From contig NC_134961.1 of NCBI RefSeq assembly GCF_965638725.1, positions 2,914,001-2,978,000 on the forward strand: a DNA stretch of 64,000 nt, read 5' to 3'. The position numbers were made by a program, and so were the translations under genes. This stretch comes from Aptenodytes patagonicus (lineage: Eukaryota > Chordata > Aves > Sphenisciformes > Spheniscidae). Below the pieces are notes generated by a model. The model had not been told where the DNA came from. It did not search any database and worked only from the letters and a program-made list of their open reading frames with translations. Shown here piece after piece: positions 1 to 64,000 of this stretch (position 1 is the first letter of the stretch; each line of letters opens with the position of its first letter).

Positions 1-3000
1 GTATTAAATTTTTGCTTTCTGAACAGTTGAATGTGTCTCCAGTGTTTTGATACTGCTTCAGCCACTGTACCCACTTCCTATGTTCATGCAGAAAATCTTC
101 CCCACTCAGCCTAAAAAAGCTGAAGGAACAGAAGTCCTTTAAAAGGAAACATGGTAGCAGGTGTCCCTAGGGTGCAGTGCTTTCCTTCCTTTTTATAGTC
201 CAATCAGTCATCCTGTATGAGAAGCGAGAAATGGGAGTGTAGGCAGATTCCAGGATATACTGAGAGCAGCTGAGAGATGGTGGAAAACATTTGCTGGGAA
301 AGACTTCAAAAAACCTGATGTTGGCTACAAAAAAACCTTATTTTATTACTGAGCTCTGATGCGGTCAGTTGCATCTATGAGAATTTTTTTTTTTGTTTAA
401 ATATTTTAAAGAATGCCTGTCTAGGCATAAGGAGAAACCAGACCTGGGTAACATATCTCATGAGGAGAAATATGCAGAGAAGACTTTAAGTCTTCTGGAA
501 ACCAATAGGTTAAAACTGGAATCAGTAGGTTAGCAGATTATTATTTTACTTGCCGAGGAGCACTGATGTTACTTTGACTGTATGGAACAACACTATATGG
601 TATTTTTTGGATTTCCAGGATTTTATATTAAACATACAAAAGCCGTGTCTTGTTAAACTTACAGTGTTTTCATGACATTTACCAAGATTAAAGAGCATCT
701 TGTACATGACCTTGAAACTACAGCTGTTCTCTTTCCTAGCTGTTTATGCAGTGTGTGTCTGGGAAATAGTGATTTTTTTTTTTCCTTGTCTTGTTTCAGG
801 TGAAGCTAGAGTTGCTAAAACGTTATAAAATCCTGTGCTGTGGAAGGCTGCAGGAGTATTTTGGGAAGCATTCTTACATAATTGTCTCGTGCTTATACTA
901 TTCGTTAGGCATTCACAATTAGAATAAAGATACCAGTGAGAGGGACATTTGGTGTAACCTAATCCAGCCAGCTTATCTCCAAAGAGGGCAGAGAAAAATG
1001 CATTCTAATACGTGAGCGGCTCCTGTGGTTTGACAGAGGTCTTCACGTAATGCTGACTCGTAAAGCCAGCCCATGTTCCTTTCGCGGTGCTTCATTATTG
1101 GAGGACTCAGAAGGCAAATGTTCATCAATGCAGTACTTCATAGCCCTGAGTGTCATTCCTGACCTGTGGACTTGAGTGCAAGACCAGAGTCGGCTGGGTC
1201 GCTTCCGCAGGTCACTGTGTGATCTTGGACAAGGCATTTTGCCTTTCTGTGTCAGCTCTCTGTTTTCGTAGTCAAGGTGCGTTTTTGGCAGACGTGCCCA
1301 AGTTATTTCATTAATGATTGTGTTTTGAAGAGGCTACTCTATAGTATTTTGCATCTGAAATTACAGCAGTCTTTACTTCACTTTTAAGTTTTGTAATGTT
1401 TGAAGCATCTCTGCTGCATTATCATTTGTTCGAAAGGAAACAAGCCATGTTATTAGAAGTTAGGAAATGCTGTTGTTGCTCTATCAGTCTGTTCCCCTTT
1501 ATAGGAGCCACAATGCAGTCCTAATGACATTTTTTAAAAAAATGATGTTTTCTCCTTTTAGCATTTCTTTCTTTAGCATTTCAATGCTGTTTAGGGTTTT
1601 GGTGACATCTCTTGTTACAGCAGTGTCAGGTTTGGGTCAGGGCTTTGCTCTATTAGTTACTGTAATACATGTGGCTGGAGGCATGGTCCATGCCCTAAGG
1701 CATTAATGATGTACACCGGTGGGGGAGAAAGGAGATGTTCTCATCTGCTTGGAGTTCTCTGTTCCAGTGTTCTTGCATTAAGGAAACGTAGATCAGTTTT
1801 GGTAGAAAATTGAGCTCAGTTCTGACCTGCCTGTCTCTTTCTGCATCCTCTCCTCAGGTTCATGCCGTGCATTTGAGATGGGTGCAGAAGGGGTGACTGA
1901 ATTTGCAGTACCATATCTCTTTGGTGACTGCCCACCTAAATGTATTGCAGCAGTGCCAGGCCCAGGCTTGTAGGCAGCAAACTGCTTACAAGATCTTCCA
2001 GGGTGGTTGTGACCTCAGGAATGAGTTAAAGACAAGGCAAAAAGGGAGTGCGAAGTACAAGTGCTTCTAGAGCAGAACTTGCTTAATAGCATTGGTCTTG
2101 AAAAAGTAAAAGCTGAGGATCAACTTCTAAAGTGAGTACTGGGATGAAGGAACGCTATAATATTTCTCAGACCATTCACTGTAGCAAAGTAGAGGAAAGG
2201 TCTCACTTTTGGGAACAAAGTGAAGTATTTTAGAGTTGTTTCTGTGGCAGGGTGAGCCCAAGAATGTTTCCACACAGAGGCAGCCGAAATCTGGGTGTGA
2301 TCTCTGCTTCTTTTAGGCTTGGCACGCTCATCTGTAAAAAGATCCCCCTAGCAAAGGTTAGGAAACGCAATCCCATTCCAGACAGACTCTGCCTCTCGGG
2401 GGGGGGGGGAGAGAGCAGCCAATGGCCAGCCTCTCCCCTCGCAGACTGGCCCTGTCCTGGTGGCTGCTCGTCCCTGCTTACATTTTGGCTGTTAATCTGG
2501 ATGCTGGTCACTAATTGGTAAGTTCTTCCAATCCCTTCCCTTGGGCTTGGTCAGTGGAAATGCATTTATTGGTCCCTGGGCTGCCCATCTTCTGCTTTGA
2601 GTAATCGGGGGGCAGAGTCACTGAGGAACAGCCTACAAAGGATCTCCAAGGGATCCCCGCAAAGTTCAGCTGAAATTATCTCCTGAGTCCCAGCAGCCAC
2701 TTCTACGAGGACTCCCTCTCCCAAGACCAGCAAAGACAGAAGGAAGCCAACAAATTAGTCCTACTGAATCTGTAACTCGGGTGACTAATATTCCCTTCTG
2801 CCACTTAAATTTTTTCGAAGAGTGCTGAGGGTAGATAAAGGATAAAATATTCTATTATCTTCCTTCGGGGAGGAAAACCCCAATCCTAACTTATCTTTTC
2901 TTTGAATTAGAAAGAAGAAAAGCTTACCACTTCAAGCAAGACAACAATTCGAACACTGTAACAGAAGGAAAGTTATTTGAAGAGTAATAAGCATTGAACC

Positions 3001-3171
3001 TGCAGTTCCTCAACAAAAAAAGGAGAAATACTGCTATTTTAAGATCATATGGAGCTGTGACAGATGATCTTGTATCTTTCTGCTGAAGTTATTTTACTCT
3101 AAGGACAAAGTTGTTTTATTTTCTTTTCAAAATTTTTTGCTGCTCACCGTTTGTGCTGCTTTCATATTTAG
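1..3171. other. Non-coding flank, no confident gene
   Basis: No long open frame and no run of consecutive exons is visible here. The stretch is AT-rich and holds a G run near 2400. A strong pyrimidine tract ending in CAG lies just before 800 and is listed separately as a weak exon candidate. It may be the 3' part of an upstream gene, or upstream sequence or 5' intron of the membrane-protein gene starting at 3376. Confidence 0.5.
800..922 (+). CDS. Possible terminal coding exon (weak)
   Basis: A long T/C tract ends in CAG at 797-799, a good splice acceptor. The frame starting directly at 800 stays open for 40 codons to a TAG at 920-922. An AATAAA at 923-928 follows the stop immediately. This could be the last exon of a gene entering from the left, but the peptide is not recognised and 40 open codons can occur by chance. 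It could equally be a 5' non-coding exon of the gene at 3376. Confidence 0.18.
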   Translation: MKLELLKRYKILCCGRLQEYFGKHSYIIVSCLYYSLGIHN

Positions 3172-3375
3172 AACTGCAGGAAGGTTTGTAAGCCACACTG
3201 CTTTAGAAGATTGAACTTTGACATCAGCTACCACAGTGCTTTGATTACTGGCAACAGTCCTTCCTGTGGATGCTGACAGCTGGGAAGCGCTGACCACCTA
3301 CTGTATTTGGCCCATCTGTCTCCCCTTTGAGTACAACAACAGGCACTACTAGCTCCTTGGTATCTCACCACCAAG
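3172..3375 (+). other. Probable 5' UTR of the small membrane-protein gene
   Basis: A pyrimidine-rich stretch ending in TAG at 3169-3171 could be the acceptor of the exon that carries the ATG at 3376. The intervening 204 bases would then be 5' UTR. The true transcription start was not found, and no CpG island lies nearby. Confidence 0.3.
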
Positions 3376-3738
3376 ATGGAAGAAGTCTGGGTTGTGTATC
3401 TCTGCCTGATCTTGCTTATCATGGTGCTTCTTCTAATGAGGCATAACCCGCATGTGGAAGAGGCCAAGAAGGAGAGGGAAAGCAAAAGCCCCCCGCCATC
3501 CTCTTCCCTTTTCCCCAGTAATGTCGGCAAACAACTGGAGCACACCCAGGAAGAGCTGGAAAACTATCTGGACAGGCTAACCCACGTCTTGTTTGCCACA
3601 GAAGGCAGGAAAAGGGATGGCCAACATGATCAGAAGTCCCACCATCACCGAAGTGCTGATGTTGTGTCTGAAACTAAGGAGCATTCAGGAAAGGAGGCAG
3701 CACACTCTCAGTATCTGTCAAGCTACGCAAGGGTTCAG
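3376..3738 (+). CDS. Exon 1 (coding) of small single-pass membrane protein
   Basis: This exon encodes residues 1-121. The ATG has a strong Kozak context (A at -3, G at +4). Residues 5-21 are a hydrophobic helix (VWVVYLCLILLIMVLLL), followed by basic and charged residues. This suggests a signal anchor with most of the protein in the cytosol, though topology is inferred. Residues about 52-72 are charged and helix-prone, with a possible short coiled coil (KQLEHTQEELENYLDRLTH). A His/Lys/Ser-rich linker follows. The open frame ends only two codons past a consensus donor (CAG|GTATGAG at 3738/3739), as expected for an exon running into intron. The splice leaves phase 0. I do not recognise the family. 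Confidence 0.6.
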
Positions 3739-6700
3739 GTATGAGGCTTATAAAGACTTTCAGAGTCAACCAGACTTAGAGCTCCTGGCTGAGGTAGTGA
3801 ATCCTGTTGAAATGCATAGTCCATGAACTTGGATGGGGAAGAGGTGGGGGGGAAGTCCCGCTATTTTGAAATATAATAATACATTCCTATTTTTGCACTG
3901 TATATTTCAACATTGAGCGGTCATTCAGAGACAGCTGTATGTGACATGAGTTGTATGTACGTTACATGTGTAAGACGTCAATGTTGGCATCTATCCATGT
4001 GTGTGTATCTATATGTAAATTATTCCTTCCTATATTAATAGAAATGGGTATCACTTCTTACTTTGAGAAATCATTGTGCAGCTCTTCAGCTATTATAAAT
4101 CTCCCACTTTCCACACATACAGCAGCGTTTTGCCAGTTTGCCCAGCTAAGGATCTGGCCCAGTAGGGTACAGGAGCTCTGCGGACACCTATTTACTGGTG
4201 AATGCACGGTATCGAGCCGTGGGAAATACGTAATTTTTCTGCTGTACATGATGATCATGCATAGTGTACTCTGTAAACATGAAAGTCGCTATTGGCAACC
4301 TGCAAAATTCTCTTTGCCTTGGCCAAGACCCTTTTTTAGGGGATGGAACAAGATGCATGCCTTTATATTTTTATCGTTATCCTCATTGCAATACATCAGA
4401 TTTTGCCCTTGAGATGACAGAGTTTCATGGCAGCTATGCGAGCCTGTGTTACTTTATGCTAGCAGCTGTTTATATTCTTCATTCTTGAGACATGTATCTT
4501 GCAAGTGCCAATGCCCCGCTCTGTCACTGAGCACGTTCTAGGTCCAGGTGGGAGTTCCAGTACGAAGCCTTTGCCCTCGAGGGGAGAGCCAGACCTTGAT
4601 GTCAATAATTGCGCCCTGCCAAAGAATCAAGAGACAGATTTCTTAACAATGAAGGCACTGCTGTAAACAGCCTTTTCAGTGAGCCAGGACATTATAACTT
4701 CTTAAGTCTTCAGGAGCTGCCTGAGCTGTCTGGAGGAATCAGGACATCCAGTTGAAGGCAGAGGGGCAAATATACAAAATGTGAGGATGTTGTGCAGAGT
4801 ACATGGGCAGAAAGAGTAACTCAAGTGGTTACTTACCTACTGGCGTATTTCATTTACTGAAGAAGGTGCTATTTTATTAGATCTATTACAGATCAAAAAA
4901 TAGCAATGATTTTTCGTTATGGAAATGGATCATGTTGCAAAATAAGCGTTAGCTTATTTTTCTATTATGGTTAGAGATGACTATGTTTGCAGAATACAAA
5001 TTGGGGAGAAAAGGTGCCATGGTCACTATTTTCGTACAGTTTAATATAATGCTAGTTAGCTTCAGTGAACATTCACTTGCTTGGAAAAAGGGAGTACAAC
5101 TTTTTTCACAGACTTGATGCAGCAGATGATCCTTCTTTGGACAGTTGAAAACTTTAATATAAGCTCCTTTGATATATGGAATGAACAGTAATCATGCCGA
5201 AGCAAAGTAGCAGAAATAATCTTTTGTTGTTCCTCATTTTGTGTTTTGGGAGCAGTGGGAAAGAAGTCACCACCTCAACAAACCTAAACAAGCACTTGTC
5301 AATAAGTTGTCCAGCCACTGAAGTGAAATGGGAAACTTCAACTTTGCTTAGAATAGTATTTAGTGCCAAAACTGCCTGGGTTTTTGTTTATTGCTCAGGC
5401 AAAGGCTAAGTGTTGGGATAGTTTCAGGAGCTGTATTTGAGCGTGGTTACCTGGGTGCATGGCATGACGGAGATGCAGTCAGCTCAGAACGTGATTTAGG
5501 TGCTATCCGCAAGCATGAGAACGTGTGGGTACATACGAAGGCTTTTGGGTCTCTCCCAGGTCAAGGAAGGACGTTGATGCTTTTGTTCAGGGAGGGGGTA
5601 GTGTTCTCTTCCTTCTTCTGAGAATTTTATCTCTCTTTCAGAGTAAATGTAGGTTGCTGGGAGGTGCCAAGTTAGGATCTCTGGAAAATGAAATGCTCAG
5701 CAGAGGTAGGATGGCTTGCAGCAAAAGCTTCTTCAGTAAGTGTGCCAGTCTTCTTAACTAGCCACGTCCAGGATCTCTGCTTGCTTTTTCTGCAAAGTTC
5801 TGAAAAAGCCTGCAGCTCTGCTGGCACTACTGTGCAGAAAGGAGTGATCTAAAACCTGTTATGGATGGAGAAAGAAAACACCACCAAGCTGGAGCCCTGG
5901 GCAAGGACATTCAGGAGCAATATCTGTGGAAATTCAGAGTAATGTAACTAGTATTGGCAAGAGGCAATACTAGTTGCAGATTTCTCAGGGGGCATTGGAC
6001 TTATTTAATGGACTTTGGCCATAGTTGGTCAGCTGTCAATGTAGACACCATCAATTATCTCATTTTCCACTGGTGGAAGCTGTTTTGTCTTGCAAACAGA
6101 TGTTCAGAAGGAGCTAAGGGGTTTTTTGGTCATTCATTGCACTCATCTAAGCCCTTGCCTAGTAGGGTAGGATCCATATTTTCTTATGAATTTCTATTTG
6201 TTGCTGCACATTAAATTATTAAATGATCTCAAAATCATTTCTAGATTTCCCCTTATTTCCCACTGACTCTCTGTTCTCGTGGAAACTGAGCAGTCCACTT
6301 GTTACAGCCAAAACAGCAGCAAATGAATGGATTCAGAAGTGCAGGAGGCTAAGACAGGTAAAGACAGTAGGTGTGACAGAGCAGTAAGCAGATTATTTGG
6401 GAAAAATGTACTTGGAGGGTTTCCTACTTCATTAAACTTAATCAGAGCAGGGTTATTTTCAGGTTGTTTTCAGAAGCAATGAAAAATGAATGGTGGCAGA
6501 TGGCAGAAAGGCGTGGGCCTCCTACACGGTGGAAAAATAGATTGCCAGCCAGTCTGCAGCACGTACCATGGGTGGTAGAGCACATGTGCCTGTTAGGACA
6601 AGGCAGAAGTTGGAAGTCTTTAACACAGCCATGGATTTAGAAAACCCACAGTGCCAGCTTCAAGCCACACAGTGGGGGAAAAACTAGTGCAATGCCCAAG

Positions 6701-7320
6701 CTGATGGTGAGTTGAGAGTTGTTTCCAAAGGCGCTTGGCTGAGTACTGGTGCGTGCCCTGTGACAGCAAGAATTCAAGTTCAGAAGGAGCATGTCGGAGA
6801 TGTTTGTCTGTCATCGCTGGCTGTGCAAGATACCTGCTGGGTAAATCCATGGTAACTTGCCTGACTGACGGACATGTATTTGTGTATGCCGTGTTGGACA
6901 CGGGTCAGGAGGTTCAGCAAAACCAGTGCTTCTGCTAGAAGTGCTTCCCATAGTCAGTAATCTCCAGTGCTGTCCTTAGCCTGAATATCTTTGAGTCGTA
7001 CCCATGGAAATTCTTGTGATGACATGTCAGTGCTAAAACAGCCGTGATTCACATGGGCACGGCACGAATAGGAAGAGTTGCAAGGAAGAATAGTTACTAT
7101 TCATCCACACAAAGTTGACTTCTGTGGGCCTCCTTCTGGGCCTCCACACTTCTCCAGATCTGGCAAGGGTGGCAAGCTTTCTGCAGTGCGTTCCTGCTGG
7201 ATTTTGGGTGGGTTTAATTATGCTGCAAGAGGCTCTACTCCTTTGGTCCATCAGCTGATTCAGTCTGCTACTTCAGCCTATCACAGGCCCTGAAAACTAC
7301 ATAGATGGCTAACTCAGATG

Positions 7321-7425
7321 AGAGAGAGAGAGATTAAAAAAAAGTCAGATTATATATAATATATATAATTATTATATCTAATCAGTCAGATTATATATAT
7401 ATAAAACATATATATATAATCATAG
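7321..7425. repeat. AT-rich microsatellite
   Basis: A short (GA)n run is followed by alternating TA tracts. The block CAGATTATATATA occurs twice, at about 7345 and 7386. Confidence 0.8.
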
Positions 7426-7742
7426 ATTAAATGTCTTTGTGGATGTCATGCTGCGGTGATAGACACGTTAAATGACATTACCTAAGATAATACTGTTAGG
7501 GCATGTTTCTGTAATCCCCTCGAGACCTGCCATCATGCTGCTTTTCGGGTCTGTGTTGCAGCTGTCATTTTTCAAGCATAGAGGTTTGTAGGCAGAGAGG
7601 ATATCTGTCATTACACCTGTGGAGCTTATATACCTGAAAGCTTCTCAGCTTTTTTTTTTCCCCAGCTATATCACTTGTTCTCAGAAAAGATAATCTATCT
7701 GCCACACTGGTGTTTCAGGGTGCCCCTGATAGAGTCCCTTGT

Positions 7743-7890
7743 AGAACCACTGAGTGGATGAGGTTGGAAGGGACGTCTGGAGATCAGCTAGTCCAACCCC
7801 TCTGCTCAAAGCACAGTCAGCTAGAGCAGATTGCCCAGAACTATGTCCAGTCAGATTTTTAATCTCTCTATCTAGATACTTGGATGTCCT
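7743..7890 (-). mobile_element. CR1 LINE 3' fragment
   Basis: The stretch has the wording typical of the reverse complement of an avian CR1 3' end: GGTTGGAAGGGACGTCTGGAG, then CTAGTCCAACCCC, then GCAGATTGCCCAG. The element therefore lies on the minus strand. It is short, diverged and non-coding. Confidence 0.75.
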
Positions 7891-8525
7891 CTAACACAGT
7901 AAAATTTGAGCATTTGTGCAGGAAAAACAAAACACTGTTTCTTTTGAAGTCACTGCTTCTATCCAGGTTCTCCGTCTCTGTATTGCACCTAGATATTTCT
8001 CAATCTCTTAACTCTCTAGCACACGCTGTAACCCCAGTGAAGTCATTTAGGCTGATATCAGGATGTGTATCTGAAAATTGAAGTTTCACATTTGTGCTTC
8101 AGCCCCAACTTTTAATCAGGTATATTCCAAGCAGCACATGAAACATGGTGAGCTTCTAAGTTTCTCTTTTCATGTGAGGAGACAGTTCTGCCCCACTTTT
8201 CCTTGCTGGTAAGGAAGCCTAGGACGTTCCCACAAGATGATCAGAGGCTCAGTAGGTTTCAAGCCTATCATCAGTAACAAGCATTTATTTACAGGTACAG
8301 AATTCCCTTTTCCTTGAATCACTTTCCTTACCTCAGCAGCTGGTGACAGTTAAGTAACAGCTATATTTGTAGTCTAGCAGATTAGGATTTTTTAACTTGC
8401 AAGATTTAATTTCCAGTTGGCTGAACAATTAATTGTGGCATAGTCTTCATGTGATCCACAAGCTCTGTAAGAATCCACCATGTCCCAGCAGTTTGTAACG
8501 TGAGCCAGCCCTCAGCAATGTAGAT

Positions 8526-8549
8526 GTATGGGGTGGATCCACCCCATAC
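8526..8549. repeat. Perfect 24-bp palindrome
   Basis: The half site GTATGGGGTGGA is followed without a gap by its exact reverse complement, centred on a GGATCC. The next base pair outward does not match, so the palindrome is exactly 24 bp. No function is evident. Confidence 0.9.
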
Positions 8550-11500
8550 CTTAGGAGAGAAGGACTGATACAGACTGAGGAGGAGCAGGAGAAGAACATG
8601 CGTTTAATCATTTGTGCTTTGTTAGACAGCATGTAGGAGTTTTTTGTGGACTTGCTGTCCAGGAGTTGATAGAAGAATATTCAGAGAATAAGTGAGTCAA
8701 TATTGTCATCCTGTACACATTCCCATTTTTAGGCTTGTTGAATTGATTTTCCTGTTTCAGCAGTGGATGTAAGATTCAGGTTAAAGGAGATAAAAGGAAG
8801 GGTATAAGGTGACAAATTAGTAGGAATATTAGAACGGCAAAGGATGGATATTTACAGTCATCCGTGGACCTTTGCTCTCAAAAGAGTGTCCAGGTTTGAA
8901 GTTTCCAAGACCTCTGCCCCCGGATTTTAGTTATTTGAGGACATCGTGCAAATTAATTTCAGCCTTCAGGTTATTCATAAGCTGACTGTATTGCATATGT
9001 TATCCATTTGGTATCACCATCGTGCTTTGTGATGAGGCATTTTTAATCGTGTGGCACTTGCTCATAGAGCTGGGTGAGTCAAAATGAAGAAAGAGGACAT
9101 ATCAACTCAAGAAGATATTTCGTTCTTTGGGGAAAAGAGTAGAAAGAGTTGATGTTATTTTGGGGAAAACTAATGAAGAAGAGTTCATTGGAGGAGTCTT
9201 GCTAGTTCCCAGTGTTTCCTTTCCTGGCTGTTTGAATTAGGCAGTGCTGGTGAGAGCAGGTACCATGTCTCCTGCAACTGAGCTGGTGCTGAGCTTTAGT
9301 CTAAAGTTTTGCCGCCTGCTTATTGCAGCCATTGTCACTACCTGTTTACTCTTTCATGACTATGGTTAGGAAGGTCATAGCCAAAGCATCTGTGTCATAT
9401 CTGCCATGTCAAATCTGGGGATCATTTCAGTGCTTCTGTCTTTGACTCTAGTTGTTAAACACCACTTTGTTTGTAGTGGGCTTTACAGACCTCCAAAAGG
9501 CACAGTCAAGGTAAGAGGTGGCAGCAGCAGAAGAAAATTACCATAAACAAGCAAGCAACCTCTTAATGTAAGCAAAATCAGCATGGCTTCATCCTCACAG
9601 CTAGCCATGCCTGCCAGTGCTGCCTCACTCGTTCTCACGTCAGCATATCAGTTTGTCCTCCGAGCTCTGCTCGATGGTGGCGCTGTCCCAGCCTTTGATA
9701 AATGGGAATCTGTTTAACTGAGAGGAATTTTTGATCGCTATGTTCTCTGTACTCTGCTCAAAGTGTTACCAGATCTGGAGCTGTATCCCTGCCAACCTCT
9801 TAAGGTGAGCAGAAGTGACCTCAGGGGTATTCACACTAACGGCAGACATTTAACTTAGGTGCCCTGGGAAAGAGGGGTGATTTGGAGCATTGAAGGTAGG
9901 AGCAAAAATAAAATGCCTAAATTAACCTCGGTTAATGGTGTGATTAACCATACACCACCTCCCTTTCATTAGCTTGCCGCTAGCCTGCACCACTCTGACA
10001 AGCCATGACATTGCCACTGAAAAAAAGAGTTGGGAGTGCAGTCTTGCAGCTCAGAGATGACAGTCTTCAACAGTGCCATGCCTGTGAGTGCTTTTAAGAG
10101 GCCGAGCCTAAACCTTTAACTTGTCTAACTCGAGACATATGTGGGAGGACTATTCCTGTGCCCAAACTTAGGCACCTGAAAGTTAGATGTCTAAACCCTG
10201 AGCTAATTAACCGTGGCTACGTCTGTAGTCAGGGGAGAGAAATGGGCATCCTTGGAGGCTGACTCATTTTGTGCATCACCATCTCAGTTTAGATGGATTG
10301 CCCAAGCTGGGCAATGAGTCCCGTCCCTCTTTATGGCACGGCATAGTGTGGTTTAGAGAGATCTGAGCTGGTGGTGGAAACAGGTGGTGCAGCTCTGTTG
10401 GGATGGTGCTCTGCTCACGCTAGTTAGCTCAGCATTTTCCTTTAGCAATTATTTTAAATTGCTAGATTTTAGATTGCTCCACAATTTGCAGCTCACTGTT
10501 TTAGAATTCCTTTTGCTCATTTCCTAGGCTCCACAGACTCTCGTGAAAGGGGCAGAAATGCCCAGTATATCTGCATAATTGGTATGACCCACAGGCTAAT
10601 AAAAGAGTAGGAGTCTTCCTATTAAGTTCAGGGTCTTGGGGACAGACTCATGTTCTGGAAAGAATTCATCCCATTTGATCCCAGTTAAACAAAATTAACA
10701 GAGAGATTAACAAATGTATACATTAGCCTTAAAACAAAATACCTATTACTTGGTCAGGGTAGTTCTTGTAATTATTCTGTGGCTTAAAGGCAGTAGGGTA
10801 GTTGATCTTCAATGTCTTACATTGAGTTTCTGCTGTAAACTGACAATCATACAAAGAGAAACCTCCTGAAGGAGGAGTTACAAGAGCTAATGTCCTTGTC
10901 ACTGATTCCAGAAGGAAATACTGGAGTTTTTTCATTTCTTCTTTGTATGTGAACACATATTTACATTATCATAAGGTGGTGAACTATCACAGCTTGATGA
11001 ATTCCTCTTTATCAGTGAACTTTCTACAACGGCAATCCAGAATATGTTAGCTGAAATTACCCTGATGTGAACTTCATTACGCTGTATTAATACATTTGTT
11101 TCAGGCTGTTCAGGCAGGTCCTTAGTTCTGAAGGAATCTTTCTCAAAGCCAGTCACGCCTGAAAACACGCTTGAGCAGGTGCCTGAGTATTTCAGGAAAT
11201 TGTACGTAGACAGTAGGTAGTCTTCAAGTGGATGCCTTAAATACCAGCTTCTCGGTAGTGATTGAACACTCTTGCATCTGATTTTCCAGTGGCTTCTGTG
11301 ACATCTTTTTTTATCCAGTCCAGTTGTTAATAAACACGTGGTTTTGTCTCAGTTTGGTACCTGCCAGAGTCTTGGCACAAGCTGTGGAGTGAGCTGTTGC
11401 TGTCCATGCCATGCCTGTTTGTAGACACACACAGGATTTTGCTCTCTGACGCTGTTGATCTTTGTGCTTTTAAGCAAACACCAAATTCAATTTAGTTTTG

Positions 11501-14072
11501 GAAAGCATAAATCTAAACTTCAAATGAACAAGAGTGTGCCTGAAGAAGAATGAAAGGGGAGGTATTTCGGGACAGCAAGCCAGATAGGGCCAGAGTCTAT
11601 GGACCAGAGTTTATGGACTGGCGGATTATCAATACTGGTTTCATCAGGGATGGAAGAGAGTCATAAGATGAATTTGAGGAGTCATGGGATGACAGGGATG
11701 GAAGGAGGAGGTCAGGAGTAGCTAATTGAACTTCTCCAGGCTGAACAAAGAGGGTTGAAGGCTATCTCTGTAAAGGACAACTTGGACAGGAGGCTGTTAA
11801 GTCCAGAGAACTTGCCAGATGGAGAGAGCGGGGCAAGCCCAGAGCAGTGACAGGGGAACAGTGGTAAGTGACCAGGAGCAAACTCGTGAGGGGAACCACA
11901 AAAAAGCGGTGAAAGATTCTGTAGGTTTTAATAAAACTCCCCAGCAGAGCTGCAGGAGCTATCATGTGGATGCTTTTAGTCCACTGCAAGTGTGGAGATC
12001 TGCATGTTAGCTTAAATCACTCTCAAGGTCTTCTAAGTCACTTTTGCTTTCCAATCACGGTATGCCTTGGCTCAGCTGACTGGTAGAGCATTCAGATGCG
12101 GTAAGTTGTTCTCTTGTATTAAGTCAGAGGAAGGATGGAGCAAAACCACCACTTGCACTTGGCTGTGTCCAGTGGCAGTGGTGCATCCATGGGTGCCGCT
12201 TCTTGGCAGATGCCCTTTTGGATTTAGGAAGCACAAGTTCATGAGAGCTGGGGTAGCTATAGCTATGTGACACCTAGTTTGTCATACCCTACTGAGTGCA
12301 AGGGAAGTGTTAATCCTGTGTGTACTTGCCTGGTAGTGGGTACTGCTGTGGTTCTCCTGTAAATTGCACCCTGGGGAGCTGGCTGTTTTCAGTTCAACAC
12401 CGCCAGCATGTCAGACCCTCTGGTCCACTCTTCCTGACTGCTCTTGTTCAACTTCTGGTCTCAAGCAGTGGGCTTCCCCGCTGAATGGTGTTCCTGGAAA
12501 ATCCACAGCTCTTGTTTGGAAAAACCTTGGAAAACCTGTCTGTTGTTTGAAACCCGTCTTTGCCCAAGCGTCGCCCTCGCATGCTGCACCGCCTGCCCTC
12601 TCCAAATGGCATTCATGGGGCACACGGCCTCCAAGCAGGAGCCAGGGTTCTTGGACTCCTGCTCGCGAAGGCGGGTTGCTGCAGTATATGGACTGCCTGA
12701 CCGGGACAGTATTGAGTTACAGTCAGGCCCCCGCAGGAATGCAGGACCGTGCCAGTATGACCTCTTCAGATATCCCAACCGAGAGCAGGAGCCATTGGCA
12801 GTCTTTAAACCAGAGAGGTCAAGTTAATGTCACAGCGCACCTTTGCCAGAAGGAAGGCTTCTGAAAGTGCAGTCTGGGGAGCTAATTGGATATGTTTTTC
12901 CCATCTGTTCTGTATTTTTCCATTCCTTTGTTTGGTTGTTGCCTCTCACCAATCAGCGCTAACCTGCTGGAAGAACATCAGGTTTTGGATGCTGGAGGGC
13001 AGTAGTGAAGGCTAGATGAGCCAACCTTTCCATTGGGTGGCTCAGATGGTCTCTTTGGGTTGTTTAAAGCCCTTGAATGGGTGACGAAGTTCAAAGACGC
13101 CTCTGGAGGGCAGGCAGTGCTTAGCAAAGAGCCCACATAGCAGGTCCGAAGTAAGTCCTGCCTTCAGGGAGGTCTGCTCGTTGAACAGGAGTTTTCTCAG
13201 CTCAAAGGTCAGGTCCTGTTCAGCTGCTTGTGCTTGCCATTCGAGTAAGAAACACGAATCCTTGCACCAGCTTACATACAAGGAAACCTAGTAAGCCACA
13301 GCTGTGCTTGGAGACAGAAGAAGCAGCTTAACAGGAGCTCCTCTGAGTTCAGAGAGGCTCATTTCACAGGTGTATGAGGAGTGACCCCGAAGGGTGCCCG
13401 CTTGCAGAAAAGCCATGTCTATGAGCTGACCCAAAATGCAAACCAGCTGTTAGCAGCATCAGGACCCAGGCAGCTGGACTTACAGCCCATCCAGTATAAT
13501 TCATAGGCTAGGAAAACAATCTAAACTAACCTTGGTATTAAATACTAGCATGAGAGCTCAGAAGTCACTCGTGTCCCTGGTTTCTGGTTCGTAGCTTTGG
13601 TGCGTAGTTTTGTTGATAGACTGCGGGACACTGCAGTCAGCGCTACCTGCGGTCACTGAGAATGAGCAAAGCAAAGGGAGTTGGCTGGCCTCAGTCAGCA
13701 GGCCTGCAAACTGACTCCCAGCCGCTTGCATCTCTCTTGCTCCGACACAGCTGTCCTCCTTAAGTCATATTCATTTACAAGTTTATGGCATAAGCAGGGT
13801 GAGTACAGAAGACGCAAGACATGGTGGAAAGCCCAGAAGAGATTTCGTGATTGATTAAAACATGGTTTCTGCATTGCTTTCAGCTTCTTTCTACCCAAGG
13901 CATGAGACTTTCTGAGCTAGGTCCTGTGGTGAGCAGGGAAAGGACAGCGAACACGCCAAACTAATGGGAGAGGACTCGCAGTGAGAAGCTACCGACAGCA
14001 GAGGGCACAAAAGATAACGGCAGCAGATACTTGACATGTGCACAGGACTAAAAGTGATAGCTTGGACTTGAA

Positions 14073-14092
14073 TTAAATCAAATCAAATCAGA
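14073..14092. repeat. Short (AAATC)n microsatellite
   Basis: Three to four tandem copies of a five-base AAATC unit lie within the first intron of the small membrane-protein gene. Confidence 0.6.
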
Positions 14093-15193
14093 GTTTTGTT
14101 ACTTTCTTCTTATGACCATAAAAAAAGGGGGTTCTTTATTCTGATTTTTTAAAGCTTCTTAAATTTTTTCTCTCTAAATTTTATTTTTTTCTTAATATTT
14201 AAAATTAGGTGCCACTTTGTGGACTCTGTGGTGTGATTTCCTTTGTTATCCCAAATAAGAAAGCACCAAATAATCCAGCACTTGTGGGATCAAAGTAGTC
14301 AGTGTTTCCACTGATAAACTCTGTGAAGCCCTAAGGAAATTCATAACATCATTTCACCCCATTTCCTTTCCTAATTCATCTTTTTCTATATATACTATGG
14401 TTGCTGAGTTGAATAGATTAGAAAATGCCATCTGATGTTTTGAGGTATTTGCATTCATCGTTCAGCTGGAATTAGGAAGGCCTCATCTGGCATTACAGGT
14501 CCAAGTGAGCAGAGTGAGCGGATTCCCGGATCGGTTCTTTCGGAGCAGGTGGGTGAGATCCAGCTCCTGAAGACCTGAACATGTCTGCGGGCAGCTCTGA
14601 TGGGTGCAGCTGCAGGGGCACAGCATGTGTTTAACTGGGTTTGCGGTGCCAAAGGCTGTGTATCGTTAGGGTTTAAACCTTTTATATACACAAATCTCTA
14701 ATATTTGCTTACTCTAAACGTACCACTCGTAATAACTTCAAGTATGTGTTTGCAGGTTTGGGGGCAGCTTTGTTCTTTGTTGTTTCTCTGTGTGCACGTC
14801 AGTCACGTTAGTGACTGTTCTTGCTCTTTTTCCCAAACTCTGGAGCAAACTGCCAATTTGCACAGTTATCTGAATGTTGCTTTTTTTAAGGAAAAAAAAC
14901 CCTGAGGAGGACTTAGCTCTTGGGATGGTTGCATAGCAGCATAACTGAAAGACTTGCACTGGATGGGATGGGCACCACTTTGCTGGGTGGAGTGGCTGAA
15001 GACAGCAAGTGCTGGTGTTGAGAGCAGGAGGGCAGCAGTTCTGTCCCCATGGTGTTCGTGGTGTTAATCACAGCGATGACCAGGAAAGCCCCAGCGCTTC
15101 CTATTCCTCTCTCAGAGCAAAAGGGCAGGTCAAGGGGGCAGCCACCTGAGGTTGTTATTCTTTTTTTGTTTGTTTTGTTTTGTTTCTGAACAG

Positions 15194-15242
15194 GAGAAAA
15201 CCACTCCTCCTGGAAGCACTGAGAATATTGTGGAAGAGATTG
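15194..15242 (+). CDS. Exon 2 of small single-pass membrane protein
   Basis: This is a 49-bp exon framed by a long T-rich tract ending in CAG and a consensus donor (G|GTGAGT). It is open in phase 0, exactly the phase left by the exon at 3376-3738, and encodes EKTTPPGSTENIVEEI plus one base. No other reading continues the upstream frame this well. The peptide is acidic and proline-containing with no recognised motif. The intron that follows is phase 1. Confidence 0.55.
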
Positions 15243-18200
15243 GTGAGTTGGGCCAGACTGTGAGATTGTGGCTAGAGAAATCTCCTTCTCCTGTGCAGGC
15301 ATTTGCTTTTGCCACTTCAACCAGGAGTGATGGGGAAAACGCTCCTGGCTTTGCCATCTCATGCATGAATATCTGGACACCCAGCCAAATATTCTGGTTC
15401 CTTCTTAGTTAGCACCCAGAGTCCAGCTGTGAGCGCTGGGTATTATCTGCCAGGCCAGTGAGCATTTCCCTGCAGCTAGTTTTTGAAGGAAAGCAAGCCC
15501 ACAGGGAAATCAAGCAAAGGGCTGTGTTTGGGCATTGGTTTCATGAGGGTATATGCCCAGAGACCGTTCTCCTGAACGCTGTGGCTATGCCTACAGAGCC
15601 CTGAAAACGGGGTCGGTAAGCAGAAGATGCTCCCACTGGCCTAGCAGATGCTCTTGGGGAAGCGTGGCTCTGCGACTGGCACGCTCAGCCACGTGGCACC
15701 TGGCATGCTCTGGAGGATGCTCTCTGGCCATGTCTGAGGTCACATACAAAAGGAGAAGAGTGTGGTCCTCGCTCTGACCCGCCACCACCAGGGACTCCTA
15801 AGGCAGCAGATGGGAGTGAGGATCTGGATACTCTCGGTCTTGCCTTCTCTTTCATCCCATAGGTCTCCAGGCCAGCCACGCTGCCAGCCTGCTCCACGGG
15901 CTCCGACTCAGTGGCACTCCAATGCTCTGCTCTGCCTGCTTGGGGAGCCCAGCGCTGAAACCCTTCCCTAAGCTTTTTCCTCTCAGCCTGATTTGCCAGT
16001 ATGTCATTGACTTCAAAATCAAATTTTGTATTCTCCCCTTACAAACGGACCCTTCCTTTATGTGAAGGCGGTGAGCCCAGAAGTTGAGTCGTTAGTGGAC
16101 AGAGCTGGTTAAATGAACAAGGACAAGAGTGGAGGGGCGTTCATGCCCATCCCAGCCCTTCCACAGTCAGTGGGTTTCAAAACTGCCCTCCACAAAATGT
16201 CGCTGGCAATTACTCTTGATGGCAGCTTTTGGAAACTTTTATTGCTTCTATCCGCAATCGTAACAAGCATTTTTGATCAAAAAAGAAATAATTAAATCCA
16301 TGCTTTGTTTTACAAGAATTCTTCTGTTGCCAAAATTTGATGTCACCAGCTCTACAGCAATTTAGTATTGTGTGTGTTGAAGGGAAGGAAGCCCTCCTAA
16401 TTTTAGTTTCCTCTGTTTTATCACACGCAGGTAAAGCTGCTTTACCCGCTTCCTCATTCTGCAGTCCCTGCAGATTTATGTTTGAAAACCACAGCTTATT
16501 TATATACCTCCTTATTATGCTAAATGCACACACATATTTAACAGAATGAGTTTGTATACCAGTTCACAATGGACTGTGCGACACAAAAAGCACAAGCCCA
16601 GACTTTCAGCTGCACCAGCTGGCAAGGAAGAGACTGAACAGCAATGAGCTGATGGCGATTCTTCAAACGGGGAGTGATTTTTGGTTTGGCCATTTGGCTT
16701 TGTGCTTTTCTGAGCTGTCGGAACCTATGTGGGAAATGCAGCAGGTGAAGTGCTTCCTAGGAAAGCAGATGGACAGCTTCAGGTATTGAAAGAGGATGCA
16801 CTGCCTTCATATGGTGTAAGGCCAGCCTTGTTGGCCAGCGTGGAGGAGAGGATGGTCATGAAGTCATTTGGAGACCATTGTTTCTGTGTGCATACAAGGG
16901 CTGCGTTTGTGCTGGAAGCCAGTGACTGCCTTGTACTGGTTGTGTGGGGCCAGGTATGACCCCCGGTTGAGAGGTCCCTCCTGAGTCTTGGAGAACGCAG
17001 AGGCGATGGTCTCCTGCACTGTGCAGCAGTTGTGATCTTCAGGAGGTCAATGTGCTGGGTTTCCAAACATGCCACCCAAAAAAGGCACCAAATTTAAAAA
17101 GTTTAATCGAGCTTGAGAGGATAAAGGCATTCCCAACCGAGGAAAGAAAGAGGGCTGCAGTACAGGTTTTCAGGACCATTATACGAGATCCAGCACTTGG
17201 GAGTGCCATTCCTAACCTCCCACGGTGCTTAATGCCCACCGGCAGCTATTACCAGGCAGTCTCCTGCAGGGCTTGATGATGACTGCAAGGAGCTTATCAA
17301 CAGAGGTATATCTTTGTTTGTCCTGCTTCCAGAGCAAGCGGTTCAGGAGACGGTAGACACAGATCTGTATGTGAGAAGAAGACAGCGCCCGACTGCTTCC
17401 AGGAGATACCATGAGGGTTACCGGTAAAGACAGTTCTCCATGGGCATCTTGTTTTGTCTGTAGCTCTCCTTGCCGCCTTCTTCCTTTCTTTTCTTGCTCT
17501 TCTGGACTCTGTTTCTGCTAAGCTCAGCCGTGTCCTTACCGGGTTGGGGTGAGAGAACAACTGTTGGCAGCTCCCCATGGTGTTGGTGGCTCCCTGTGGG
17601 AGGTGTGCAGTGGCCCTGGGGCAGGAGCAGCCACAGGAGTGGGCTGGGGATGGGTGAAGTTGTGAAGATGGGGGATGTGGAGGAGCACAAGATGGTTCTG
17701 AGATACTTTCCCCTGTTAATGTGGGGCAGGAGCTCTGGCCATGTGGGAGGAGAAGAGCTGAGGAAGAGGTGGCATCATTTTCTTCTTTGGCGTGTACCAG
17801 TGAAGAAAGTGTCTCACGAGTGGCCTGAATTGGCTGATATGTCAGCAAAGGCCCTACTTGGCTTCCATCGTTCACCTGGTGTGTGTGAGTGTCTGGGGGA
17901 TGGGACAGTATCTTGTCTTGGGAACCTCTGTAGAAATGGAGAGGCCTTTCCCAGTGCGTTGTCTCTGGGTGACATCTGAGCCCTTGACGGAACCCGGAGT
18001 CTGGCCAGCATCCTGATGGGCTGCAGCGGCCGTGCCAAGTAAGACCCTGGAGGCAACACTGCAGTTTGGTCTTCTGTTGTCTGAGCTGTCCTCGGTCACC
18101 GTGCAGGAACGCTGGGGGCTACACCTGTGAGGCAAAGAGGAAAGGTTTTATTTCTGTTGCTGAGCCCCTTCACTGCAGGCTCAGAGACCTCAAAATGAGC

Positions 18201-20004
18201 TATGCTGGTGGACCGGAGCTGAACAGCCATGTTACAGCGAGCTCAGTCCAGCTCCAAAGTTTACGATGACCTAAGCAACAGGAAAGGGAGAAATGGCATC
18301 TGTAGAAACTCAGTGTGGGCTCCTACTGCCAGGCAGCTGGCTGTCCAGCTTCTAGCCACTTCAGGAAAAGGAGGACAGCAAGGGGGATATAGGGTTTGTG
18401 AAGGGGGGGGGGAGGGGAAAGGGCGTGGCTCTCTTTTTAGGTTGTTCAGCCATTAAAAAGCACCTGCTTGAGATTTTATTTCTTTTCCATTTCAGCGTTC
18501 AATGCTTACACAGTCTGAGAGTGGTCCTATAATCCATGGCTTGGGGGAGCTTCGTTTCGCACCTTGTAGTAGTGCTCTTTGTCCGTCATAATGCACAGTG
18601 TATAGATGAATGTATGTGCATACGTAGATACGCGTGTATGTATTATCTGGAACATTCTCTGCCCATTTCGACCTTCTTCAGCACGTGTTAAACATTTGTG
18701 CTGGTTTCATGAAATTAAGCACGGCTGAAGATAGTTTACATATGCACGCTTATTGTTAGGTATCCCCTATAGGGATATTTGTGATGCATTAGCTGTATAC
18801 AATACATTAGGTCATATAGAGCATATATTGTGTGTGTGGTATGTATATGTAATGACATGGTTTAACCTTGCTTTGGCTGTGCAAGGTAGGTCATGCCAAA
18901 TGCTCTGTCATGACAATTTAGAGCTGACCGAGGGTCCCTAAGCATCGGGTTATGTTGACAGCTGAAATAACCTTCCTGAGACACACAAAGCATCTGCCGG
19001 TTTATAGTTAGAGCCCTTTCCTCGGCAGCTGCACCAGTGCAGATTCAGCTCAGAGGAAGATGGGGAGCGGGGAGGAGGGATGTTCATGCCTCATAGGTGT
19101 AGGACCCTGGTTAATCGTGTCAGCCACCATCCACCATATCAAGGGGAAGGCGGCTTGGTGGGACTCGCTTCCCCAGAGCATTGCTGCTGGCAAAGCCATG
19201 TCCTGGTCACAGGGCTGGGTCTCAACAGGGAGCAAGGGCCTGGCCCTGCCACTCTATGTGGAGATGCTCAGCCAGTATCCAGGACCAGGCAGATGTTCAG
19301 GCAGCTTCCCATTTTTCCTTGAGCACATAGTAGAGAAGGGAAGTAGATTCAGAGAGTCCATCTCCCAGGAGCTGATGAGTAGGGAAGATGATGTTCTTTT
19401 CTGTCAGGGTTGCATGTAGCTGAAAGCAAGAACTTCTTGTGCTTCCCAGCGTCAAGGGTTACATGCATGTTTTGACCCCCTTTGAAGTAGGTGCAAATGT
19501 TCAAGCACTCCCTGGACAAACAGCCTCAGCTTTTCATAGCTGGGATGCTCCTCAAGAGTGGGCTCAGGGCCCAGCATGCTGGAAGGGCCTTTGACAACCT
19601 GATCTGCTGCGGCTGCTGGTTTGCTCATCTGTACTCTATCACAGCTCATTCTGGTGTAAAGTCCAGCTTGAGGCAGTGAAGTCATCTGGGCTTTGCACCA
19701 GTGCGAAGAAGATGAGTGTTTGGGCCAGAGCCATAAGTCTGCAAAGAGCTCTGCAACTGGGTTGACCAAAAGCTGCTTTGCTCTCCCCCGTGACCTTGGT
19801 TTGTACTGCTGCATCCTCAGCTCGTGAGCAGCATCAGCAGGTCCCGCCTGCAAGCACTGGGCTGAGGACTGCTGCTCCACCCCAGTGAAAGTGTCCTTCC
19901 CTCCAAGGGTGACGCCGCTGTTTTGTTTCTCCTCTTGCTTCAAGATGCGGTTGTCGTCCCCCCACTGGCTGCCTGCGTGTTTCAGTTTTGTTCTTTTCTT
20001 GCAG
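15243..20004 (+). other. Intron 2 of the small membrane-protein gene
   Basis: This 4.8 kb intron has no recognised repeat beyond a short inverted repeat at 16430-16446 and a G run near 18401. An additional phase-1 exon whose length is a multiple of three could be hidden here; I did not see one with strong borders. Confidence 0.4.
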
Positions 20005-20055
20005 GCCTGAAACAGCCATTCAGCCTGAGACGGATACTACTTAGAGCAGTAGCTG
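20005..20055 (+). CDS. Exon 3 of small single-pass membrane protein
   Basis: This is a 51-bp exon with a strong acceptor (TTTGTTCTTTTCTTGCAG) and a perfect donor (G|GTAAGT). In phase 1, as required by exon 2, it reads GLKQPFSLRRILLRAVA without a stop and leaves phase 1 again. The peptide is basic and amphipathic. The first 154 residues are thus defined. The next exon is not resolved: phase-1 candidates are the strong acceptor at 20748-20750 (a short peptide, then a stop) and the acceptor ending at 22838 (42 codons to a stop at 22976). Confidence 0.5.
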
Positions 20056-23000
20056 GTAAGTGTCCCCCCATCACTTGCTGCCCATTTTATATAGCTCCAT
20101 CAGGCTAAAGGGGTTAGGTGGCCACAGCTTGTGACACCTGTCTGCAGGTGGTACATGCGGCTGTCCTGTCTATCCCCCATGTCCATGGATCAAGAAACTG
20201 CAGAGCAGGAGGACTGGGCTGATGTCCTGAACCTCAGGTTGTGCTTTGTATTGCACCAGAAGTCCCGGTGGGCTTGGAGTCCCATTGCATGCCTCTTCCT
20301 GCCCAGCTTGTCCCTGCCTGGATGCTGCCAGAGAGGAGGACTGAGGTTGAACCCATCTGCCTGCATTGCCCCACCACCGCAGGGTTCCTGCCTCAGCCTC
20401 GTGTTTATGTGGTTTCCGTGGGTATGATCTACTCACCAGTTTGAGACTCTCTTGGTGCTGCCAAGACACAGCCTGGACCTCTGTAAGAAATGCAGAGCTG
20501 GCAGAGGCATTGCTGGTCTCAGGGCTTTCTGGAGCCACTTGAACCAGCAATCAAGAAATGGCCTTTGCCACCATTATTGTCTTCTGCCTTGAAGTGAAGC
20601 TGGCCCTGAGTAGACGCTTGCCTTCCTACCAGGGCACGGCCTGTCAGTGCTTACTCCTGCTCCTCCTCCTCCCAGAGTCTCTGTCTACATCCCACTCCTG
20701 CTATCTTCAGCCAGGTCTCATTCCCTTTTCCTTTCTGTTCCCTGACAGCTCCAGCTTCCACGGCGCGTGGCAGCAGCTTGCAGAACTAGTGGCACCGCAG
20801 CCTTCCCGGAGGAGACCTAGAGTGAACCAAGGGGTTTGGTGGGGTGGGATGGAATCAGGGCATCTTTAGGGGCGTACCTGGGTGAGGGGAGAAGGAACAC
20901 TTGACGTTGCAGTTCTGTTGCAGCTAAGGCAAAAAGCTTTCCCTGTGTTGAGGCCAGGTCAGGTACATTTGCTGTTTCTTGAGAACAAACATCCCGTCTT
21001 GTGTGTACAGCTGCAGTCTTGATCTAACCAGACATTCACTGGCTGAAGGTAGACTGCTCCACAGCAAGCCCTTCCCTGCTCTTCTCGGCAGCCATAGCTT
21101 CCCAGCTATGGTGGCCCTGGTCAGCACCATGTGGCACTGAGAGAAAAGGCAATACCTAAAAAGAGAAGGCAGCATCTCAAGAAACGCCAAATGGTCTGGC
21201 CTGGCCAGCCTCTTTGAGCACATCAGCGCAGTAGTTGCCTGTCTCAGGCCACACAGAATCCAAAGCTATCCCACGACCTGAGGACTGCTGGCATTTATAG
21301 CTGGCAGCTGCCTGGCTTGACCCTTCTGGCTATGAGGAGATGGGGTTTGTACAAACACTGGTGGAACCAGGGGGCTGGATATGCTTCCCACTACCAGGGT
21401 CCAGCCCAAAGCTGTCACCTGCAGCTTCAGTTCGTGTCTGTGACCTGAGAGCGAAGCCAGAGAGTGCTGGGGCTGAGCGCTGGTGCACGTCCTTCTTTAG
21501 AGCTTTTTTTTCCCTGTTCAATGGCTTTCCAAAGCCCCCTCCCACATGGCAGCACTTGGAAGTCAGAGGAGTTGGATGTGACCGGTGATGCCAGGAGGCA
21601 GTGGGCAGAGGCTCAGTGGGGGAGAAGAGCCAACACGGCCAGAAGAAATGCTCTGGGCTGCTCATCCATCCATCCCATCTAACCTGCTAAACCCCATCCA
21701 GTGGCTTTTTCAGTCCCTTTTTTTGCAATGTAAAGGATGTCCCCAAAGCACTCTCACTCCTTCAGCCTGGATCTGCAGTGAGTATTTGATGTCCTCAGGC
21801 CTTTTGCCTTTGTGCCGTGACCCGGCAGAGAAGGGAGGAGAGCCCTCCCGAAGGCTGGTACGGTGACACTCCTCCAGGACAGACTTGGAGGCAGTAGTCT
21901 CTGCTTTGACCCCTAGATCTCCTTGGCTTTTCTGGGCTGAGTTGCAAAGTCCTGTGGGGGGTCTTACCCTTAGCACAGGTGGGTGGGAGGCGAGAACCCC
22001 CCCACAGCTGGGCTGGGATGCTCTGCCAGTTAAATATCCCTGCTGCTGGGCTGTCAGAAAGGTACACAAAGGAGCGTATTCTAACTGCTCCACACCCACT
22101 GTCCTTTCACTGGACATGTGCCAGCGAGACCCCATGGGAAGCACAGCACCAATGAATGTGGTCTGCCAGGAAAAGAAAAACAAAACAACTCCCAGCAGAT
22201 CTCTCAATTCATGACCGTTATAGGCAGCGACTGGGGAAGGAAGAAAGTTGAAGTGGATGAACAGTAAGGATTTCCTCAGGATTTCATCTAGAGTGGACGC
22301 AGGTGAGCAGCATACAGATGCTGAAAATAGCCTCCAGGTGGACAATAACCGCTCGCCCTCGAGAGGTGCCAGGATGGGAGCTCTTGGAGCAGGGGTGGGT
22401 TCAGCAGGAAGGACAGGTAAGGGCCACGCTGTCACCTGGGGCAGCAGATCCCCCTGGAGGGACAGCATCCCACAGAACCGAGCTGATCGGCTTGGGAGCA
22501 TCACCTGGGTCCCATGGGACAGGATCGGTCACACGTTTTTATTCATTGTATTCTCCGATCCCAGCGCCAGTGGCTGTCAGGGTCACCCTGTGTTTGGTGC
22601 TGTCCTTCCGGGCAGGATGCCGGTGGTGTTCAAACCCACCCGCCAGCCTGTTGCAGAAGGGGACAGGGGGAGGCTACAGCTCATTTAACTCTGCCCCTGC
22701 GATCTCCCCAGGCCCTGACATCTGATCCTAGGGGTGGGGGAGCATCTCCTGGCTGGGTGCTGTAAAACCCCACCTGAGGACCTCACATCTTGGCCCCCTG
22801 ATGGGTACATCCCCCCTCACCCAGCAGTAAATGCCTGGTGTCTTTCAGCCTGCAAGGGACAGGTCAGCAGCTCCAAAAGCACTTTGTTACAAGCAGCGAG
22901 GAGGTCTCCGGGTTCAGGAGGGTGGTGTGTGTTAGACTTGCTTTGCAGCAGCAGCCTTAGAGGCAGCGCTCGCTAGTTGAGAGGTATCACTGCAATGTAG

Positions 23001-23422
23001 AGTAGCGATAAAAATGGAAAGGTCCTGTTAACTGCAGGGTGGGAGCTCAGAGATGTCTCTGTCGTGACAGCGGAGCAGACGTTTGGGGAATGCTGCTCCC
23101 CGCACAGGCTCGGACCGCGCCAGGTCCTTCGCCCTCACCGCCGAGCGATGTCGGTGCCCACGCAGACACGTGCTGGTGATTGCTGCGGGTGCTGGCTGCG
23201 GCGCAGCCCGGGATCTCGCCAGCAGCATGGGCGCAGGCAGAGCCTGGCAGGCAGCACAGCAGCGTTGGCTGAGGGGGTTTGGTAGAGCCCCGCTCTGTGA
23301 AGCTGAACAATGCTTCCGGGATGCCGGGAGAGCTGCTGAGGCAGCCTGCAGCGACGGGTGCGTCCGTCTGCGTGTGCAGCAGGGTCAGCTTGTTTCTTGT
23401 ACAAACCATTTGGAGTGAAACT
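20056..23422 (+). other. Unresolved 3' part of the small membrane-protein gene
   Basis: The stretch probably contains the last exon or exons and the 3' UTR, because the donor at 20055 requires a downstream acceptor and an AATAAA lies at 23423. Several acceptor-like sites are present (20147, 20750, 22838, 23070), but none is decisive. Long open frames on both strands here, such as minus-strand 22504-21710, are features of GC-rich sequence and have no recognisable domains. Confidence 0.35.
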
Positions 23423-23428
23423 AATAAA
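23423..23428 (+). promoter_or_regulatory. Canonical AATAAA poly(A) signal
   Basis: An AATAAA is followed within about 30 bases by a GT-rich tract (TGTGCCTGCGTTAGTC, then TTGTGTGTC), the arrangement of a real cleavage site. It would end a plus-strand transcript near 23445. The most likely owner is the gene whose exons lie at 3376, 15194 and 20005. Confidence 0.45.
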
Positions 23429-24168
23429 CACTGAGCTCTCTGTGCCTGCGTTAGTCAGTGAGCTGAGCCTCATTGTGTGTCTCTTCACTTCGCCTCCCCG
23501 CGCCCCGTCCCTGCTCCACGTGCCCAGTGGCCGCTCGTCCATGGCCACCCAACCAGCAGGACAGAGCACCCATGGCCACGGCTGACCATCTGGATGTGCC
23601 AGCTCCGGCTGACCATCCGGACGCGATGCCCACGGCCATGGGGAGCCCTCCACGCCCCTTGGTGCTGCAGTGCAGTGGTGAGCACCCACTGCCAGGCACC
23701 CACCCCATGCAGGCTCGTGGTGGTTGCTATCAGCGCAGCCACCATCCTGGGTTGCGCTGGGTCTGACCACATCCCTGCCATCCCCCCAGCCCGGCGGTGC
23801 ACACCCCACAGCGCCCAGTCTGGCCCCGGGGTAGGAGTCGGAGGGGGAGGACCACGGTGCACCATGCTGGGCATGATCTTGGCTAAATACCCCCAGGAGC
23901 TTTGCTGGAGAGAGCTGGAGCCGGTTCTGCCCCAGCTGGTCCTGCACAGGTCCCACCAGTGCCCCTCAGCCTCAGCGGCACCAACGGGTGCTCCTGCTTG
24001 TCCCCCATGCACTCAGGATCAGCCATCTCCGACCTCCTCCACCAGCTGCAAGTCCCACCCTGCGGTAAGATCCTTCTGCCCAGGTACAGGCTGGCCACAC
24101 TCCAGCACCTTAACAAAGCAACTTCCTCTGCTGAGGGTGTATTTTTGACACAAGAAAAACATGCCCTC

Positions 24169-24700
24169 TGTCGTGGTTTAACTTCAGTCGGCAACTGAGC
24201 ACCACGCAGCCGCTCGCTCACTCCCCCCCACCCGGTGGGATGGGGGAGAGAATTGGAAGAGCACAAGTGAGAAAAACTCGTGGGTTGAGATAAAAACAGT
24301 TTAATAATTGAAATAAAATGATAATAATAATAATATGATAATAATAATAATAATACACAAAGCAAGTGATGCACAGCGCAATTGCTCACCACCTGCCAAC
24401 CAGTCCCCAGCAGCGGCCCCCCCCGGCCAGCTTTCCCCAGTTTATGTACTGAGCATGACGTCACATGGTATGGAATGTCCCTGTGGCCAGTTTGGCTGTG
24501 CCCCCTCCCAGCTTCTTGTGCACCTCCAGCCTTCTCAGTCGGTAGAGCATGGGAAGCTGAAAAGTCCTTGGCTAGTGTAAGCATTACCTAGCAACAACTA
24601 AAACATCGGTGCGTTATCAACTTTGTTCTCATCCTAAATCCAAAACACTGTACCAGCTACTAGAAAAGAAATTAACTCTATCCCTGCCGAAACCAGGACA
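24169..24700 (-). mobile_element. Solo LTR of an avian endogenous retrovirus (ERVL-like)
   Basis: This is a 532-bp element with TG...CA termini flanked by a perfect 5-bp target duplication, CCCTC at 24164-24168 and 24701-24705. A 5-bp duplication is typical of ERVL (class III) elements. Read on the minus strand it starts TGTCCTGGTTTCGGC, has a TATA-like box around 24440, and has an (ATT)n tract with the AATAAA-type region towards its 3' side. No internal viral genes adjoin it, so it is a solo LTR left by recombination. A second copy of the family is at 36640-37206. Confidence 0.9.
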
Positions 24701-24705
24701 CCCTC

Positions 24706-26859
24706 GTACAGCATCTGAGCCTTCCAGGTTTTTCCTGCCTTTAATAGGCCCAGCCGGCAGAGCTTATTCAGAATACAGGTAGGAAATATATTCCAACAGC
24801 GAGGTATGTTTTCCTAATGAAGTGGTTAAAGGTTTTGCAGGGCTGTACGCGCTTGACCTGCTGAGCTCTGCCTTGGCAAAGCCGTGCCGCGCCATGCTTG
24901 CTGTAGGTTGGAGAGCATAGATGTGGCTGTGCCCAGCCCACTCAGCCAGCAGACACAGACCCCCCCCGAAAGCGGTGAGAGCTACAGCTTTCCTCCTGGT
25001 GCCTCCTGGGGCCGTGGCCCAGAGTTGCCCAGCACTGCAGACCCACCTCCCGGGCAGACTGGACACAAAGAGAATTTAGGTATCAGCCATATGCCTGAGC
25101 ATGGTGGCCACGAATGGGATGTAAGCAGGAGGGATGTCCCCAGGTCCTGCCCCGTCACCCCTGCGCTTCTCCCATCTGGTTCTCCCCTACTGGTTCCCAC
25201 TCATTGCATGAGCAGCAGCCCCCCACGGCGGTGGCTCCACGGAGGTTCCTTTCACCTCGTGGCAGGACATTTGGTCTGCTGTCCCCAAATCCCGCCTTGT
25301 TTTGCCTCCCCACAGGCTGGTGGGCTACTGTGCAGCTGGAGAAGGCACAGACGGGAGGAAGGAGCTTTCTGGGGGTCCAGGCTCTGCTCCCCACCAGAAG
25401 GACAGGAGCCTGGCAGTACAGAGCAGCAGTGGGCAAAGCGAGCACCAGGGCTGAGCACGCAGTGGAGGCGGGAGGGTGCGGGGACCGGAGCGGGTCTGGG
25501 ATCGCTGCGGAGGCGTGACAGGGAGTTGCTCAAGTCTGATTGCGCCATGTGGATCCCAGCAAGGGATGAGTCAGGGCCCCTTTGGGGCAAGGGTGTTTCC
25601 TCTCTCCAACAGCGCTCAGCCTCCCTTTGTAATTCCAGAGCCTTATCATTGCATAAATACAATGTCTCCAAAATGTGATAGTTAAACTGAACAAACTCTG
25701 TCAGGAGGAATATTGCCTTTACTACCCCATCGCTGAGCAGCCACGCAGAGCGCTCAGGCCCAGCAATCAGCTCTGCATGCTCAGGGAGTTTGTTTTGCTC
25801 AAGTCCTGGGTGGGAACTGCCCCAGTGCTGCTTTGGGGATGCACACACTGCCGGAGTCTGCGTCAGGTCTGCGGGAAAGCTCATTCTGCCGAGGTCCTCC
25901 CTCCCTGGGGTGCAGATGCCCTTGCACTATTTTACACCCCAAGGGCCACTGGAGGGGTGTATCTTGCCCCTTGCGGCACAGCCTCTCCTCCAGGAATAAC
26001 TGTGGATCCCGTGAAGATGCCGGGGCTGTGGGGGCACAGTTCCCCACAGCCCAGCTGGCAAGACCTGGGGCAAACACGGCCCCTCTGGCAGAGCCCCCCT
26101 GCTTGCGCTGAAGCACTGGTTTCCAGTTACAAGAGAGAAGAAGACACCAGGCTGCTGAGTCATGAGCAGGAGCCCACATCTGGCCCAGCTGCGGGAGCAG
26201 CTGCTTCGTCAAATGGGTGTTTGGCACCAAGTCCAGCCCAGAGCAGGATCTCCAGGACCTCTTCCTCCCACTGAGTCCCCGTATCTGGTGGAGCGGGGCA
26301 GTAACCACACGTGTTTCCCCATGGGGAGATCTAGGGAAAGGGGACTGGGCAGCCCCATCAGCAGGTCCAGGGGAGCAGGACCCGAGAGTTGACGGGGAGG
26401 AAGAGGAAGGCCAGGCCTGCCTCCTCCCCATCACTCAGGGAGCAGGGTCCCAGTGCAACTTGGGCAGGTGTGCTGGGAGATGCGCAGCAGTATTTTCTCT
26501 TCCCTCCGCATCGGGACAGGCTGAGTGCTGGATCCTGCACAGCAGAAACACAGCACTTGGGACACAGCGGCTCGTGGAGGCTGCAGGGACCAGTCCCATG
26601 GGGGGGGACTGCCCACTGGGGCAGGCTGGGCACAGCCTCCCGGCACCACCACGCAGCCCTCCAGCTCCTGGTTCAACCACTGAGGCTGATGCAAGGAGAG
26701 GCACGATGTCCTCCAGCACAGCCGTGCTGCTAGTCCTGGCTGGGGAGTTCAGTGGGGTGGGGGGATGGATACACAACGGGTAAACATCTGACCGTTCATC
26801 CGTCCGTCCGTCCGTCCGTCCATCCACCCACCCCCCGGGAGAAGAGCTGGGAAGAGCCA
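24706..26859. other. GC-rich intergenic spacer
   Basis: The spacer lies between the solo LTR and the CpG island. Long open frames occur on both strands (for example plus 24884-25678 and minus 25884-25252) because GC-rich DNA has few stop codons. None has a recognisable domain or a convincing chain of splice sites. I see no gene in it. Confidence 0.5.
26796..26832. repeat. (GTCC)n/(CATC)n tetranucleotide microsatellite
   Basis: Five to six tandem CCGT units grade into CCAT and CCAC units, immediately upstream of the CpG island. Confidence 0.85.
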
Positions 26860-27640
26860 GAGAAGGATCTTCTGGGACACGGGGACGAGTGAACTTATTC
26901 TGGGGAGGGAGCCTCGTGAATGGCTCTCCCTCCTCCCCCTCCCCGGGCCCTCCCGTCCCGTCCCGTCCCGCCCCGCCCCACTCTCGCCGTTGCGGCCCCG
27001 GCCGGCGGCGGTGGCGGCGCGCCCGTGGCAGCGAGCGGCGGTGAGTGCGGGGGGCGCCGGGGCCGAGCGAGTCCCCCGGAGCGGCCCCGCTCTGTGCGCT
27101 CGGCCCGGGGACCGCCCGGGGACGGCCCGAGGCGGGGGCTGCGCGGGGGATGCGCCGGGCAGAGCCCGCTCCCGGCGGCCCGGGCTGATCCCCGAAGCTC
27201 CGCTCCGGCCGCTCCGCGGAGCCCCGCCGGGAGCCGGGCCGCCTCCCGGGGCCGGACGGAGGCTTGTCCCCATCCCCGGCCCTTCTCATCCCCCCTCCGG
27301 CCGGGGACGGGGCTCCCGCCGCCCTCCTCACCTCGGAGCGCGGGCAGGGGGCTGCCGGGGGTCGCCGTTCGGTCCCTGCTGCGCCGGGAAATCCCGCCCC
27401 GCTCCTGCCCGGCCAGTCTGCCCAGCTGCGGGGGGCGGGGGGTGTATTTTTCTCCTGCCGTTTCCTCCGGTTTCTGGTGGGTTTCCTTCTGTCCTGCGCG
27501 CGCCCCTGGGCAGGAGCTCCCCCGTGTGCTCCTCCTCCTCCTTCCTCCTGCCTTGGACCGAAACGGGGGGAGACCGTGGGGATGGCTTTGGCGGAGAGAA
27601 GCTGGTACAGTTTCTTTTTCTTTGGAGGCTGGACAGGAGC
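26860..27640 (+). promoter_or_regulatory. CpG island, probable promoter of the LTD membrane-protein gene
   Basis: About 780 bp is very rich in G+C and in CpG, unlike the flanks, with a (CCCGT)n run at about 26952-26978 and many GC-box-like stretches. A consensus donor (GGCG|GTGAGTGCGG at 27040/27041) would end a non-coding first exon. Spliced to an acceptor near 28905, it would lead to the ATG at 29178. No TATA box is evident, as expected for a CpG-island promoter. The long minus-strand frame through the island looks like a by-product of base composition. Confidence 0.6.
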
Positions 27641-28905
27641 AAGGGTCTGCCAGAAGGGGGATGTTGCTTGTGATTTTGGGGATGATCTGCGCCTGAAAGG
27701 GAACGGAGACCTTTTTGATGGTGACCATCTAACGGCAGAGAGAGCAGCGCCGGGCTGGTCCTGTGCGGTGGAGGTGCGAGGCATGTGCGTGCTCCCCCAT
27801 CTTCCGCAGCCTGAGAGCAGATGAGCTTAAGGGCTGTCAGGCACAGCAAAAGGGGAAGGCGTTTTGGGGCAGAGTGGCTCAGGGTCACCTCTCCATCGGG
27901 GTCTGTTCTTTTGCGGAATATCTGTCAGCTTCATGCTTTGGAGTAGCTGCAGTTTCCTCCTGTTCGTGAGGAGACGTCTGTGCGCTGGCATTAGCTCAGG
28001 CGGCCGTGACAAATGGGACCATACAGGCTCGCTCGCAAGCCTGGGTGTTTACGTCCGTAGCTGAAGGTTGTGATGCTACGGTCCCACTGCAGCTGACGCT
28101 TCACCTCAAAAAGACTGCGGGTATCCACCCACGCAGCAGTCACCCCTTTGGGCTGCTGTGATCATCAGCCGTGACCTTAAGCAGCTGGAGGGTTAGGTGC
28201 ATCCCTGATCCGTCAGCCCCGTGTGGATGTGGCCCCGCAGCAAGGAAGGAGGCAGGCCTCCGGCATCCGTGCTGGTAAGCATTGCGCAGGCTGGAGACCT
28301 CCCCATGTCTGATCTCAGCTGGCTGAAGACTGCAAGGAGGTCATCTAAACTCAGCAGGCGATGGTATGGCTGTTCGTGGAAACATCTCTGGAAATGGGAA
28401 AACAAATCTCACTTTTTTTTCAAGCGTCTTAAATTGTCAGTTCCTCCGCACTGCTTATTCTGCAGATTTATTCTGCATCTACGGGAGCTGCAGCGGGGTT
28501 GGTTGGTGTGGTGGCCAGTGGAGCTGCTCTGCGATGCATGTGACAAGAATCCAGCCAAACCCATCCGTCCTCTCCTTCCTCACCCTCACCTTGATGGAGG
28601 AGGTGGTTACTATCATCTTTAGTGCCATTTTGTGTTAATTCCCATGGAATAACACGGGAATAAATTGGACTCAGGGGAACAACTATTAACACAGACACCA
28701 TGCAACTTTCAGCGTTCACACAAGTCTCAGGGTTTCGAACGCTGAAAACTGCTGGCTTTGTCCCATTGCAGTCGCTGTTACGCATCTTGATAAACCTCTG
28801 CAGAAACACAGGGAGGAAAAATTATGGGGCTTTAAGGCTGTTAAATGTCACTGGTGTGTTTCTGTGTTTCCTAACAAGTTTTTTCTTCCCTCCCCCTCTT
28901 TTAAG

Positions 28906-29177
28906 GGAGCTGAGCTGGGAAATCTCTTGTTCAAGCCATACCCTTCTCAGTCTGACTTTCGTGGGATTGCTGTTTCGCTTGCAAACCAGAACTCCCCGAA
29001 GAAGTGTGCCTGCCTCTCCCAGTGCCCCTGCCAGTCAGCATCCAGGTCAGAGGCCTTGCGTTGCTGTCTGCAACAGCCAAGTGGTGGCAGCTTCCTTCAG
29101 TGCTCTGTTTGTAGCTGTGAAAAGGACAGGCCCCTCTCCTCTAAATTTGAACTGAAACAAAAATCCCAGCCTGCATC
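28906..29177 (+). other. Probable 5' UTR segment of the LTD gene
   Basis: A long pyrimidine tract (TTTTTTCTTCCCTCCCCCTC) ending in AAG at 28903-28905 is a plausible acceptor. The 272 bases up to the ATG would be 5' UTR joined to a first exon in the CpG island. Alternatively the exon starts further upstream. Confidence 0.4.
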
Positions 29178-30048
29178 ATGGGAGATATCTGGCTGGTTGG
29201 ATTGATGGTACTTGTGTATGTCTGGTTTCCCAAGGTTGCTGCTCAGAATCTCATAAAAAAACCCAGGGACCAGAAAACAGAGTATACCCTCTTGATTAAT
29301 GAGGTCAATGCTGACAGCCCAGGAGAGGACACTTCGGAGTTTGTGGAGCTCTATCACACCAGTGGTCAAACAGCCCGCTTGGATGGCTACTATCTGGTCT
29401 TCTACAATGGCAATGGAAACCGAGCCTACAAAGTTTTGAACCTGCAGGGCAAAGTTACTAATAGCCAAGGGCTCTTTCTCGTTGGCTCTTCTTCTGTGAA
29501 CCCTGCTATAGTAATTCCTAAGAACACTATCCAGAATGGCCCTGATGCAATTGCTCTCTACTATGGAAAAGGGAACTACAAAGAGGGCATGAGCGTCACA
29601 AGTTACGGACTAGTAGATGCCTTGGTCCATAAAACTAAGAAGATGGACAGAGCAGATACGCTGGTCAGGGTACTGACCCCTGGCAGAGACGCTTTCCTGG
29701 AGGACTCCACCTTCAGGACCATGGATGAGTCAATAGAAAGGTGCCGTGGGGCAGATTCTCAGTGGATCTTCCAAGTGGCCATGCCCACCCCAGGCACAGA
29801 CAACCACTGCATCCTAACTTCTCAGCTGAATGCATCTGTTGTCCTGATCAGTGAGGTCCTTGCTGCCTCTTCTTCTGAAGAGTTCGAGTTCATAGAGCTT
29901 CAGGGTCCCCACTCCACCATGCTGAGGGACATTGTTCTGGTGCTGATCGATGGTCTGACCAAAGACATTTATTTCACCATGGACGTTTACGGAAAAACCT
30001 CACTGGATGGACTACTTCTGATCGGTCCAGCACAAAGCAAGACCCCAG
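29178..30048 (+). CDS. LTD gene coding exon 1: signal peptide, LTD1, first half of LTD2
   Basis: The exon encodes residues 1-290. The signal peptide core is [15 protein letters not shown]1 starts with [12 protein letters not shown], continues with [10 protein letters not shown] and [11 protein letters not shown], and ends in [12 protein letters not shown]2 starts at VVLISEVLA with EEFEFIEL. The exon ends CCCCAG|GTAAGG and leaves phase 1. Reading through this donor adds about 37 residues before a stop at 30159-30161, so intron retention would give a short secreted form. Confidence 0.9.
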
Positions 30049-33000
30049 GTAAGGACTGCATTTTGATGACTACCTCAGAGCTGGGGGAGCGATCAGCCAA
30101 ATTTGGGGCTGGAGGATGCTATCTTTTTTTACTGTTGTTTGGCGTTCTGAGAGATCGCTGAAAATGTGACTCAGAACTCAGTGGCAGATAAAAAAGCAAA
30201 TCAAATGTTAGAAATTATTGGAAAAGGAATTATACAAAGTGAGTTAAACATTAGAAATTATTAGGGGAAGAGGAAAGAATGGAGGCCATCTTTTACGCCA
30301 CTGTATAAATTCATGGTTTGCTTGTATCTTTAATTGTGTCTTGTGTGGTACGATACCTTCATCTCAAAAAGGATATATTAGAATTGGAGACATTCAGAGA
30401 AGGTCAGCGAGGATGGATAGTGCTCTGGCAATGCTTCCACAGAAGAAATAACTAAGTATGCCTGAAAAAGGGAAAGCTTAGGAGGGCCCTGACAGAGGTT
30501 TCAGAAATGTGAGTAGCCTGAAGAAAGTGGACAGGGATTGATTGCTTACTCTTTCTCCTGGTACAAGAACTAAAGGGCATCAAAGAAGGTAGAAGGAGGT
30601 GGTTTCAGGACAAACAAGTGGAGGTGGTGTGTCTCGCAATAGTAGTAGACCTGCAGAGCTCCAGATGAGGGACCTCGTGGAGGTCAGAAGCCCACGTGTG
30701 CCTTTGCTGCTCGGGAGGACATGGTTCTGCTCCCAGCCCTGTGGCCAGCCTGCCGCAGGACCCTGGCTGTGCCACATCTCCTTGACGTGTCCCCCCTTCT
30801 CTGTGTGTAACCTGGTGGTCATTCACAGCACATACATACTCTCTTCTCAAAGAAGCACATTCCATTGCACCATCTGCAAATGTAGGTCACACATGTGTCG
30901 GCTGTGTGAAGCTGCAATATAAACTTCCTCCCAACGTTCAAAATTTCTCCCAGGCCACCAGAGGAGGAAGAAATATCTTGTTATTTTGGACACCTCAAAA
31001 GAAGATTTTGGCAGCTGGAGACACTGACTCTGCAGATGTCTTGTGTAATTCACTGACTCGTGATTTCTGAGTCAGGGAGTATATTCATCCCTTACAAAGC
31101 TGGTTCCCATAAAAATAAAAATACTTCTGCAACTAAAATTTCTTTTTTTTTAAAGCAGTTGAGCTCCTTTTTACAATTTAAACTGCTCCAAATACTCTCT
31201 CACCACAATTAGAAGAGCAGATTGTCCACCTGAGCTCTGCTTTTCTCACCAGGAAAGCTGCTCTGCTCTTACCTCTGGATGAGCTGGGGCTGTTAGCAGT
31301 CAGTAAGCTAAGGGAGTTCAAAGAAAGTGATGTGAAAGCACAGCCAGCTTGCAGACTAAGCAGGAAATTTCTAAGGATTATGTTTAACTGTTCCTCAAGG
31401 CTCACTCAAGTCAAGAAGGTGACTGGAGATATGCTTTGGCATTTTTTTCCAATGAGGCTTTGTCAAGATGTCTCAAGCATACTGCACACACGTTTTTGTG
31501 GAAGGTTTTTCCCCAAAAAACACCCAATGACACTGTGTAATTACATTTTAATCATCTTAAAAGGATATTTTCATAGTCACTCCATGCTGAGCACTCTGTG
31601 AGAAGTTGACCACTTGATTTAACCTGACCACTTCAGAGTTGGGACAGGAGCTCTTAAAATGGCCCGGGCTGTTAGTCCTGTCTTTGTACGGCTTGTCTGC
31701 CTATCACTGCAGAGAACTTAAAGCTGTGAGAGCGCCGGAGCAAAAGTCCTCCCTTGACAGATGCCAGTGTGAAAACTTTCAGTTGAATCATAGGATGGTT
31801 TGGGTTGAAGGGACCTTTAATGATCATCTAGTTCCATCCCCCCTGCTGTGGGCAGGGTCATCTTTCACTAGATGAGGTTGCTCAAAGCCCCGTCCAACCT
31901 AAACTTGAACATGTCCAGGGATGGAGCATCCACAACTTCTCTAGGCAACTTGGTCCAGCGTCTCATCACCCTCATTGTAAAACTTTTCTTCCTTATTCTT
32001 CTAATCTAGATCTACCCTCTGTCAGTTTAAAACTACTACCCCTCGTCCTATCAGTACAGGCTCTGGTAAAAAGTCTGTCCCCATCTTTCTTATAAGCCCC
32101 CTTTAAGTACTGAAAGGCTGCAAGACTCCCCAGAGTCTTTTCTCCAGGCTGAACAACCCCAACTCTCTCAACCTTTCTTCATGGGAGAGGTTCTTCCAGC
32201 CCTTGGATCATTTTCATGGCCCTCCTCTGGACTCGCTCTAACAGGTCCATGTCTTTCTTGTGCTGGGACCTCCAGAGCTGGACGCAGTGCTCCAGGTGGG
32301 GTCTCATGAGAGTGGAGAAGAGGGGCAGAATCACCTCCTTGACCTGCTGGCCACGCTGCTTTTGATGCAGCCAGGATACAATTGGCTTTCTGGGCTGCAA
32401 GCGCACATTGCCGGCTCATGTCCGATTTTTCATACACCAGTATCCCCAGGTCCTTCTCTGCAGGGCTACTCTCTACCCGTTCATCCCCCAGTCTGTACTG
32501 GTACTGGTGATTGCTGTCACCCAGGTGCAGGACCTTGCACTTGGCCTTGTTGAACTTCATGAGCTGACTCCTCCAGCCTGTCAAAGTCCCTCTGCATGGC
32601 ATCCCGTCCCTCAAGGCATCCCATCAGCTGCATGACTCAGGTTGGTGTCATCCACAAACTTGTTGAGGGTGCACTCACTGCCTACGTCATTAATGAAGAT
32701 ATTGAACTGTATCGGTCCCAATACGGACCCCTGAGGGGACACCACTTGTTACTGATCTCCATTTGGGCATAGATCTGTTGACTGCAACTCTTTGGATGCG
32801 GCCATCCAGCCAATTCCTCATCCATCTAATAGTCCATCCATCAAACCCATACCTCTTCAATTTAGAGACAAGGCTGTTGTATGGGACTGTGTCAAAGGCC
32901 TTGCAGAAGTCAAGGTAGATGACATTGGTTGCTCTTCCCTTATCTTCCAACGCAGTCACTCCATCGTAGAAGGCCACCAGATTAGTCAGGCAGGGGAAAA

Positions 33001-36000
33001 CCAGCCCCCTGTGCAGGGGTGCATCAGGGCTAAGGGACAGGACTGCCCCTTAGTGTGCGGGTGCCCCGGTGGCACTTCTCAGGGAGTAATCACGTCTCCT
33101 TACCCCTCTGCCTCTCATGTGATTCCCCCTTTAATGTTTGTTCCCTGGAGCCATTTATCCAGGCAGAAGTATTGAAATATCAGCAGTCTGCTGCTTTTTA
33201 ATAGCCTCAGCAGTTCCTACTGGGTGCTGGGGAAATAGCTTGTGAAGGGAACAGTAAATACGAGGAAGGAAATTGGGAAGCTCATGAAACTGGGAGGCTC
33301 CACCAAACCTCAACCTTAATTCTGTATGCTGGTATCTTGGGCCTTTGCTGAATATGTGTGTGTATATATGTGTGTGTGTGTGTGTGTGTAGAGTGTTTGT
33401 GTTTGTAAAAAACACAGACTGTTAAATGCTAGAATAAAATGTAAATTCTTAAATATTTCTGTGTACTATTAAAATAACTGCCACCTGACAGTTTGGTGGA
33501 TTTTGCAGATCTCTTTTAGAATTACAAATTGACTTTACTGTAGACAAAGTCACATCAGAACTTGCTTTCCAGTTCCCCTGCTTACGCATAAATCAGCTTC
33601 TCTGTTTGCAGAACCAAAATAGCAGGATGAACCCTGCTCAGATTTCCCCCTCCAGCCTCCTCCATGCTGTGGATCTGGCCACAAATGGGGAAATTCAGCC
33701 TGAGAGAACATGAGAAATGTTAGTGAGCAGAAAGATGGGCCAGCGGATGCCAAATTTGCAATAACCAGATAACCCCAACCACTTTCTGAGTTCCTGTGTC
33801 CTGCTCTCCGGGACCGAAGAGATCCTGGTTTCCTACATAGTGGGTATCGCTCGTGTGTTGCTTACGTGCCATTGTTGTTTCTTTCCTTGCTGGTGTGCAG
33901 TGGATCTGCCGTTCCCGGAGAACGCCACCCGTCCTGTCCTCAGAGGTGGCCCCAGTGCCATTGCCCTCTACAGAGGCAACAGCAGCAGTTTTGTCCCAGG
34001 GAAGGCGCTGCCGGTGACTGGCCTGTTGGATGCCTTCGTGTACACGAGCAATGAGGAACCGAACCCTGAGCTGCTGGAGACCCTGACCCCTGGCAGACCT
34101 GCCTACGTGGAAAAGCGGTGAGAGGCTGGGCAGGTCTGGGAGGAGAGTTTGGCACCAGAATTGCCCTTGCCTGCTGTCCCAAACCCCAGTCAGGACTGGA
34201 AGACAAGTGCCACCTCCAGACCAGGGTCTCTTCGTGGCGGTATTGAGTCCCGGCCTTTTTCCACCGCCTGGTCTGAGTTTGTAGGTGTCCCCCTCTCCAC
34301 AGCAGTCCTGGTGCAGCTGTACAGTTGCAGAATAAACTACTTGAGGAGGAATTTTCTGACCAAATGATTGCTGGTTATTATTTTAGAATTATAATTATTT
34401 ATTATTTATTACTTATAAAAGTGTAATGGTCAATATTATAAATTTTCCAGTACCACTTTTGACAAGAAAAGGTTTTTCTTAGGTTCAGGATGGAATTTTA
34501 GGTCAAAATGAGGGCGAGGGAGGGACTTCAGTATTGCTCGTCTGACCCAGGAGGAAATCCCTGCCCTGCTTCATCCGAACCAAGGACTGGAAGCTGGGTT
34601 ACTGTTCATTCTGGGTTGAGCCACTTCCTTTTTGGCTTTTGGGTTTCTTTTTGTCTTTGTGGGTTAAGGGAAATGTTAGTAACCTCAGACTTTTGTGAGA
34701 CATGAGAACTGTTTCCTTCACATTTTAGGCATGCTCTACTAATGGGAGAAAGAGAACAGAGTGGGTAAAGGACAGCAGAGCAGGTGGAGGAACAGAGGCA
34801 GCGAGGTGCCGTGCACGTGAAGATGGGGTGGGGTGTAAGCAATAAGCAAAAAAAATCTGGGCAAGCTCTTGTCTGTGGTTTTGATGGTAAAGCACCAGAC
34901 TTGACTTCTGTGTGTAATTGTCAACTAAATACCAATATCCTGGCTCTGTAGCTGGAGGAGATTCACCCTTTCTGGATGGGCCTGTGAAAAGACCATTTGA
35001 GACTACAGTGGAATCAACTGCATCAGGAACGGGTGTAGCTTACTCCCATGACAGGGTCACCACTGATTTACAGCATATTCCTCTTCCTTCCTTTGCTTGT
35101 CTTCCTCCCACTTGTGAAACAAAATCTGCATTTATCCCATAAGGAGGTGGTCTCCTTCCCTGAGGAGCTCTGAGCAGCTCTGCTCTGTGCAGCTCCTCAC
35201 AGTGAGGCTTTATCCTCTTTGCCTTTGAGTGGAGGGCTCTTGCTCAAGCATTTCATCCTCAGGTGCTGCCTTTCCAGTTTCTCTACCTGCACCCCACTAT
35301 TCTTTGCAGTGGTCCCAGGCTGAGCACGAGTGTGTCTGTACTATCTTGCCTGCCTTCAGATAGGTCAAAAAAGCAGCCAGTGCTAGAAGAGAAAGGGTTG
35401 GAGGAAGCCCATGCTCTTCTCTCTCAAGATTTAGTGAGCTCTTGGGCTTTTTTTTGAGACACGTAGGTACTGATGAGGATGGGGTATCTCTCCAAACCTT
35501 GTGAAGGGAGAAGACTATAAGTGTGTGGTTTCACCCTCTGGTGCAGGCAGGTGTGACTGGTGGGTGAAGAGCACTCAGGTCTCTGGCTGGCAGGTCATGT
35601 TTTCTTTCATTTGCATGTCTGTCTCTTGTAGGCACCAGCTGGGAGATGTGTCCATGAGCCAGTGCAACTGCTGCTCTGTGACCCGGGACTCCTTGTCCTA
35701 CATCCTCAGCAGGCCCACCCCTGGCAAGTTCAATGATTGCCCCAGCAAACGCTTCAGCCAGACTGTCTCCTTCTGCCTTCGTGTAGCAGGTGGGTATTAG
35801 TTATTCCTGCTCCTGTAGGCAGGACCTCCTAAGGACAAGAGCTCATGCACAAAGCCAGAGCTGTCCAGGAAGAGTCGTGCTGGGTTGTGTGAACCTAACA
35901 CCAAAGGAAACATAACTAGGACATCTGACAATTTTCTGCAATATTTTTCTTCATGGCAATCCGTGCCAAGCTGAGCTTCTCCAGTCTTCATTCCCACACC

Positions 36001-39000
36001 CAACTGCTCGGGGTGAAGAGAAGCCTTTTCGGGCCCTCTGAGTGATAAGCAGGTGCTGAGCTGCACCCACCCCAGAATGAGCTGGCTCCCATGACCAAGG
36101 TTGCACTGGCTGGGTAACATTTGGCTTTTTGTTTCCTAGATTGCCAGGAGTGGCTCTTGAAGTCAGAAGAGATTCTGATGACTCTGGTCCAGGCCCTCGA
36201 TGGATCCTGCAGCTGTGGAGTCTCTGCTGCCTACTTCAAAGGTGAGCTGGGCAGGAGCGGGGCAGCCCAGGGACCACCAGTGGTTAATGCACACTCGCTT
36301 CTGATTTTCAGCCCTGTGTTCCCTGTTGCATTGCATCCTCCTGGCTTGCATCCCAGCTAATTTGAACTTGGTGCTGATGACAGAAATGTTGAGTGTTAGC
36401 AGAGCATGGTGCTGTTCTTCCATGTTCCTCAGAGTGCTCCCGTCTGCAGCTCCACCAGCACACATCAGTGCTCATCTGCAGACCACCAGCTATTTTGACC
36501 TTGAGCATTTGAAGTCAGACAGATGTGGCAACAGGGTTGACATCTCGACTAGGAGTTTGTTGCCTGCTTGACCTTATGAGCCATATAAACTAAGCCAAGT
36601 TGCAGCAGAAATGCAAGTGGACTTGCTGGTCTGTGTTGCTGTTGTGGTTTAACCTCAGCCAGCAACTGAGCACCACACAGCTGCTTGCTCACTGTCCCCC
36701 AACCCCTGGTGGGATGGGGGAGAGAATTGGAAGAGTAAAAGTGAGAAAACTCGTGGGTTGAGATAAGAACAGTTTAATAATTGAAATAAAATAAAATAAT
36801 AATAATAATACCAATAATAATAAAAGAATATACAAAGCAAGTGATGCACAATGCAGTTGCTCACCACCCACCGACCGATGCCCAGCCAGTCCCCGAGCAG
36901 CGGCTCCCCCAGCCAGCTTTCCCCCGTTTATGTACTGAGCATGACGTCCCATGGTATGGAATGTCCCTTTGGCCAGTTTGGGTCAGCTGTCCCCCCCTGT
37001 GCCCCCTCCCGGCTTCTTGTGCACCTCCAGCCTGCTCAGTCAGTAGAGCACGGGAAGCTGAAAAGTCCTTGACTAGTGTAAGCACTGCTCAGCAACGACT
37101 GAAACATCGGTGTGTTATCAACATTGTTCTCACCCTAAATCCAAAACACAGCACTGTACCAGCTACTAGGAAGAAAATTAACTCTCTTGCAGCTGAAACC
37201 AGGAGAGTTGCTTTTCTGATAGCCCTACTAGGTTAGTGCACGAGTGTGATTAGCACATGCAGACACATGAAGAGAAGAGGCATGACTTTGCAGGCTGCAA
37301 TGTCAGCAGCGTAATGTTTAGCTTACATTTAGACACCCCCCAAAGAGACCGTTCTGTTCGCTGTTGGGACCACAAGGCTTCAAAAGGATGAAGACAGTAT
37401 CTGGGTGTGCTGTGTGACTTGGTCCCAGATGGCCCTTGGCACAGGCAGAGCTCACAGCGTTGTGCGGATGCTATGAGCTGCCCTGAGTCAGTCTGACCAG
37501 GAGGGCAGTGGTGGTAGAGATGAGCTGGTGAGCTCTGTGTCTCTTCCAGGAGAAAGTGGGGTTTTGGCAGCATGGGGAAACTGAGGCAGTTCTCTGCTTG
37601 CCTCTGCAGAGCCAAAAGCAGCCTGCCAGGACCTGGGGCTTGTGTTCACCACTCTGCTAACCGCTAAGTCAGAGGACCAGCTGAGCAGCCTGCTGCTAGC
37701 CTTCAAGACCTTCCTAGAGACGCCCAGACTTTTGAGTTTTGACAGAAGGAACATCACAGCGGAAAGCTCCTGCTTCAAGGATATTAATGTGCCGGACTTG
37801 TCTCCAGGTACCAGTCATCATTCTTGCAGGTTGGGGGATACGATGTGTTTGAGGGTAGACATGTGGGTCTAGCTCTCCTAGAGGAGGGAGATGTCCCTCC
37901 CTCCATTTCCCCAGCTCTGGCAAAGATCCCTTCCAGTTCCATCGCATCCAGTTACTAGAGCCCATATTGCTCATTATCTGGAATAACAGCAAGCTCTATT
38001 GTTACAGCTGGTATTAGCCAGAGTATTGCCAGGGCTCTTCTGAGGAGTATGGAGCACACAGATGATAAAAATCTGAGCCAGCATCCTCAGTCCTCTGCTG
38101 AATTTGGTCTCACCCCAGGAAAATAGTGTGCAACGTTGTGTTGTTTCCCTGGGGCTCTGTGCTTAGGCCCGTATTTGTGACATTTTTGCCTTCCAAGGTG
38201 TCCCATCAGAGATACCAGAAGGGACTCAAGAACCTGTGCAAGTGGCCAAGCTACTCATCAACGAGGTGAACCCAGACAACCCAGGGGGAGGAGAGGATGC
38301 AGAGTACATCGAACTCTTCTACACTGGACGGACACGCTTTGACCTCCAGGGATACTGGTTGGTCCTCTACAACGGTAAAAATAGCCGGGCCTACCGGGTG
38401 TTGGACCTGTCTGGACACCACACGGATGAGCTGGGTTACTTCTTGGTGGGGAGCAGCGCCATGAGCCCAGCACCCATGATCAGGCTGCCCCCCAACACCA
38501 TCCAGAACGGGGTGGACGCTGTGGCTCTCTACTACAGCAACACCACCTTCTACGCAATGAACATGGCTGTGACTGCAGAGGGGCTGGTGGACGCTGTGGT
38601 ATACACATCCAAAATGCCGGCGAAGGCAGACCAGCTGGTCAAAGTGCTCGTTCCAGGTCAGAGAATCCTGTACGAAAATGATTCTCACAGCACCGAGGAT
38701 GAGTCTCTGAGCCGCTGCCACAGCCTGAGCGGAAAAATCCAGAGCAGCTTCCAGGTGGGTTGATGGCAGATGTCCTTTCCTCCTTCCATAGTCACTGGGA
38801 GGGCAGAGGTCGTGTTTCAGTATGTCCTTTCTTTGGGAGAGCAGGGCGTTCTAGTGAGACACGTCCACCTCCTGCCATCTGCTGGTGCTCTCACCAGCCC
38901 TCACCCCCCTGCCCCATTCACCCGCCTGTTGTTGGCCAGGTAACAGCTCCCTGCCCTGTGCGGCATGGCTCAGAACCAGGAGATCCCTGAAGACAGCTTA

Positions 39001-42000
39001 CATGCCACCAACCCCAAAACCAGGGAGTCTGCTTTTGGGCAGCATCTTGGACTCTCAAGTTACCCCGAGCCAGATGTGGAGCCACCTCTTCACCCCGGCT
39101 TGTTTGGTGCCACTTCGGGATGTGTGGTACGGCACGTCACGTCCCAGAAACCCAGCTTCCTGCAGGGCCGATGTGTGAAGGACGTGCCTCGACCACTGGT
39201 GTGATTGATTTCTGCTAATTCGTCTGAACTGTTCCTTTTTATTTCAAAATGTCTGGTTTCAGATAGTCCCCCTGAAGGAACATGACAGAGTATATATGCT
39301 TGTCCTGCACAAAGCTGGGTAAGGGAGGGCTTTGCTGCTTCACTGCTGATGCCTGCTGGGATCGGGCCAGCGCAGAGGTGTGCTCGGGTCCAAAACTGGA
39401 GCAGTAAAACTGCTGTAGAAGCAGAAGAGGTCTGCTGGCAGGAGGGAGGTGCATTTGCAGTGGGACAGGACCACAAGGAAGTGATGCCGTGGACTGGAGA
39501 CACAAGTGTAGAAGTGCTCCTGATGGTAGGGAAAGAGAATTGTTCCTAGTCCCAAGGGTGGGATTGAAGGCAGTGATGGGGATGTGTGGTGATGGGACCC
39601 TGCCGTTGGGACAACCCTTGAACAGACAGTGGGAGTAAGGAGCAGCTGGTGTGAGGCAGAACCACCACGTCCTCTTTGGGCCTCACCAGGGAGCCATGGG
39701 AGGCACAAACAAGAGGTAAGGCCATGAGCAGCCATCTCTCCACCTGAAGAAATGGGAGCAGCAGTGGTGGCAGCCACTTTTGTGTCTCCCCGCAGGTGAC
39801 CACAGTGACACCGCTAAGGGAGAACTTCTGCAGCAGCTCCTCGGCGCTGGTCCCTCCTGCCGTCCGCATCAGTGAGCTGTGCCTAGCTGGTGGCACTACC
39901 CCCTTCCGCTTCGTTGAGCTGGAGGGGAAGCCAGGCACCAGCCTGAGAGGGCTCAGTCTGGTCTTCTTGGGGAAGGAGGGCAAGGCGCATGCCAGTGTCC
40001 CACTGAGGGGCACCATCGGAGTCACGGGGCTCTTCATGTTTGCGCTGGACGGAGGGCATGGGCACGGTGAGGCTGATGGCACGGACCTGGCGTGTGGTCT
40101 GTCTTGAAACAAATGGGCAGGTGGTTGAGCGGCTTTGAGGAAAGGGATGGAGGAGGGAGCATGGCATGGGGAACAACTCTTCTCTTCCTTGCCTTTCCTG
40201 TCCTTTATTCCTGTTTTTTCTCTCTTTGTTCTGCCTGGGCTGTTCCGTCACACTCCAGCTGAGAAGGTGCTTAATCCTCCTCCACGCCTCTGCTGAGCTC
40301 CCCGTGCAGGGCAGAGGGACTGGGACGACTGAAAACTGCCAGTACCAAGACAAGGGGGCTTTCAGGAGAAGCAGGGTCCACCAGGACTGTCAGGTCGTTC
40401 ACTGATGCCATGTTCACTGATGCTCACTGAGCCCTGCAGTGCTGCTGCCTTCTCCTGGTCCTGAGGTGGTGTTTCCTCAGCACATTTGTTTATCTTGATT
40501 TATTTTTTGTTCACCTTAAATTCTGGCTGGGCTGCATGAAGAGGACTCTGCATCTCAGAGGAACCTTGATCTTTTTGGAAACCTGTGTTCCCAGCAAGCA
40601 GCTGCTTCTTTACAGCTTTACTTGGCCTCAGTCACCACCATTATTTTGTCTTCTGTTTCTGTTCTTGGAGTTCTCCTTGTTACCAGCTTGTACTGTCAGG
40701 CTCAAGGCTCAGCCTAACACTATCTAGATGTTCACCCCACTTATTCCCCTGGCATTTCCAGATGGCACAAACCTGACTTTCAAGGGCATCTCTGCTGCTA
40801 GTGAAGGCTCCAGTGCTATTGCTGTGTATAGCACCAGCTTGATTCCTGGTGGCACAAAGGCAACATCAGAGAACTTGGTGGATGCCTTGGTTTACACGTG
40901 TGAGCCCAGCACAGCTCGAGGACACTTGGACTTCCTTGGACCATCTTACGCTGTGCCCTGCAATGACAGCAGGTGAGGTCGCTTCTCTGGGAAAATGTCT
41001 TTGGGTTCCCCGCACCCAGACCCTCCAGCTGCAATGTCGCTGAACTTGCTGCCTTGTCCTGCGTCCTGTACGGCTGAATGCATTCACCGGCACTGTGATG
41101 AAAAACAGAGAGTTTGCACATTGCAATGGAAAATGTTTGCCTGCCCTTGGCATAGGGAATTGAACTTTGTTCCTCCGCTGCTCACTTAACTTGCTTCCCC
41201 CAAGGATATGTATGGCATCACATGAAGGAATGCAGCCTTTGCAGATAGCAGCTGTATAGGCTTATTTGCCAAACCTTTTCTTTAAAAAAAAACCCAAACA
41301 ACAAACCAAACAAAAAAGGATATCCCTGTGAGCAGCAGAACAAAACAAAACCCGACATCCCTTTTGCTCCTATGTAGACTCAACAACAAACGGGGCTGAG
41401 CCTTTCTCTTGGTGGGAATACTAGCAGAGTTCTTCCTCTCCACATGATCACCTCTGTTAATTAAATCTGTCCTCCTCAAGCCCTCTGCTCCCCTGTCCCA
41501 TCTGGTGTGACAGGAGGTTCTGTGTTTGTAGCCTCCCCTATGAGCATGCGTGCACAGAGCGCAGCCCCATGTGCACGGTTTTCCCGGGAAACGGAGATCT
41601 CCGGCTTCTGGCTGGCTGAAACTGTGCTGAAACCTCGCTGGAGTGGTTATTCACAAGATCAGGGCAGCATTTTGGTGGGAGAGCTCACGTGGGCTGACTC
41701 CAGGCAGCCTCTATCAGTCCAGCCCTGAACGACCGCATGCAGAAAAGCTGGTTCCTCACACCGTGACCAAGTTTCTAAGTCCTGGTGTGGGGAGGGAAGC
41801 AATAGGTTAGTGAAATGCAGAGGCAGATATTGTGTAGCTTGGAAAACTCCTTATCCTGGAGGACAAACTCTTAATTTTGGGACACTGGCTGTAATGAGGC
41901 ATCAATCTTACTCCTACAGAAGACAGTCAGACCAAATAGGTTTGCTCTGGCCAAGCCCAGGTCTTCTCCAACTGGTGGGGTTGGCTGGACCCATCTCTGA

Positions 42001-45000
42001 TGGCTCTGTGAAAGCTGATTTCAGCTCCAGCTCCAGCAAACTCTCCATCGTCCCCAGCAGCATCAGGAACTGGGGCCCGGGAGGGTTTTGTGATTGGAGG
42101 TGGGAAGAAAGGTGTGTGATGTGTTGATGAGCTCTGACTCCTCTTCTGGGGACAGGCCCGTGTCCCTGAGCCGTTGTGCCTGCGGCAATGCCAGCACAGA
42201 GCTGCAGTTTGCCATCTCGGACCCTACCCCTGGTCTGCAGAACAGCTGTCCCCAGGACGCCTTCGCGGTGGATTTCCACCTCTGCCTCCTGACACCCAGT
42301 GAGTGGAGCTGGGTGCCTCCACTGGTGCAGGGTGGGAGGGCTGGGCTGGGGGGGATGGGAGGCTGACCCCCAACTTCCCGTGGCATGGGAGGGGGATGCT
42401 GTCGGGGACCCTGCTGCCTCCCAGTCATGAAAGGGGATGTGCTGGGGGAGAGCTGGTACAGACACTCATGTATTGATGTGATTCCGCCATCCCAAGAGGG
42501 CAACCTCGCTCACAGCTTCAGCGTGTGCTTGTATGAAGGTGGCCACGTACTTCATTTGAGACCTCCCTGCTCAGGCAGGGCCGAGCCCCGCTCTTGGGAT
42601 TTCTTTCTACAGCGTTAGATTTGCAGCAATGGCAGGAAAGCCCCCCCCCCCCCCCCCCGATCTCTCATGATGGCAGGGGCATGGTCAGGGAAACTGCCAG
42701 CAAACCCTCCTGTCTCAGCCCATCCACGGGAACAAAGCGGTGTGGCTCAGTCCTGACTCTGGAGCCAGCAAGCAAAAGTGCAGTGGGGTCTCCAGTGCCT
42801 GCAAAGGCCATGCTTGGATCAGCTTGGGGCAGTCAAAATCTGGGTAAAATGAAATGGAGGTTTCTCCTCCTCCTCCAGCCTCCTGAGAGGGGCAGGCAGT
42901 GGACCTCTCCCTCCTCTCCCAGCACGAGAGACCACTCTGTACTGGCCCACGTGGAGGGACATGTGGGACATGCCTCTTCCCCACTCCCCTGGGAGGTTGG
43001 TGAAGGAGTGAAGCTGGCGTACATGGTCATAGAAGGGCAGAAGTGAAGACTCACCCTGCAGGAGAGGGGCAGAGGAGGATGGGATGCAGAGGAGGGTGGG
43101 ACGCAGGCTCTGGAGGAGCTTTGCTCCTGAGCTCAGGCATGAAGCCAAGTGTTTTGGAAGACGCATGCAGCTGGGAGCTTATTAACAACCCCGAACTGCA
43201 CACAGAAAACCAAGTCTCCTTTTCCTCTAGACTGTTCCATGTGGACCCTGCACCACAAGAAGATGCTGGAAAGTTTGGGAAGGGCCTTGGTGAGCTCCCT
43301 AGAGGAGAAGTGCTCCTGCGGCGTCTCTGAGCTCTACCTGCAAGGTTGGTGCCCCGCTGCGCTCACCCATTTTGCAGTGCCCTCCTCCCTCACCCGTCCA
43401 CAGCTGCTCGTCATCAGGACGGTCCCTTCTCAAGCCAAACTTGCAGGTTTGCACTCGAGTGAGGGGAACTGGAGGAGCAGTGGGATTTCAGCGAGGAGAG
43501 CAGGAGAGAGCCTGACGCGGGCTGGTTACTAGAGGAAGGGCAAGCTAGAGGGGCCGTGAGGAACGGGAGTCTCTGATGATGCCTCAAGATGTCTGCCAGA
43601 CAAACTGAATATCCTAAACCCGCAAAGCAAAAAGCCATTTGCACTCTAGAGGACTCTGGTTCTCTACTCTTTCTCTATCAGTCTCCTTCAATGTCCTATA
43701 CTTATTCAAAGTACCTGGACTTTTTAGTCACTTCTGGAAGTCTTAGGGGCCTACAGCTTTTGAGGGATGGGAAGAAATGTTTCCTATTTTTTTGGCTGGT
43801 TTTGTAAGGAAATGAAAGCTTCGCAGTCATGCTTTGTCTCCCTCACCCAAACACGCTTGACCCTTTGAACAATTTCAGACAATTCTTACCAACGGGTAGA
43901 GATCGTGAAGTTACGAAGTGTAGTACAAAGTATTCTGCTGGGTTGGGAGGACGACTCCAAGTCCCTTTTGTCACCAAAAGAAAGGTTGAGCGTGTGCTCA
44001 AGTTACCTGCAATACAGCATGGCGGCGTGATTTCAGAGAGGTGGCAAGAAGAGGGTGAACAGCATGGGAGCAGGAGGGTATTACTGGAGCAGGGCATGAA
44101 GTCATGGGAGCAATGTGTTCCGGAACAGCCGGAGGGTTTCCGACCATCCAAGACCAGCTGTTTTTTCTCTGCAGAGCTGAACCTGATGTGCGTGGGCTCC
44201 CTGGTGAAGGTCTGGGGCCAGATGTGGGCTCGGCAGCTGGAGCAGCAGCAGTCCATTGAGACCTGGCGCCAAGGCTTCCTGGCCAGCTCCCACCCCTTCT
44301 CTGTGGACGGGAGACTGCTGAAAACCAGTCCTGAGTGTGTCACCCCAAAAAATGCACTATCCGTGTCGCACAGCGGTGGTGAGTAGGAGGCAAAGCTAAG
44401 CACAGTGATCTGCTTCCAGCACAGCGAGTGGAGCTGGGGCCAGGGTCAGACCACGTCTCCACATGAGAGGGGCAATGCAGGGCAAGCCACCAGGGACCTC
44501 TGGTGATGCTTCCCAAATACAGCTGCCTTCTAGAAACTGTTGGGTCATAACGAGAGAGGTAACGACGGTCCGTTCCTCCGGTATGATGTGGTAGTCAGCC
44601 CTATCATGCCAATATCACTGGAAGTTTGGGTGTCTAAATCTTCTTGTGAGACTGAGCTTCACTGGGGAGCCCCTTGCTTTTGGAGCTGTTGGACACACAG
44701 CCCAGAAGCCCTGAAGCCCAATTGCTCGGAGCAGCACCCAGGCTGGAGCCAGCCAGAGCCGGCACACCGTAGGGGGTGCAGCCAGGAGAGGTAGAAGAGT
44801 GGCTCTCCAGATCAGGAGGCTGGGACAGCCCAATCTGTTGTTGCCCAGAGAAGTTGTGGATGCCCCATCATTGGAAGTGTTCAAGGTCAGGTTGGACGGG
44901 GCTTTGAGCAAACTCATCTAGTGAAAGATGTCCCTGCCCATGGCAGGGGGTTGGACTAGATGATCTTTAAAGGTCCCTTCCAACCCAACCCAACCCAACC

Positions 45001-46259
45001 CAGCCCAACCCAAAACCCAACCCATTCTGTGACTCTCTGATTCTGTGACCTCCTGGTGGCACCCTGTGCTGGGAAAGGTCATGGCAACAATGTTCTGTCT
45101 CTACCTTTGCACCCTCAGCTTCCTTCCGGGGCTGGGAAGTTGCCCTGTTTGTCGTGGGATCTCTTCTGCTCATGTTCTTGTTGGTCAGCCTGGCATTTTA
45201 CTTCATCAAAAGGTGAGAAACCACCTTCCCATCTGCCTTGCATCTCTCACCTTCTCTTTCCCTAGTGCTTCCTCTCTAACTGCTGAGCAGGGACCTGCTC
45301 CTTCACTCGGGTGAACACCTACATTCAGATGCTGCATCCAAACAAACACTTCAGTATGTTGCTCCTAATTTTTGCAGCAAAGCCCCTTTGCTTTTGATGT
45401 GGCAGACTGCAGGTTCCGCAGGAGGTTAAGGTACCCACCAATAAAACCAGGGATAATGCTAGGCGTGTCAGCGGGCACAGTGTAAAGGCCATCAATCTTA
45501 CTTACAACATGCTGTGGTGGGACCACAGAAAGCTGAAGGCTCGTGGCACGCACGGGGCAGTGAGAGATGATGCTTTGGCCACAGGGAAGAGCTCTTCCTT
45601 AGAGTGGGGTGGAAGCAACGGACAGTTTAGGATTACCTTGATGGGAAACAGCTTCCACATTATAACATGACACCACTTTAAATAATTACTTGGCGTTCCC
45701 TAACGTTGTCAGCAGGCAAACAGCAGCTTAACACTCAGGCTGTATGTTTGTCTGAAATAAATATTACAGTGGAGGTGTTATTTAACCAGCCCAGGAGATT
45801 TATTTCCATGGATTTTTACTGATCTTTCACCATTGGAGAGGGGGCTGATGTGTAAGTGTTAGAAATGAGGAAAGTTCTTAAAACACATTTGGGGAATAGA
45901 AAACTCAGTGTGTATTTTTTAAAGGAATTTAAAAAATACCGTAAGTCAGGTTTAGGGATTCTCTTTTAGAAACCAGGGTGGTTTTAAGTTGATGTACCTG
46001 TGCCAGGTGATGGCAGGCGTTCTGCTCCTGTTTTTCCCCAAAACATTAACAGAGACCTTAGTAAACTCTGTGCCTGCTGCAGGCTGGTCATCCAGCCTCT
46101 TCATTTTGAGTGCAAAGCTGAGATGCAGATTAGCTGCCTTGTGCAAAAGAGCAGAGCGACTGATCTTGCATTTTTCTTTGTCTGTTGCTTTTCAGACATC
46201 CCCAAAATTACACCAACATTGAAATGAATGACCGCGGGGAGATTGCAGAAGACTTCTAA
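29178..46259 (+). CDS. Type I membrane protein with four LTD-like ectodomain modules (13 coding exons, 1067 aa)
   Basis: Thirteen exons, all with GT-AG borders and matching phases, give a 1067-residue protein. Residues 1-22 are a signal peptide (likely cut VAA|Q). Four modules follow, about 37-205, 217-392, 530-713 and 721-890. Each carries the lamin-tail-domain pattern of an I(N/S)E start, a later FVEL/YIEL-type strand, an A(I/V)A(L/V)Y strand, a (L)(V/L)DA(L/F/V)V strand and an end near TPG..N.C. Each pair of modules is followed by a cysteine-rich, helix-prone segment with the shared motif CSCGVS (about 416-515 and 910-1015). Residues 1023-1045 are a transmembrane helix and 1047-1067 a short tail with a YTNI motif. 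About ten N-glycosylation sequons lie on the outer side. The family's function is unknown to me; recognition, adhesion or receptor roles are guesses. The start has a strong Kozak context. Confidence 0.9.
30345..30620 (+). mobile_element. Old, diverged CR1 LINE fragment
   Basis: The phrases AAAAAGGATATATTAGAATTGGAGACATTCAGAGAAGGTC and, later, GTACAAGAACTAAAGGGCATC match the layout of old CR1 open-reading-frame ends in archosaurs and turtles. It is in sense orientation within intron 1 of the LTD gene and full of changes. Identification is by pattern only. Confidence 0.55.
31786..32996 (-). mobile_element. CR1 LINE, 5'-truncated, antisense in intron 1 of the LTD gene
   Basis: About 1.2 kb reads on the minus strand as the end of a CR1 reverse-transcriptase frame plus the 3' UTR. 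Translated pieces show the palm motif [11 protein letters not shown] and a diverged SGVPSG motif around 32977-32690, then the C-terminal part of the frame around 32614-32168. The frame is broken by shifts, so the copy is dead. The 3' end (low coordinate) has the usual GGTTGGA/ATCCTATGATTC-like terminus. The 5' truncation at about 32996 is typical of LINE insertion. Confidence 0.9.
33355..33392. repeat. (TG)n microsatellite
   Basis: A run of about 38 bases of TG dinucleotides is interrupted by TATATA, within intron 1 of the LTD gene. Confidence 0.85.
33901..34117 (+). CDS. LTD gene coding exon 2: middle of LTD2
   Basis: The exon encodes residues 291-362 between TGGTGTGCAG and AAGCG|GTGAGA. 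Phase 1 in, phase 2 out. It carries [11 protein letters not shown] and [10 protein letters not shown], the same two strands seen in the other three modules, and TLTPGRPAY. Sequons NAT and NSS are present. The counterpart in the second half of the gene is exon 8 (40762-40972), with identical phases. Confidence 0.9.
35632..35789 (+). CDS. LTD gene coding exon 3: end of LTD2
   Basis: The exon encodes residues 363-415 between TCTCTTGTAG and GCAG|GTGGGT. Phase 2 in, phase 1 out. It contains a cysteine cluster (SQCNCCSV) and the module-ending PTPGKFNDC. The counterpart is exon 9 (42156-42298). Confidence 0.9.
36140..36241 (+). CDS. LTD gene coding exon 4: first helical Cys-rich segment
   Basis: The exon encodes residues 416-449 between TTTGTTTCCTAG and AAAG|GTGAGC. 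It is phase 1 at both ends. It starts DCQEW, has a predicted amphipathic helix and the motif CSCGVSAAY. The counterpart is exon 10 (43231-43344) with CSCGVSELY. Confidence 0.88.
36640..37206 (-). mobile_element. Second solo LTR of the same ERVL-like family, in intron 4 of the LTD gene
   Basis: This is a 567-bp element closely similar throughout to the LTR at 24169-24700 and in the same orientation, so antisense to the host gene. A perfect 5-bp target duplication GTTGC flanks it (36635-36639 and 37207-37211). The terminal dinucleotide next to the right duplication is GA instead of CA, a single change. It has about 20 extra bases near 36980-37000 relative to copy 1. No internal region is present. 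Confidence 0.9.
37610..37807 (+). CDS. LTD gene coding exon 5: second helical Cys-rich segment
   Basis: The exon encodes residues 450-515 between TGCCTCTGCAG and CCAG|GTACCA, phase 1 at both ends. It is Leu-rich and helical ([20 protein letters not shown]), with cysteines near both ends and an NIT sequon. It ends the first half of the ectodomain. The counterpart is exon 11 (44175-44378). Confidence 0.88.
38198..38754 (+). CDS. LTD gene coding exon 6: LTD3
   Basis: The exon encodes residues 516-701 between TTGCCTTCCAAG and TTCCAG|GTGGGT, phase 1 in, phase 0 out. It starts the second half. [43 protein letters not shown] and DESLSRC match LTD1 step by step. The donor falls at FQ|V, and LTD1 has the same FQV without an intron. 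Confidence 0.9.
39796..40066 (+). CDS. LTD gene coding exon 7: end of LTD3 and first half of LTD4
   Basis: The exon encodes residues 702-791 between GTCTCCCCGCAG and CACG|GTGAGG, phase 0 in, phase 1 out. It completes LTD3 (LRENFC) and begins LTD4 with [11 protein letters not shown] and FRFVELEG. It matches the second part of exon 1. Confidence 0.9.
40762..40972 (+). CDS. LTD gene coding exon 8: middle of LTD4
   Basis: The exon encodes residues 792-861 between GGCATTTCCAG and CAGCAG|GTGAGG, phase 1 in, phase 2 out. It carries [11 protein letters not shown] and [10 protein letters not shown] plus NLT and NDS sequons. It is homologous to exon 2. Confidence 0.9.
42156..42298 (+). CDS. LTD gene coding exon 9: end of LTD4
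   Basis: The exon encodes residues 862-909 between TCTGGGGACAG and CCCA|GTGAGT, phase 2 in, phase 1 out. SLSRCACG and [10 protein letters not shown] match exon 3 (PTPGKFNDC) and the LTD1 ending. Confidence 0.9.
42641..42658. repeat. Poly-C tract
   Basis: Eighteen consecutive C bases lie in intron 9 of the LTD gene. Its length is likely to vary and to be error-prone in sequencing. Confidence 0.9.
43231..43344 (+). CDS. LTD gene coding exon 10: third helical Cys-rich segment
   Basis: The exon encodes residues 910-947 between TTTTCCTCTAG and CAAG|GTTGGT, phase 1 at both ends. The donor is weaker than the others. It has an NCS sequon, a helix and [11 protein letters not shown], homologous to exon 4. 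Confidence 0.88.
44175..44378 (+). CDS. LTD gene coding exon 11: fourth helical segment, juxtamembrane
   Basis: The exon encodes residues 948-1015 between TTTTCTCTGCAG and GGTG|GTGAGT, phase 1 at both ends. It is a Trp- and Gln-rich helix ([19 protein letters not shown]) followed by SPEC and a Ser/Thr-containing stalk before the membrane. It is homologous to exon 5, though more diverged. Confidence 0.88.
44815..45049 (+). mobile_element. CR1 LINE 3' end in intron 11 of the LTD gene
   Basis: The typical CR1 ending is present: GCCCAGAGAAGTTGTGGATG, GGTTGGACGGGGCTTTGAGC, CCATGGCAGGGGGTTGGAC, GATGATCTTTAAAGGTCCC. The usual CCAACCCAA terminus has expanded into a (CCAAC)n microsatellite at about 44980-45015, followed by TTCTGTGACTCTCTGATTC. 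Confidence 0.88.
45119..45212 (+). CDS. LTD gene coding exon 12: transmembrane helix
   Basis: The exon encodes residues 1016-1046 between TGCACCCTCAG and AAAAG|GTGAGA, phase 1 in, phase 2 out. [20 protein letters not shown] is a clear membrane-spanning helix followed by the stop-transfer residues KR. Reading through the donor gives an immediate TGA, so intron retention would produce a tail-less protein. Confidence 0.92.
45756..45761 (+). promoter_or_regulatory. Intronic AATAAA in intron 12 of the LTD gene
   Basis: A canonical poly(A) hexamer lies 544 bases past exon 12, followed by GT-rich sequence (CAGTGGAGGTGTT). If used, it would end a transcript just after the transmembrane exon. Its use is unproven. 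Confidence 0.25.
46196..46259 (+). CDS. LTD gene coding exon 13: cytoplasmic tail and stop
   Basis: The exon encodes residues 1047-1067 after TTTGTCTGTTGCTTTTCAG, phase 2 in, ending at TAA 46257-46259. The tail has YTNI (a Y-x-x-hydrophobic sorting-type motif, residues 1052-1055) and an acidic end. Confidence 0.9.
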
Positions 46260-47080
46260 TGCTCCCAGGCACAGCTGCAGCGACGGGGTCTACAGCACTG
46301 GGGTTAGGCATGTGTCTCTGCGGGGGGCAGACTGGTTGTCCAGCTCCCCTGTCCACCGGGGTTGCTGCAAGGACCTGCAAAATGCCCAGGTGTATACATA
46401 CATATATATATGTGTGTGTGCATACAGCTCTGTGTGTATGTACATATGTGTGTGTGTATACAAATACCTGAATTATTTTTACACTTCTAAATTTTTACCT
46501 CAGACTAAAGGAATTCAAAGAAACAGGCTGGGGACTTCTTCTTCTAGGCAAAGTTTGTGCTAAGTGTGGTGACCAGAAAGAAAGAAGCCTGCTTGGCTGA
46601 TGTAGAGGAAGGACATACTCTGTCTCCTCTCGAGATTCACTGCTGGGTGATGAACCAAGCCACCCCCCGGCAGACCTTTCCACCTGGCAGGCAAGTCCAG
46701 TTTCTAGTCCCTCTGGACTCCACTGATGCAGTGAAAGTACATCAGCCTCCCTTGAGCCCTTCTTGCCCGGGCAAGGGGGTTCTCAGCATCCTGCCACTCT
46801 CTGCTTGAGCAGCTCTGCACCACCAGCAGCCTGCAGCGGGGAGAGCCCTTGCTGCTGTAGACCACAACCAGGAGGACGTTCTGCCCAGAAAAAGGGTTTA
46901 GAGGCGAGATGAATACCCAGCCCATGCCCAGGTGCAACTCTTACTCATATGGTCCTGCCCGTATCCTGGCCAGACAGTGGGCAGGAGCAGTGCCAGACTC
47001 CAGATCTGCTGAGAATTTGGGGTGAGGAGGGTGACCTAGGTGGAATCTGCTCAGTAAAAGATTGTTTCCTACACAAGTGT
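46260..47080 (+). other. Probable 3' UTR of the LTD gene
   Basis: There is no AATAAA in this stretch. A variant signal AGTAAA at 47053-47058 followed by GT-rich sequence (AAGTGTGATA) suggests cleavage near 47075. A TA/TG microsatellite lies at about 46397-46470. Confidence 0.4.
46397..46470. repeat. (TA/TG/CATA)n microsatellite
   Basis: Mixed TATACA and TGTG runs lie in the probable 3' UTR of the LTD gene. Confidence 0.8.
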
Positions 47081-47279
47081 GATATATCCCTAACAGTGTG
47101 GCAGCTGATGCCAGGCCTCCAGTAGCATCCTTCGTGTGTGGAGTGGTGGTCTCACCTCACGGGTTTGAGCACCCTGCGCAGCTCCACGCATGGTGGCAGC
47201 ACCCAAGACAGATCCAGCCTGCTCGCTGATGGGGCGAGGGGGAGGTAAAATGACAAAAGAGATGCCACACTGTTTCTGA

Positions 47280-47735
47280 ACCATGGTGTATATAGATTTT
47301 TACTGAACAAGGCTCTGCAGAGGGAGGGCAAGAAGTATTTCTGTGATTGATTGTCACGGCACTGATCCTCATGAGAGGAAGCCTCGCATTTTCTTTGAGA
47401 CCCACCTCCCTGCTGTGTCTCCCTTAGTTGCATCTTCTACTTGCAGGCAGCCTGCCTGTGCTGCTGAAGTCCTTGGGCCACCAGCCAGCTCCAGCGCCAG
47501 CCGGGATGGGCAGCATGGGAGAAGTGAGGCCTCAGCTTTCCATTGCCCTGTCTCTTGTGCCAGGCAGCCCCTTTCAGTCAACAGGGCTGAAAACATGAGG
47601 CACCAGTGACCTCCTCTGCTGGGTGTCCCACTTAATCCTTGGGCAGCTGCCACAGCCTCTGAGAGGTGGTTCTTTTTCACGGCTTCGTCCTGCCATCAGT
47701 GCAGCCCTGCTAGAGCACACTGGCATTGTGGGAGG
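47280..47735 (-). other. Probable 3' UTR of the HTH/coiled-coil gene
   Basis: Downstream of the TGA/TAA-type stop on the minus strand the first poly(A)-like hexamer is AGTAAA (minus strand, 47304-47299). The 3' end would therefore lie near 47280, about 200 bp from the predicted end of the convergent LTD gene. Confidence 0.35.
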
Positions 47736-48113
47736 TCAGATGAGCTCCATCTTGAACTGGCTGAAGTTTGGCACGGTGGGCGAGGGCTCGGCCATACTGC
47801 TGAAGGGGACACAGGGCTGGTTCGCTGGCACAGTGCCGTGGCTCACGGTGGAGCTGAGCTGCTGCAGTGTCATCAGCACCTCCTGCTGGAGCCGCTGCTG
47901 GTGCTCCTGCTGGCGCTCCAGGCGGCACTGCCTCTCCAGCACTGCGTGCAGGGCCTGGCTCAGCTTCTGGATCTCCGTCTGTACAGCATCCAGCTTTTCA
48001 GCAATGACATGGGAGCTGGGAGCAGGGGGAAGCACTGGTCCGCCCCAAGCAGGGTTTTGATTTCCAGGACTCGTGGGGTTCAGCAGGGCAGTCTGAGTGC
48101 TGGCGTCTTTGAC
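47736..48113 (-). CDS. HTH gene exon 3: coiled coil and C-terminus
   Basis: The exon encodes residues 197-321 and the stop. The acceptor on the minus strand is a pyrimidine-rich CTCCTACTACTCCAG in phase 0. A Gln/Glu/Leu-rich coiled coil (AEKLDAVQTEIQKLSQALHA and on) spans about 50 residues. The C-terminus ends in MELI. Confidence 0.8.
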   Translation of the reverse strand, partial: VKDASTQTALLNPTSPGNQNPAWGGPVLPPAPSSHVIAEKLDAVQTEIQKLSQALHAVLERQCRLERQQEHQQRLQQEVLMTLQQLSSTVSHGTVPANQPCVPFSSMAEPSPTVPNFSQFKMELI

Positions 48114-50366
48114 CTGGAGTAGTAGGAGGCAGGAGAGAAGGGAAGGTAAAACATTATCAGCTGCTCCTTCAATGGTGATTAGCAAGAGAGGGATTTATTC
48201 TGCACTTAGCTACAAGGCATGAGAGAAAGCCATCACCTTGTTGCGGACATCTAGACCTCACTGTGCTCTGAGCTGCACTTCATCCCCACCCAGCCCCTAT
48301 GCCACTGCTCCGCAGGAACACCACGTTGCCCTGCATGCTGTCAGTATGTGCTTAGCCATCCGGTGGTGGATGCTGGTGGATGACAGCCAGGCTGCCCATG
48401 CTGATGCCAGGCCTGTGTTTGCTCGCTGCGCGGACAGAAATAGCATATCCTGGGTTTTTCTTTCCAGCTCCCCCCATTTCTTGTATGGCACCCTGAAGCA
48501 AAGGGCTATTCTGCTCCCTGAGAGGGATCATCACGTGCTGGTTTTGAACCCCAGGGGAGCCTTTCTCCTGGAAGGGGTGTTGAACAACCTGTGTCCTCTC
48601 AAGCAGCTGGCAAGGGCTCTTGACAAACACTTGAGTGGGCTGGAGAAGGTGTTTGCTGAGTCCGAGCAGAGACAGGGCCATGAATGAAGGCTCAGCCTGA
48701 CTCACGGCTGTGTTTTGTACCCAGGATGCCACGGCGAGAAAGCCAGCATCCTACCATCCTCTGTGGGGGTAACAGCATTGCCCGTCAGTGAAGTCTCCAG
48801 AGGTTGGAGGCTGCTCTGAAGGGGTAAACCTTGGGGATTGGGGCAGCCCCGTGGCCATGCTGCCCCGCTGGCAGCCTACCCAAGCTGGTCCTGGGACTGC
48901 TGGGTCACTTAACATTCGTCACATGGCTTGCCGTGGCTGCCAGCAGAGCTGGGCTTGGCTATGCTGCTGGCCAGCCAGCTGCATGCTCACCATGGTGGGC
49001 AGGATGGCCACAGGGACGTGGACCTGCTGGGACAAAGCATGTACAGCCACGGCCTGGGGGTCTCGCGGCATGGCGAGGCGGGGTTGTACACGTTAGGGAT
49101 TGTGGTGGCTGGACATGTCCCAGAGGGTGGCTGTCCTGGCTGTGTCACCTTGTCCTGGCCCGCTGCAGCCCTTCATCTCCTGGTGTGGCACGAAGCCACT
49201 CAACCGCTGGTGTCCTCGTGGTGGCTTGGGGTACCTCCTGAGCTGGTACTGAAACCAAGCCTTAAAGAGGGGGTCTGTGAGCTGCAGGTTGGAGGCCAAC
49301 GCTGGCAGAAACTGGCATCACTGCGGCCAGCATCGCCCAAGGGCAGCAGTGAGTGCTGGCTGCAGGCGGGTGGGCAGCATGCCCCATGGCCCCAGCAGGC
49401 AGGGGGGCTTCCCAAACGAGCTCGCCAAGTGCCAGTGTCAAGCATCACTCAAGAGTGCAGCTAGCAGAGGTCGGGGGGGGCACCTCAGGAGCCTTTCATC
49501 CCCAATGGCCTGCCTGATCTGCATGGGTTAGACTCAGCAGGGTGCTGTGCGGGGCCATCCTGGCGGGCAGCACCGCACCAGCTCCCGGCCAGAGCAGACG
49601 GGCTCTCCGGTCCCGCTGTGATGCCTGGCATCCTACCTTTTTCTGCAGGAGGATAGCCCTGTCCACGATCTTCTTCTTCACCACCAGGGCTGGGTTCCTG
49701 GTGGGGGGTGCGACCAGCCGCCCTCGGCTGGGCAGGGGCTGTGGGGGGGTGGCTGGGCCCCCCAGAGGGGGGCAGCTCCCCGGAGTCGAGGGGGTGCATG
49801 TAGAGCCATCATCGCCTGCAAGGGACAGCAAGAGAAACACCTCGAAAGGAGGCCCTTGGGGGCTCCGTGGCAGGGGACGGGGAGCCCTTTCCCCAGCCCA
49901 GCACTGCCTGGGGCGGGGGGCCATGGTGGTGACCCCCCGTGGGGAGCCAGGCCTTACCGTTCCCAGGGGGCAGTCCCACGGGCAGGGCCTCCCCGAGCTG
50001 CCCGCCATCCTTGCAGAGTGAGGCCACGCTAACGATCTGGATGCCCTCCTTGGTGTCTTGGCCACCAGCGGGGCAGGGCACCCGGCTGCCCGCGGGGCCC
50101 CCGCCGGGCATTGCGGTGGTATGGGCACCCATTGGCTCGGGCAGCTCAGCCTCACGCCCCCGCAGCGGGGGCCAGGGCTGGTCCCCGTCCCAGCCAGCTG
50201 CCGCCGACCCCGGCTCCACACTCTTCCGCTTGAGGAAGAGGTACACGGCCTGCGGCGTCACCCGGATGTCATCCAGCTCCAGCACCTTCTTGATCTTGCG
50301 GAAGCTCAGCCCGGCCCTGCGCAGCTCCACGATCCTCCTCTTGGCGTGGTCGTCCAGCCGGCCCAT
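47736..50366 (-). CDS. HTH and coiled-coil protein, probable nuclear DNA-binding protein (3 exons, 321 aa)
   Basis: Three minus-strand exons (50366-49958, 49815-49637, 48113-47736) join with matching phases to give 321 residues. Residues about 7-48 form a compact helix-turn-helix (AKRRIVELRRAGLSFRKIKK, then TPQAVYLFLKRK) resembling the homeodomain-like N-terminal DNA-binding domain of Tc1/mariner-type transposases. There is no catalytic DDE domain. A Pro/Gly-rich linker follows, then a basic patch (KKKIVDRAILLQKK, about 183-196) that could be a nuclear localisation signal. Residues about 234-285 are a Gln/Leu-rich coiled coil, suggesting oligomerisation. Transcription factor or domesticated-transposase origin is inferred. 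The gene is convergent with the LTD gene. I do not know a symbol. Confidence 0.8.
49637..49815 (-). CDS. HTH gene exon 2: Pro-rich linker and basic patch
   Basis: The exon encodes residues 137-196. The minus-strand acceptor is TTGCTGTCCCTTGCAG and the donor AAAAAG|GTAGGA. Phase 1 in, phase 0 out. The linker is rich in Pro, Ser and Gly, and the end is the basic, helix-prone VVKKKIVDRAILLQKK. Confidence 0.82.
49958..50366 (-). CDS. HTH gene exon 1: helix-turn-helix
   Basis: The exon encodes residues 1-136. The ATG at 50366-50364 has G at -3 and G at +4, and an in-frame TAG eleven codons upstream (50399-50397) supports it as the start. The HTH lies at residues 7-48. A later part reads TKEGIQIVSVASLCKDGGQ. 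The donor is AACG|GTAAGG on the minus strand, leaving phase 1. Confidence 0.85.
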
Positions 50367-50620
50367 CGCTCCCGGCACCCCTCCTGCGCCTGGCAGCTAC
50401 ATCCCTGGCGTGCAGCCGCTGTGGGGACGCCGGCAGCCCCCCAGGCAGCGCTAAGCCCCGTGACGGTGCTTGGGCTCTGCTAGTGCTCTGCCACCAGGCT
50501 GCCGGCCCCGGACGTGGGTCCACACAGCACCATCCCCAGCTTCCAGCAGTGACCCGGTTCCCAGCCAGAGAGGAGGAAGGAGGCAGCTCTTACCACCGGA
50601 GTGACTAGGGACAGCCCAAA
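50367..50620 (-). promoter_or_regulatory. GC-rich 5' region of the HTH gene
   Basis: CpG-rich sequence continues from exon 1 upstream to about 50560 and probably holds the 5' UTR and promoter. No TATA box is seen, and no exact start site can be assigned. Confidence 0.4.
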
Positions 50621-53600
50621 ACCCGTCCCTTGCTCATGCAGAGCCCCCTCAGAGTGGGGGGTCCAGCCCGGTCCCCGGGTCTGCCAAGGGCACAGAGGAT
50701 GGTAACAGGCTTGGCTCTGCCCAGTGTCCCAAACTGGACATCAATCACTCACTGCCAACAGCACAGTGAGGAATCAGGAGCAGTCAGGATCCCGAGCAGC
50801 AGCTCAGTATCCCGGGGAGCGCGATGCGAGTCCTGGCAAGTGGCGGTTCATTGCACGAGGCTGGCAGGTCCCCGCCGGAGCCTCGCGTCTCCTTGGTGGC
50901 CTGGAAGGTTACGGCGAGCACAACTGGGGATGCCCACGTTGACAACTACTGCGTGGAAACTGTTGGTGCCGCAGAGCCTGCCCTTCGGTTCTGGAGACGA
51001 CACTGTCCTGTACCTTTGGGAGAAGCAAAAGCAACCATAAAACCATATAAACCATGTATATATGTATATAAACCAGTTGTAAAGAAGGCACAACTATAAA
51101 TGTAATGACTGTACCTCCCGTGCTTCCCCTTTCTCCCCACGCACACAGCCTTGGCTGGTGGTGTCAGTCAGGGGACGGTGGCTCAGGACATGGTCACACT
51201 CGCTGTGCGTGCATGGGTGGGTGTAGCGGGGACTGCGCTACTGGTATGGCCCCTGCACGCACGTCTCCTCTGGGTCGCACCCTGGAGCAAAGCAACGTGG
51301 TGGGACCAGCCCCTTCCCTTGCTGCAGGCATCAGGGTGGGGAGAGATCAGGGCGGACAGTGCTTGGAGTTGTGTATATGTGTGTATTTACGCTTATACCT
51401 ACATGGGTATATACCTATATACGTGTATACATATACATGTATGTGTGTTTACAACTATGGTGGAGGGTTTTTTCCACTTCCTATCAGCTTCCTTCATCTG
51501 CAGGCATTTCTTGGACACTCGGTGCTGCAACTGCTGCCTAAAGGACATACTTTTGGGTTTCGCCTCACCAAAATAAATAGCCTCCAAGAATTCCCATAAG
51601 ACAGCAAAACACTTTTCGGATTAGCAATGTGTAATAGAGGCTACTTCAAGTGGTCGCTGCCAAGCAGATGTGTGTTTTCCAAACCCCACTTCCCCAGGCA
51701 CATGTGGATCTTAAAAAGGACAATAATGCTTTTTTTTGGCCAAGGAGGCACAGAGACTACAGTACATCAGCCACAGAAAGCCACAGGGAGAATGGAGCCA
51801 CTTAATTCGACACAGGAGTTGTGCCCCTCTGCGTTTTACTTCTTCCATGGCGAAAGAGAGGGACATTAACTCCAGAGATGTAGATTGTACTTTGATCCAG
51901 ATCTGTTTACGTCTAAAGGCCTCCCCATGCTCTGCTATGTGCATTAGGGACCTAGTAGATAAGAGCTAGAGGATAGTGGATATAGAAAAACAGACGTCCC
52001 TGGCTGCAGACACTGCAAATGCAGAGCAAGAGGAAAAGGTCAGAAATACCCAACCTTCTCCATGCCCAGGGGAGATGCTACAAGGAAACCACCACCTTGA
52101 TCTTCCTGTGGCTGCAGGTACAGGGAGCTCAGGCCCTGGCAAGAAGCTCTGCCCTCCTCCCAGAGTGTTTCAAGACATGGTCAGAGGACACTAGAGCAAA
52201 AGCAAAGCAGTGTAGCTATCTGAACAGCCAGTGACAGAAACATAAAGCTTACATAAATGCCAGGAAAGCCAGCACCCCACGTCTGCAGCCTTCATCTAGC
52301 CTCCGCACGGGAGGATAAATGATGAGAGTGCCTTGGAGATGTGCTGACTCCACAAGCATCTCCCCCAGCTCCCTCTTCACTGAAGATGTGGCTCACTTTG
52401 CACCATCCCCAGGTCCCAGCTCCTTCCATCTTCACCTCCTCATCCCTCCGGACCTTCCCCAGCCCTCCACAGAGCTCCCGTCACCCTGCCTTCCTGGGCT
52501 TGGGGACAGCTCATGGGAGGCGCAGACCATCCCTGCCCCGCTAACCCCATGTCAGCTCGGCATTCCCAATGCAGGGTGTTCCCCCGCAGCCCTCCATTTG
52601 CTGGAGGGGCAGCGGGATGAGGCGTTTGGCCAGGATGGCTCCTCGCCACAGCACATGGCTGGAGCAGCAGCTCCATCAGCGCCCCGGGGCTCAAGGCTAG
52701 CTTTGTCCGGGCTCCTTATGCTTCAAGAACAGTACTTGTCTCTGCAGCGGGGCTTTTTAAAAATATGTATTTACTGATCAGATAGACCAAAACCTGGAAA
52801 CCCATCTCAGAGAAGACGCTGAAAAGCAGGCTTGTGGGTCAGAGTCCATCTAGCTGGAGAGCAGGAGGCAAAGTGCAAGCAGAAGGGCAGGGTGAAATCC
52901 AGCTCAAATCCTGCTCGCTTACACCATGAGGGCGTGCAAATCGCACAGCAGCTACTCTCTACCCTGTCTGGTAGGAGAAGAGGGCTGCCAGTGAAAGCAA
53001 CAGACAATACAGTACTCCATCAATTTCCTCCAAGATCACAACAGTCAGCCTGTCTGACAGCTCGGGTCTGGCTCCATCTCTCGTTCTGCCTTTATTTACC
53101 CAGGTCTTGCTGCGAACTTGCAGTTTTCCTGTAGTAAACCTGCTCTCCATTTCCACAGCTGAGTCCATCACCCTCTCCTCTTTCTCCCTCTCCAGAGGGG
53201 ATTTTCCCAAGGGAGCTGCAGCCTGTGCCATGCACACAGCTTACGCAACACTGCTGCCCAAGTTACACATTCATGGAGATGAGACCTTTACACTCACCTG
53301 GCCTACAAGATGTTTGTTACTCTCCGATAATTTTTGCACAAGGGAAAAAAAAAATCAATCCAATGAGAGGGAAAGATTCAGGGATTTTCCTAGACCTGTG
53401 ATTTTCCATCGGGGATGGAGTTCCCTTAGCTTCTCAGGGCCAGGCTGGGGGGGTGACGTGGTTCCTCTGAAGGTTTCTTACGCCACTCAGGAGAAGTTAA
53501 TTCAAGTGGCAGCTTTGCAGGGGGACAGGGAAAGGGAGTGCATCAGTGGAAGCAAATTCACAGCACTGCAATCATGAGAGCTTACTCTCTGCCTTTACCC

Positions 53601-56600
53601 CAGAAAGCAGAAAGGTTTCATCTCCTCCAGAAAGTCCCTGGAACAATCTCATCTGGGCTGACTCAGCCTTTGCTATTTCTAAAGTAGAGCAGCACCACAA
53701 AGTCTGCTTGGCTTGGAGGTTTCCATACAAAGCAGAGGTGCTGTGAGCTGTGTGTGGGCACTAGAAGTCCCTTGTTCCAAAATCGCGGCTTGCCTCCACC
53801 TACCTGGCTATGACACTGTGCACCAGCCACAGCTGTAAGTCATTTTGCAAGCCCTGATTCTGCAGTCATGCCTGTGTGGACACAACATCAGTCCCCTGCG
53901 AGCTATGATAGCTTCAGTGCGATTCCTCGTGGGTCTGCAAGTGTCCTTCCCCCACCCACACCCTTTGTTTTGCGGTGGCATGCGTACTCGCAGGGTGAAG
54001 ACACGGTGACTGGAACACTCGGCTTACAGCTACAGCCGGAGAGGGCTGTCACGCAGCACCACAGGCTCCAAGTTTTGCCCTTCTGTGAGTTGGCTTTCGA
54101 GACCTTACCCAGACAGTTGGACGTACACATTTGTGTGAGCAGCTGCATGTTTTGTTATACAGCCAGGCCTGCAAAAGGAATTTTGCTTCGGCCTGCCAAT
54201 TTAGGCCTCTGTCCAAATTTCACATCAGCCACCCTTTCTTCAGCTGCTGCTGAACTCTTGCAATGCCTAAAGTCTTTAAGTACTTAGTTGTAGCCGGGAA
54301 AGCTCCTTTAAGCAGGCATTGCTTCTGGTAATGCTTCTATTCCATAACTCTGCACACAGTAATATCCATAGAAACACAGACCAGAGCCTGGAGCAACCTT
54401 CCCATCACCGGGATTATTTTCTTAGCTCCTCCGCTCTCTGGCCCAGAAAATATTATGTACAAAATGGAATAGCCTCAAGAGAGAAGGAGAAAGAAGGCAG
54501 CACTCATGCGCGCCCCAGAGTTCCCTTCAGGGCAGAGTGGATTTAAGGTCTGAGAAGGAGAAAGAGCATGAATCCAAGTTTCCTACAGCCCAGGTGAAGT
54601 TACAATTAGCCTTAGGGCAAGCAGCAGGCTTTTCCTCTTCACCACTTGTTTCTGCGCCAGTGCAAGCGCCAGCTCCGGCAGGCGAACCCGAGGAAGAGGA
54701 GCTCCCCAGCGTCCATCCTGCAAGTCCCTCGGGGTGAAGCTCCCCCACTTGCCTGCGCACATATATACCCACTGGCTGCGCTGCCGCCTGTTTCTCCCCC
54801 AGCCTTTCTGCAGTCTTGATTACCAGGGTTTGAACACCAAATTCCCCAAGAGCTAAACGTTAGTTGTGTGACCACAGAGTTGACTTGTGTCTGGGAAGAT
54901 TTACTCCTCCCTTCTGTCTCACAGCTGCAAGCCTGCTTTTGGATGCAGGCAGCTTACCCTGGGGAGGTGCAAGCAAAGCTTCTTCCAAAATTCATACTGG
55001 GGTGAAGCAGGGAAGAGTCAGATCCCCAGAGAGTCTTCAACAGACAGTAGTGCCATGCCACAATCATGCAACTGCTTTACCCTGGGGTTGTGTTTTCTCA
55101 GTGGCTATTTAAGTCATCTGGGTTAGCGTGCACAGCACGCCCACGGCCAGCCTGGCCCTCAGGGATGGAACAGCCTTGGAGAGATGCAGGCATTTATCTA
55201 TGGATGGACTTAACCAGAGCAACAAGCTTCAATCTATCATTTCAGAAGCAGCACAGCCACAAGGCTAGCAGATACCAAGGTGGAGCAATGTGTCTCACCA
55301 GTGAGACAAACTGCCGATACTGAGAATGGCTGTGACCGAGGAAGAGGGAGGAGTGGGAGAGGGAAAAACTGCAACCCACAGAGAGCGAGAAGATGCGGCT
55401 TATCCTGTCTGGTCTCAGCAATTGAAAACAACCACTTTACGTTGTTAACATCCCAATGCACATTGGACTCAAGAGCTTGCTGTGCTGCAGAGAGTGCAAA
55501 ATACTCCTGCCCTAAGAATGTCCATGTAGGACCATGAAGGACAAAGTTAGATGTGGGTATATCCCTTTCCTTTCAACTTGAACTGCCTTTGTACAGTGCA
55601 AGGCCAGTGTACCAGGGCATGGGACGGGAAACAGTTTGACTAATTCGTAACAGATGCGCAGGACATCCCAGGCTACGCAAAAGCATGAAAATAAAGAAGG
55701 GGAAGGTGTTAGCAAAAGGGAATTGATCCTCATGGACCTTGTAAGGAGCCACAAGCCCAATCTGCCAGACTTCCCTTCACCCTGGGCCTTGTGGCTGGTA
55801 GCAGCTCAACGAGATCCTGTTGCCCACCCTTCTCTTTGCCTCCGATTTCCAGCCCTCCTTCCCAGATCCCCAGCACGCCTTTGGGAAGCTGAAGCAGCTG
55901 CAAGCAGCTGGGGAGGGACACTGATTCATCCTCATCAGTTTTATTGCTTTCCCACAGGATTCTAAATAGCCACTGCAAAAGCTGGCAGGATGAGTCCTTT
56001 TTCACTCTGCAGCAGCTCAGAGGGGAAAAAAAAATTAAAAACATCCTCCCAAAGCACAAGGAGGACAGTGCTGGTTTACACTTGATTCAGATACGGAGAA
56101 GAGCTTCTTGCAACCAAGAAAGCAAGAACTGTTTCAAGTAGAGTGAAGGCAAAGATGCTGTGGAAGGGGCTAGCCTGCTGGGGGAATGCCCGATTCCTTC
56201 TCGCCCTGCAGAGAAATGTGCTTTGAACACAGTGAGCCATGCTGGAAGGGAAAGACGAGCTGATATGGCAATGCTCCACTTGGTTTCTTACCCTTGGGGT
56301 CCTGTTTCAGAGCCTGCCTGGCACAGCTTTGAAGGGACATGGATAGTTCTTAGCTCTTCACCTAGATAACAGTTTCACTGCTGTACAAACAGACTGGAAA
56401 GTCTTAGCTCCATGGAGACAGGTTATCAGAAAGAACTGGCAATGTGGCTTAATTGTACTTAGCTTGGAGGAAGATTAACAGTATTAGGTGTCCTGCGCTG
56501 AAATGCTGCCAAAGCGGGAAGATCTGTGCTAGGGAAGAACGGCCGTTTCTCCCAGGCTGCAATTTTACCCAGTGTCACTGCTTTGCTGGATAGGTCAAGC

Positions 56601-57225
56601 CTTGTGGAAGCAATAACGTTATCTAACAACATCAACTGCTACCAAACATATGGACCGCTGTATCCCATGTTAGAGAGCCCTGATTTTCTTTGCAAAATTG
56701 GTGAAGGGGAGCAGCTCTGTTACAGGTTTTATTAAAAGGAGATGGGCCAGTTGAATTTAGATGGTGCTGCTGTTACCTGAGCCGTGCTGGCTCCCCCTCT
56801 GAAGGGATAACCTCATAAGAAGCTTTTTAATCAACTTGTACTTCAGCCATCAGAACGGCAGAGAAGGAAGGGTTGTATATCTGGCCCAGGATTTGGAAGT
56901 GAGCTATTTAGAGCCCAGGCCTAACTTTGCTCTGTCACCTTTAACAACTGACCAGTTCCTTTACGCTCTGCTTTCAGAGCAGTTGAGGAGCTAGCCCCCT
57001 GCCTGGCCACACTTTAAAAATTAGATCCTCAAATGGAAAATACAAAACTTTAAGGTTCTACTTTAAGGTTTTCAGTACATGCAGATTGAAGAAAGTTGGG
57101 TCCCTGCAAGGTTTCTTTAATTAACAGTTTTGGGGTTTGCAAAACAAATTGTAAGTGGGATGATATACATAGTTTGCTTTTGACCCAGACAATGCCACTA
57201 GCCTTGTGCTAACTGGGGAACAGGG
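50621..57225. other. Intergenic sequence, no confident gene
   Basis: There are many short open frames but no chain of consensus exons and no recognised protein. A TATA/TACA microsatellite lies at about 51366-51445. No clear CR1 or LTR was noticed. Confidence 0.45.
51366..51445. repeat. (TATACA/TG)n microsatellite
   Basis: Alternating TATA, TGTG and TACA units occur over about 80 bases. Confidence 0.75.
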
Positions 57226-57232
57226 TATAAAG
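57226..57232 (+). promoter_or_regulatory. TATA box with adjacent GATA motifs (candidate)
   Basis: TATAAAG is followed within 20 bases by three WGATA-type motifs (AGATAAGG, TGATAAGATAAA). It sits about 150 bp before a 192-codon ORF. It could be chance in AT-rich DNA. Confidence 0.25.
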
Positions 57233-57378
57233 ATAAGGTGATAAGATAAATAGGAGCATGTATATGTCATGAGTATTAGGATTGTTTAGGGGCACAGGGT
57301 AACAACAGTATAAACATAGCACTGGTTCCTCATGTTTGAGGGGAGGAAAGGAGAAGTTTCAGGAATACAAGAAAATCC

Positions 57379-57957
57379 ATGCTGATGGTCAAAGGGTCCC
57401 AAGCCACGCATCACAAAGCAGCGACACTGTATAAAATCGCACTGATGGATAGCTTTGTACAAAAAGGCTTTGCATTGGATCGGCTCTCCTACAGCTCAAA
57501 AACCATAGGTCAACGTCAACACTGTATCACGTGGTCTGACAAATTCAGCATGGTTGTGATGCTGTGCCTGTACCCGGTAAAGGTCAGATTTGTATTAAGA
57601 AATGATCTAGAGGATCCAAACCTGATATTAAGAACTGTGGAACCACAGCTTGAAGGAACAAGAGGCTTTCACAGACCACCTGGAAAGTCCTGGGGGAGAG
57701 GCACAGGCTGGATTTCACATCCAGGCTCAGAAATCCATTTTTGCCCTGGGACTGAACAAACTCGTCAAGCTGAGCTTAAGTATTCAGACAAGACCAATAA
57801 ATGCAAAGTATCTCACAGCCCTGCCTTTATCTGTACAGTCAACATTAGCCTCTCTTTAAAGCGTTTTGCAGCTTTAAGTCTCTGCTCTCCAAAGATGCAG
57901 CCCTTCCAGCAGAGAAAGTTGCAAAGGCTAAACCAGAAGCATACCTTGAATTTCTAG
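57379..57957 (+). CDS. Isolated 192-codon ORF of unknown nature
   Basis: An ATG-started open frame lies in AT-neutral sequence where frames this long are rare. A TATA-like box is 153 bp upstream and an AATAAA (57986-57991) with GT-rich sequence lies 29 bp past the stop. The peptide has no low-complexity stretch, no signal peptide and no motif I recognise. It may be a young single-exon gene, a decayed retrocopy or chance. Confidence 0.25.
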   Translation: MLMVKGSQATHHKAATLYKIALMDSFVQKGFALDRLSYSSKTIGQRQHCITWSDKFSMVVMLCLYPVKVRFVLRNDLEDPNLILRTVEPQLEGTRGFHRPPGKSWGRGTGWISHPGSEIHFCPGTEQTRQAELKYSDKTNKCKVSHSPAFICTVNISLSLKRFAALSLCSPKMQPFQQRKLQRLNQKHTLNF

Positions 57958-57985
57958 TGTCTTTCACGTGCCTGAAGAGGAAACA

Positions 57986-57991
57986 AATAAA
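57986..57991 (+). promoter_or_regulatory. AATAAA downstream of the 192-codon ORF
   Basis: A canonical hexamer is followed by AGTGTAATGTGAC and TTGTTCCTTGTGGTG, a plausible downstream GT/U-rich element. Confidence 0.35.
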
Positions 57992-60900
57992 TCACTGCAA
58001 AGTGTAATGTGACATTTGTTCCTTGTGGTGAAACCAGAACGTTTGAGGAAGGTTAACATTGAGCAGGCATATTCCTACAGCATCAGGGCATGCTTTGTAA
58101 GTGTTGCAGGAAAACAGAGAAAAAGTGCATCATGGCACAGTTTTCAGGCTAAGAGCCCCAAAATACAAATGTGTGCATAGGCACATTCAGGTGCAGACAG
58201 TCGTGAAGTCTTGAGCTTGTCCATGGCCTAGCTGCACTGCAAGAATCAGCCTCAGACCTCCAGAGAGGTCAGATGTTCAGAGACTATTGCTGAAGACCTA
58301 ATTCACCTAGAAGTGTTTCAGCTAAACTGCTATATTCACCTCCTTCTGCAGGTTAGAGAGGAACCCCCAAAATCTCCTTTTTTTGCTGTTCCAAATCTAT
58401 ATAGCTACTCGACAGCGCAGCCATTGGAAACTCGGGCTAATCTCAACTCTCTGCAGAGATAACCAAGGCTGTTACTATACATTAGGATGAAAACTTTCCA
58501 AGCCCTTAGAAGACAAATCCCCCATCCTGCAATTCCTCTAATGAAGCCACACAGACTGTATTCTCTGAAGCCAGACATACATCTAACCCCACTCTAATAC
58601 AGGTGCAGAAGGAGCAACGGGCTGAACAGGGAGACGGACCAAAGCTCTTACAGCACAGGGAAAACACTGGCATCAAGAGGTTGCGGGCTGAGCCAGTGCT
58701 GCAGTGCAATCCCTACAAGCGTGAAGTAATGCCTGGTATACGGCACCTTGCACCTCACCACGATAAATGAACGCCAGTGGTTTAGTGCTGCTGTTGGCAG
58801 AATAACCCACCGATCACCTGGATCTTCTGGAGCTCAAGGAGAGCTCTCTGTAGCCACGCCACCATGCTGCTGCAGCTCCACAACCCAAAGCCAATGAATA
58901 GGAAGGAAAAATGAAGCACCCAGTTGCGTGACAGTGCAACACACAGGACAAGTACTTTCAGCCTCAGGTGGCATTTAGAGACGCTGACTAATTAGTCCTA
59001 ACCACCATCCGCCACCACAAGCGGAGCAGTTCACCTGCAGAGATGGCAGTAAATAGCACTGTTCTCATCAACAGCCTGGAGGTGCAGGAATGAAGGGACA
59101 GAAAAACACGGAGGCAAGATCCAAAAGCAGCACTCATGGAGCTCCATTCTTTCCTCTCCTGCTCGTTTATGGTGTCTCGGCTGGAGCAGCTTTGTGATTG
59201 TCTGCTGCCTTAAATCCACCACCCAGCAGTCTATCAACACACGGGCAATTTCTAAAGAGGGTCTGCACCTCTGCTGGAAAATTGCTAGGCAGGTTTCTGA
59301 GTTCAAGAAGGAGGTGGAGGACAGCATTTGAGATCAGGCACGCCACTCCCAGCTCTGACACTGAATCTCAGCATGGCACCAGACCTCCGCATCCCCGCTC
59401 GAGCACGTCCCCGGTCTGCGTGCTGGGCAGCAGTGGTCCGCTCCACCCAGAGCAGTGCCCCGCCGAGCACGGGATGGCTGAGGGCCGCAGGAGCTCACTA
59501 ACACTGACCTCCTGCCACCCCTCCCTGCCACTCGCACCCCCGTCAAACTACCACTGCAAGAAGTTTCTCTCCGTCCTTCCCCATCACGCTCCCAGCACCC
59601 AAACCAGCTTAATGCACAGAAGCAAACAGGCAGAGCATCCACGTACAGGGACTAAAGACGACTGCCAGGATCCTCCCAGGTGGCGGCACCAACTTGCTGC
59701 ATCCTCCGGTGGCTGTGGCCAGCCAGGGTCCCAGCACAGCCCAGCTCTGCAGCAGCCAACTTTTTGGGAGGCTGCTGTTTGAAAAGCTCCTGCCCTCTTT
59801 GTTTGGTTGGGGCAGAGCCAGCAAAGGCTGCCGGGAAGGTCACCCAGGAGGAGACTTATGTACTGGGAGGGAGGAGCCCTCCTCTTAACTCTTTCGGGGC
59901 AGCCTCGCTCCAGGACCATGAGGAGCCACATCACTTTCGCAGTCTCAGGGCGCAGACCTGCCGTCCATCCCATCCCAGACCACAGCTCAGATGTGGCTGA
60001 TGGTCCCTGTGTCAGAGGATGGAGGAGAAACCCTGCAGGAGGCAGCAGTGCCATCCCTAGAGGTCTCATCCAGACCTGGAAGCACCAGCTCCTTGCACAG
60101 GACTGCAGCGGTGATGGTGGGCTGCCCTGCACCAGGCTGAGCTGCAGGCATGGGGCAGAAGGCCACAGTGGTGCCGTTCGCTCTGAAACTGAAGTGGACA
60201 CGTGCTCTGACCTGTTCTCACCTCTGCTTGTGCACCCAAATGAGATGTTCAAATGTCTCTTCTTGCTCAGGCTTGGCCTTAAGGCTTAGTCTTGCCGACT
60301 GCTAGCAGCCACTGAGAGATGAGCCCCCCTGTCACCCTGCCACCACCGTCCTGGGGCTGGCCCTGCTGCTCATAGCTCTGCAGGGAGCTGCTTCAAGGAG
60401 AGAACTGGCAGGAAACTTCCTTTTTTTCACAGTAGTATTATTTTTCTGCTGGTTCAGTGAACTCAGCTGACCACCCCTGGAGAGATGAGAGCCATTATGA
60501 GAATAAGGGTGTGCATGGCTTTGGGATCAGCCAGCCATTATGGCTTTGCTGCAGCTGAGAGAGAAGAAAATTTTAAACATCATGCCCTAAGCCTAACAGC
60601 AGTGAGCACAGAAAAGTGGAAACAAGCCTGGCCTCTATCCCTCCTGCCCAAGGAAGCACGGCTTCTCCCACAGCACCTTCTCTCTGCCGAAGTACTTGGG
60701 GTAGAGGCTAGATTGGGACTGAACACTAAAAGGCTGTCACTAAATAGTACAACCTGCCGAAAGCCGTAGGTCCTGCGGGTAAGGCAGGCTGAGACTTCTG
60801 GCTTATCTTTGTGAGGCCTAATCTTTAGTCCATATTGCCATTTATTGGTGGTACTTGCCATCTTTCATAAACCGGCTTTCAGATTTGCAGCTAAAAGGTT

Positions 60901-61294
60901 CGGCTGTATCACGTCTTGTTCTCCAGCGTGGCTGCAGTTGTTATCTAACGGGCACATTCATTAAGTATTCCTTCGCTCAGTGGTTACTCTTAAGTATGGA
61001 CAAAAACAGTTAGCGCAAAAACGGGCAGCACAAAAATGGACTGAAGATTTTACTAAAGCACCATAAAACTCAAGAATTAAAGCTACAGTACTTAAAATTT
61101 CATGTCTAACAAGTTAGTTGGAAGAAAGGAGAGAATAACAGCCATGCTGGGTCAGCCCACAGGTTCCTTTGGGTCAGCACCCCATCTCCAGCAGGCTGAC
61201 TAGCAGATGCCCGGGCAGGAATACAAAAGCAGTGCAAGCATGTAGTAGCACTTCCCGAAGTACACTCCCCCCAGCACGGCACTGGGAGACTTTC
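57992..61294. other. Intergenic sequence, no confident gene
   Basis: A GC-richer patch at 59300-60300 carries long overlapping open frames on both strands (for example minus 60252-59584), but no domain, Kozak-supported start with exon borders, or repeat family is recognisable. Confidence 0.45.
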
Positions 61295-61905
61295 CAAGAA
61301 GGCCAATGGCGTCCTGGCCTGTATCAGAAATAGTGTGGCCAGCAGGAGCAGGGAAGTGATTGTGCCCCTGTACTCGGCCCTGGTGAGGCCGCACAGGCTC
61401 GAATACTGTGTTCAGTTTTGGGCCCCTCACTACAAGAAGGACGTCGAGGTGCTGGAGCGTGTCCAGAGAAGGGCAACGAGGCTGGTGAGGGGTCTGGAGA
61501 ACAAGTCTGATGAGGAGCGGCTGAGGGAACTGGGGTTGTTCAGCCTGGAGAAGAGGAGGCTGATGGGAGACCTCATCGCTCTCTACAACTCCCTGAAAGG
61601 AGGTTGTAGCGAGGTGGGGTTGGTCTCTTCTCCCAAGTAACAAGCGATAGGATAAGAGGAAATGGCCTCAAGTTGTGCCAGGGGAGGTTTAGATTGGATA
61701 TTGGGAAAAATTTCTTTACTGAAAGGGTTGTCAAGCATTGGAACAGGCTGCCCAGGGAAGCAGTTGAGTCCCCATCCCTGGAGGTATTTAAAAGACTGTA
61801 GCTGTGGCGCTTAGGGACGTGGTTTAGTGGTGGACTTGGCAGTGTTGGGTTAATGGTTGGACTTGATGATCTTAAAGGTCTTTTCCAACCTAAATGATTC
61901 TAAGG
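61295..61905 (+). mobile_element. CR1 LINE 3' end, 5'-truncated
   Basis: About 610 bp contains the last part of the CR1 frame and its 3' UTR. The translated stretch from 61335 shows the C-terminal wording [20 protein letters not shown] and [20 protein letters not shown]. The 3' UTR has GGAGGTATTTAAAAGACTG, GGTTGGACTTGATGATCTTA and AAGGTCTTTTCCAACCTAAA, then ATGATTCTAAG. It appears less diverged than the other CR1 copies here. Confidence 0.92.
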
Positions 61906-63250
61906 TCATCATGACAGTCTACCGATAGTTCTCAATAGACGTAGCCCAGTTTCTCTTTGAACCCATGCAAACTTTTAGTAGGCTACAACATCCTATGGCA
62001 GGGAAATCTGCCCTTTGTCAAGATGTTGCATGAAGAACAACCTCCTCTTGTTTTTTTCTGAACCTGCCCATGGCTAGTTTCATGTAACACCCCCTTGGTT
62101 TTACAGCAGAAGAGTAAATAAACCAATTCTTCTCCTTGCCACGCATGATCTTACAGACACCTGCCCTGTTCTCGCCCACATTCTGCGAGGGAGGTAAACA
62201 GGGCATATTCTTACACTGCATTCAGGAGGTGGAGCTGTCTTCCTTTCCACAGAGGAGCACAAGGATTCAAATCTTAGGGATTTAACAAAAATGCCTACGA
62301 TCACACTTCAGCTGACTAGCACGCCTGCTTCTTGGAGAGGTTTGTCATGTTTAAGGCCCTGCATTAGGAATGGGGCCAAAGTATACTTCTGACTTTGTTC
62401 CCTGGAAGTCAGAAGTCGGGCAGCCAGTGCAGCTGGAATCCAATGTGACCAGATTAGAAGATCAATGCCTCCAGTGGCAAATTTCCTTGTAAGTTCACAG
62501 CACACATGTTTTGGCAGGAAAAATAAAAAAAAAAAAAAAAGAGAGAGAGAAAATGCACTTCCCACATAAATCTTTGGATTTATGAAATGTCACTGGATGG
62601 TGCTCCATCTTAAGTCTTTCATTCTTCTCTTCACGTTTTTCTTGCACTTCTGCAAGTCAGGCAGCAGGTGAGTCCCCTCTCAGTGGTACACATCCCTTTC
62701 TGCTCCCCATCCCTTGAGACGACACGTCTGCCACAAGCTCAAATTAGAGACTTGTCTGTTGTGACTCTGCAACCTGGACACGACACTGGGCCCAGCATCT
62801 ACCGGAGAAGGCCTACAGCTTGCTGGGTTGTCACTCATGGAAAATCAAGAGTTGAAGCCCTGGCTGCTATTATTAAGCAGGACAAGGTTTGTAGGAAGAC
62901 TTAACAACTTTTATTACACCAATAAGCGTAGCTGCAAAAATCAGACAAGCAAGCCCGGTACAAAAGGGACTAATTGCTCACCGTTCCGTGGGGCTGCACA
63001 GGTCAGACATCCCTGAATGAACGGGGCTAGCACCCACAGAGCTGAGGCACCTCCAGCCTGGGAGAACATCAGGTGCTCCAATAAATGAGATCAGACTTTT
63101 CCAGCTGCAGAGCTTGTCCTGCCAGTTGGTGTCCTTTGACCGTCAGCCACAGCCCATCAGCACTGGAGCTCTCTGATGAGCAATTCACTTCTCTCTCTGC
63201 GGTAACGCACTGCCCGTTTTCTTCTCTTCCCACTCCTGCTCTCGGTCTGT
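61906..63250. other. Intergenic sequence, no gene seen
   Basis: An A-rich run followed by (GA)n lies at about 62520-62551. No exon chain or repeat family is recognised. Confidence 0.5.
62521..62551. repeat. Poly-A/(GA)n tract
   Basis: An A-rich run of about 20 bases is followed by GAGAGAGAGA. It may be the remnant of a poly(A) tail, but no element precedes it that I can recognise. Confidence 0.7.
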
Positions 63251-64000
63251 TGACTGACCCGCTCCCCTCCTCCCCCCCCCCCCGAGACACCCTGACTGAC
63301 CTGCTCCCCTCCTCCCCCCCAGGGACACCCTGCCCGACCCGCTCCCCTCCTCCCCCCCAGGGACACCCTGCCCGACCCGCTCCCCTCCTCCCCCCAGGGA
63401 CACCCTGCCCGACCCGCTCCCCTCCTCCCCCCCAGGGACACCCTGCCCGACCCGCTCCCCCCCCACACCCCCAGGGACACCCTGACTGACCCGCTCCCCC
63501 CCTCACACCCCCAGGGACACCCTGACTGACCCGCTCCCCTCCTCCCCCCCAGGGACACCCTGACTGACCCGCTCCCCCCCCACACCCCCAGGGACACCCT
63601 GACTGACCCGCTCCCCCCCTCACACCCCCAGGGACACCCTGACTGACCCGCTCCCCTCCTCCCCCCCAGGGACACCCTGCCCGACCCGCTCCCCTCCTCC
63701 CCCCCAGGGACACCCTGCCCGACCCGCTCCCCTCCTCCCCCCCAGGGACACCCTGACTGACCCGCTCCCCCCCCACACCCCCAGGGACACCCTGACTGAC
63801 CCGCTCCCCCCCTCACACCCCCAGGGACACCCTGACTGACCCGCTCCCCTCCTCCCCCCCAGGGACACCCTGCCCGACCCGCTCCCCACCTCACACCCCT
63901 CACCCCCTCCCCAAGGACACCCTGCCCGACCCGCTCCCCCCCTCACACCCCCAGGGACACCCTGCCCGACCCGCTCCCCACCTCACACCCCTCACCCCCT
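63251..64000. repeat. C-rich minisatellite, 37-40 bp unit, truncated by window end
   Basis: About 19 tandem units occur. Each has a head CCCGACCCGCTCCCC or ACTGACCCGCTCCCC, a C/T-rich middle, and the constant tail CAGGGACACCCTG. Three body types recur, one with TCCTCCCCCCC (38 bp) and two with CACACC (39 and 40 bp). They appear in a B-C-A order three times. Two 3' units are longer and carry CTCACCCCCTCCCCAAGG. The minus strand is G-run rich. Open frames through the array arise from its composition and are not called as genes. Confidence 0.95.

What the first reader, a model, noticed from the sequence alone, without database searches (positions are those of the whole stretch)
29178..46259. Cell-surface protein with four lamin-tail-domain-like modules
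Thirteen exons assemble in phase into a 1067-residue protein with a signal peptide, four LTD-like modules, two Cys-rich helical segments, one transmembrane helix and a short tail. All four modules share the I(N/S)E start, an A(I/V)A(L/V)Y strand and a VDALV-type strand, and end near TPG..N.C. LTD folds in animals are best known from nuclear lamins; bacteria also have secreted LTD proteins. A glycosylated extracellular array of four would be an unusual animal receptor or adhesion architecture, and I know no name or function for it.
Basis: partly seen in the sequence, partly recalled or inferred. Interest (0 to 1): 0.85.

Follow-up and report, generated by a model that had tools for sequence, protein, structure and literature searches.

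The report
Surface receptor with four lamin-tail domains
A bird (probably penguin) gene makes an unstudied membrane protein whose outer part carries four domains of a fold best known from the nuclear envelope; closely similar proteins occur from fishes to birds and platypus, and longer ones in sea stars, acorn worms and lancelets, so it looks like an old, still unnamed receptor-like family.

Summary

The gene belongs to an unnamed family (si:ch211-183d21.1 in fish, MGC145260 in Xenopus) seen in tetrapods including monotremes, lobe-fins and ray-fins; hemichordates, echinoderms and lancelets have longer versions, 17 of 23 with the SEA-like domain. No therian is among the 120 listed hits of the platypus query. 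Tails carry YxxPhi in 121 of 125 vertebrate proteins (48% in shuffles) and FxNPxY in 10 of 24 invertebrate-type relatives. Best reading: an endocytosed type I receptor or adhesion protein, ligand unknown. Eight paper searches found no study of it.

The parts
29178..30048 (+). exon 1 (871 nt): ATG, signal-like peptide (about residues 1-22), whole LTD module A (residues 36-212, 29283-29813), first half of LTD module B
   Evidence: Pfam LTD 45.4 bits over residues 36-133
33901..34117 (+). exon 2: second half of module B
35632..35789 (+). exon 3: PTPG..N.C end of module B and first strand of SEA-like domain C
36140..36241 (+). exon 4: SEA-like domain C, helix 1 and CxC
37610..37807 (+). exon 5: rest of SEA-like domain C and linker
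38198..38754 (+). exon 6: linker and most of LTD module A' (residues 532-701)
39796..40066 (+). exon 7: end of A' and first half of LTD module B'
40762..40972 (+). exon 8: second half of module B'
42156..42298 (+). exon 9: SRC.C / PTPG..N.C end of B' and first strand of SEA-like domain C'
43231..43344 (+). exon 10: SEA-like domain C', helix 1
44175..44378 (+). exon 11: rest of SEA-like domain C'; residues G955-S956 lie at the strand 2 / strand 3 turn
45119..45212 (+). exon 12: transmembrane helix (about residues 1019-1046)
   Evidence: (KD 2.76)
46196..46259 (+). exon 13: cytoplasmic tail [20 protein letters not shown] and stop; YTNI is a YxxPhi-type motif

Best explanation
It is the bird orthologue of an uncharacterised family of type I membrane proteins. 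SHOWN by sequence and prediction: the ectodomain is two copies of the unit LTD-LTD-(SEA-like), followed by one TM helix and a tail of about 20 residues; relatives of the same layout run from ray-finned fish to birds and monotremes, with longer ones in hemichordates, echinoderms and amphioxus. INFERRED: the protein is sent to the cell surface, N-glycosylated and disulphide-locked; the LTD rod, above all modules A and A', presents the binding face for a protein or glycan ligand; the SEA-like domains stiffen or shield the parts nearer the membrane; and tyrosine sorting signals in the tail (YxxPhi in vertebrates, FxNPxY in several invertebrate relatives) bind clathrin adaptors, so that the receptor and its ligand or cell contact are taken in. 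It most likely works as an endocytosed receptor or turnover-regulated adhesion protein rather than as a structural lamina component.
Confidence: 0.45

Rival explanations
1. A cell-cell or cell-matrix adhesion protein: the rod of Ig-like LTD modules binds in trans, and the tail motif only sets its turnover.
For: Repeated beta-sandwich ectodomain with a SEA-like membrane-proximal part and one TM; depleted from retinal macrophages and so detected in other retinal cells. Bacterial adhesin repeats are among Foldseek's top rows, but at rmsd too poor to count.
Against: No RGD, KGD or LDV in the window protein; the tail is about 20 residues and I recognise no cytoskeletal linker in it; FxNPxY tails of some relatives fit cargo uptake as well.
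Confidence: 0.3
2. A soluble or shed matrix, mucus or biomineral protein: the SEA-like domain cleaves itself and the LTD array is released.
For: Gly-Ser at the turn where SEA domains cut themselves (site recalled) in 17 of 21 invertebrate or unnamed C domains; LTD-annotated proteins are reported in octopus mucus and pearl sac work (passages seen), but these may be ordinary intermediate filament proteins or LMNTD1-like.
Against: Gly-Ser is found in only 18 of 139 vertebrate C' and 5 of 98 vertebrate C domains; 131 of 134 vertebrate proteins examined have a TM stretch after the last module, 125 of them with a tail of 18 or more residues.
Confidence: 0.15
3. A lamin relative working at the nuclear envelope.
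Against: No rod domain in Pfam scans, signal-like N-terminus, module-closing cysteines C189, C211, C689, C713 in 78 of 78 rows, TM, no CaaX end; the closer structural match is bacterial DUF4876, and in eight bacterial-type proteins the 40 modules found score 36-143 bits, most over 100, against profiles built from vertebrates.
Confidence: 0.02
4. Function marginal: a conserved but dispensable protein.
For: No therian mammal among the 120 listed hits of the platypus query, so therians seem to live without it.
Against: The reading frame, the module order and the module-closing cysteines are kept over the vertebrate rows aligned.
Confidence: 0.08

Closest known systems
si:ch211-183d21.1 (ray-finned fishes), MGC145260 (Xenopus), 'LTD domain-containing protein' entries
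   Same: Orthologues by sequence: same module order, TM and tail
   Different: Ray-fins lack the first SEA-like domain (44 of 223 retrieved proteins read A-B-A'-B'-C': 34 named, all ray-finned, and 10 unnamed). Uncharacterised; the one paper found lists the zebrafish gene in an expression table only (PMC6423051, passages seen).
Multi-LTD membrane proteins of Branchiostoma, Ptychodera and echinoderms (P0066, P0121, P0157, P0158, P0164)
   Same: LTD array, in 17 of 23 named invertebrate proteins a C domain, then as a rule a TM
   Different: 8 to 12 LTD modules in these five (P0121), longer tails, FxNPxY in some; six Branchiostoma proteins (P0066-P0068, P0155, P0156, P0171) have no C; all uncharacterised
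Bacterial-type LTD arrays (P0220 Candidatus Promineofilum MAG, P0196 Flavobacteriaceae MAG, unnamed P0167)
   Same: Same full-length module, 28-43% identity to amphioxus in the best local alignments; E, E, D and R of the signature in all 24 modules examined, N in 87%
   Different: Joined to Big_5, PKD, nuclease or sorting domains in three of four scanned; the closing Cys in half of the modules only; no C domain
DUF4876 (BT_1938, PDB 4q1z)
   Different: No DUF4876 Pfam hit to the window protein
Lamin tail domain of lamins A/C, B1, B2
   Different: Modules are about 175 residues with an extra C-terminal part and a Cys pair; no rod, no CaaX
SEA domains (TMPRSS6, MUC16, dystroglycan; assignments recalled) and the SorCS2 957-1066 domain
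   Same: Strand-helix-strand-strand-helix-strand fold near the membrane
   Different: Extra conserved cysteines; no Pfam SEA hit

Membership tests
Pfam LTD (PF00932) | profile score above the curated cut-off (34.3 bits) | tested here: met
   Exon 1: 45.4 bits. Module A' scores 32.2, below cut-off; B and B' give no hit but join A and A' at hhalign 99.8-99.9%.
Pfam LTD (PF00932) | Ig-like LTD fold | tested here: met
Nuclear lamins | coiled-coil rod (intermediate filament domain) | tested here: not met
   No rod family in Pfam scans of both halves at E up to 1
Nuclear lamins | C-terminal CaaX box, no signal peptide or TM (recalled) | tested here: not met
   Ends in EDF; signal-like N-terminus and TM
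SEA domain | profile hit to a SEA family | tested here: not met
   Four C domains (penguin C and C', Ptychodera, Lytechinus) gave no SEA hit at E up to 10
SEA domain | strand-helix-strand-strand-helix-strand fold matching solved SEA domains | tested here: inconclusive
   Topology as expected; SorCS2 7.6, TMPRSS6 6.6, 8yt8_O 5.6, MUC16 entry 5.3, but HMG-CoA reductase, PheRS, TRADD and others score 5-6.4 too
SEA domain | Gly-Ser autoproteolysis site at the strand 2-3 turn (site recalled) | tested here: inconclusive
   Gly-Ser in 17 of 21 invertebrate or unnamed, 18 of 139 vertebrate C', 5 of 98 vertebrate C; cleavage itself not testable
DUF4876 | sequence profile hit | tested here: not met
   Not among families with E up to 1
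Endocytic receptors with tyrosine sorting signals | YxxPhi or FxNPxY in the cytoplasmic tail | tested here: met
   YTNI in the window; YxxPhi in 121 of 125 vertebrate tails (shuffles 48%); FxNPxY in 10 of 24 invertebrate-type relatives
Endocytic receptors with tyrosine sorting signals | adaptor binding and internalisation | not testable with these tools
   needs cell assays

The most novel reading that the evidence does not exclude
A whole undescribed class of deuterostome endocytic receptors: arrays of bacterial-type LTD modules on a SEA-like, in invertebrates possibly self-cleaving, juxtamembrane domain, with FxNPxY or YxxPhi uptake signals; duplicated as LTD-LTD-SEA in vertebrates and lost in therian mammals, so that human biology never revealed it. 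The module family is shared with bacteria and may have crossed between bacteria and animals.
Probability: 0.35. Interest if true: 0.78.

Novelty: new variant of a known kind. Interest (0 to 1): 0.62.

Why it matters
The LTD is textbook material mainly as a nuclear lamina domain. Here it forms the ectodomain of a membrane protein kept from ray-finned fish and coelacanth to frogs, reptiles, birds and monotremes, more than 400 million years (age recalled), yet with automatic names and no study that I could find. Zebrafish and Xenopus orthologues make it testable at once. Apparent loss in therian mammals would explain why it was missed, and its bacterial-type modules bear on where the LTD fold came from.

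Full report
WHAT WAS CHECKED. The open frames of the region and three-frame views give 13 exons with GT-AG borders. Independent support: tblastn with the crane orthologue P0004 (91% identical) and the alligator orthologue P0030 (62%) hits 13 of 13 exons each; the coelacanth P0070 (45%) hits 8 of 13. All 12 junctions run through aligned orthologues (eleven sequences compared, exon 13 absent from the three penguin entries, which are partial), among them P0005 and P0021, taken from contigs of 3569 and 3558 nt. A 17-kb gene cannot fit there unless spliced, so those contigs are probably transcripts; the source label 'lgn' does not say so. The nearest proteins are from Spheniscus penguins (98%) and Eudyptula (97%), so the window is very likely penguin.

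WHAT THE PROTEIN IS BUILT OF. Exon phases largely repeat between the halves, and profile comparison shows why: A and A' 100%, B and B' 100%, A and B 99.9%, C and C' 99.4%, no link between LTD and C. So the ectodomain is one duplicated unit, LTD-LTD-C. Pfam calls module A an LTD at 45.4 bits and A' at 32.2 against a cut-off of 34.3. In 100 modules from 21 chosen proteins (7 vertebrate, 6 invertebrate or unnamed, 8 bacterial-type), Glu42, Glu57 and Asp147 are in all, Arg188 in 98, Asn209 in 96; the module-closing Cys pair is in all animal and unnamed modules but in half of the bacterial-type ones. In the 78-row vertebrate alignment (78 rows picked from the proteins) C189, C211, C689 and C713 are in 78 of 78.

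THE FAMILY. With my six module profiles on all 223 retrieved proteins, 89 read A-B-C-A'-B'-C' (86 named: birds, turtles, a crocodilian, squamates, amphibians, Latimeria twice, Protopterus, platypus, echidna; 3 unnamed) and 44 read A-B-A'-B'-C' (34 named, all ray-finned fish; 10 unnamed); the rest are partial or odd vertebrate models, invertebrates, unnamed and bacterial-type proteins. The platypus query listed 120 of 240 hits: besides itself the only named mammal is echidna. An intact therian orthologue should have ranked near the top, so loss in therians is likely but not shown. The amphioxus query (502 hits, 120 listed) brought Ptychodera, sea urchins, sea stars, crinoids, a sea cucumber, brittle stars, and bacterial-type arrays. 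All the hemichordate and echinoderm proteins scanned and one amphioxus group have a C domain after the last LTD, so LTDs-C-TM looks ancestral; six other Branchiostoma proteins have no C. P0105, P0122, P0181 and P0182, of unnamed origin, also have C after the last LTD. P0173, unnamed too, has no C and adds a Frizzled-type domain (57.5 bits).

BACTERIAL SIDE. In eight bacterial-type proteins (two named: a Flavobacteriaceae and a Candidatus Promineofilum MAG; six unnamed, judged by company) 40 modules score 36-143 bits against profiles built from vertebrates and share E42, E57, D147 and R188 in all 24 examined. Three of four scanned carry Big_5 and PKD, or nuclease and sorting domains; the fourth only LTDs above cut-off. 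In the module tree they form one side of a branch (SH-aLRT 99) among animal modules; it is unrooted and these rows were chosen as best hits, so direction and age of any transfer stay open. A 2016 lamina survey noted LTD-like domains in bacteria and in non-lamin eukaryotic proteins; the passages seen do not describe this family (PMC5630835).

HOW IT MAY WORK. The vertebrate tail is 20-odd residues with a tyrosine a few residues from the membrane: YxxPhi in 121 of 125 tails (134 proteins with the two standard architectures, window included; 3 without TM and 6 with tails under 18 residues left out), but shuffled tails show it in 48%. Of 24 invertebrate-type relatives, 10 have FxNPxY, the LDL-receptor-type uptake motif (recalled): four Branchiostoma FDNPLY, Ptychodera FGNPVY, three sea stars FANPVY, FGNPVY, FSNPVY, Diadema FLNPIY, and an Amphiura protein without a convincing TM (FANPLY); shuffles of each tail give at most 0.002. 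Two other urchins read FVNPVR and the sea cucumber VNPVY; 14 of 24 lack the full motif. Together with the best conservation in A and A', I read the protein as an endocytosed receptor or adhesion protein whose LTD modules bind the ligand. Shown: gene, domains, conservation, motifs. Inferred: surface location, glycosylation, uptake, ligand binding. Expression: the zebrafish orthologue is among the top 50 transcripts depleted in mpeg1-positive retinal cells (log2 -10.3; PMC6423051 Table 2, passages), so it is expressed in other retinal cells, not chiefly in macrophages.

NOVELTY. Domains known; combination and family not described in the eight paper searches made on it here; that library lacks most subscription papers. 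Databases list the proteins as uncharacterised or 'LTD domain-containing'.

Noticed in passing
32693-33049 (-), intron 1: Reverse-transcriptase fragment (PF00078, 29.6 bits, at the cut-off), looks like a CR1-type element (recalled).
   Followed up: partly
63251-63984: G+C-rich minisatellite, 38- and 117-base periods, 87-89% matches.
   Followed up: no
47736-48194 (-) and 49809-50396 (-): Two open frames, one coiled-coil-like, one helix-turn-helix-like by eye ('DDHAKRRIVELRRAGLSFRKIKKVL'), perhaps exons of one neighbouring gene; no Pfam family above cut-off.
   Followed up: partly
3331-3744 (+): Open frame with a hydrophobic stretch after an internal Met, no Pfam hit; possible small membrane protein exon.
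   Followed up: no
P0054 (Zootoca vivipara): Gene model carries fibronectin type III domains in the middle of the LTD protein; a real insertion or a prediction error.
   Followed up: no
P0064 (Varanus), P0123 (Pelobates): Family members deposited under odd names (XPB helicase subunit; glycerol-3-phosphate dehydrogenase).
   Followed up: no
P0070 and P0074 (Latimeria): Two paralogues in the coelacanth; the second has an altered tail without the YxxPhi motif.
   Followed up: partly
P0173 (unnamed EukProt transcript): LTD array preceded by a Frizzled cysteine-rich domain and followed by a TM.
   Followed up: partly
4q1z / BT_1938: The closest structural relative, DUF4876, is listed in the iron-dependent stimulon next to a TonB receptor in Bacteroidetes (PMC10434189, passages), a hint that such modules can serve nutrient-related uptake.
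   Followed up: partly
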